A stretch of 37,734 nucleotides of DNA from Acidobacteriota bacterium (lineage in GTDB: Bacteria > Acidobacteriota > Terriglobia > Terriglobales > Acidobacteriaceae): assembly GCA_003225465.1 (NCBI GenBank), contig QIAH01000300.1, positions 1 through 37,734 on the forward strand. Direction: 5' to 3'. A model generated the notes under the pieces. The model was not told the origin of the DNA, searched no databases, and saw nothing but the letters and a program-made list of their open reading frames with translations. The stretch's first letter is position 1. Each line of letters starts with the position of its first letter. Below, in pieces: positions 1-37,734 of this stretch. The position numbers and the translations under genes are program-made.

Positions 1-163
1 TTCCCCTATTACGAGCGACAAGCCTTGGCGTAAGAAGCAGTTCCCTGCCTGGCGCGCGTACGGTCACGAGCGTAACCGTGCCGGAATTACGTTACAGAAG
101 AGCACGACAACACGGTACCTGGGTGCTTTGACCCTCCCGAGAGGTGTCCCTAGGATGATGTGA
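1..163. other. Left-edge stretch, no gene recognised
   Basis: An open plus-strand frame without a start runs from base 2 to a TGA at 161-163, and another frame from base 1 stops at 31-33. Either could be the tail of a gene lying outside the window, but neither translation is recognisable. I looked for a cyclic-di-GMP riboswitch ahead of the pilin operon and saw no convincing one. The stretch probably holds the promoter of the operon, but no clear -35/-10 pair stands out. Confidence 0.3.
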
Positions 164-274
164 GTGGAGGCGACCTGCGGCGCAAAACGCGCGCGGGGCA
201 TGCCTTTTCGCATTGCAATGAGTTCGTCATTTCCGACCCTGAGTGGCGATGAGAGATGGGTAGTGGAGAGTGGA

Positions 275-934
275 ATGACTTCTCAAGTGCAAGGCACTCA
301 AGCTTCAAACTCCCCCAGAAAAGACAGGATTGTATCGCGGAAAGAGCGTGGCTTCTCGATGTTGGAAGCGATCGCGGTTGTGGCCATTCTGCTGATCGCG
401 CTGAGCTTCAATTTCGTGATGCTGCAGCCGGCGTTGAAGGCGGCGCGCGCTACCTCCGCCTATAACCAGTGTTTCATGCTGTTGCGCCGCTACCGGCAGC
501 AGTCGATCGATGAGCGGAAGCGGTACATCGTCACGTTTACGGCACCGAACACGGTCCAGGTATCGCGCTGGGATTTCGCCCTCCCAGTCTCGCCGGCGCC
601 GGTGGTGATTACGACCCAGCAGTTGCCCACAGACATCAATTTTCAACTTGTGGCCGGAGTGCCAACGGCGAACACGCCGGATAACTTCGGAAATGGTTCG
701 CAAGCGATTGATTTCGGACAGGGGATCGGGTTGGGCGGGCTGAACTACGTGGTCTTCATGCCGGATGGCTCGTCCCAGGACACAAACGGAAATCTGAACA
801 GTGGCGTGTTGTATGTGGCGCTGACGGGCAATCTTTATAGCTCGCGGGCTGTGAGTGTATTCGGAGCAACGGGCCGGGTGCGCGGATGGCAACTCGTCAA
901 TCAGGGCGGGCTTGCTACTTGGGTTCAACGATGA
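275..934 (+). CDS. fimT: Type IV minor pilin, FimT/GspH family
   Basis: 219-residue minor pilin expected to prime or decorate a type IV pilus. The N-terminus has a basic leader ending RKERG and a class III prepilin cleavage site between G26 and F27 (GFSMLE), with the usual Glu at +5 (E31) and a hydrophobic helix to about residue 50. The C-terminus carries GATGRVRGW; the GRVR at 200-203 matches the GRxR motif linked to DNA binding in FimT proteins of naturally transformable bacteria. I chose ATG 275 because GGAG at 265-268 sits six bases upstream and the leader then has a sensible length; a longer GTG-started frame opens at 164. It is the first gene of the operon and overlaps pilV by four bases (ATGA), so the two are probably translationally coupled. 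The family call is firm; a role in DNA uptake is inferred. Confidence 0.85.
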   Translation: MTSQVQGTQASNSPRKDRIVSRKERGFSMLEAIAVVAILLIALSFNFVMLQPALKAARATSAYNQCFMLLRRYRQQSIDERKRYIVTFTAPNTVQVSRWDFALPVSPAPVVITTQQLPTDINFQLVAGVPTANTPDNFGNGSQAIDFGQGIGLGGLNYVVFMPDGSSQDTNGNLNSGVLYVALTGNLYSSRAVSVFGATGRVRGWQLVNQGGLATWVQR

Positions 935-1551
935 TGAAAAGAAAACGAGTACAGAGCGGGCGCGGGCAAAGAGAAGCGGGTTTCTCGCTGATCGAGGTTC
1001 TGTTTGCGACGGTGATCCTGATGGTGGGGTTACTGGCGATGCTGGCGACGTTTGCGTACGCGCTGGCCACCACGCAGAGCGTTCAGGAAGATCAGATCGC
1101 GAAACAGACAGCGGAAGACACGCTAGAAAACATTTTTACGGCACGCGATACGCAGCAGATCAGCTTCGCCCAGATTGCCAACGTATCGGGCGGAGGAATC
1201 TTCGTGGATGGGCTAACCAATCTGCAGGATACCGGCCCGGACGGGCTTGCCGGAACGGGAGACGACATCGCGTTCAACCCTGCCACCACGGGGTGTCCCG
1301 CCACGATCAATCCGTTGGGTGTGCAGTGTATCAAGTTGCCGGGCCCGGACGGCATTCTGGGAACGGCGGACGACTCCTACATGGTGTTGTCGAATTTTCA
1401 GCGCTCGATTGTGATCGCCAACACGCTGAATCCCGACGGCACGCCCAATCCGAACCTGAAGCAAGTCACAGTGAACGTTCAATACATAAGGCCAGGGCAG
1501 AGAGTGCCTCGGACTTACACGGTCAATGCTTTGATGTCAGTGTTCCGCTAA
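931..1551 (+). CDS. pilV: Type IV pilus modification protein PilV-like minor pilin
   Basis: 206-residue prepilin-like protein. The leader MMKRKRVQSGRGQREAG is cut after G17, giving mature FSLIEVLF with Glu at +5, followed by a hydrophobic helix to about residue 46. The mature domain contains two copies of a GPDGxxGTxDD pattern (residues 102-112 and 138-148), acidic glycine-rich loops that could bind calcium. Two cysteines (C122, C133) flank the region between the loops and may form a disulfide. The start is ATG 931, inside the ATGA overlap with the fimT stop. pilW follows after 12 bases. The combination of PilV-type N-terminus and order fimT-pilV-pilW-pilX supports the assignment; the extracellular domain itself is not recognised. 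Confidence 0.8.
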   Translation: MMKRKRVQSGRGQREAGFSLIEVLFATVILMVGLLAMLATFAYALATTQSVQEDQIAKQTAEDTLENIFTARDTQQISFAQIANVSGGGIFVDGLTNLQDTGPDGLAGTGDDIAFNPATTGCPATINPLGVQCIKLPGPDGILGTADDSYMVLSNFQRSIVIANTLNPDGTPNPNLKQVTVNVQYIRPGQRVPRTYTVNALMSVFR

Positions 1552-1563
1552 AAAGGGCCGAGG

Positions 1564-2673
1564 ATGGATATGAAACGGGAAAGAACCAGAAACGCTGCCG
1601 GGTTCACGCTGATTGAGCTGATGATTTCGTTCGCGCTGGCGCTAATCATCCTGGCGTCGACCGTGCAACTGTTCAAGAGTGGCGTGGAAGCGAGCACGTT
1701 CATTTCGCAACGCGCGGAACTGCAGCAGAACGCACGAGCCGCCATCAACTTCATTTCGAAAGACATCAGCATGGCGGGAGCGGGCTTGCCGCCGGGTGGT
1801 ATCCAGTTGCCGAGCGGCGGTGCGTCCACCACGGCGCGTTACGCGTGCGATCAACTGGGGAACTGCTACATTCCGAACCATCTGTATCCAACCGGGAACT
1901 ATATGTACGGGATCATCCCGGGAGCGAACAATGGAGTGCAGAATGGCGTGAACATTCCGGCCACGGGTCAGGGCGCGGACAGCATCACGGTGGCGTACCT
2001 GGACTATGCGTTTCCGCTGAACCAATACGTTTGTGTGGTCACATCTGGCTCGACCATCTCGATGACGGTGCCGGCGCCGGCGCCGGTACCGGCTCTGACC
2101 CCGATCAATGCACCGGGCGTTGGGCTGCAAGCGGGCGATCTGGTCATGGTGGTGGGAGGCAATATCGCAACCATCGTGGCGGAAGTCACCAACGTGACCG
2201 CGAACACGATCACCTTTGCCAATGCGGATCCGCTCAACATGAATAACACTGGCGGAGATCCGATCATCGGCGATCTTGCGTACATTTTCAACCGCAGCGT
2301 GGCGCCGCCGGCGGGGCAGAGCAACTGCACCGCCACCCGCTTAGAGGCGGTCACATATTTCCTGCAAGTACCGGCCGGCTTGCAATCTCCCCGGCTGATG
2401 CGGCAGGTGAACGGTCTGACACCAGTACCGGTGGCCGACGACATTATTGGCATGACGCTGTCCTACGACCTGTTTAATGACACGACCGGTGCAAACAATG
2501 TCGAACAACGAGATCCGCTGTCGCTGGCGGGCGTAACGCCGAACCAGATCCGCAAAATCAATATCGCAGTGCAAGCCCAAAGTCTGTCGCAGGATGGGGC
2601 GAAGATGCAAAGCATGCAGCTGGCCACGTCGGTCAGCGCCCGCAACATGAGTTTCAAGAATCGTTATCAGTGA
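1564..2673 (+). CDS. pilW: Type IV pilus minor pilin PilW-like
   Basis: 369-residue prepilin-like protein. Cleavage is expected after G13 (AAGFTLIELM), with Glu at +5 (E18) and a hydrophobic stretch to about residue 37. The segment that follows (QRAELQQNARAAINFISKDI) is the amphipathic region typical of PilW/GspJ proteins. The rest is a Thr/Ala/Pro-rich beta domain with several cysteines that are likely oxidised outside the cell. The start ATG 1564 has a GAGG a few bases upstream; an in-frame ATG two codons later is a weaker alternative. The gene lies 12 bases after pilV and 31 bases before pilX and is clearly part of the same operon. PilW is known from other systems to work with PilV, PilX and FimT in pilus initiation. 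Confidence 0.82.
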   Translation: MDMKRERTRNAAGFTLIELMISFALALIILASTVQLFKSGVEASTFISQRAELQQNARAAINFISKDISMAGAGLPPGGIQLPSGGASTTARYACDQLGNCYIPNHLYPTGNYMYGIIPGANNGVQNGVNIPATGQGADSITVAYLDYAFPLNQYVCVVTSGSTISMTVPAPAPVPALTPINAPGVGLQAGDLVMVVGGNIATIVAEVTNVTANTITFANADPLNMNNTGGDPIIGDLAYIFNRSVAPPAGQSNCTATRLEAVTYFLQVPAGLQSPRLMRQVNGLTPVPVADDIIGMTLSYDLFNDTTGANNVEQRDPLSLAGVTPNQIRKINIAVQAQSLSQDGAKMQSMQLATSVSARNMSFKNRYQ

Positions 2674-2687
2674 GTACTGAGTACTGA
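2671..2687 (+). repeat. Heptamer tandem repeat across the pilW stop codon
   Basis: TGAGTAC occurs twice in tandem and is followed by a third TGA (TGAGTACTGAGTACTGA). The first TGA is the pilW stop. Because the period is seven, the three TGA triplets at 2671, 2678 and 2685 fall in all three reading frames. Confidence 0.8.
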
Positions 2688-2704
2688 AGGGCAGGGAAAT
2701 ATCT

Positions 2705-5347
2705 ATGGGCAGGAAGCCACAACGTCGTTCGAAGGGATTCACGCTGGTAGCAGCGTTGCTGCTGTTGCTGCTGCTGTCGGGCGTAGCCGTCGGGCTGATG
2801 TATATGGTCAACGGCGAAAGTCGGATGGGCGGCAGCGACATGAACTACAACATCGCCTACTACGCGGCCGAGTCGGGCATGGAAAAATTGACCGCGGATC
2901 TGGCCAGTTTGTACGAATCGGCACAGACCCCCACCACCAACTCGGTTACGAATCTATCGAACTTTCCGCCCACAACGCTGGGCAGCATGAACTTCACCGA
3001 AACCGTCACCTGGACGCCCTCGAATCCGGCCGATCCCACCAGCCCCCCTGTGACGAGTTGGAACACGATCAGTTCGGGCGCAAACCAGGGTTTGAAGGCG
3101 CTGATTATCCCGTACACGCTGAATGTGAATGCGACGCAGCCGGGTTCGAACGTTTCTGCGAACATCACGCGCAACGTGGAAGTGGCGTTGATTCCGGTAT
3201 TCCAATTCGGAATTTTCGCCGAAGGGGATATCGATTACTTTGCCGGTCCGGCATTTACGTTCAAGGGACGTGTGCACACGAACGGCAACCTTTACCTGGC
3301 GAGCGGATCCACGTTGGCTTTATTCGATAAAGCGACGGCTTTCGGCAATATCGTGACGGACCGTTTGGAAAACGGCCACCTCACATCCTCGGGGTACACG
3401 GGTACCATTTACATTCCGAATGCCAGCGGTGGGTGTGACGTGACCCAACCGGCGACGCATTGCCTCGCGTCGTCGTCAAAGGATCCAGCGAGCTGGAGTG
3501 GGGGTATTCCTACAGGTGCCGGCAGTCAAACGGGAGGCTGGATTGGGACCTCGACCTCCACTTATAACTACTTCGTTTCCAACTCGGTGACCGGCGTGCG
3601 CAAGCTGACGCTGCCCTTCGTGGGCACGGGGGTGTCGCCGATCCAGATCATTCGCAAGCCGATTGCCGGCGAAGCCGCAGGAACCACTCTGAATGCGTCG
3701 CGCCTGTACACGAAGGCGCAGATCCGTGTGCTGCTGGCAGACACGCAGGCTGATCTGCATCCGGAACGGGGTCCGATCCCTGACGGGCAGGATGTCGATC
3801 TGCTCACTCAGCAGACTGGAACATTTCCGATCGGCGGCGGGTTCAATGTGGGGGGAACGATTTATCCTTTCGCCCAGGCGGACACAACCCAAGATGGCAA
3901 TTGGCTGAGGAACGTCCATGATCCGGCCGGCACCAAACAGTGGTCATTGTTTGGAGACCTGAACGCGGTAAACGGGACTCTACACCATACCTGGTTGCGG
4001 GTGGAGTACAAGGATGCCGCGGGAAACTGGAACGGCGCGACCACGCAGTGGTTAGGACTGGGATTCGCGCGCGACTTTGAACCGTCGAAAACTGCGGGAG
4101 GGAATCCCGTGCATCCGAACGCCATTCTCATTTTGCAGGAATTGGCGGACCGCAATGGAGACGGCACGCACAACGGCACCGATGGAATGTTGACGGCCGC
4201 CTCGGAGCAGGTAGCCTTCAACTACTATCCCATCAATTTTTACGATGACCGGGAAGGGCATCCGCGGGACACCAACCTGGCAACGGCAGCAAACTGCAAT
4301 GTGAACGGAATTATGAACGCCGTAGAAATCGATGTAGGCAACTTGCGGCGCTGGCTGGGTCATGCGATTGGCGCAGCTCCGGTCATTGCGGGTACCGGGA
4401 ACCAGGTGGATTTCGTGCAGCAAAACGGATACGTGCTGTATTTCTCGGATCGCCGGGGAATGGTTCCCAGTCCGAATACGAATCCTCAGGTTACGACGGG
4501 TGAATACGGATTTGAAGACGTTGTGAATTCCGGATCATCAGCAGGCGTACCAGATGGCGGCCTGGAAAATCCAGTGCCGGGTTCGCCAGAAGACGTGAAT
4601 GGAAACAACATCCTTGATACCTGGGGAGCCAATGATGTGGGCGATGGATTCGGCATCGACCTATCGCCTGCGAATCCGCGCAATCCTTACCAACCGGTGA
4701 ACTGCACCACGATTGGCAGAGCGAACCGGGTCACCGGCGCTCGCCATGTATTGAAGCTGGTCGACGGAACACTGGGCAATCTGCCGACGCGCCTGGACAA
4801 TCCGACGCCTCCGGGCGGCTTTACGGTCGCCTCGGAGAACCCCGTGTATGTGCAGGGGGACTACAACGCGAGCACAGGAGCTGGATTCGGCGATCCGCAT
4901 GCGGCAGCCGCGATCATCGCAGACACGGTGACTGTGCTTTCCAACAACTGGAGCGACTCCACCAGTCTGAAGAACCCAAATAATCTGGGCGGGCGTGCAG
5001 GAAACAGCAGCTGGTATCGCATGGCGGTGGCTGCGGGTAAGACCTTGGCATTCCCTCAACCCTCGTGGGGTGGTCAGGATATGGGGACGGACGGGGGCAT
5101 GCACAACTTCCTGCGCTACCTCGAGAGTTGGGGAGGCACGCTCAACTATGAAGGCTCGCTGGTGAGCCTGTACAGCTCGCAGTATGCGACCGGCGTGTTC
5201 AAGTGCTGCACAACTGTGTATAGTCCGCCAACGCGTGCTTACCAGTTCGACCAGTTGTTTCTGCAGCCGCAGAACCTGCCGCCCGGAACGCCAATGTTCC
5301 AGGACGTCGACAATCTGAGCTACCACCAGAACTTCACACCACAATAA
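2705..5347 (+). CDS. pilX: Large PilX-type minor pilin (PilX N-terminal domain)
   Basis: 880-residue protein with a PilX/GspK-type N-terminus. The leader MGRKPQRRSKG is followed by FTLVAALLLLLLLSGVAVG, which lacks the +5 Glu, as is common for this tip subunit class. Then comes NIAYYAAESGMEKL, matching the A-x-x-AAE-x-G segment of PilX_N proteins. Residues about 160-200 (RNVEVALIPVFQFGIFAEGD, then a GRVHTNGNLYL segment) resemble the DUF4900-like domain seen behind PilX_N domains. Two acidic loops look like EF-hand or dockerin-type calcium sites: DRNGDG at 482-487 and DVNGNN at 630-635. The protein is several times longer than Neisseria or Pseudomonas PilX, so it may carry functions elsewhere handled by PilY1; no PilY1 gene is present in this window. 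It is the last gene of the pilin operon. Confidence 0.8.
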   Translation: MGRKPQRRSKGFTLVAALLLLLLLSGVAVGLMYMVNGESRMGGSDMNYNIAYYAAESGMEKLTADLASLYESAQTPTTNSVTNLSNFPPTTLGSMNFTETVTWTPSNPADPTSPPVTSWNTISSGANQGLKALIIPYTLNVNATQPGSNVSANITRNVEVALIPVFQFGIFAEGDIDYFAGPAFTFKGRVHTNGNLYLASGSTLALFDKATAFGNIVTDRLENGHLTSSGYTGTIYIPNASGGCDVTQPATHCLASSSKDPASWSGGIPTGAGSQTGGWIGTSTSTYNYFVSNSVTGVRKLTLPFVGTGVSPIQIIRKPIAGEAAGTTLNASRLYTKAQIRVLLADTQADLHPERGPIPDGQDVDLLTQQTGTFPIGGGFNVGGTIYPFAQADTTQDGNWLRNVHDPAGTKQWSLFGDLNAVNGTLHHTWLRVEYKDAAGNWNGATTQWLGLGFARDFEPSKTAGGNPVHPNAILILQELADRNGDGTHNGTDGMLTAASEQVAFNYYPINFYDDREGHPRDTNLATAANCNVNGIMNAVEIDVGNLRRWLGHAIGAAPVIAGTGNQVDFVQQNGYVLYFSDRRGMVPSPNTNPQVTTGEYGFEDVVNSGSSAGVPDGGLENPVPGSPEDVNGNNILDTWGANDVGDGFGIDLSPANPRNPYQPVNCTTIGRANRVTGARHVLKLVDGTLGNLPTRLDNPTPPGGFTVASENPVYVQGDYNASTGAGFGDPHAAAAIIADTVTVLSNNWSDSTSLKNPNNLGGRAGNSSWYRMAVAAGKTLAFPQPSWGGQDMGTDGGMHNFLRYLESWGGTLNYEGSLVSLYSSQYATGVFKCCTTVYSPPTRAYQFDQLFLQPQNLPPGTPMFQDVDNLSYHQNFTPQ

Positions 5348-5371
5348 GCACTCAACCAACAGCCAAACCGA

Positions 5372-5408
5372 GCCCCGATCCTGCGCTTCAGGATCGGGGC
5401 TTCGCTTT
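5372..5408 (+). terminator. Hairpin terminator after the pilin operon
   Basis: A perfect 11-bp stem (GCCCCGATCCT at 5372-5382, AGGATCGGGGC at 5390-5400) encloses a seven-base loop and is followed by TTCGCTTT. The T-tract is interrupted, so intrinsic termination may be partial. It lies 25 bases after the pilX stop. Confidence 0.7.
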
Positions 5409-5491
5409 GTGGGCAGGAACGAAGTTGCAGGTAGAATGAGGACCTCGATTTCGATTGGTAAGCCTATTTCGCGAAGTAGTGGAGGAATGTT

Positions 5492-6127
5492 TTGTCAGAA
5501 ATAAAGGCGCTCTTCTGGGACGTGGGCGGCGTGCTCGCGACGAATGCGTGGGATCACACGCAACGTGCGCAGGCGCTGGAACACTTTGGGCTGGAACCCA
5601 AAGAATTCACAGAGCGCCACGAACTGGTGGTGTCGTCGTTTGAGCGCGGGAAGATCAGCCTGGACGAGTATCTGGACCGGACGGTGTTTTACCGGCCGCG
5701 GACATTCAGCCGGGAAGAGTTCAAGCAAGTGATGTTCTCGCTATCTCTGCCAAATGACGAAGCACTGGCGTTTGCGCGGACGCTAGCAAGATCGGGCAAG
5801 TACCTGATGGGGACGATCAATAACGAGTCGCGCGAACTGAACCAGTACCGGATCGAGAAATTCGGGATGCGCGCGATTTTTAAAATTTTCGTGAGCTCAT
5901 GTTATGTCGGCTTGCGAAAGCCGGAGGAAGGGATTTATCGCCTGGCGCTTGATCTGACGCAGCGGAGACCTGACGAGTGCTGCTTCATTGACGATCGGGC
6001 TCTCAATCTTGAGATGGCCAAGCGACTAGGCATGGGCACGATTCAGATGGAAGGAGTGGAGAAGTTGCAACGGGATTTGGCGAACATGGGAGTGGGCATG
6101 GCAGATTCCTCGCTGCGCTCGGAATGA
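5492..6127 (+). CDS. HAD-superfamily hydrolase (YihX-like phosphatase class)
   Basis: 211-residue cytoplasmic HAD hydrolase with an alpha-helical cap. Motif I is LFWDVGGVL with nucleophile D10; the second acidic position is Gly (D-V-G), as in YihX-like sugar phosphatases. Motif II is around TINNES (108-113), motif III is K143 in GLRKPEEGIY, and motif IV is CFIDDRALNL with D167/D168. The substrate cannot be told; a sugar phosphate is plausible. The start is TTG 5492, chosen because GGAGGA at 5481-5486 lies five bases upstream and translation begins directly at motif I. The last ten codons (ADSSLRSE and stop) lie inside a dispersed palindromic repeat, so the C-terminal tail may be a repeat-derived extension. 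It has its own transcription unit after the pilin terminator. Confidence 0.8.
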   Translation: MSEIKALFWDVGGVLATNAWDHTQRAQALEHFGLEPKEFTERHELVVSSFERGKISLDEYLDRTVFYRPRTFSREEFKQVMFSLSLPNDEALAFARTLARSGKYLMGTINNESRELNQYRIEKFGMRAIFKIFVSSCYVGLRKPEEGIYRLALDLTQRRPDECCFIDDRALNLEMAKRLGMGTIQMEGVEKLQRDLANMGVGMADSSLRSE

Positions 6128-6130
6128 CAA
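6101..6130. repeat. Dispersed palindromic repeat, family A copy 1
   Basis: GCAGATTCCTCGCTGCGCTC followed by GGAATGACAA. The core ATTCC...GGAAT is an interrupted inverted repeat around CGCTGCGCTCG. It recurs at 6261-6290 and 23634-23665. This copy overlaps the 3' end of the HAD gene and supplies its TGA stop. Confidence 0.8.
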
Positions 6131-6155
6131 GCCTTACTTTTATAGCGAGTGTGTT

Positions 6156-6179
6156 GTCCCGGGAGTTTCTTGCCGGGAC
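6156..6179. terminator. Hairpin between convergent genes
   Basis: GTCCCGG (6156-6162) pairs with CCGGGAC (6173-6179) around a ten-base loop. There is no T-tract. It sits between the HAD gene and the convergent zinc-ribbon gene and could act as a bidirectional transcript end or be one more palindromic repeat. Confidence 0.4.
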
Positions 6180-6260
6180 CTGACGGCAGCAGCCCTTCAG
6201 AGGTGGTGCCGTTCGGGGTGGGACAGTTCGCAGCATCCCAATGACTCAGTTCCGCGCGCT

Positions 6261-6290
6261 GCGGATTCCTCGCTGTGCTCGGAATGACAA
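6261..6290. repeat. Dispersed palindromic repeat, family A copy 2
   Basis: GCGGATTCCTCGCTGTGCTC followed by GGAATGACAA, 28 of 30 positions identical to the copy at 6101. It lies in the convergent intergenic region just before the 3' end of the minus-strand zinc-ribbon gene. Confidence 0.8.
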
Positions 6291-6325
6291 AATTCAAAAC
6301 TACAGGCTTCGATATCGGGGCACCA

Positions 6326-7345
6326 CTAGAGAGGTTTGCGGGGAGGAGCAGGTTTTTGAACCGGACCGGGTGTTGATGCGGGCTTGGGATGCTCGAGATC
6401 CGGAGTTGCTGACAAGCTAAGGTCACTCGACCAGCAATCGCTGACAATTCTCCATTCGCCGTTGGGCTGTCTCGCCAGGACAATGAGATATTTGCCGCGT
6501 TCCTCCCGGCGTTTGCCGACTACATAGGGAACGAGCATTTTGCAGCGGCCCGCTTCGTAAGCAACGTCGCCGACGATGTCCACACGAAGCGGATCGAGTT
6601 CCACCTCTCCAAAACCTGCATCGAGTGCGGCGAAGAAAAATTCGCGAATCGCGGCCGTTCCGCGGACGGGCGGGTGGTTGGGACGAAGGACGATTGCATC
6701 AGGAGCGTAGGTGCTGACGAGGTCGTCCAAGTGGCGGCTATTGCAGGCAAGAGCCCAGTCGAGTGTCACTTGGCGGACGGCTGTCTCAACACGGCTCATG
6801 AGGGCACCGCCGCCCGGAGTGCGCAGCTTGGCGGTGGTGGGATCGTTTGCGATCGCGCGAGGAACGGACGCGGCTCCTACGTCGTGGCCCGGCGCGAAAT
6901 AATGATGGTGATAGTGGTGGTGATAGTGATGCTCGCCGGGTGGCAACGCGGTTTGCTGGGAAGTGTTGTCGGATGCTGACGGCGGAGGCTCGGGGAGATG
7001 GGGCTGAGTGCCAGGAGGAACCGGCACTCCGCACATTTCGCAGAACTGACTGGCCGAGCGATTCCGATGGCCGCAAGCCTCGCAGGTGATCTGGAGCGAG
7101 CGAGCAACGCCAGGTTTGCCCGAGTCGGCGACCGCGGCGGATTCAGCGGCAAGGCGCTGCATGGTTTGCAGCGCTTCCGAGATAGCCTCCTGGCTGGGAT
7201 GCGGCCGGCGCATATCGGATTGCAGGCGATTAAAGAATTCATCGACGTGTGGATTTTGGCCGAGCTCGTCCCCAGAACCAGCGTTGGGCAAGGGTGCGGG
7301 TGGCCGGGGAGTTGGTTTCTTGGGATCCACGATAGAGTCCCTCAT
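6326..7345 (-). CDS. Zinc-ribbon protein with His-rich linker and NTF2/SnoaL-like domain
   Basis: 339-residue soluble protein of unknown role. It begins with a Pro-rich segment and a helical stretch (about 31-75), then a four-cysteine zinc ribbon (C88-x2-C91 and C102-x2-C105, ITCEACGH ... FCEMCGVP). A His/Tyr-rich linker follows (EHHYHHHYHHHYF, 138-150). The C-terminal half (about 185-307) reads as an NTF2/SnoaL or DUF4440-like domain (DDLVSTYAPDAIVLRPNHPP ... GEWRIVSDCWSS). A Pro-rich tail ends the protein. I use ATG 7345, which leaves 19 bases after the preceding TonB-type gene; a longer frame reaches 7531 but would overlap that gene. No enzyme active site is evident. The His linker suggests metal binding, which is an inference. 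Confidence 0.7.
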   Translation of the reverse strand: MRDSIVDPKKPTPRPPAPLPNAGSGDELGQNPHVDEFFNRLQSDMRRPHPSQEAISEALQTMQRLAAESAAVADSGKPGVARSLQITCEACGHRNRSASQFCEMCGVPVPPGTQPHLPEPPPSASDNTSQQTALPPGEHHYHHHYHHHYFAPGHDVGAASVPRAIANDPTTAKLRTPGGGALMSRVETAVRQVTLDWALACNSRHLDDLVSTYAPDAIVLRPNHPPVRGTAAIREFFFAALDAGFGEVELDPLRVDIVGDVAYEAGRCKMLVPYVVGKRREERGKYLIVLARQPNGEWRIVSDCWSSDLSLSATPDLEHPKPASTPGPVQKPAPPRKPL

Positions 7346-7364
7346 TCTAGACCAAAGGCGCGAA

Positions 7365-7814
7365 CTAGCGACTTGAAAACTCGATTTTCGCCTCGGTTTC
7401 GGTAGGAACTCCGTTGCACATCGCAGGACGATAGCGCCAGCTGCGAACGGTTTCGAGGATGGTGTGATCCTCGATGCTGCCGGCACTCTCAAGGATGAGC
7501 GGGCTGTGTACGCGTCCGTCCGCACCGACAATAAAGCTCACTCGAACTTTTACGCTGGGATCGCTGGGTCCCAGAATCGGATTTGGAGTGGTCAGAGCTT
7601 CGGGAGGATGGGTGCGTTCGCACCTGGAACGTGCGCTGGTGTGCGGCACATCGGCGAATTCGGAGACATGAACGGGAACTCGCCAAAGCTGCTGTTCGCG
7701 TGCGACAAGGTGCTCGGTGCTGGAAACGCGCAGGCTCGGCCAGAGGCTGGAAGCCATCGAGGTAGTCGCGAGGATGAGGGTCAAGCAAAGTGGCCGCAGT
7801 TTGCGCGGAAACAT
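7365..7814 (-). CDS. TonB C-terminal-domain protein, secreted
   Basis: 149-residue protein with an N-terminal hydrophobic segment (LRPLCLTLILATTSMASSLW) that reads as a signal peptide or anchor. The C-terminal 75 residues match a TonB_C-type domain: VSFIVGADGRVHSPLILESA, then the helix ending in ETVRSWRYRPA and the final strand TEAKIEFSS. It lacks the long Pro-rich periplasm-spanning region of true TonB, so it is more likely a stand-alone periplasmic partner than the main energy transducer. The start is uncertain: ATG 7814 has GGTGAG upstream, and a GTG three codons earlier (7823) is possible. The zinc-ribbon gene follows after 19 bases, suggesting co-transcription. Confidence 0.65.
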   Translation of the reverse strand: MFPRKLRPLCLTLILATTSMASSLWPSLRVSSTEHLVAREQQLWRVPVHVSEFADVPHTSARSRCERTHPPEALTTPNPILGPSDPSVKVRVSFIVGADGRVHSPLILESAGSIEDHTILETVRSWRYRPAMCNGVPTETEAKIEFSSR

Positions 7815-8105
7815 GTATCTCACCCAACAGAGTGCTCAAACTCGGCGAACAGTCTACGCCGATCAGCGAACTAACGGCAATGCGAATGCCCGAATGCCAG
7901 GCTGAATCCATGTAGGTGATGGATTTTCAGAGACATACAGTGGGCAAGAGGGGAACCGGCAAAATTCCAAGGAAAAGTGTTGCAGTTCCTAACGGGTTTA
8001 CAGGGCCCGTGGTCCCAAATCGGCACGGGTGTGTCGATTGTGAAGCGCCTGTCCTTGCGAAGGCAGCGAGTAAGAACGAATACTAGCGATAAGGGAGCAA
8101 AGGCG
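7815..8105. other. Divergent intergenic region
   Basis: This 290-base stretch lies between the TonB-type gene (-) and the Rrf2 gene (+) and should carry both promoters. Apart from AAGGGAG shortly before the Rrf2 ATG, I see no clear operator or -35/-10 pair in it. Confidence 0.4.
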
Positions 8106-8561
8106 ATGTTTGCACGGTCGTCGGGGTATGCGGTCAAGGCACTGACGCATTTGGCGGGTCAACCCTCGGGCAAACTGGTGGGCGCGCGCGAGATGGCGAC
8201 AACACTGCAGATTCCGATGCCATTCCTGTGGAAGATCCTGCGCAAACTGGGGAAAAAGAAGCTGGTTCGGTCGTTCAAGGGAGTGCGCGGAGGTTATCAA
8301 CTAGCGCGGCCTGCCGAAACGATTTACATCAGCGAGATTCTGACCGCCAGCCAGGATAATCATGTGGGCCGGTGTATTTTGGGGTTGGCACAATGCGACG
8401 ATCAGGATCCTTGCCCATTGCATTCCCACTGGAAGAGCCTGCGAGTGCAGATCGAGGAAACGCTGGAAAGCACAACTCTCGCGGATCTGGCGGGCATTGC
8501 CAAGCGGTCCCGGCGCAGGCGTAGCCGTCGCGTCCTGGCGAAAGCTTCCGCGGCCTGCTGA
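8106..8561 (+). CDS. Rrf2-family transcriptional regulator, probable Fe-S sensor
   Basis: 151-residue DNA-binding protein. An N-terminal winged helix (YAVKALTHLA ... IPMPFLWKILRKL) leads to the family-typical wing FKGVRGGYQLARP (57-69). Three cysteines, C90-x6-C97-x5-C103 (GRCILGLAQC, DPCPLH), sit where IscR and NsrR bind an Fe-S cluster; IscR spacing is x5 and x5, so this is a one-residue variant. A basic tail (SRRRRSRR) is unusual and could strengthen DNA contact. ATG 8106 is chosen because the family begins directly with the winged helix and AAGGGAG precedes it. Sensing of Fe-S status, nitric oxide or redox is inferred from the family; targets are unknown. Confidence 0.85.
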   Translation: MFARSSGYAVKALTHLAGQPSGKLVGAREMATTLQIPMPFLWKILRKLGKKKLVRSFKGVRGGYQLARPAETIYISEILTASQDNHVGRCILGLAQCDDQDPCPLHSHWKSLRVQIEETLESTTLADLAGIAKRSRRRRSRRVLAKASAAC

Positions 8562-8619
8562 ATTCTTGCGGCCGTTTTCTTCACCGACAACCCCGTATTG
8601 TGACGTCCGGCCCTGGAGC

Positions 8620-8637
8620 ATGTGAGCCAAGTCACAT
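8620..8637 (+). promoter_or_regulatory. CRP/FNR-superfamily type palindrome
   Basis: ATGTGAGCCAAGTCACAT is a perfect inverted repeat and contains the exact CRP consensus TGTGA-N6-TCACA (8621-8636). It is centred about 87 bases upstream of the start of the membrane-anchored protein gene, a usual distance for a CRP-type activator. No CRP gene is in the window. Confidence 0.6.
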
Positions 8638-8715
8638 CATTCTATGAGCATGTCGAGGAGAATTTTTTCAGGCACGGAATCTGTCCCGGCCACTGTCTGA
8701 CGGAGGATCGCTCCC

Positions 8716-9393
8716 ATGTTTGAACAAGAAATTGAAATGGAACAGCGCCAATCATCGGTCGTGCCGCTGCTGCTGATCATTCTCATGATCGTCGCGTTCG
8801 TGGGCGTGGCAGCCTATTACGTGGTGCAGAACCAAAAGGTTCTGCCGGCGACGGAAGCGAGCAACCTGATTGCAAACTCGCTGAAGGAAGGTGGGCCTGT
8901 GACCATTCAGTTTCGGACGGGAATGGTCATTGCGAGTGTGGCGGAGCGGCCGCATGGTCCGAATTATCGGCTGCTGGAAAAAGCAGGGTTGCTGAACATC
9001 GGCAAAGATAAAGGACGGGCGACGCCGGTGACCCTGACGGCCCAGGGCCGCAAGCTGATGGCGGATCTGCCCGGCGTAAGCAAGAGCAAAGATGCCAAGG
9101 ATGGAACGGACATCTATGTCGTTCCGGTGGCGGAGCGAGTGCTTTCAGGGACGCCGCAGGTCACCACGATGGGCATGGGTCGCGCAAAGGCGGAATTTAC
9201 GTGGGCGTGGGCGCCGAACCAGGTAGGGGAGCTGCTCGATGCTTCCGGCGCGCTGGTGAAGAGCTTTAATACATGGGACCGGGGAACGCTGATCGATAAA
9301 TTCAATGTGAAGTTCTACCATGGCGATCCCACGAAGGGGACGCTGTATTTCGCGCGGGGCGACAAGGGATGGCAGATCGCCGCCGCCGAGTAG
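8716..9393 (+). CDS. Membrane-anchored protein of unknown function
   Basis: 225-residue protein with a short acidic N-terminus, one transmembrane segment (about 15-37, VVPLLLIILMIVAFVGVAAY) and a soluble domain presumably in the periplasm. Residues about 83-117 (YRLLEKAGLLNIGKDKG, then VTLTAQGRKLMADLPG) resemble the pattern of a small winged-helix-like fold seen in some uncharacterised proteins, but this is by eye only. The C-terminal part is beta-rich (FTWAWAPNQVGELLDAS ... GTLYFARGDKGWQIA). ATG 8716 has GGAGG at 8702-8706; ATG 8737 is an alternative. It is preceded by a CRP-type palindrome and by the Rrf2 gene 154 bases upstream, so it probably has its own promoter. I do not recognise the family. 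Confidence 0.65.
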   Translation: MFEQEIEMEQRQSSVVPLLLIILMIVAFVGVAAYYVVQNQKVLPATEASNLIANSLKEGGPVTIQFRTGMVIASVAERPHGPNYRLLEKAGLLNIGKDKGRATPVTLTAQGRKLMADLPGVSKSKDAKDGTDIYVVPVAERVLSGTPQVTTMGMGRAKAEFTWAWAPNQVGELLDASGALVKSFNTWDRGTLIDKFNVKFYHGDPTKGTLYFARGDKGWQIAAAE

Positions 9394-9476
9394 TTGAGCG
9401 AGAGAACAGCGCTCTTCTGGAACTCGTTATCTGAGCTGATGGTTTGCGTTGCTCTACCGATCGTCCATGCACCAAC

Positions 9477-9524
9477 TCCCGGTTATTAATCCCGGTTGTT
9501 AGCGTCTTAAATCCCGCTTATTAA
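9477..9524. repeat. Short imperfect direct repeats in a convergent gap
   Basis: TCCCGGTTATTAA (9477), TCCCGGTTGTTAG (9490) and TCCCGCTTATTAA (9512) are three 13-base near-copies, the first two directly adjacent. They lie between two genes that end facing each other, so they are unlikely to be a promoter element. Confidence 0.6.
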
Positions 9525-9552
9525 AAGGGCTCCAGGCGACGCGGTGGGCGCG

Positions 9553-11271
9553 CTACTGGAGTCCTTGTTGTGTCAGCTTGACGGCGATATTGGGTGCAGC
9601 TTCCGACGAGAAATGGATGCTGGATCCTCCCGTCAGAGTGACGTAGTCATTATCGATGATGATTCCGCTTGTCCCACCGCTGACGCCGACAGTTGTAAGC
9701 GTACTTTCGTTCGTTAGTGCCATTACGCAACCCGCGGCATGGCCTGCACAGTTCTTGGTAACACCCCAGAAGAAGAAATCGGTCCCGGGGGGAGACAAAT
9801 GCGGGTTGAAGTACTCAGTAACAGGGCTGCAGACGGGCGGAGTGGCGGCCGTTGCGGTGGCAACAGGGACCGGGGCACTACCGGGTTGCAGAATTCCGCT
9901 GGCATCGAAGTTGAGGAGATAGCGATTCGGGATCGTATCCCCCGCGCCGGTGCCACAGATCAACATGTGTCCAGTGGAAGGACTGTTGAAGTAATTATTA
10001 TCAAAGTCTCCGTCGTAGAGATTGATGCTGGCGCCGCCAGAATTGCCTAATCCGATTCCCACGCGGCTCATAACAGTAAACGGTGAAGTTGCACTCACCT
10101 GCACTACGGCAGCGCCGGTCATGACATTGTCGTTGGCGGTAACCGCAAACACGGTGGCGCCGGTTCGGTCAAACATGACGGAATCGAAGATGCCGGGAGT
10201 ACTGGAGCCAGCTTTTCCAACCTGAATCGCGGTGACGGGCCCAGGGGTGTTGACGTTGACGGTGTACAGGCGTCCGTTGCCGGCGCCGAGGAAGATGTTG
10301 CCGGTGGTGGAATCGAGCACGGGACTGGCCAGAAACGAACCCAAATTAATCGTGATGGGCCAGGGAGCGGTCATGACCACCGTGGGCGTGCCGTTGAATA
10401 CGCCGGTAATTTTGTACAGTTTGCCGTCATCGAGTCCGACGTATGCAGTGTCAGACGTGTAGTCGACCCATGGAGACGAGCGGGTGTCCGACATCGCTGC
10501 GATGGTGACGCTCTTCAGGGCGCCAGCGGGTGGGAGAGAGGATGGAGTTGCCGTCAGTTGTTGCGGGCCGGTGGGTGGCGGGATCGTGAGGACGTGAAAA
10601 ACGGCGCTTTTCGTACCCGAGGCCGGCGTGGTTTCCACGAAGGCAACTTTCTTCCCGTCGATCGACAATACTGGGGAAGTCGTAATTCTGCCGTTGGAGA
10701 TAGTGTTGGTGTTGTAGCTGAATAGGAAATTGGGTTGATTGAAAGGAAACGTTGGCGGGCCGCAGAGCGCACTCCCGCTACTATTCGCGTACAGACTGTT
10801 CAGTCCCACGATAGAAGGCTGGCCACCGGTTACTCCGGGGGTAGTCACAGGGTAGACAACGAAGTCCCTGGTGCAACTTGGGGCCGCAGTCGGATCGCCG
10901 TTCCACTTCGCTGGAAATTGGCCGAACCCCAGGCGGCCGCCTCCAAGCGGGACGCTCCAATCGCGATGGGGGCTGAGTGTGTCACTCGAGGCGGTCTGAG
11001 CAGCCGGTAATACGCGACCCATTTGGGCTTGCGCCTGGGCGAATGCCTCGCGATAAAGTTGGGCGGCTGCCCTGGGTTCTCTGGCGGCAATCTCCGGATG
11101 CTGGCGAAGGAATGCGGAGCTGAACTTCATGCGATGATGAGTCCAGTCTTCCGGCACACCGACTCGTGGACGTAAATCACTCACCTGCGCGCTGAGGCCG
11201 GACACCAGAAAGGCCACGAAACCAATCTGCACGCTTTTGCGTTGAAGCGAAGTCGCAAAACAGAAATTCAT
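9553..11271 (-). CDS. Secreted propeller-like protein of unknown function
   Basis: 572-residue protein with a signal-like N-terminus (VQIGFVAFLVSGLSAQ). After a helical segment rich in Ala/Gln (about 50-95) the sequence becomes a series of Gly/Ser/Thr-rich beta repeats such as TTSPVLSIDGKKVAFVETTP, SSPWVDYTSDTAYVGLDDGK and LASPVLDSTTGNIFLGAGNG. Their 'segment-D-G-x-L-Y' pattern is typical of PQQ-like or WD40-like beta propellers. No quinoprotein ligand set is apparent. The start ATG 11271 is supported by GGAGGG eight bases upstream. It is transcribed in the same direction as the oxidase operon but separated from its last gene by about 150 bases, so co-transcription is uncertain. A surface or extracellular role is inferred. 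Confidence 0.65.
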   Translation of the reverse strand: MNFCFATSLQRKSVQIGFVAFLVSGLSAQVSDLRPRVGVPEDWTHHRMKFSSAFLRQHPEIAAREPRAAAQLYREAFAQAQAQMGRVLPAAQTASSDTLSPHRDWSVPLGGGRLGFGQFPAKWNGDPTAAPSCTRDFVVYPVTTPGVTGGQPSIVGLNSLYANSSGSALCGPPTFPFNQPNFLFSYNTNTISNGRITTSPVLSIDGKKVAFVETTPASGTKSAVFHVLTIPPPTGPQQLTATPSSLPPAGALKSVTIAAMSDTRSSPWVDYTSDTAYVGLDDGKLYKITGVFNGTPTVVMTAPWPITINLGSFLASPVLDSTTGNIFLGAGNGRLYTVNVNTPGPVTAIQVGKAGSSTPGIFDSVMFDRTGATVFAVTANDNVMTGAAVVQVSATSPFTVMSRVGIGLGNSGGASINLYDGDFDNNYFNSPSTGHMLICGTGAGDTIPNRYLLNFDASGILQPGSAPVPVATATAATPPVCSPVTEYFNPHLSPPGTDFFFWGVTKNCAGHAAGCVMALTNESTLTTVGVSGGTSGIIIDNDYVTLTGGSSIHFSSEAAPNIAVKLTQQGLQ

Positions 11272-11422
11272 CGCAATAACCCTCCGGGAGCCTTGAAACG
11301 GCCCTCATTCTAGCCCTTTTGGCGGGCAAAGGCGATGACACAATTTGCACATGGCGGAGTGACGGGGCGTCAATCCAGGGAGTCAACGGGTGAATAGATG
11401 ACTGGGGAGGGATGGGTAAACA

Positions 11423-11713
11423 CTACCAATCCGTGCCGTGGCGGTCCTGGGCGGGCGCTTCGTTGCGGCTGAACTGATTTCGCTTGCGATAGGCGAGTAC
11501 GGTGATTCCGACCGACATGAACATAGGGGGGATGATGAGCACGAGGATTCCACTGCGCAGACCCTGAATCACGCGGGATCCCGCCGCGGCAGCCTGGGTG
11601 TAGCAAAGCGCGCAGTTTTGGGCGTAAGAGACCGAACTGAGCGCGAGCACCGCGAGAGTCGAAAGAAGCGATTTCACGATGCGCATCCTGGAATGAAATA
11701 GCGAGACTGGCAC
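11423..11713 (-). CDS. Small exported CxxC membrane protein at the end of the oxidase operon
   Basis: 96-residue protein: a signal or anchor segment (about 13-31, VKSLLSTLAVLALSSVSYAQ), then NCALCYTQAAAAGSR with a CxxC pair (C33, C36), then a transmembrane segment (about 52-75, GILVLIIPPMFMSVGITVLA) and a basic/acidic cytoplasmic tail. The GTG start at 11713 is favoured because AAGGAG lies seven bases upstream, directly after the coxD stop; the internal ATG at 11686 has no well-spaced site. The gap to coxD is 15 bases, so it is the last cistron of the oxidase operon. The CxxC on the outer face suggests copper or thiol chemistry in oxidase assembly, which is inference; no characterised family was recognised. 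Confidence 0.7.
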   Translation of the reverse strand: MPVSLFHSRMRIVKSLLSTLAVLALSSVSYAQNCALCYTQAAAAGSRVIQGLRSGILVLIIPPMFMSVGITVLAYRKRNQFSRNEAPAQDRHGTDW

Positions 11714-11728
11714 AATTCTACTCCTTCA

Positions 11729-12040
11729 TTATTTGGCGAACGGGCTCATGTGGAGAAGCCGAAAGCTATCGGACCAGATCATGTTCATCATGAGCACGAC
11801 GAAGATAGTGCCGGGAATGAGCGCAAGTTTCAGGTTGCGCTGCTCAGCGTGCAGGTGCATGAAGAACATGACGGCGAGGCCGGCCTGAATTAAGGCTACG
11901 GCCAGCATGCGCACGAGCAACTGCGCACCTTCAGCATGCTGATAGGCGAGCAGGACCTGCACGCCTGAAAGGGCGAGGATGCAGAGATATACGACGATGT
12001 CGGTTTTCAGGCTGTCGGCGGGTTGGGCGGGTGCGGTCAT
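11729..12040 (-). CDS. coxD: Cytochrome c oxidase subunit IV (prokaryotic COX4 family)
   Basis: 103-residue membrane protein with three predicted helices: IVVYLCILALSGVQVLLAYQ, LLVRMLAVALIQAGLAVMFF and LALIPGTIFVVLMMNMIWS. The MFFMHLHAEQRNLKLALIPG segment after helix 2 is typical of the prokaryotic COX4/CtaF family. It is a small accessory subunit in the inner membrane that is thought to stabilise the oxidase. ATG 12040 has GAGAGG seven bases upstream. The leader contains a purine-rich 16-base tandem repeat (described separately), leaving about 110 bases between coxC2 and this gene. Confidence 0.88.
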   Translation of the reverse strand: MTAPAQPADSLKTDIVVYLCILALSGVQVLLAYQHAEGAQLLVRMLAVALIQAGLAVMFFMHLHAEQRNLKLALIPGTIFVVLMMNMIWSDSFRLLHMSPFAK

Positions 12041-12050
12041 TTCGGCCTCT

Positions 12051-12098
12051 CTATTTTTTTGTCTTTCTATTTTTTCGTCTTTCTATTTTTCCACCTTT
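12051..12098 (-). repeat. Three 16-bp tandem units upstream of coxD
   Basis: On the plus strand the units are CTATTTTTTTGTCTTT (12051), CTATTTTTTCGTCTTT (12067) and CTATTTTTCCACCTTT (12083), each exactly 16 bases. On the coding (minus) strand they form an A/G-rich leader ending about 11 bases before the coxD ATG. Confidence 0.8.
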
Positions 12099-12101
12099 TT
12101 T

Positions 12102-12144
12102 GCGAGGGCGAGGACGCCCTCGCGACAGCCGGCAAGATGCCGGC
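12102..12144. repeat. Double-hairpin intergenic repeat between coxC2 and coxD
   Basis: GCGAGGGCG (12102-12110) and CGCCCTCGC (12115-12123) form a 9-bp stem with an AGGA loop. A second hairpin follows: GCCGGC (12128-12133), AAGAT loop, GCCGGC (12139-12144). The end of the element lies seven bases from the coxC2 stop. It looks like a member of a dispersed palindromic family, and no T-tract follows on the transcribed strand. Confidence 0.65.
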
Positions 12145-12151
12145 GCTACAT

Positions 12152-12802
12152 TCAGCGTGCAACGTTGAGCAGGTAGACCATGGGGACAACGAACATCCAG
12201 ACCAGGTCGACGAAATGCCAGTACAGGGACCAGATTTCGATGTCGTCGGCCTTGTAACGGCCGCGTTTGTAGCCGAAAGCCACGACCGTTAGGGCGATCA
12301 CGCCGCCGATCACGTGAGTCAGGTGCAGGCCGGTAATCGCGAAGAAGGTCGCGCCAAACAAGGGCGACCCCCAGGGGTTCTGAAAGAGTCGGACGCCTTC
12401 GCCAATGAGTGCGAACCATTCGCGAATGTGGAGCAGGGCAAAGAGGATGCCGCCGGCGACGGTGATGAATGTCCAGCGGAGCGCGCCGGCCTTGTCAGCA
12501 GCTTTGGCCGCACGGGTGGCGATCAACATGGTGAGACTGCTGCTCACCAGGATGAAAGTCATCAACATGACGTTCAGGATGCTGGGCGAGAATTTGAACG
12601 GCTCAGGCCAGTTCGGGCTCGCATTCTTGATGTAGCCGTAGGCGAAAAGGATAGCGGCGAAGGTAACCGCGTCGGAGATGATGAAAAGCCACATCACCAG
12701 CTTTTTGGAAGGAATGGCGAACGGGGATGCTTCGAGGATTCCCGGCGCGTGTGCTCCCAACGGCAAATTTGCTTCGCTCACAGTGCCTCCGGCAGGGTTC
12801 AT
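12152..12802 (-). CDS. coxC2: Cytochrome c oxidase subunit III, second copy
   Basis: 216-residue, five-helix subunit III of the haem-copper oxidase family. Diagnostic segments are KKLVMWLFIISDAVTFAAIL in helix 1, TGLHLTHVIGGVIAL in the fourth helix and YWHFVDLVWMFVVPMVYLL at the C-terminus. It keeps the HFVDxVW signature, while the neighbouring paralogue has HFMGVLW, so the two copies are not redundant duplicates. The start is uncertain: ATG 12802 lacks a ribosome site, while GTG 12781 is preceded by GGAGG four bases away and would remove seven residues. It is separated from coxC1 by 300 bases filled with hairpin repeats but remains in the same orientation. Confidence 0.9.
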   Translation of the reverse strand: MNPAGGTVSEANLPLGAHAPGILEASPFAIPSKKLVMWLFIISDAVTFAAILFAYGYIKNASPNWPEPFKFSPSILNVMLMTFILVSSSLTMLIATRAAKAADKAGALRWTFITVAGGILFALLHIREWFALIGEGVRLFQNPWGSPLFGATFFAITGLHLTHVIGGVIALTVVAFGYKRGRYKADDIEIWSLYWHFVDLVWMFVVPMVYLLNVAR

Positions 12803-12848
12803 TAACAGGCTGCTGAAAAAATCTTTTCGCGGTCTACAATGTCCCTCA

Positions 12849-12901
12849 GCGGCTAAAGCCGCGTGAATTTGTTGCTCTTACGGCTGGGCTGAAGCCCAGC
12901 C
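12849..12901. repeat. Palindromic repeat pair in the coxC1-coxC2 gap
   Basis: First palindrome: GCGGCT (12849-12854), AA, AGCCGC (12857-12862). Second: GGCTGGGCT (12882-12890), GA, AGCCCAGCC (12893-12901). The two are 20 bases apart. Pairs of this type look like acidobacterial intergenic repeat elements. No gene is seen in the 300 bases between coxC2 and coxC1; a 69-codon frame there is read through these repeats and is not credible. Confidence 0.7.
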
Positions 12902-13008
12902 CTTTCAAAGCGCAGCTATCGCGGGCGTTTTCAGCAAACTGTGAAGCCGAGTCCTTTCCAAGCGACAGGTCTTTCGTGTTGTTGTCGAGCATCGGTCTTT
13001 GGGAAAAT

Positions 13009-13047
13009 CCCACCCTAACCTCGCAAAGAACGCGAGGTGAGGGTGGG
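13009..13047. repeat. Long hairpin in the coxC1-coxC2 gap
   Basis: CCCACCCTAACCTCGC (13009-13024) pairs with GCGAGGTGAGGGTGGG (13032-13047) with one mismatch in 16, around a seven-base AAAGAAC loop. In the transcript this would be a very stable structure 56 bases after the coxC1 stop. It is not followed by a T-tract on the minus strand, so it may protect or process mRNA instead of ending it. Confidence 0.7.
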
Positions 13048-13102
13048 GCACCCACGGCAGCTTTTCAAAACGCGATTGAAATCCGAGTTTTTTCACAATT
13101 CA

Positions 13103-13786
13103 CTAAAGCTTGATCCAAATCACCAGCAACACATATATCCAAAGGACTCCCATGAAGTGCCAATAGTAGGAGGTGGCATCCATGGTGCTGCGCCGCAGTG
13201 AAAGCACAGGACGGCGCAGTATGTAAATCACGCGCATGAGCCCCGCCAATCCCCCGAGGACGTGAAGAACGTGGATCGCAGTCAAGACATAGAAAAAAGA
13301 ACTGTTCGGATTGGACGCGAGATAGAGTCCTTCGGCCCGCAGTTGCTGCCAGGCAATGTATTGGCCGGTCACGAAGACGAACCCCAGCAACAAGGTCGCA
13401 GAGAGCCACGCGAGCGGCGTACTGCGATTCGCTGTCCTGCCGCGGGCAAATTCGGCTACGCGACGGCGTGCGATCTCCAAGGTGATGCTGCTGGCGAGAA
13501 GAACGACGGTGTTGAAGAAGACGATGGAGGGAATCGTCAGATGATGCCAGTCGTTGGCGGTCGATTGCCGGACGATGAGCGCGCTGGTAAACGCGGCAAA
13601 CGACATCGTGATGGCTGCGAGGCCAACCCAGACTCCGGTTCGCGACGGCTCGGGAGAAAAGTCTTCGAGGAGTTTGAGACTGCCGTTGGTCGGACCGAGG
13701 TTGCGCAAACCACCACCTCCGGAGTTCCCGTTATCCAGACGCGGTTTTTTTGATTCAGTTTCAGGCGACTGGATGGTTGTTGCCAT
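13103..13786 (-). CDS. coxC: Cytochrome c oxidase subunit III, first copy
   Basis: 227-residue membrane protein with an Asn/Gly-rich cytoplasmic N-terminus (about 1-45) and five helices: GVWVGLAAITMSFAAFTSAL, the VFFNTVVLLASSITLEIARR region, WLSATLLLGFVFVTGQYIAW, AIHVLHVLGGLAGLMRVIYI and YYWHFMGVLWIYVLLVIWIK. The HVLHVLGG and YYWHFMGVLW segments place it in the subunit III superfamily. It follows coxA after 38 bases in the operon. The N-terminal extension and the loss of the Asp in the HFVD-type motif separate it from the second copy. Confidence 0.9.
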   Translation of the reverse strand: MATTIQSPETESKKPRLDNGNSGGGGLRNLGPTNGSLKLLEDFSPEPSRTGVWVGLAAITMSFAAFTSALIVRQSTANDWHHLTIPSIVFFNTVVLLASSITLEIARRRVAEFARGRTANRSTPLAWLSATLLLGFVFVTGQYIAWQQLRAEGLYLASNPNSSFFYVLTAIHVLHVLGGLAGLMRVIYILRRPVLSLRRSTMDATSYYWHFMGVLWIYVLLVIWIKL

Positions 13787-13824
13787 GGCCCTTCACACCC
13801 CTTCCCTTCTGTTGCTGAGTAAAA

Positions 13825-15621
13825 CTATGTTCTCACTTCCACTTGTTCGGGCGAGTTCTGCATGAGGTAGTCGCCGGTAGAACTCTTCACGCCGTACTGG
13901 TAGGGATCGTGATAGACGACTACATGCTTGCCGCCGAAGTTATCGAACGGCGGCGGCGATGGCATGATCCACTCCAGCGAGGTGCATTCCCAGGGATTGT
14001 CGGGAGCGGGAGCGCCTCGGAAACGGCTGTGGATCAGGTTGTATAAGAAGATCAATTGTGCGGCTCCGGTACACAGCGCGGCAATGGTGATGAAGCGGTG
14101 CACCGGGATGAGCGGTACCAGGAAGTCGTCGACGAAGGCCGAATAGCGTCGGACATTGCCAGCAAGTCCGAGATAATGGAAAGGCATGAAGATGCAGTAG
14201 GTCCCGATGAAGGTCAGCCAGAAATGCAGTTTGCCGAGGGACTCGTTCATCATGTGGCCGGTCATCTTCGGGAACCAGAAGTAGGTGCCGGCGAAGACGC
14301 CGAAAATGGCGGCCACACCCATCACCATGTGGAAGTGTCCGACGACGAAGTAGGTGGCATGGAGATAGATGTCGATCGATGGCTGCGCGAGGAAGAAGCC
14401 GCTGACGCCGCCGCTGACGAACATCGAAATGAAGCCGAGCGCGAACAGCGATGCCGCGGTGATGCGCAGGCGAGAACCGTACAGACTGCCGAGCCAGATC
14501 AGCGTCATGATGGTGGCCGGGATGGTGATGACCAGGGTCGGGAAAGAGAACATCAGGGAGGAGAACGGATTCATTCCGCTGACGAACATGTGGTGTCCCC
14601 AGACCATGTAGCTGAGGAATCCGATTCCCATCATGCAATAGATGACGACCTTGTGGCTGAGCAGAGGACGGCGCATGCTGTTGATCAGAATGTGGGACAC
14701 GATGCCGATTGCAGGCAAGATCGCGATGTAGACCTCGGGATGACCGAAGAACCAGAACAGATGCTGCCACAGAAGCGGCGATCCGCCGGAATGCGGCTGC
14801 AGACGATCGCTGATGACGAGTCCGGCAGGGATGAAGAAACTGGTGCCGGCGACGCGATCGAGGATGAGAAGCAGACATGCAGGCAGCAGGACGGCGAAGG
14901 CCAGGAGGGCGATGCAGGATGTGATGAACCAAGCCCAGGTGCAGATGGGCATGCGCGAGAGCGTCATGCCCCTGGTTCGGAGGTCGAGTGTGGTGGCGAT
15001 GAAATTCAGCGCCCCTAGCAGCGAGGCGATGCAGAAAACGAAAATTGAAAGTCCCCAGAGAGTCTGACCGAAACCCTGGCCGGGACCGGCATCTGCTCCG
15101 ACAGCGCTAAGTGGAGCATAGGAAGTCCAGCCAGCGATCGGCGGGCCATCGCCCACGAAGAAGGCCGCGATCAGGATGCAGAAGGCCAGGAAGGTGGTCC
15201 AGAACGACATCATGTTGAAACGTGGGAACGCCATATCTTCCGCGCCGATCTGGATGGGGAGGAAATAGTTTCCGAAGGCTGCAAAGGGCGCATTGGTGAG
15301 CACGAAGAACACCATCAACGTGCCGTGCATGGTGAGCAGGGAGAGGTAATACTCAGGCGTCATGACGCCACCGGGGGCGCCGACCTTGGAGAGCAATCCG
15401 AGGCCCGGGATAGGCCAATTCGGCCAGACCAGGTGAATGCGCATCAGCCAGGAGAGGACCATGCCGATGAACACAGCGACGAGGGCAAGCGCGTAGTACT
15501 GCTTTCCGATCATTTTGTGGTCGAGACTGAAGACGTATTTGCGGATGAAGCCTTGTGGCGGCTGATGGTGGTGGACTACGTCGGCTGTTGTTGGGACTGC
15601 CTGAACTACACGGTCTGACAT
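13825..15621 (-). CDS. coxA: Cytochrome c oxidase subunit I (haem-copper, A-type)
   Basis: 598-residue catalytic subunit that reduces O2 and pumps protons in the inner membrane. Visible ligands: low-spin haem His H99 (LLTMHGTLMVFF), CuB His H294 in FFGHPEVYIA with E296 and the cross-linking Y298, CuB pair H343/H344 (WGHHMF), and H429/H431 (VGHFHM) for the high-spin haem and low-spin haem. The D-channel entrance is kept (GAEDMAFPRFN, D129 and N136). At the K-channel, where IPTGIK or IPSAVK is usual, the sequence reads TIPATIMTLIW, so the lysine position is M372 (codon at 14506-14508). ATG 15621 is chosen from the family N-terminus and AAGGGTG upstream; a longer frame to 15786 overlaps coxB and is rejected. 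It lies 56 bases after coxB. Confidence 0.93.
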   Translation of the reverse strand: MSDRVVQAVPTTADVVHHHQPPQGFIRKYVFSLDHKMIGKQYYALALVAVFIGMVLSWLMRIHLVWPNWPIPGLGLLSKVGAPGGVMTPEYYLSLLTMHGTLMVFFVLTNAPFAAFGNYFLPIQIGAEDMAFPRFNMMSFWTTFLAFCILIAAFFVGDGPPIAGWTSYAPLSAVGADAGPGQGFGQTLWGLSIFVFCIASLLGALNFIATTLDLRTRGMTLSRMPICTWAWFITSCIALLAFAVLLPACLLLILDRVAGTSFFIPAGLVISDRLQPHSGGSPLLWQHLFWFFGHPEVYIAILPAIGIVSHILINSMRRPLLSHKVVIYCMMGIGFLSYMVWGHHMFVSGMNPFSSLMFSFPTLVITIPATIMTLIWLGSLYGSRLRITAASLFALGFISMFVSGGVSGFFLAQPSIDIYLHATYFVVGHFHMVMGVAAIFGVFAGTYFWFPKMTGHMMNESLGKLHFWLTFIGTYCIFMPFHYLGLAGNVRRYSAFVDDFLVPLIPVHRFITIAALCTGAAQLIFLYNLIHSRFRGAPAPDNPWECTSLEWIMPSPPPFDNFGGKHVVVYHDPYQYGVKSSTGDYLMQNSPEQVEVRT

Positions 15622-15677
15622 GTGTTCACCCTTTGTAACAAACCGCCCAAACATAGCGCGAGCGGGTTGAACGGGAT

Positions 15678-16502
15678 CTATTGTTCCGAAGCCTTCTGCT
15701 TCATCCAGGCGTCGAAATCTTCCTGCGACAACACGTTCAGATACGCCTTCATGTTGTAGTGACCGAGACCACACAGCTGCGTACACACGATTTCGTACTT
15801 GCCGACCTTGGTGGCAGTGAAATGGACGGAGAGGTCGAGGCCGGGAACGAAATCCTGCTGGATGCGCAATTCCCGGACATAAAACGAGTGGCCAACATCT
15901 TTGGCGTGCATCATGAGGTGCACTTCGCGATTGATGGGAATGGCGAGTTCGCCGGTAACGATGTCATCTCGGGAATCGACGTCGTTGGCCGGATCGAGTC
16001 CAAAGAAGTTCGAATTGCCTTCATCGATCTTGTCGGGATGGAGGGCGCCGAATTTTCCGTCGGCGCCGGGATAACGGAAATAGAAGGCGAACTGTCCGGC
16101 TTGGGCCTGAACTTGGATGGCGTCGGGCTTGGCAGGTGTGAAGTAGACGGCTGCCCAGGCTTTCTGACCGAGGATGCCGAGCGCCAACATTTCGGTCCCG
16201 ACCAGCACCAGGGCGGCGATCACGAGGCCCTTTGCGCCTCCGGGGAAGGTTTTGATTTCGGCATTGGCCTGGCGATTGGAAAACTTCCAGACGAAAAACG
16301 CGAGCACGAACTGAGCGGCCAGGAAGGAGAGGCCGGCTTCGACCATGGTGTCGGAGAGTTGGTCGTCGATGGCATGGCCGTGAGTGGAGATGTCCTCCGG
16401 CAGCGCGAACGAGATGCCGGAGCCGAACCAGCTATGGGTGATGATGGGAATCGCCGATAACAGCGCAATCACGAAAACGATCACTGCGAATAGCTTGCCC
16501 AT
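15678..16502 (-). CDS. coxB: Cytochrome c oxidase subunit II with CuA site
   Basis: 274-residue subunit II that accepts electrons from cytochrome c or a cupredoxin at the periplasmic CuA centre. It has an N-terminal hydrophobic segment (4-22) and two further helices (about 56-73 and 92-113), then a cupredoxin domain. CuA ligands are H205 (DVGHSFYV), C240, C244, H248 and M251 in CTQLCGLGHYNM. The residue between the cysteines that is commonly Glu (CxExC, also a Mg ligand) is Gln, Q242. A long acidic insertion (about 146-180, PGADGKFG ... DPANDVDSRDD) precedes the His ligand. No fused cytochrome c domain is present. ATG 16502 is preceded by GAGG at suitable spacing. Confidence 0.92.
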   Translation of the reverse strand: MGKLFAVIVFVIALLSAIPIITHSWFGSGISFALPEDISTHGHAIDDQLSDTMVEAGLSFLAAQFVLAFFVWKFSNRQANAEIKTFPGGAKGLVIAALVLVGTEMLALGILGQKAWAAVYFTPAKPDAIQVQAQAGQFAFYFRYPGADGKFGALHPDKIDEGNSNFFGLDPANDVDSRDDIVTGELAIPINREVHLMMHAKDVGHSFYVRELRIQQDFVPGLDLSVHFTATKVGKYEIVCTQLCGLGHYNMKAYLNVLSQEDFDAWMKQKASEQ

Positions 16503-16591
16503 TCCGCCTCGCAATCGTCCGGGCCAGCACCCGGTTTTGTGCAGAGAGGAGGCCGGCGCGAAGCCGGACACTCCTCGAGCCTACGGCACGG

Positions 16592-17296
16592 CTAGTACGG
16601 CTTCGCCTTGAAGGTGAAGTCCACATTTTTGGTTTCGCTGCCGGAGATGGTCACGTCCTGCGTCTGAGTCCCGTAATCCTCCTGCCAGGCGGTGATGGTG
16701 TACTTGCCCGGAGGCAGCTTCGGCAACGAGAAAGTGCCATTGTCCGAGGAGATCGCATAGTGCGAAGTCTTCAGGACGGCGAAATAACCGTGCATCCAGG
16801 GATGGACATTGCATTTCACGGGAACGAATTCTTCCTTATCGAACTTTTCGGATAGAGGAGGAGTTCCCGGGGGCTGGGACTTATTCCATTCGCGATTGAC
16901 CTTGGCAAGCGGGTGAATGTTATGCGAGGTCTGATCGGCGTTGACGACCTTGAGTTCCTGGCCCGTGCGCATGGCAAGAACGTGCGGAATGTATTGGCAT
17001 CCCTTTTGAGTGAAGGTGACGGCTTGAGCAGGCGCGGAAGACTCGTCGGGAGCGCCGGCAGAGATGTAGACGACCACGTTCGCGAGAGTGTTGTTCGCAC
17101 CAGTGACGACGGTCTCAGTCGTGACGGGAGTCGTATGCTGCTTGGCGCAGCTCGGCTCCTTGGACATGTCGATGGGTTTCTGCTTGGCGGGCGTTCCTGT
17201 GTAAGTGATTTTTCCACTTACCGTGCCAGCACCAAACGAGAGTGCCGGGGAAACCATAAACGCAAGAAGAGCCACAAATACCAGCTTGGTACGCAT
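16592..17296 (-). CDS. Periplasmic cupredoxin-like protein with C-terminal carboxypeptidase-regulatory-like domain
   Basis: 234-residue exported protein: signal peptide about 1-23 (LVFVALLAFMVSPALSFGAG), then a cupredoxin-like domain and a C-terminal beta domain (about 180-232, NGTFSLPKLPPGKYTITAWQ) of carboxypeptidase-regulatory type. Candidate type I copper ligands are H125 or H128 (SHNIH), C162, H165 and M168 in VKCNVHPWMHGYF. Two more cysteines (C50, C100) may form a disulfide. Lying between the diheme cytochrome c and coxB genes, it is a good candidate for an electron carrier to CuA or a copper delivery protein; the sequence alone does not decide. The start is supported by GGAGGGAGAG upstream. 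Confidence 0.75.
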   Translation of the reverse strand: MRTKLVFVALLAFMVSPALSFGAGTVSGKITYTGTPAKQKPIDMSKEPSCAKQHTTPVTTETVVTGANNTLANVVVYISAGAPDESSAPAQAVTFTQKGCQYIPHVLAMRTGQELKVVNADQTSHNIHPLAKVNREWNKSQPPGTPPLSEKFDKEEFVPVKCNVHPWMHGYFAVLKTSHYAISSDNGTFSLPKLPPGKYTITAWQEDYGTQTQDVTISGSETKNVDFTFKAKPY

Positions 17297-17334
17297 CCGA
17301 TTCTCTCCCTCCTGAACTGCAAATCGCAGAAGAA

Positions 17335-18207
17335 CTAGTTACCGCTGCCCGAACCCTTGTTTTCCGGCTGGGCAGGCGGGTTGGCATCAGGCGCCTTGGT
17401 GGGAATTTTTCCCCCGGCCGCCTTCAACACTTCGTTTTCCCTGCTGTGGCGATTGGTCTGAAGTGTGCGCAAAAAGTGAACAAGATCCCAGGCGTCATTG
17501 GGCTGAATCACGTCGGCGAAGGAGGGCATCGGGGTTCCATCCAGGCCGGTCATGAAGATGCGATAGACGTCCTGGTTGGTGACTCCGCACTTGAAGCGCG
17601 AATCATCCCCGCCCGCGGCGAAGTTGTACGGGCGGATGGGATTGTCTTTGCTATCGGTAAGAGTAGCGGCGGAAGGACCGTCGCCTCTTCCCTGCTGGCC
17701 GTGACATTTCCAGCACTCCATCTTTTGGAAAAGTTCTGCGCCGTGCGTGATGCTCTCCATCGTCACCGGAGGCTCGGCAGGAACCTTGATGGGATCGCCG
17801 GCTTTTTCAGCCTGCCAGCGAGGCGAGAAGGTTTTGATAAAAGCCACCAAATCGATGCGGTTCTGATCGGTGAGCGCATCCCAATGGGGCATGTTCGAAT
17901 TGGTGAAGCCGCGGCCAACCGAGTTGTAGAGGTCCTGATCGGTGGGAAGAGTGCCGGTGGGGGTGGAGCGGCATTTGAAAGTGGCGGCGGTGAAGTCCCT
18001 TGGTTTGGGGTCAATCCATTGGGCATTTTCGCCATTGCCGTCGCCCAGAGGACCGTGGCAGCCGATGCAGTACCGGCGATAATGCTTTTTGCCTTCGGTG
18101 GCATGGCCAGTGAGGTTTCCCACATGCGCTTCCTGCGCGAGGCACGACACTGCCATGGCGAGCATCAGCGCACAATTCGCTGCTAACCGCTTCGAGGCTG
18201 ATTTCAT
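17335..18207 (-). CDS. Diheme cytochrome c, periplasmic
   Basis: 290-residue exported protein with a signal peptide (CALMLAMAVSCLAQ, about 12-25) and two class I cytochrome c domains. Domain 1: CIGCH at 47-51, the typical PKPRDFT segment, and a likely Met ligand M106 (NSNMPHW). Domain 2: CWKCH at 165-169, with M227 (GTPMPSF) as the likely ligand. A Pro/Asn/Gly-rich tail follows. It is the first gene of the oxidase operon and probably delivers electrons to the cupredoxin or directly to CuA. No bc1 or alternative complex III gene is present in this window. The start ATG 18207 has only a weak GGGTGA upstream. Confidence 0.88.
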   Translation of the reverse strand: MKSASKRLAANCALMLAMAVSCLAQEAHVGNLTGHATEGKKHYRRYCIGCHGPLGDGNGENAQWIDPKPRDFTAATFKCRSTPTGTLPTDQDLYNSVGRGFTNSNMPHWDALTDQNRIDLVAFIKTFSPRWQAEKAGDPIKVPAEPPVTMESITHGAELFQKMECWKCHGQQGRGDGPSAATLTDSKDNPIRPYNFAAGGDDSRFKCGVTNQDVYRIFMTGLDGTPMPSFADVIQPNDAWDLVHFLRTLQTNRHSRENEVLKAAGGKIPTKAPDANPPAQPENKGSGSGN

Positions 18208-18405
18208 ACGGGTTCACCCATCGAAAACGTTGTGAGGCAAGAGGAAATGCCTGCCAGTTCACTGCCAGTGCTATCCGCACTCAAGCATCGCGAAAATCTG
18301 CTGTTAAACCCCAACGCCCACGGCGGACTGAGTTCCGCGCGTTTGACAGCGACCCCAAACGGTTGCCGATACTATCGCTGGACGCGCGGAAATGCAATGC
18401 AATTT

Positions 18406-18433
18406 TTACAAGTAGTTTACAACTTTCTTACAA
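18406..18433 (-). promoter_or_regulatory. Triple 11-bp-phased TTACAA (TTGTAA) elements upstream of the cytochrome/oxidase operon
   Basis: TTACAA occurs at 18406, 18417 and 18428 on the plus strand, at exactly 11-base spacing; in the direction of the operon it reads TTGTAA three times. They lie about 200-226 bases upstream of the diheme cytochrome start, in a 268-base gap without a gene. Exact helical phasing of direct repeats is typical of OmpR/PhoB-type response-regulator sites. The factor is unknown. Confidence 0.55.
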
Positions 18434-18475
18434 AGTATCGGCTCCCGCTATTTTCGGAGGTCCGAGCCATACCGG

Positions 18476-19750
18476 TTAGTTGAGACGCATGGCCCGGAAT
18501 TCGGTCGCCGGATCCAGGGAGCAACGGTTCACGAACGCCTCATCGGGCAAACCTCCCTCGACCCATTGGCGGATGTCGGAAAGGGTGGCGGCCGCGACAC
18601 CTCCCCGGGCACCGAGGAAGACGACGACAACTCCTTCCACTTCGGTCTGTGACTCTGAAACCGTGCGATAGCGACTTTGGAAGATACGCTTGGCATAACC
18701 CAGCTTGGCGTCTTGACTCGCCATGTCGGAGAGAAGGCCGCGGGGTTGGGCGTAGACGAACAGGACCTTCTTCCCTTTCAGACGAACCCAGTCGCCCGAG
18801 AAAACTGTGACGTCCTCGCGGCTCACCGAGAAGCCCAGATCGCGCTGGGCGCCGGTTGAGGCGGCTTGGGAACTGCCTGGAGAAGTATCGGGTGCTTTCG
18901 CGACGAGACCATCGGGAAGCGCCAATTCATCAGCCTGGATGTATGCGGTGGTGTCCGGTGCGAGGCGGACCTGGGCCCAGCCCGATTGGAGATCGATGAC
19001 TTCAAATTCGTCTTCTGCCTGTGCGCGAAAGAGCACCGGACCGCCAAAGTTCTGTCGGGACATCACACCGACGCCGGAATGTTTTATGGAGGCCAGTCTG
19101 GAGGCGTTGGCAGGCTTGCGGTCAGAGGCTTTGAGTTGCTCGATCTGGGCCTGCAGCGTAGCCGTCTTCTCCCGCACTGCTTGCCTTTGAGTCAGAATTG
19201 CATCCAATTGCTCTTGTGAAGCTGGCGCGGGTTTGGAGGGTCTGTCTGGGAACTTGGCCGCCGTGGTTGGGCTTGCATGCGACGTTGGAGCTGAAGTGGC
19301 AACTGTGGACGTTGCAGTGGATCCTCCGAGCGCTCGCTGCAGGCGATCAAGCAAATCGGATTCGAGCCGACCATTCGAGGGAAGAGACCGGTACTCGGAG
19401 CGGGCAGGATTGGGGTCAGCATACCAGGCGCTGATCATCGCTTCGACGCTGATGGCAGTCGTGTTCGGGTCGACCGGCCGGAGGTGGACCCGATATTGAT
19501 AGTAGGGCCGCTCGAGGCGCTCGAGTTGGGTCGAGGTTGCGGTCACGAAGCCGTCCACGATGGGCAGCTTGCCGCCGCCGAAACCGCCGATTTGCTGGAG
19601 TGCTTTCTGCATAACGTCGACAGAACAGGAGAACGTGCGCTCTACTGCCGGACTGCTGTCGGCCTGCGCCCAAGCTTGACCGACCAGCAACAAGCTCACA
19701 AAGAACAAGGCAAAGGCGCGAGCCGAAATAGGAAGACACGATCGCGTCAT
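18476..19750 (-). CDS. Exported SH3-like-domain protein of unknown function
   Basis: 424-residue protein: signal peptide (ARAFALFFVSLLLVGQAWAQ, about 10-29), an N-terminal beta domain (about 35-130), a Ser/Thr/Pro/Ala-rich linker, a helical coiled segment (QEQLDAILTQRQAVREKTAT) and an SH3b-like domain around SRQNFGGPVLFRAQAEDEFE and LQSGWAQVRLAPDTTAYIQA. The C-terminal domain is not recognised. ATG 19750 overlaps the stop of the upstream gene by four bases (ATGA), so the two are coupled. Both proteins of the pair share the layout N-terminal domain - coiled segment - SH3-like domain and may act together in the periplasm, perhaps at peptidoglycan; this is inferred. Confidence 0.65.
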   Translation of the reverse strand: MTRSCLPISARAFALFFVSLLLVGQAWAQADSSPAVERTFSCSVDVMQKALQQIGGFGGGKLPIVDGFVTATSTQLERLERPYYQYRVHLRPVDPNTTAISVEAMISAWYADPNPARSEYRSLPSNGRLESDLLDRLQRALGGSTATSTVATSAPTSHASPTTAAKFPDRPSKPAPASQEQLDAILTQRQAVREKTATLQAQIEQLKASDRKPANASRLASIKHSGVGVMSRQNFGGPVLFRAQAEDEFEVIDLQSGWAQVRLAPDTTAYIQADELALPDGLVAKAPDTSPGSSQAASTGAQRDLGFSVSREDVTVFSGDWVRLKGKKVLFVYAQPRGLLSDMASQDAKLGYAKRIFQSRYRTVSESQTEVEGVVVVFLGARGGVAAATLSDIRQWVEGGLPDEAFVNRCSLDPATEFRAMRLN

Positions 19751-20748
19751 GGCTGGACCTCCAGAAACGCATGCGAGATCCATCCTTCTTTGCCGTCCTC
19801 GGAGCGCACCTGGTACCAGTAGGCGCTCTTGGCGAGGACCGTGACTTCCTGCCCCTTGGTCAAGGCCTCCACAACCCGGGCATGGGCGTACGGCAAATTC
19901 TTAAGTTCTGCGCGGTCGGCCTTAACCCGCACAAATTCTGAAGTGCGAAGCTGGCGTGCCCGCGCTTCCAACTGGTCGAGATTGGCGGACTCGGAAGCCA
20001 GCAGCGTTCTTTGTTCGCCAATGACACGCTGTAGATCAGCGAGCTTTGCAGAGTCGACCACCTCTACCGGTGCAGATCCGGAAGCTGGAGCCGGCTTGAC
20101 CGTGGGCGGCTCGTTCTCCGGCGGCGCTGCGTCGGATCGCGATGAACTCTCATGCCCAGGAGTGAATTGCTCTCCGGCGGCCAATTGCGTCTGGAGTTGG
20201 TCACGATCCTTCAGCCGCTTGCCAATTTCGCCAAACTCGCATGTCTCGACGTAGCCGTCAGAGGGATGTCCATGATGGCGCGCGTTTTCGATGAACACCG
20301 CGTCGATGAACAGGCGCGTGGAGTTCGGACTAAGCTCCTGCACCACGTACCTGACGGCAACGGTGCCGACGTCGTTGCTGTTCAGAAAATGCGAGGGCGA
20401 GAGCGTCTTGGCGCGGACCTTATAGAGGACCTTGCCAGGACCGGACCACGCCGGAAACAGCTGGGACTTTTCTTCGAATTGGGCGCCGTTGAGCTGCTCC
20501 TCGTCGCGATATTCGAATGTTCCCTTGATCGAGCCGCTGTGAGCCACATCGCTGACTGCGCTCAGGACTTCGGCGAATGGCTTATCCAGATCGATGGAAA
20601 AGCTGGCGCCGGCAGTATCACGAGACCGCGAGTAGCACAGATTGCATAGAAAGAGAATTGAGAGGCAGGCGGCACACGCAAGCCGGAATCCCGTGGCTTT
20701 TGAATTTCGAGCGCGTGCGAAGACCCGCTCTAAAACAGCTTCAGGCAT
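19747..20748 (-). CDS. Exported protein with C-terminal SH3-like domain
   Basis: About 333 residues: a hydrophobic N-terminal segment with cysteines (LACAACLSILFLCNLCYS, about 23-40), a beta-rich domain with a lipid- or START-like look (FSIDLDKPFAEVLSAVSDVA ... GTVAVRYVVQELSPNSTRLF), a Pro-rich linker, a coiled coil (about 235-270, LADLQRVIGEQRTLLASESA) and a C-terminal bacterial SH3 domain (ALTKGQEVTVLAKSAYWYQV, then GKEGWISHAFLEV). The start is uncertain: ATG 20748 is used, a TTG at 20772 would add eight residues, and neither has a good ribosome site. The upstream barrel-cytochrome gene ends 42 bases away, so the three genes may form one transcription unit. Confidence 0.65.
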   Translation of the reverse strand: MPEAVLERVFARARNSKATGFRLACAACLSILFLCNLCYSRSRDTAGASFSIDLDKPFAEVLSAVSDVAHSGSIKGTFEYRDEEQLNGAQFEEKSQLFPAWSGPGKVLYKVRAKTLSPSHFLNSNDVGTVAVRYVVQELSPNSTRLFIDAVFIENARHHGHPSDGYVETCEFGEIGKRLKDRDQLQTQLAAGEQFTPGHESSSRSDAAPPENEPPTVKPAPASGSAPVEVVDSAKLADLQRVIGEQRTLLASESANLDQLEARARQLRTSEFVRVKADRAELKNLPYAHARVVEALTKGQEVTVLAKSAYWYQVRSEDGKEGWISHAFLEVQP

Positions 20749-20790
20749 GCGAAATAGCTTAAACCCTAGCAAGCAAAATCAAAATCACCA

Positions 20791-22194
20791 TCAGTAATCA
20801 AAATCAAAACCGATCATGACACTGCGGACCGTCTGATCGCTGCTTGTCAGGATAGAGGTGTTACCGGTCTTGGCCTGCGCGTACTCATTATGGAAGGCCA
20901 GGCCGGCGCGGCTGAACATAATGGGATACCAGCGGTAGCCGATGGTGAAGGAATCGACGTTGCCAAGGTTGGGCGTCGCGGCGAGGGCTGGGTTGGCCTG
21001 ACGCGACATGTGCACGAGTTCGTATCGGCCCGTGAAAATAAACTGCGGGTTGACCGTGTAGTGCGCCTCGACAAATCCGCCATTCCAACTCGGGCCGGCG
21101 GCGCCCGGGGGCAAGGAGCCAGGATCGTTCGCGGCTACGCCATTGCCTAGAAACACGTTGTCCTGACCGTGCATGTAGAGAGTTTCGATATCGAGCTGTT
21201 TCAGGAACCACCAGCCGTACGCACCGACGCGCGAGAAGCTTCGGTTTCCTTTGGCCTGGACGGGCACGCCCTGGCTGGTCAGGAAGAAGGTTGGGGACAT
21301 TCCGAAATACCCGAAAACGCCTACCCGCTGCACGCCGAGACTACCCGCCTGGAATCCCTCGTTGAGGTTGATGAAGGTGTCATAGGTTCGGGCGGTACCG
21401 CCTTGACCGCCGCTGGTAAAGCCAGGGTTGCCGTCCACACTGCTGAGCAGGGCGATCGAGTAGCGCGCGTAACTGTTTTTGGAGTGGCCCGACACTTCGA
21501 GGCCGAGTTGGTTGTCTCCAATGCCGCCAAAACCATTGATATCCCCGGCGGGCAGGAAATGATAGTTGTACCAGGATCCGCCTACGTTGGAGAGGGTCAG
21601 AAAGCGCTTCTCCGAAAGCAGTGTATCGAGTTCGAATTTCCCCAGCTTGACGTTCAGCCAGGGGGAATTGAGCAGGTTATCGAAACGTACCCAGGCGTTC
21701 TCGAAGTGGAAAGTATCGCCCTCGCCCATGGAAGGCAGCACGGAAAACGAGATGTTTTTGTAAAGAGTGCCGGCCGTCCAGATGTCCAGGCCCGAGAGAT
21801 CAAACCCGTGAGTAGTTACGGTTTCTTCAGTGGCGGGCGTGGTCATGCCGGGAGCGTCGATGCCGACCTTGGTCTGGCTCTCCAAGTGCCACTGAGGGGT
21901 CACGCGGAAGGTGATTGGCCAGTACGAGGGATTCTGATAAATGGGCGAGTCGCGTTCGTTGCCGAGCTGGTAGCCGTTATCGCGGAACTGCTGTCCGAAC
22001 ACGTTCAGGATGGGCCAGCCAATGTGGCAGGCGGAGCATGGCAGGCCGTATTTCCGGGCAAACGCGGGAATGGCATGTCCGGGCTGGCTGGCCATGATGA
22101 CAAATGACAAAAGGGGAAGGGCCACGGCCAAGAATGACCGGAGAAACGGAATGACGGAAGTTGATGGCCTGCATTTCACATCAGGGACTTGCAT
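20791..22194 (-). CDS. Outer-membrane beta-barrel with N-terminal monohaem cytochrome c motif
   Basis: 467-residue exported protein. A signal peptide (SFLAVALPLLSFVIMASQPGH, ending about residue 41) is followed by FARKYGLPCSACHIGWPILN with one haem-c motif, C53-x2-C56-H57, and then VFGQQFRDNGYQ. The remaining 390 residues show alternating hydrophobic/polar beta strands and aromatic girdles and end in the C-terminal aromatic signal IGFDFDY of outer-membrane barrels. This layout, and the 'FAR..G..C..CH...P.L..FG..F...GY' pattern, recall the Cyc2 iron-oxidase type of fused cytochrome-porin, but a broader uncharacterised family also has it. ATG 22194 is chosen because CAGGAG lies five bases upstream; the longer frame to 22257 lacks such a site. 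It is divergent from ctaB. Confidence 0.75.
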   Translation of the reverse strand: MQVPDVKCRPSTSVIPFLRSFLAVALPLLSFVIMASQPGHAIPAFARKYGLPCSACHIGWPILNVFGQQFRDNGYQLGNERDSPIYQNPSYWPITFRVTPQWHLESQTKVGIDAPGMTTPATEETVTTHGFDLSGLDIWTAGTLYKNISFSVLPSMGEGDTFHFENAWVRFDNLLNSPWLNVKLGKFELDTLLSEKRFLTLSNVGGSWYNYHFLPAGDINGFGGIGDNQLGLEVSGHSKNSYARYSIALLSSVDGNPGFTSGGQGGTARTYDTFINLNEGFQAGSLGVQRVGVFGYFGMSPTFFLTSQGVPVQAKGNRSFSRVGAYGWWFLKQLDIETLYMHGQDNVFLGNGVAANDPGSLPPGAAGPSWNGGFVEAHYTVNPQFIFTGRYELVHMSRQANPALAATPNLGNVDSFTIGYRWYPIMFSRAGLAFHNEYAQAKTGNTSILTSSDQTVRSVMIGFDFDY

Positions 22195-22397
22195 ACGATC
22201 TCCTGTTTGGGCGTGCTTCGCCTTCGTTGACGTGATTTGAGGTGTTTGCTTACGCACAGTAGATCCAGAACGCTACTGACAGGAAGTGCATAGTTCGCGA
22301 CTGGGGCGCTCTAAGACGATTTTCGACGTAAAAATTTAGTTACAGACCCCTTTGAATTCGCGGATAGTACATCGCCTCAAGATGAATTGCAAATTAT

Positions 22398-22430
22398 TTG
22401 TAAACAATTTTAGTGACATTACCTTACATT
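22398..22430 (+). promoter_or_regulatory. TTGTAA/TTACAT elements in the ctaB-barrel divergent promoter region
   Basis: The 368-base gap between the barrel-cytochrome gene and ctaB holds no gene. It contains TTTGTAAACAA (22397-22407, a near-palindrome with TTGTAA at 22398) and the 10-base-spaced direct repeat TGACATT (22414) / TTACATT (22424). They lie 130-165 bases upstream of ctaB and resemble the elements ahead of the cytochrome and efflux operons. Confidence 0.4.
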
Positions 22431-22562
22431 CGTACTATTTTTCCGTGGCGTTATGGGAGCGCAGAGGGCCGCGCGTCTTGCATAGCTGCTTATGGCGGCC
22501 GCCGAACATGTGCGAAGAGAACGGCCTGAAGAGACAGCGTACTGGGGAGCCTCGACTAAATC

Positions 22563-23447
22563 ATGAGCACAGCGTCACAACTGCCAACGATTCACCGTAG
22601 CCGAATGACTTCCCTGCTGCTCGACTATGCCGAACTCATCAAGCTGCGGGTGACCACGCTCATCGTGATGACCGCCTGGTGCGGATATTTTTTTGCGTCA
22701 CGGAAGGTCCAGCTCGTCTCGAGCGGCACGGCTGCACTCAACGAAGTGATGGAGCGGGATGTCGACGCACGCATGAGACGAACCGCTTCGCGACCCCTGC
22801 CGACGGGCCGAATGAGCTTGCTGCACGCCGCCTTCGCCGGAGTGTTGCTGACGGTGGGCGGTTCGTTGTACCTCGGGGCCTTCGCAAATCCACTGACTGG
22901 CTGGCTTACGTTTTTGACATCGGTGGTATATCTCGGCGCATATACGCCTCTGAAACGGTTTTCGTCAGTTTGTACCTTCGTCGGGGCATTTCCCGGCGCA
23001 ATGCCAGGGGTTCTGGGATGGACTGCGGCGCGGGGCCGACTCGAGTGGGGAACTCTGATTTTGTTCGGGATTTTGTTCCTCTGGCAGTTTCCGCATTTCT
23101 TTTCGATTGCATGGCTGTACCGGGAAGATTACGCACAGGGTGGGGTTCGGATGCTGCCGGTGGTCGAACCACAGGGGAGATCAACGGCGGTACGGATCGT
23201 TCTGTATTCGACTCTCCTTTTGCCTGTGAGTCTGCTGCCGAGTTTTAGCGGGATGTCGGGAAGAGCATATCTTGCGGGCGCACTGATGCTTGGTTTCGGA
23301 TTGCTCTGGATGGGAGCACGGCTGGCAATGCTGCGAATGCCTCTGACGAGTGCGGTTTCCAAGTTACGGGCAAGGCAACTGCTTCAGGCAACAATTGTGT
23401 ATCTGCCGGTATTGTTCTTGTTGATGATGACCGATTGCCGGCTATAG
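22563..23447 (+). CDS. ctaB: Protohaem IX farnesyltransferase (haem O synthase)
   Basis: 294-residue polytopic UbiA-family prenyltransferase that converts haem B to haem O for the haem-copper oxidase. First Asp-rich motif: NEVMERDVDARMRRTASRPL (about 61-80). Other family segments are YLGAYTPLKR, the GAFPGAMPGVLGW loop, LWQFPHFFSIAWLYREDY and GVRMLPVV. Compared with the usual layout, the stretch between the end of helix 1 (MTAWCGYFFASRK) and the Asp-rich motif is short: only about 13 residues, where I expect about 30, so part of helix 2 seems to be missing. No ctaA is present in the window. ATG 22563 has only a distant GGGGAG upstream; ATG 22605 is an alternative. Confidence 0.87.
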   Translation: MSTASQLPTIHRSRMTSLLLDYAELIKLRVTTLIVMTAWCGYFFASRKVQLVSSGTAALNEVMERDVDARMRRTASRPLPTGRMSLLHAAFAGVLLTVGGSLYLGAFANPLTGWLTFLTSVVYLGAYTPLKRFSSVCTFVGAFPGAMPGVLGWTAARGRLEWGTLILFGILFLWQFPHFFSIAWLYREDYAQGGVRMLPVVEPQGRSTAVRIVLYSTLLLPVSLLPSFSGMSGRAYLAGALMLGFGLLWMGARLAMLRMPLTSAVSKLRARQLLQATIVYLPVLFLLMMTDCRL

Positions 23448-23526
23448 GCGGCGCGGGTTGTTGATAGGAAAATCGCGTTTCGGGCGGCTCTCTTTTTTCT
23501 TCTACTGCGACAGGCCGCCATAATTC

Positions 23527-23572
23527 AAGCCGAGCTCCGCTCGGCTGGGCAGACGAGGCGTCTGCCCCTACG
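23527..23572. repeat. 46-base double-hairpin repeat, copy 1
   Basis: Hairpin 1: AGCCGAGC (23528-23535), TCC loop, GCTCGGCT (23539-23546). Hairpin 2: GGGCAGACG (23547-23555), AGG loop, CGTCTGCCC (23559-23567), then CTACG. It differs from copy 2 at 23748-23793 by a single base in the first loop. It lies in the 341-base convergent gap between ctaB and the efflux genes, which otherwise holds only further repeats. Confidence 0.85.
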
Positions 23573-23633
23573 CGAACCAGAATCGACGCTAACATAGGTG
23601 CGTCGTCCACCAGGGTTATCAGTTCCCGGCGGA

Positions 23634-23665
23634 GCAGATTCCTCGCTAAACGGTCGGAATGACAA
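23634..23665. repeat. Dispersed palindromic repeat, family A copy 3
   Basis: GCAGATTCCTCGCT, then AAACGG, then TCGGAATGACAA. It matches the copies at 6101 and 6261 outside a changed central loop. It lies between the two copies of the 46-base repeat. Confidence 0.75.
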
Positions 23666-23747
23666 GACTCAAATCACAAGTTTGGATAGCGCGATCCTGA
23701 ACTGTTGCCTGTTTTCCGTTCACTCCATACCGCCGGCATAACTCCTG

Positions 23748-23793
23748 AAGCCGAGCTTCGCTCGGCTGGGCAGACGAGGCGTCTGCCCCTACG
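23748..23793. repeat. 46-base double-hairpin repeat, copy 2
   Basis: Identical to copy 1 except TTC in place of TCC in the first loop. Its 3' end (CCCCTACG) overlaps the end of the RND pump gene, whose TAG stop is read on the minus strand from the CTA at 23789-23791, so the repeat supplies that stop. The second hairpin could also serve as a transcript end for the efflux operon. Confidence 0.85.
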
Positions 23794-26700
23794 TGGGCTG
23801 TACCAGCGGCCCCTTGGCCCTTCCCGTGGCGCCCCGGAAGCGCAGACGCATGCGATCCATGTACAGGTAAACCACTGGAGTGGTGAAGAGCGTAAGCATC
23901 TGGCTGACAATCAATCCGCCGACGATGGTGATGCCGAGCGGACGATGAAGTTCCGAGCCGGTTCCGGTGCCGAGGGCAAGCGGCAATCCCGCGAGCAACG
24001 CAGCCATGGTCGTCATCATAATGGGCCGGAAACGCATGATGCAGGCTTGATAGATCGCGTCTTCGGGAGACTTGTCTTCTTTGCGCTCCGCATCAAGAGC
24101 GAAGTCAATCATCATGATGGCGTTTTTCTTGACGATGCCGATCAGCAACAAGACACCGATCAGGGCGATGACGTTGAGGTCGTTGTGCGTGAGCAAGAGA
24201 GCGAGGAGAGCTCCAACACCAGCCGAGGGCAGCGTGGAAAGGATCGTTATGGGATGGATATAACTTTCATACAGAATTCCGAGCACGATGTAGACAGCCG
24301 CCAGGGCGGCTGCAATCAGGATAGGCTCGCTCGAGAGAGAGCTTTGGAAAGCTGCCGCGGTGCCTTGAAAGCTGGCATGAATAGTAGCCGGCAGGTTGAC
24401 TTCCCGATTGGCTCTTTCGATGAGTTGGGTGGCTTCTCCGAGCGAAACACCTTCCCCCAGATTGAAAGAAATGGTGACCGATGGAAATTGAGCCTGATGA
24501 TTAACGGCGAGCGGCGCATTGGAAGGCTCGTAGTGACTGAAAGTGGCCAGGGGAACCATCGCGCCAGATTTTGAGGGAACATAGATGCTCTGCAGCGCGT
24601 CAGGCGTCTGCTGGTAGCGAGGATCAACCTCCATCACGACGTGGTATTGATTCAGCTGCTCGTAAATGGTGGAGACTTGACTCTGACCGAACGCCTGATA
24701 CAGAGCGGCGTCGACGGCTGCCGGCTGAATGCCTAGTCGGGCGGCGGTGTCGCGGTCGATGACCAGCCGGGCCTCAAGCCCTCGATTTTGCTGGTCGGTA
24801 TTTACGTCCTTCAATTGGCGCAATTGCCGGAGTTTTGCCAAAACCTTCGGCGCCCACAAATTCAGGTCGGCGAGGCTCTCAGACTGTAGCGTGTACTGAT
24901 ACTGCGCATTCCCCATGCGGCCGCCGATCTGCAGGTCCTGAGCCGATTGGAGGTATAACGTTGCCCCAGGCACGTGGGCGAGTTTTCCGCGCAAACGTGA
25001 AATGACCTGGTCGGCACTTGCCTTCCGCTCTCCGAGCGGCTTTAACATGATGAACATGCGCCCAGTGTTGGCTGTACCGCCGCCGCCGACAAACGCAGTT
25101 ACGGTCGCAACCGCGGGATCTTTCATGATGATCGCGACATAATCATTCATCTTTTGGCGGAGGGCTTGAAACGAGATGTCCTGCTCGGCCTGAATCGAAC
25201 CACCCAGTCGCCCCGTGTCTTGCTGAGGGAAAAACCCCTTCGGAACGAGGATGTAGAGGTACACGCTAAGGCAGGCGGTGGCTATGGTGACAACCAAGAT
25301 AAGAGCCTGGTGCCGCAAGACCCAGCGCAACGCAAAATCGTAAGACTTCAGGAGTCGATCGAAGGCAGCTTCACTCAGATGATACAGGCGACCGTGCTTT
25401 TCGGTGTCGAGCGGACGTAGAAGCTTCGCGCACATCATGGGCGTGGTGGTCAATGAAACCAGCAAGGAGACGCCGATGGCGGCGCTGAGCGTGACCGCGA
25501 ACTCACGGAATAGCCTGCCGACAATGCCGCCCATCATGAGGATGGGGATGAATACGGCGACGAGCGAAGTGCTCATGGAGAGGACGGTGAACCCGATCTC
25601 CTTGGCGCCGAGAAAGGCGGCCGGCACCGGTTTGACGCCTTGCTCCAGGTGGCGGTTGATGTTTTCAAGCACAACGATGGCGTCGTCGACGACGAAGCCG
25701 GTGGAAATGGCGAGGGCCATTAGAGAGAGATTGTCGAGGCTATAGCCCAGCAAATACATGATCGCGAACGTGCCTACGAGCGAGAGGGGCACCGCGACGC
25801 TTGGAATGATGGTGGAACGAGGGTTCCGCAGGAACACAAACACGACCAGGACGACGAGGATCACAGAGATGATGAGAGTGATCTCGATATCGTGCACCGA
25901 GGCTCGCACGGTCAAGGTGCGATCCATCACGACATCCAGGTTAATTGCCGGAGAGATGGAAGCATGCAGTTGCGGAAGCAGGGCGCGAACATTGTCGACG
26001 GTGGAAATGATATTCGCACCGGGCTGACGGAAGATGACCAGCAGGACCGCGCGCCTTCCGTTGGAGATACCGGCGTTGCGCATGTCCTCGACCGAGTCCT
26101 GGACATCGCCGACGTCGCCGAGGCGCACCACGCCGTTCTGGTTCGAGGCCACGATCAGGGAGCGATACTGATTAGCCTTCAGAAGCTGATCATTGGCGTC
26201 GATGGTCCAAGCGTTGAGAGGTCCGGTAAATTCGCCCTTGGGCTTGTTGGCATTAGCAGCGGAAAGCGCCGTGGCCACCTGTTGCGTGCTCACACCCAGC
26301 TTGTTCAGCAGCATGGGATTGAGCTCGGCTCGAACAGCAGGGTTGGCGCCGCCCCCGACGAAAACTTGTCCGACCCCGGAAACTTGTGCAAGCTTCTGCG
26401 CCAGGATGGAGTTGGCGGCGTCGTAGATTTCGGGCAAGCGAATGGTGTCGGAGGTCAGCGACAAAATCAGGATGGGCGCGTCGGCGGGGTTCACCTTGCG
26501 ATAGCCGGGATTGCTGGGCAAGTTTGCGGGAAGTTGTCCACGAGCGGCGTTAATGGCGGCCTGGACGTCCCGCGCGGCGGCGTCGATGTTCCGGCTGAGA
26601 TCGAACTGCAAGACGATGTTGGTGGAACCCAGTTGACTGGTGGAGGTCATCTGGTTCACGCCAGAGATTCTGCCGAACTGTCGCTCCAGCGGAGTCGCAA

Positions 26701-26887
26701 CAGCGGAAGCCATGGTTTCCGGGCTGGCACCCGGCAAGCTGGCATTCACAGAGATGACCGGAAACTCGACCTGCGGAAGAGGCGCTACCGGAAGGAATTG
26801 GAAGGCGAGCGTCCCTGACAGGAGCAGGGCAAGGGTCAGGAGCGAGGTTCCAATGGGTCGCCGGATGAATGGAGCCGAGATATTCAT
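23789..26887 (-). CDS. mdtC: RND efflux pump subunit, MdtC/MuxC-like
   Basis: 1032-residue inner-membrane HAE1-type RND transporter. It begins MNISAPFIRRPIGTSLLTLA and has the two-fold RND plan: transmembrane helix 1, a large periplasmic porter loop, helices 2-6 ([20 protein letters not shown] with the paired Asp of the proton relay), helix 7, a second loop and helices 8-12 ([19 protein letters not shown] with the relay lysine). The second porter loop follows QDTGRLGGSIQAEQDISFQA. It starts three bases after the stop of the other pump gene, so both belong to one operon; paired RND genes behind one adaptor are the hallmark of the MdtABC and MuxABC systems, in which the two pumps form a heterotrimer. 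Substrates are unknown. The C-terminus ends inside a palindromic repeat. Confidence 0.9.
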   Translation of the reverse strand: MNISAPFIRRPIGTSLLTLALLLSGTLAFQFLPVAPLPQVEFPVISVNASLPGASPETMASAVATPLERQFGRISGVNQMTSTSQLGSTNIVLQFDLSRNIDAAARDVQAAINAARGQLPANLPSNPGYRKVNPADAPILILSLTSDTIRLPEIYDAANSILAQKLAQVSGVGQVFVGGGANPAVRAELNPMLLNKLGVSTQQVATALSAANANKPKGEFTGPLNAWTIDANDQLLKANQYRSLIVASNQNGVVRLGDVGDVQDSVEDMRNAGISNGRRAVLLVIFRQPGANIISTVDNVRALLPQLHASISPAINLDVVMDRTLTVRASVHDIEITLIISVILVVLVVFVFLRNPRSTIIPSVAVPLSLVGTFAIMYLLGYSLDNLSLMALAISTGFVVDDAIVVLENINRHLEQGVKPVPAAFLGAKEIGFTVLSMSTSLVAVFIPILMMGGIVGRLFREFAVTLSAAIGVSLLVSLTTTPMMCAKLLRPLDTEKHGRLYHLSEAAFDRLLKSYDFALRWVLRHQALILVVTIATACLSVYLYILVPKGFFPQQDTGRLGGSIQAEQDISFQALRQKMNDYVAIIMKDPAVATVTAFVGGGGTANTGRMFIMLKPLGERKASADQVISRLRGKLAHVPGATLYLQSAQDLQIGGRMGNAQYQYTLQSESLADLNLWAPKVLAKLRQLRQLKDVNTDQQNRGLEARLVIDRDTAARLGIQPAAVDAALYQAFGQSQVSTIYEQLNQYHVVMEVDPRYQQTPDALQSIYVPSKSGAMVPLATFSHYEPSNAPLAVNHQAQFPSVTISFNLGEGVSLGEATQLIERANREVNLPATIHASFQGTAAAFQSSLSSEPILIAAALAAVYIVLGILYESYIHPITILSTLPSAGVGALLALLLTHNDLNVIALIGVLLLIGIVKKNAIMMIDFALDAERKEDKSPEDAIYQACIMRFRPIMMTTMAALLAGLPLALGTGTGSELHRPLGITIVGGLIVSQMLTLFTTPVVYLYMDRMRLRFRGATGRAKGPLVQPT

Positions 26888-26889
26888 CG

Positions 26890-29800
26890 CTAATCTGTTG
26901 CAGCTACTTCCTCGATGGGGTTGCCGATCCTGAAACGCGAGAAGCGCCGTCCCAAACGGTCAAAGGCCAAATAGACGACGGGCGTGGTGTAGAGGGTCAG
27001 CAATTGGCTGAGAATCAAGCCGCCGACGATGGAGATGCCCAACGGATTGCGTAGCTCGGCGCCGGTTCCGGAGGTGAGGGCAAGCGGCAAGCCGCCGAGC
27101 AGAGCGGCCATCGTCGTCATCATGATCGGGCGAAAACGCAGCAGAGAGGCCTGGTAGATGGCTTCTTCGGGCGGCTTCCCTTCCTGACGTTCTGCTTCCA
27201 GGGCGAAGTCGATCATCATGATGGCGTTCTTCTTCACGATGCCGATAAGCAGGATGATGCCTATCAGGGCGATGACGTTGAAGTCGTTGCGGGTCAGGAT
27301 GAGCGCCAAGATTGCGCCAACACCGGCGGAAGGCAGCGTCGAGAGAATTGTGATCGGATGGATGTAGCTCTCGTAGAGGACACCCAACACGATGTAGACG
27401 GTCACCAGGGCCGCAAGAATCAAATAGGGCTCGCTCGACAGCGAATTCTGAAAGGCGGCCGCAGTTCCCTGAAAGCTGGTGTGGATGCTGGCAGGCAAAT
27501 TGATATCGTGCTCGGCCTGATCGATGGCCTTCGTGGCTTGCCCGAGGGAAACGCGCGGGGCCAAGTTGAAAGAAATGGTCACAACCGGGAATTGGCCCTG
27601 GTGATTGATCGCGAGTAAAGCGTTGGTCGACTGGAAATGAGTAAAGGCTGAAAGCGGGACCTGGGTGCCAGTTGAAGAATGGACGTAGATGTTCTTGAGG
27701 TCGTCGGGACTCTGCTGAAAACTCGGATTGGCCTCAAGAACAACGTGGTATTGATTGAGCTGAGTGAAAATGGTGGAGACCTGGCGCTGGCCAAAGGCGT
27801 CATAGAGCGTATCGTCGATGGCTTGGGGAAGAATGCCGAGCCGGGAGGCGGTGTCGCGATCGATTACCAGATCCGCTTTTAATCCGCTGGTGAGCTGGTC
27901 ATTGGCGACGTCGCTCAGCTGTGGAAGCGCCTGCAGTTTCTGCATGAGGCGCGGAACCCAAGTGTTCAAGTCGGTGGCGTCGGCTGCCTCAAGGGAATAT
28001 TGGAATTGGGTACGGCTGACGCGGTCCTCGACCGTGAGGTCCTGGACCGGCTGCATGTAGAGCGTGATGCCTTCGACCTTAGCCAACTGCGGCTGCAAGC
28101 GGCGAATGATTTCCGAGGCGGTTTCCTTACGCTGGTTGCGGGATTTGAGATTGATCTGGATGCGACCGCTGTTGGGAGTGGTGTTAACGCCGTCGATGCC
28201 GATAAAAGAAGACATGCTGTCGACCGCTGGATCTTTGAGAATGACTTGAGCGAGTGCTTGCTGGCGCTGCGCCATGGCAGTGAAAGAAACCGTTTGGGGG
28301 GCGTCCGAGATGCCCAGGATTACACCAGTGTCCTGCACCGGAAAGAAGCCTTTGGGCACCACGATAAAGAGCAGGATCGTGAAAACGAGCGTCGCCACGG
28401 TAACGATCAGGGTGGCCGTTTGATGCTTGAGAACCCACTGCAAAGTTGAACCGTAACGTTCAATCACTCGCTCATAGAGCCGCTCGGAGGCTTCGTAGAA
28501 GCGGCTGTGGCGCGAACTCCCTTTCGTCTTGAGAAGCTTCGCACACATCATGGGCGTCAGGGTGAGGGACACGACGGCGGAGACGAGGATGGTCACAGCG
28601 AGGGTGATCGCAAATTCGCGAAACAGGCGGCCGACCACATCTCCCATGAACAGCAGTGGGATGAGAACGGCGATGAGGGAGACGGTTAAGGAGACGATGG
28701 TGAAGCCGATCTGACCGGAGCCTTTCAGGGCCGCATCGAGAGGGCTGTCGCCCATTTCGAGGTAGCGGTCGATGTTCTCGATCATCACGATGGCGTCATC
28801 AACGACGAAACCGGTCGAGATGGTCAAGGCCATGAGCGTGAGATTGTTCAGGCTGTAGCCGAGCAGATACATCACACCGAAAGTTCCGATCAGCGAAAGG
28901 GGCACCGCCACGCTGGGAATAACGGTCGCCGAAAGATTCCTGAGAAACAGGAAGATGACCATGACGACGAGGCCAATGGTGAGCATCATTTCGAACTGAA
29001 CGTCGTTGACCGAGGCGCGAATGGTCTGGGTTCGATCGGTCAGGATGGCGAGTTTCACTGAGGATGGCAGTGAAGACTGCAGTCTCGGCAACAACTTCTT
29101 GATGCGGTCGGCAACGCTGATGATGTTGGCGCCCGGTTGACGCTGAATGTTTACGATCACGGCCGGGGTCAGGTCCATCCAGGCAGCCTGCCGGGCGTTC
29201 TCGGCGCCGTCGATCACGTTGGCAACGTCGGAGAGGCGAACCGGGGCACCATTCTTAGAAGCGACGATGACGTTCTTATATTCGTCGCTGCTGAAAAGCT
29301 GATCGTTGGCGTTGATGGTGTAAGACTGCCGCTGCCCATCCAGAACGCCTTTTGCCTGATCGACATTGGCCTGCCCCAGAACTGTGCGCAGATCTTCCAA
29401 GCTGAGGCCATAGGAAGCCAACGCGGTGGGGTTTGCCTGAATGCGTACGGCGGGCTTCTGTCCTCCGCTGATCGAAACGAGGCCGACGCCGGGCAACTGA
29501 GAGATCTTCTGCGCGAGAGTCGTATCGGCGAGGTCTTCGACCTTGGTAAGCGGCAGAGTATCGGAAGTCAGAGCGAGGGTGAGAATCGGAGCATCGGCAG
29601 GATTGACCTTGCTATAGATCGGCGGATTGGGAAGATCCCTTGGAAGGTAGGTTGTAGCCGCATTGATGGCGGCCTGTACCTGCTGCTCGCCAACATCGAT
29701 ATTCTGATCCAGATTGAATTGCAGAATGACGAGAGAGCTTCCAAAAGAACTGGTCGAGGTCATCTGACTCAAACCAGGAACTTGGCCGAATTGACGCTCC

Positions 29801-30000
29801 AGGGGAGCTGTTACGGAGGACGCCATCACCTCGGGATCGGCGCCTGGATAAAAAGTAACAACCTGAATCGTGGGGTAATCGACTTCCGGCAATGCTGAAA
29901 CGGGGAGCTGACTATAGGCGACCAGACCCACCAGCAGGATACCGATCATCAGCAGCGTGGTGGCAACCGGTCGAAGAATAAATAATCGGGAAGGACTCAT
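26890..30000 (-). CDS. mdtB: RND efflux pump subunit, MdtB/MuxB-like
   Basis: 1036-residue inner-membrane RND transporter, start [20 protein letters not shown]. The paired Asp are in [20 protein letters not shown] and the relay lysine in [20 protein letters not shown]. Further family segments are [20 protein letters not shown] and [20 protein letters not shown]. The gene overlaps the adaptor gene by four bases (29997-30000) and is followed by the second pump after two bases. It is closely similar to the second pump along its length, as expected for MdtB/MdtC-type partners. The assignment of B versus C rests on gene order and on the N-terminal sequences and could be refined by phylogeny. No outer-membrane TolC-type factor is encoded in the window. 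Confidence 0.9.
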
Positions 30001-31187
30001 TGCCCCACAATTCCTGAGGCCTGCGCGTTCTTGCCGGCAGGCGACGTACCGGCCGCGTGCGGCTCGACGTGGCTACCCGCCTGGAGTTTGTCTTGTCCAT
30101 CGGTGACTACCTGGTCCCCCGGCGCCAGGCCAGATGTAATCACGCTCAAATCTCCCTGGGTCAGACCGACCTTCACGGGACGAACTTCCACGGTCTTGTC
30201 GGGCTTGACCACATACGTAAAGGTGCTGCCCTGTGGACCGCGCTGAAGGGCAGCGGCGGGGACAACGGTCGCACCTTTGCGGGTCTCGAGGAGCAAGCGC
30301 GCGTTCACAAACTGATTCGGGATCAGGGCGTTGTCGACGTTCTCGAATATCGCCTTCAGCTTTCCCGTGCCAGTGGTCTGATCGATTTGGTTGTCGATGG
30401 TCAAAAGTTTGCCGCTCGCGATCTTGGTTGAATCGTCCCGACTGTATGCGTCGACGGCGAGGGTTGTGTTTCTCATGTGTTGAGCGACAGTCGGAAGAGA
30501 ATCTTCGGGAAGCGTGAAGACAACTGCAATGGGTTGGAGCTGGGTTACGACGAGCAAGGGATTCGTGTCAGTGGCATGCACCATGTTGCCGATATCCACG
30601 AGGCGAAGTCCGATGCGGCCGTTAACGGGAGATGTAACACGTGTGTAAACAAGCTGGAGCTTGGCGTTGTCGATGGCAGCTTGATCGGCTTTGATGGTGC
30701 CGCCAAGTTGGCCCACAAGCGCTTGTTGGGCGTTGTACTGCTGTTGTGAAATCACGCCTTCCTTGAAGAGTCCCTGATAGCGGTCGTAGTCAAGCTGGGC
30801 ATTTTTCAGCTGAGCCTGGTCGCGGGCCAGGGCCGCTTCGGCCTGCTCCAGGGCGACCTGATAAGGCCGCGGGTCGATCACGAGAAGCAGTTCACCTTGC
30901 TTAACGAACTCGCCTTCCTTAAAGGCGATCTGGACGATCTGTCCATCGACGCGACTCTTCAGGCTTACCGTGTTCCAAGCCTGAACGTTGCCAAGTCCCG
31001 AAAGGTAGACCGGGAAATCCCGCCGCTCAGCCGTGGCAACAGCGACCTGGACGACCTGGGGGCCAGTGTTGGCTTGCGCCGACTTGGTGTTGGCGCTCGC
31101 ACAACCCCAAAATGACGCGAGCAGCAAGAATGTTAGACCTAGAAGAAGACAGATAACGAACGGATGACGGCGAGCGTTGGTTCTCAT
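29997..31187 (-). CDS. mdtA: RND efflux periplasmic adaptor (membrane fusion protein), MdtA-like
   Basis: 396-residue adaptor that links the RND pump to an outer-membrane channel. The N-terminus has a hydrophobic segment ([20 protein letters not shown]); C29 could be lipidated, though FWGC is a poor lipobox. Then comes the usual hairpin order: beta segment ([20 protein letters not shown]), lipoyl half-motif ([20 protein letters not shown]), coiled-coil hairpin (about 108-180, [20 protein letters not shown]), second lipoyl half ([20 protein letters not shown]) and beta-barrel/membrane-proximal domains ([20 protein letters not shown]). First gene of the operon; its stop overlaps the start of the next gene by four bases. 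No local regulator gene lies beside it. Confidence 0.9.
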
Positions 31188-31345
31188 AAGTTTCTTGATG
31201 AGGACAGGCTGGCAATCCCAGCTTCCAGGGCCCCCGAACTACGACCACTGGCAGGCAAGAACGAGACGAAACAGACAAGCGCCAGGGTCGAGTCTATCTT
31301 TCAGACGCTTTTAGTTTACGGTAGGGTGCGACAAATTGCGCAGTT

Positions 31346-31361
31346 TTACAAACTTTTACAT
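31346..31361 (-). promoter_or_regulatory. Paired TGTAAAA elements upstream of the efflux operon
   Basis: Read toward mdtA, the minus strand contains ATGTAAAAGTTTGTAAAACT: two TGTAAAA copies ten bases apart, 160-175 bases upstream of the mdtA start. They resemble the TTGTAA elements ahead of the cytochrome operon and of ctaB. Their function is not shown. Confidence 0.4.
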
Positions 31362-31379
31362 CCTTGATTCGGCAGGAGA

Positions 31380-31395
31380 TATGACTGTAGTCATA
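31380..31395. promoter_or_regulatory. 16-bp palindrome in the 379-base gap upstream of mdtA
   Basis: TATGACTGTAGTCATA has perfect 7-base arms around a GT centre, a form often seen in operators bound by dimeric repressors. It lies 193 bases upstream of mdtA and 172 bases beyond the 3' end of the glucan-synthase-like gene. The rest of this gap holds no credible gene. Confidence 0.4.
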
Positions 31396-31566
31396 GAAGC
31401 AGATGGCCAAGACCTGCAGCCAGCATCAAGCCACGTTGCGATGAGCATGCATGGGTCATGACAGAGTGTGGGCATGCGATGTGAACTTTTCCGGCGATTC
31501 GAGTGCCTGGCAGAAATTGGTCGACCGTGGTCAACGATTACTACAAACAAGACGGCGATAAGTCTC

Positions 31567-34500
31567 TCAGGCTGCCAACCTGCGACTGGGAAATTCGGAG
31601 CGCGGTACGTGCGCGACCGGCTTTTCATGCAGGAGAAGTTCTGTGGCCTGGACTCGTCCGTCCTTGTGGAACCATCGTTGCACAACATTGTCGTAGAGGA
31701 AATTCGCAAGTGCGAGCAGGCTCATGCCTTGGTGATGGGCCATCCAGCAACGGGCGAGGTTCGGACGACGGCGTCCGAAGCGACGGCGGACGGAAGTATA
31801 ATCGGCCGCCTCATAGAAGCCGTACGCACTTAGCCAACCCAGATCTGCCATGCGGTGGAGGTTCAACAGGCTATCCTGCGGGTCGATGTTCAACGCCAGG
31901 AAAGTGGCATACGGCGCGATGACCAGGGCCTTAAAGTCGGGCTTGCGCAAGGCCAGATGGGGGACTCCGAATGCATAGTATTTGTAATGATTGGAGTCGT
32001 TGAGCTCGGAATACGAAGATTCCGAGATGCCCCAGGGTACTCCCAAGCTTTCCGCATAGGCCCGTTGTGACTGCACCACTGCGGCCTGCGAGCGCTCAAG
32101 CAGAGTATTGGGATGAGAGCGCATCCACAAAGAGGGCATGAGGTACTCAAACATGGTCCCGGTCCAGGACAGAAGGACAGGATGTCCCTGATCGAGAGTG
32201 TGAGCCCTACCCAGGAGAAACCAGCTTTCCTGAGGAATGTCCTCTTTGGCGATGGCGACGAAAGAGGCGGTTCGGGACTCGGTTGCAAGCAGGTCGTAGC
32301 AGGCGGAACTGACTTGACCGGCATCGAGGTCGAGCCCGATGGAAAGCAGCTTACGGTGGGGATCCAAGAGCAGGCTGAAGTCCATTTCGTCCGCAAACTC
32401 GCCGGCCTTTCTGGCGGCACGGCGGAGGTCCTCGATTAAAGCGGCGACGTTTGCCTGGGCTCGCGGAAGGGCCTCTGCCAAAGACTGGTAGAGGGGCTTT
32501 GCTGATGGCGATGCTTGTTCCATGTCGCGCTGGAGCCTGTGGCCGAGGGCTTTCATAAACTCGGGCAATTGCTCTAAGGCAAGGTTATCCATCAAGCGAA
32601 GATTGAGCGCGGGATCATCGCGAAGGTCCGCGAATACAGGTAAGGACCAGGGACAGAACGCACGCAGAGTATGAATAAACATTTCCACGCGCCGACGTGT
32701 CTGGTCTACAAACCAGTTCAACTCGGGATGGGACCCGGCAATCGCCCGTTCTGCCTCGTCTAATGCGGGGAGCGGCAGGCGTGTCAATGCATCTGGCCAG
32801 TAGCCAGTTTTTCGCAGCCGCTCACAGGCGGCAATGCGCTTTCGGGAGACTGCGCCGGCATCGCAGAGAATGCGGAGATAATCCAGTAAACCATCCACCA
32901 GCGACGGCTGGACCACGGGCTGTCGCAGACGGTCCAGACAGCCTTGGCGGAGCGTCCACAAAGAGGCCAACAAGTTGCCACTATCCACAGAGGACACGAA
33001 GACTGGGGTGAGCGGCTGCAAGGTGCGCGTGTCGTACCAGTTCACAAAGTGGCCAGCATGCCGACGCAGCTTACGCATCGAAGTAAGCGTCTGCAGGGTT
33101 TTCTGCGCGAATTCAGGAACAGTCAGGTATCCAAACTCGCAGGCCACTTGGCGGGCATTGAGCAGCAAGCCAAGATTCGTTGGGGACAAGCGGGCAGCGA
33201 GATCTGGGGGGTCTTCCTGAACATTGTCGGGGATGAGCCAGTGGTGCTCAGCGGTGCTGAACTCCTCGAAGTAGCGCCAGGTACGCAGAGCAGCTTGTCG
33301 CAGAAATAATTTGTCTTTGGTGGACACCTCGTTAGCCGGTGCAATCGAGGGCTGGTTGAGCCATGAAGCCATCGGTTTACAGCACGCCCACAGGAGCAGA
33401 ATGGGTATGGCAGAAGGCAAGGCGGCAGGACGGTCCGCCCAAACCAAGACACCGATTCCCAATGCCAATAGCGGTACCCAGTTCAAGTAAGAATCAACCG
33501 GCGTCTTTCTACTGGTGGTTTTGTGCTCGGCTTCGGCGGCGGTCTCCCATTCGAGCAGACCGCGGCGGGTAATTGTCCGTCGCACAAATGCGCGGATGAC
33601 CGCATCCAAGGAAAGCAGGGTCTGGTGGGCAAGGAAGGTTAGTTGTAACAGCACGTTCGCCACGGATGCGAAGAGCGCGGCCGGAGCCCGGCGAGCGACA
33701 GATGCTTCGCGTGTGACGGCGGCGCGGACCAACGAGAACACAAATTCGAAAAATGACGGAAGCAAGAGGATGCACAGCGTGGCGAATGTCCACGCGGCGG
33801 GGGATCCACCCAGAAGCCAGCCGTATACCAACAGCAAGAAGGTGGCAGGCTCGACCAGGCTGCGGCGCAAGTTATCCAGAATTTTCCAGCGAGAGACGAG
33901 CGAGATCGGATTTGCGACACGTGCTCCCGACTCGTCCGGTACACGGGAGAAGAGCCAGTTCGCGATCTGCCAGTCGCCGCGGAGCCAACGGTGCTTCCTC
34001 CGGTTGTAGGCGCTGTAATGCGAGGGATAGTCTTCGATGATCTCGATATCGCTGACGAGACCTGCGCGCGCGTAGGCGCCTTCGATCAGATCGTGACTCA
34101 ACAAGGCATTGCGAGGGAAGCGGCGCTCGAGAACCTGGTGTACGGTTGCGACTTCGTAAATTCCCTTCCCTGTAAATGTGCCTTCGCCATATAGGTCCTG
34201 GTAAACATCCGAAACAGCGCGCGTGTAGATGTCGAGACCGGTCTCGCCGGCATACAAAGCGGCGAGACGGGAACGAGATGTGCTTTGAACGCTGACGCCG
34301 AGCCGAGGCTGAAGGATTCCATAACCGGAACTCACGATGTTCCTGGCAGGATCGATGATGGCCTGATTGAGAGGATGCGCCATGGCACCCACCATGCGAC
34401 GGGCGCTTCCCCGTGGCAATTCGGTGTCGGCATCGAGCGTAAGGACATAACGTACGTCGGAGAGCACGGAAAGATCGCCCACCTTGACGGGAAAACTGTC

Positions 34501-36048
34501 GTACTGACCGCGGAGCAGGCGATTGAGATCCATCAGCTTGCCGCGTTTGCGTTCCCATCCCATCCAGACTCTTTCCTGCGGGTTGTAAATCCGATGGCGG
34601 TGAAGCATGAAAAACGATCCGGAGCGTTCGGGGGCATATTTCTCATTCAGATCGCGAACAAGTTTCGCGCAAAGGTCGACGAGGGGGCTATCTTCCCTCG
34701 CCAGTTCGCGAGAGTCAGGCAAGTCAGTGAGCAGGGCAAAATGAACGTTTGGATCGTGATTACCCAGGAAGCGAACTTCCAGATCTTCGGCCAACGTGTG
34801 TACCTGGGTTTCATTCAGGAGCAAGGTGGGTACGGCAACCAGGGTGATGCAGTCGCTCGGGATTCCGTCAAAGAAGTCGTACTTAGGCAGGATCGACGGG
34901 GTCAACACCGAGGTCACAAAGTAATTCATCAATTGGACGGCACTCTGGGAACAGGGCAGCAGCAGCACCAGAAACGAGATCAAGAGAAGAACGGGAGAGA
35001 ATGAGGGCGGGGTCAACAGGAGCGCCGTAACGGAGAAAATCAGGAAGGTCAGGAGCTCGATTCCGGGGAAGAAAAATTCGTCGGCATGATCCCGCATCCA
35101 GCTCTGAACTTTACTTCCAGGCGAGTGACGGAATCCGATTTTCTGCTGGAGGAGTTTGGTTCCACGATCGATCAAGTAGAAGCCGACGTGAGACTCCCGG
35201 AGCGCCACCCGGGGATCGTCGTAATTGGTCTGTTGCGATTGTTTGGCGAGGGCCACCGCAGCACGAGCAACTTCGACTTCGGTGGCTTCCGAGGTGGCGG
35301 CCATTTTTGCCAGCCGTATCCGATAAAGTTCTCGGCTATCAAACTCCATGCGCGGATATGTGCCGGACGGATCCTCGCGGAGGACGCGATCGAACACGAT
35401 CAGAGGTTCAAGCACGGTTTTCCAGGAGCCGTGGCTGATCGCCAACATACTGCGAACGATAGCGCCTACCTCTGGGAGATCGGAGATTGGAGATGCGAGC
35501 AAAGCAGGGGCTATGCGAGCGACTCTCTCGAGGAGGATCAGCTTCAAGACAGGCACCAACGCCCACAACTCGTAGAGATTCAGGGCGGACTCGGTCTGGA
35601 TGGCTTCGATGAAAGCAGAAAAACTCGGCTCAGAGAATTGATAGGAGACCGCTTCGAGATAAGCCTCAGCGACGCGAATCACACGTGGCACAACGTGGCC
35701 ATCGAGACCGCGAACGTGAGGAAGCTTTCGGACCTTGGCGGATGGCAGTCCGCGAACCTCGGAATGGAGAAGCCGAACATGGTCGGAAAGCCAGCGGTAG
35801 TCCTCGGAAATGGGCAATTTCGGTGTTGCGGACGCGGAGGCAAGAATAGGCGTCAGGGATTCACGAAGTGCTCTGGTGCGATCCGCAAATACGGAAGACG
35901 AGCGAGTACCGGGCAGCCAATGAAGTGTGGCCTTCAGTTCATCGGCTTTTTTCTGAACCATCTCTGCAAACGCGTCTGTGGCAGTTTGCGAGGGGGAAGG
36001 TGGTTCTGGTTCGGCGCGAACGATTTCTAAAGGCACATTCTCAGCCAT
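31567..36048 (-). CDS. Cyclic beta-1,2-glucan synthase-like protein (GT84 plus cyclisation-type domain, no GH94)
   Basis: 1493-residue membrane protein resembling the N-terminal half of NdvB/ChvB. Residues 1-325 are helical; transmembrane segments begin at about 330. The glycosyltransferase domain shows YVLTLDADTELPRG with DAD at 539-541, LLSHDLIEGAYARAG (about 649-663) and RRKHRWLRGDWQ (about 683-694), the order of processive GT-A enzymes. More helices follow (about 733-900). The C-terminal part (about 1000-1493) matches the glucoamylase-like/cyclisation region, with SWTGTMFEYLMPSLW, PWGISESSYSELND and CWMAHHQGMSLLALANFLYD. The protein stops just after VQATELLLHEKPVAHVP, where full-length synthases (about 2800 residues) continue into a GH94 phosphorylase domain. 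No such domain is encoded downstream. ATG 36048 follows the ABC transporter stop by ten bases; a longer frame to 36270 overlaps that gene. Confidence 0.85.
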   Translation of the reverse strand: MAENVPLEIVRAEPEPPSPSQTATDAFAEMVQKKADELKATLHWLPGTRSSSVFADRTRALRESLTPILASASATPKLPISEDYRWLSDHVRLLHSEVRGLPSAKVRKLPHVRGLDGHVVPRVIRVAEAYLEAVSYQFSEPSFSAFIEAIQTESALNLYELWALVPVLKLILLERVARIAPALLASPISDLPEVGAIVRSMLAISHGSWKTVLEPLIVFDRVLREDPSGTYPRMEFDSRELYRIRLAKMAATSEATEVEVARAAVALAKQSQQTNYDDPRVALRESHVGFYLIDRGTKLLQQKIGFRHSPGSKVQSWMRDHADEFFFPGIELLTFLIFSVTALLLTPPSFSPVLLLISFLVLLLPCSQSAVQLMNYFVTSVLTPSILPKYDFFDGIPSDCITLVAVPTLLLNETQVHTLAEDLEVRFLGNHDPNVHFALLTDLPDSRELAREDSPLVDLCAKLVRDLNEKYAPERSGSFFMLHRHRIYNPQERVWMGWERKRGKLMDLNRLLRGQYDSFPVKVGDLSVLSDVRYVLTLDADTELPRGSARRMVGAMAHPLNQAIIDPARNIVSSGYGILQPRLGVSVQSTSRSRLAALYAGETGLDIYTRAVSDVYQDLYGEGTFTGKGIYEVATVHQVLERRFPRNALLSHDLIEGAYARAGLVSDIEIIEDYPSHYSAYNRRKHRWLRGDWQIANWLFSRVPDESGARVANPISLVSRWKILDNLRRSLVEPATFLLLVYGWLLGGSPAAWTFATLCILLLPSFFEFVFSLVRAAVTREASVARRAPAALFASVANVLLQLTFLAHQTLLSLDAVIRAFVRRTITRRGLLEWETAAEAEHKTTSRKTPVDSYLNWVPLLALGIGVLVWADRPAALPSAIPILLLWACCKPMASWLNQPSIAPANEVSTKDKLFLRQAALRTWRYFEEFSTAEHHWLIPDNVQEDPPDLAARLSPTNLGLLLNARQVACEFGYLTVPEFAQKTLQTLTSMRKLRRHAGHFVNWYDTRTLQPLTPVFVSSVDSGNLLASLWTLRQGCLDRLRQPVVQPSLVDGLLDYLRILCDAGAVSRKRIAACERLRKTGYWPDALTRLPLPALDEAERAIAGSHPELNWFVDQTRRRVEMFIHTLRAFCPWSLPVFADLRDDPALNLRLMDNLALEQLPEFMKALGHRLQRDMEQASPSAKPLYQSLAEALPRAQANVAALIEDLRRAARKAGEFADEMDFSLLLDPHRKLLSIGLDLDAGQVSSACYDLLATESRTASFVAIAKEDIPQESWFLLGRAHTLDQGHPVLLSWTGTMFEYLMPSLWMRSHPNTLLERSQAAVVQSQRAYAESLGVPWGISESSYSELNDSNHYKYYAFGVPHLALRKPDFKALVIAPYATFLALNIDPQDSLLNLHRMADLGWLSAYGFYEAADYTSVRRRFGRRRPNLARCWMAHHQGMSLLALANFLYDNVVQRWFHKDGRVQATELLLHEKPVAHVPRSEFPSRRLAA

Positions 36049-36058
36049 ATAGGGGTCC

Positions 36059-37734
36059 CTAACGGTAACTCGCTGCCTGGAGCTCAAACATCTCGGAGTA
36101 AATGCCTCCGAGGCGGCAAAGTTGTTCGTGGTTGCCGTCTTCCACAACCTTGCCGTCGTCGAGCACGATGATGCGGTCTGCCATACGGACGGTAGAAAAG
36201 CGGTGCGAGATGAAAAGGGCCAACTTTCCTGCCGTGAGTTCCGCAAACCGGCGGAACACTTCGTATTCACTGCGCGCGTCGAGGGCGGCGGTCGGTTCGT
36301 CCAGGATCAAAACCTGCGCGTCGCGGAGATAGGCTCGCGCGAGGGCAACTTTCTGCCATTCTCCGCCGGAGAGGTCGACTCCTCCATCAAAACGGCGGCC
36401 CAGCATCTGGTTATACTGGGCGGGCAGCCGGCGGATGACCTCGTCCGCCATTGCTTTTTGCGCTGCGGATTGAAGGAGGGACGAGTTATCGGCGGCGTCA
36501 ATCTTGCCGACTGCGATGTTCTCCCGCGCCGTCATCTCATACCGCATAAAATCCTGGAAAATGACGCCAATCTCACGATAAAGGTCTTCGAGATCGTATT
36601 CTCGAAGGTCCACGCCATCGAGCAAAACTTGCCCTTCAACTGGATCGTACAAGCGTGTCATAAGCTTGACAATCGTGGTTTTACCTTGGCCGTTCTCCCC
36701 GATCAGGGCGACGCGTTCGGCGGGACGCAACTCAAGATTCAGGTTTTCAAGGACCAGGCGGGACGCCCCGGGATAACGGAAAGACACGTTGCGAAACTCG
36801 AAGCCACGCCGGATCGGCCTGGGTGCGGGTAAGGCATTTGGTTTAGAGCGGATAGTGGGCTCCATCTCAAAGAATGCCAGTAGGTCGGTTAGAAAGAGAG
36901 CCTGGTCCGCAATGCCGGCGAGGGTGGAAAAAATCTGCTGGATGTTACTGCTGGCCTGAAGGATTGCGCCAGAAAGAAACGTCAAACTGCCGATGGTCAA
37001 TTGCCCGGTAACCGTGCGCCAGATTACGAGCACGTACGCGGAGTAGTAGCCAGCCGTCCCAATTAGAGACAGACCAGTGCCAGCGACTAGTCGACGGCGA
37101 GCGAGAGAGACGTTCTCATCGTAAATCTGGTCAGATAAGCGTGTGAAGCGATCAATCAGGAACTTTCGCAACCCAAAAAGCTTAAGTTCTTTGGCGGCCT
37201 CGCGGCTTCCTCCCAGAACCCGCAGGTAGTCGAGCTGACGACGAACCGGAGTCTGCCGGAAGTTCTTGGCATAGCCCAGGAGAGCGAAATGGCTCTCGCC
37301 TAGAAATGCTGGAAAAACACCCACTATCAACAGCAGCAGCAACCAGGGAGAGAAAAGAAGGATGGAGACAGAGAGCGAAATGGTAGTGATGACTAGTTGA
37401 ACCAGTCGACCGATGGACTGGATCATGCCCAGGCGGTCGGTTGCCTGGACGCGCGCTCTCTCAAGTCGATCGTAGAAGACAGGGTCCTCGTAGGCGATGA
37501 GATCGAGTTGCGAGGCGTGTTTCATGACTTCGATGCTCACGTGACGGGTGTACTTGTCGGCGAGCAGCGAATCGAAGTAGTCCATGAAACGGGCCAGAAT
37601 GCCGGAAAAGACCGCCAAGCCAAATTCTGCAGCCACCAGCCACCACAAGCGCGGCTGCACCGGCGAGTGGGTCGCCACCGTATGAACGATGGAATCGATG
37701 ATTAGCTTTGCGACCCAAAGGAGAGCGATGGGTA
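36059..37734 (-). CDS. ABC transporter, fused permease and ATPase (5' end outside window)
   Basis: The reading frame stays open to the right edge, where it encodes PIALLWVAKLIIDSIVHTV, so the true start lies outside the window and the GTG at 37678 is not the start. The visible part (about 558 residues) has the rest of the six-helix permease domain and a C-terminal ATPase: Walker A GENGQGKTTI, signature LSGGEWQKVALARA, Walker B VLILDEPTAALD and H-loop FISHRFS. It is a half-size exporter that works as a dimer. Ten bases separate it from the glucan-synthase-like gene, so it is a good candidate exporter for that product, parallel to the NdvA/ChvA-NdvB/ChvB pairing. The substrate is inferred from context only. 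Confidence 0.88.
   Translation of the reverse strand, partial: PIALLWVAKLIIDSIVHTVATHSPVQPRLWWLVAAEFGLAVFSGILARFMDYFDSLLADKYTRHVSIEVMKHASQLDLIAYEDPVFYDRLERARVQATDRLGMIQSIGRLVQLVITTISLSVSILLFSPWLLLLLIVGVFPAFLGESHFALLGYAKNFRQTPVRRQLDYLRVLGGSREAAKELKLFGLRKFLIDRFTRLSDQIYDENVSLARRRLVAGTGLSLIGTAGYYSAYVLVIWRTVTGQLTIGSLTFLSGAILQASSNIQQIFSTLAGIADQALFLTDLLAFFEMEPTIRSKPNALPAPRPIRRGFEFRNVSFRYPGASRLVLENLNLELRPAERVALIGENGQGKTTIVKLMTRLYDPVEGQVLLDGVDLREYDLEDLYREIGVIFQDFMRYEMTARENIAVGKIDAADNSSLLQSAAQKAMADEVIRRLPAQYNQMLGRRFDGGVDLSGGEWQKVALARAYLRDAQVLILDEPTAALDARSEYEVFRRFAELTAGKLALFISHRFSTVRMADRIIVLDDGKVVEDGNHEQLCRLGGIYSEMFELQAASYR

Follow-up and report, generated by a model that had tools for sequence, protein, structure and literature searches.

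A Cyc2-like cytochrome-porin encoded beside a dihaem cytochrome c, a cupredoxin and an aa3-type oxidase in a member of the Acidobacteriota

The stretch of DNA analysed here, a window of 37,734 nucleotides from a member of the Acidobacteriaceae, encodes on its minus strand, at positions 20791-22194, a protein that is a Cyc2 homologue by published sequence criteria. The best overall explanation of this gene and its neighbours, and one that we hold to be probable, is a cytochrome-porin served by a soluble extracellular donor (most likely Fe(II)) and working with a dihaem cytochrome c, a cupredoxin and a linked oxidase. In the proposed path, a small soluble extracellular donor would enter a 16-strand-type outer-membrane barrel and reduce the one c-type haem placed at its periplasmic mouth; the electron would then pass to the dihaem cytochrome c, the cupredoxin encoded nearby serving as a second carrier, and from these carriers to the CuA site of the linked aa3-type oxidase, by which O2 would be reduced. 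The analysis establishes the features of the sequence, a gene order kept among relatives, the co-occurrence of the parts and, with moderate confidence, a porin model; we infer the membrane location, the haem loading, the direction of the electrons, the order of the carriers and the donor of this Cyc2-like system.

Results and Discussion

Membership of the Cyc2 family was judged by the criteria of Keffer et al. (2021), i.e., the sequence motif, a single CXXCH with PXL, a length of at least 365 residues with a signal peptide, and a C-terminal porin barrel. The published signature, AXPXFAR[Q/K][T/Y] with CXXCH and PXL (PMC8406198), is matched exactly: AIPAFARKY is followed by three residues (GLP), CSACH, three further residues (IGW) and PIL, placing the motif directly upstream of the only CXXCH and the PXL directly downstream of it. 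The open reading frame runs from an ATG at 22194 down to 20791, an upstream GTG start being also possible by the list of reading frames, and its 467 residues are predicted to form a leader (1-41), a monohaem domain (about 42-90) and a porin barrel (about 94-467). The leader, judged by eye, is hydrophobic and ends in GHA before IPAF, the CxxCH (C53-H57) stands directly after it, and the protein closes with IGFDFDY, its last residue being aromatic. The C-terminal outer-membrane porin barrel is given by an AlphaFold2 model, the alignment behind which was made of Cyc2 proteins. An earlier note, made from the sequence alone, had read a Cyc2-type architecture in this protein (a signal peptide, a CxxCH right after it and a barrel with an aromatic end) and had named the haem-flanking residues FAR..G..C..CH, P.L..FG and GY; the architecture was confirmed and all the residues are present, the haem being surrounded by FARKYGLPCSACH, P-x-L (PIL), FG and GY.

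Clear orthologues were found in 16 of 61 genomes (60 relatives and the window's own), 14 other genomes carrying full-length or nearly full-length copies with pairwise identities of 50-87%, and the invariant columns of the family alignment are concentrated in the haem domain. The window's own genome holds a second full-length copy, 80% identical, on another contig (C132), as well as two more distant haem-barrel genes elsewhere. A chance reading frame was ruled out by this second copy together with the orthologues in the 14 other genomes, and a chance CxxCH within a porin by the conservation of the family. Of 297 genomes sampled from the phylum, only 11 gave a match at E 1e-20 or better, and seven of these 11 are distant forms outside the family; a scan of viral contigs for additional orthologues returned none. 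The only Pfam match is a sub-threshold, C-terminal porin match (BBP2), and the Cyc2 proteins tested likewise match no Pfam family; membership of BBP2, which appears in three of 16 members, was dropped.

Distant homologues also occur in other surroundings. One, about 36% identical (L170, 9005-11354), adjoins a di-haem cytochrome of the MauG/peroxidase type instead of a dihaem cytochrome c and an oxidase. In the window's own genome, contig C425 (L045, 117-4000) holds a distant haem-barrel paralogue with the motifs FSRQYG and CSTCH; genes for a plastocyanin-like cupredoxin and a GltD-like oxidoreductase come after it, and together they may form a further electron-transfer set.

The barrel announced in the earlier note was recovered as a predicted porin of about 16-17 strand elements in an AlphaFold2 model (pLDDT 66, pTM 0.67) built on an alignment of Cyc2 proteins about 15-21% identical to the query, towards which the barrel may be drawn. 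The top Foldseek match of the model is OprO (E 5e-11) and VIA-align gave Z values of about 21 to PorB, OprP and OprO, the latter two being the porins matched to Cyc2 in the literature. The porin fold is supported with moderate confidence, yet not independently of Cyc2 proteins, because the alignment consisted of them. The model obtained from the single sequence was useless (pLDDT 33), and a count of amphipathic strands was given no weight as evidence for a barrel, 17 strands being counted against 16.8 in shuffled columns. In the Protein Data Bank no sequence relative was found of this group, nor of a Mariprofundus Cyc2.

For placement in a tree, 80 named Cyc2 loci (Gallionella, Sideroxydans, Mariprofundus and others) were retrieved together with plasmid-borne FARQTG homologues. 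The cluster 1 search was seeded with a 42-residue consensus, justified by its matches, which include Gallionella, Sideroxydans and Mariprofundus; cluster 2 was represented by FARQTG sequences from plasmids, metagenomes and acidobacteria, with the chromosomal Cyc2 of Acidithiobacillus left out, and cluster 3 by the second copies of Mariprofundaceae (as inferred from PMC7029218), with Leptospirillum Cyt572 left out. Cluster 1, to which the tested iron oxidases of neutrophiles belong, forms its own clade (SH-aLRT 98), as do the proteobacterial and bacteroidotal FARQTG sequences taken as cluster 2 (SH-aLRT 100), and the Cyc2-like protein lies outside both. A further split (SH-aLRT 98) parts clusters 1 and 2 from the Cyc2-like protein, the distant acidobacterial forms and the Mariprofundaceae second copies (L133, L135), which have the FARKY signature in common with it. 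The tree that the earlier note had proposed as a check sets the protein on the FARKY side, outside clusters 1 and 2, within a group of its own made up mainly of acidobacterial sequences. Since Cyc2 of cluster 1 and of cluster 3 have both been reported from Zetaproteobacteria (PMC7029218), the Mariprofundaceae second copies are presumed to be cluster 3, and by sequence the acidobacterial protein probably belongs to this poorly tested cluster too. Acidobacterial homologues of Cyt572 have been reported (PMC10654088). FARQTG-type Cyc2 is also found in relatives (L021, L023, L025-L028) that belong to another family of the same order, and the three of these sequences included in the tree (L021, L025 and L028) fall in cluster 2.

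The two halves of the protein behave differently in profile-profile comparison. The haem domain matches clusters 1 and 2 and the Mariprofundaceae second copies, each with more than 99% probability, whereas the barrel matches only another acidobacterial haem-barrel group (98%) and stays below 4% against cluster 1, cluster 2 and the Mariprofundaceae copies alike; the barrels of clusters 1 and 2 match one another (97%). As the barrel, unlike the haem domain, matches none of these three Cyc2 groups, the barrels have either diverged past detection or joined the haem module separately. The protein is like those of cluster 1 (e.g., Mariprofundus Cyc2-PV1) and cluster 2 (Acidithiobacillus) in its leader, its single-haem motif, a C-terminal barrel of similar predicted fold and size, and a role likewise proposed as outer-membrane electron entry; it differs in having FARKY instead of FARQT, in an overall identity of about 13-21% to the cluster 1 and 2 sequences retrieved, in a barrel lacking profile homology to theirs and in its separate clade. 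With the presumed cluster 3 copies it has FARKY and the side of the tree in common, but here too the barrel has no profile match. The resemblance to Cyc2 described in the earlier note therefore holds for the haem signature and the predicted porin barrel, and is to be restricted insofar as the protein stands outside clusters 1 and 2 and has a barrel with no detectable homology to theirs.

This contrast between the halves bears on the donor. Fe(II) is oxidised by each of the three Cyc2 proteins so far characterised biochemically (PMC8406198) and is therefore the leading candidate; by analogy it may be the physiological donor here, a claim on which we come down just on the side of doubt. An inward path left unchanged but fed by something other than iron, be it Mn(II) in some form, reduced humics or a different small reducing agent, is rather unlikely in our judgement. 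It would agree with a barrel that, at the very place where the donor would bind, is not recognisably that of cluster 1 or 2, with the description of the function of cluster 3 as the most uncertain (PMC8406198) and with the role in Mn(II) lithotrophy that has been proposed for the Cyc2 of Ca. Manganitrophaceae (PMC9040806), and it has against it the common Fe(II) activity of the three characterised proteins. As for Mn(II) in particular, the potential of a cluster 1 Cyc2 was measured at 208 mV. The oxidation of Mn(II) calls for a potential above this value, which counts against Mn(II) as the donor.

The neighbouring genes supply the carriers that electron entry through the Cyc2-like protein would use. 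Downstream of it on the minus strand, and separating it from the dihaem cytochrome c gene, lie two genes that are conserved neighbours of the module: an SH3-domain protein (PF08239; 19747-20772), which begins 18 bp away, and an SH3-like protein with a sub-threshold SH3_3 match (18476-19783), which overlaps the former. Then follow, on the same strand, the dihaem cytochrome c (17335-18207), with two Met-Pro ligand candidates for its haems (M106 and M227) kept across 23 homologues, and the cupredoxin (16592-17296), whose His125, Cys162, His165 and Met168 are invariant across 22 homologues, which carries a CarboxypepD_reg-like C-terminal domain and of which a paralogue scores above the Pfam cut-off for copper proteins. 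The oxidase genes coxB-A-C-C-D span 11729-16571, also on the minus strand: coxB for subunit II (15678-16571), with a CuA motif (CTQLCGLGHYNM), coxA for the aa3-type subunit I (13825-15786 as listed, the true start being probably near 15624), two copies of coxC for subunit III (13103-13786 and 12152-12802) and coxD for subunit IV (11729-12040). A small conserved membrane protein without Pfam match (11423-11713, minus strand) ends the operon, and ctaB, encoding a haem O synthase of the UbiA family (22563-23447, plus strand), is divergent from the Cyc2-like gene. The divergent haem O synthase and the nearby oxidase operon with a cupredoxin were thus correctly recognised from the sequence by the earlier note, and its diheme cytochrome is indeed a two-haem protein, with the qualification that it is closer to PDB 6h5l chain B (E 2e-55 over 214 residues) than to a c4-type Cyc1. 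Similarity to c4 cytochromes is remote (hhalign 97%) and no Cyc1 structure was among the PDB matches. Chain B of 6h5l, which we take to be the dihaem cytochrome paired in Kuenenia with an HAO-like protein, is also a dihaem partner cytochrome, but from a different organism and presumably serving an octahaem enzyme, whereas here the protein co-occurs with a cytochrome-porin and an oxidase.

The rus operon of Acidithiobacillus ferrooxidans has the order cyc2-cyc1-cup-coxBACD-rus (PMC10654088; PMC2754497). The functional classes in the window follow the same order, and in both cases a haem O synthase gene is near. The window differs in that no rusticyanin gene was recognised among the genes inspected, in a dihaem cytochrome nearer 6h5l where the cyc1 product is of the c4 type, in the extra CarboxypepD_reg domain of cup, in the two inserted SH3 genes and in the presence of two coxC genes. 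An Rrf2-family regulator (7977-8561, plus strand) is encoded about 3 kb beyond the oxidase operon, and a regulator of this family (ctaR) is likewise known from the rus region; as a conserved partner it was dropped, being absent beside the module in relatives. Two other features of the window may be recorded. The ctaB product lacks 16 residues found in its relatives just after FFASRK, an in-frame deletion near the first membrane segments that is either real or an assembly error, and at 164-5347 (plus strand) there are four genes with N-termini like those of type IV pilins or minor pilins, the last above the cut-off for PilX_N and the first just below that for N_methyl.

The order Cyc2-like gene, dihaem cytochrome c, cupredoxin, coxB, coxA, coxC, coxC, coxD is kept in 13 relatives (L031-L043), one of which (L040) ends after coxB at the end of its contig. 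The SH3 pair (18476-20772 on the minus strand of the window) lies beside the module in these 13 relatives too, mostly divergent and upstream of it, and is codirectional with the Cyc2-like gene in the window and in its sister species (L030). Dihaem orthologues (E<1e-100) occur in 15 of the 16 genomes with a Cyc2-like orthologue and in none of the 45 without (Fisher 2e-13, not corrected for kinship), and the same 15 genomes hold a CoxA of at least 74% identity, all other CoxA matches in the 61 genomes being at or below 64%; the exception is a 69%-complete genome in which the Cyc2-like gene stands alone, with neither the dihaem orthologue nor the matching CoxA type. Eight of the 15, including the window's own (C176), have a further aa3 oxidase of the other type (at or below 64%). 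Because its CoxA type goes with the Cyc2-like gene where other types of aa3 oxidase exist, the oxidase looks, by sequence comparison, dedicated to the module. The connection with an oxidase chain, which the earlier note had drawn from one locus, gains in this way from an order kept in 13 loci and from a near-perfect co-occurrence.

Other arrangements show the haem-barrel gene in the company of the dihaem cytochrome. On contig C132 (L029) the triad cup-cyc2-dihaem has no oxidase within the stretch inspected; in a distant acidobacterium (L167) a distant homologue belongs to such a triad upstream of a cbb3 oxidase, and in L166 cyc2-dihaem and cup are present, with no oxidase in the stretch retrieved. 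As triads thus occur without an aa3 oxidase or with a cbb3 one, the haem-barrel appears tied to the dihaem cytochrome and not to any single oxidase. After the C132 triad come genes for an NtrC-type response regulator and a CHASE2 histidine kinase, which may be devoted to its regulation (L029, 12369-19472 for the whole set), and a second triad copy in another genome (L174, contig C219 of G010, 5487-7843) seems broken, with stop codons in the Cyc2-like gene and a split dihaem match.

A search of the window's genome found no match for RuBisCO and none for cytochrome c1, and the genome encodes several NrfD-type membrane proteins, as in alternative complex III. For these reasons the module is more likely to provide supplementary energy to a heterotroph than to sustain lithoautotrophy through the Calvin cycle. 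The lack of a cytochrome c1 match and the NrfD-type proteins also mean that quinol-fed cytochrome c pathways probably exist, and the oxidase, the dihaem cytochrome and the cupredoxin could then form an ordinary quinol-fed branch, the haem-barrel being merely co-regulated with it, e.g., for metal sensing or uptake. Cupredoxins of the cup family are indeed present in 47 of the 61 genomes, most of them without a Cyc2-like gene. However, an ordinary branch would leave unaccounted the near-perfect co-occurrence of the Cyc2-like protein, the dihaem cytochrome and the CoxA type, as well as the triads found without the aa3 oxidase (C132, L029) and with a cbb3 oxidase (L167), and we regard it as improbable.

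We consider it likely that the Cyc2-like protein feeds electrons inward, to the linked oxidase. The direction is not fixed by sequence, and other porin-cytochrome complexes with a part in iron cycling, such as MtrCAB, work outward, so that electrons might instead leave the cell for acceptors outside it, for instance Fe(III) or humics; with a terminal oxidase, itself an electron consumer, as the conserved partner, and with two His/Met-type c haems and a type 1 copper site suggestive of high potentials, outward flow is very improbable.

A broader reading takes the two halves of the protein and the gene cluster together. One haem module would have been fused to unrelated barrels more than once, and the Acidobacteriota would have a four-part module of their own leading from the outer membrane to oxygen (haem-barrel, dihaem cytochrome c, cupredoxin and dedicated oxidase), able to swap oxidases, not derived from rus and perhaps using another donor. 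Both parts holding jointly is a tentative idea and, on balance, a doubtful one.

Conclusions

Among the papers listed for Cyc2 together with Acidobacteria or Acidobacteriota, no title or abstract describes this cluster, and no paper was found that names both Koribacter and Cyc2. Abundant in soils, the Acidobacteriota are commonly taken to be heterotrophs. The co-occurring carriers and the module's own oxidase suggest an overlooked respiration on electrons from outside the cell, and the Cyc2-like set offers a concrete test set for cluster-3-like Cyc2. If the proposed path is true, part of the Acidobacteriota could live to some extent on the energy of Fe(II) or a different reductant outside the cell, which would bear on iron cycling in soils and on how far Cyc2 matches may be taken to mean iron oxidation.
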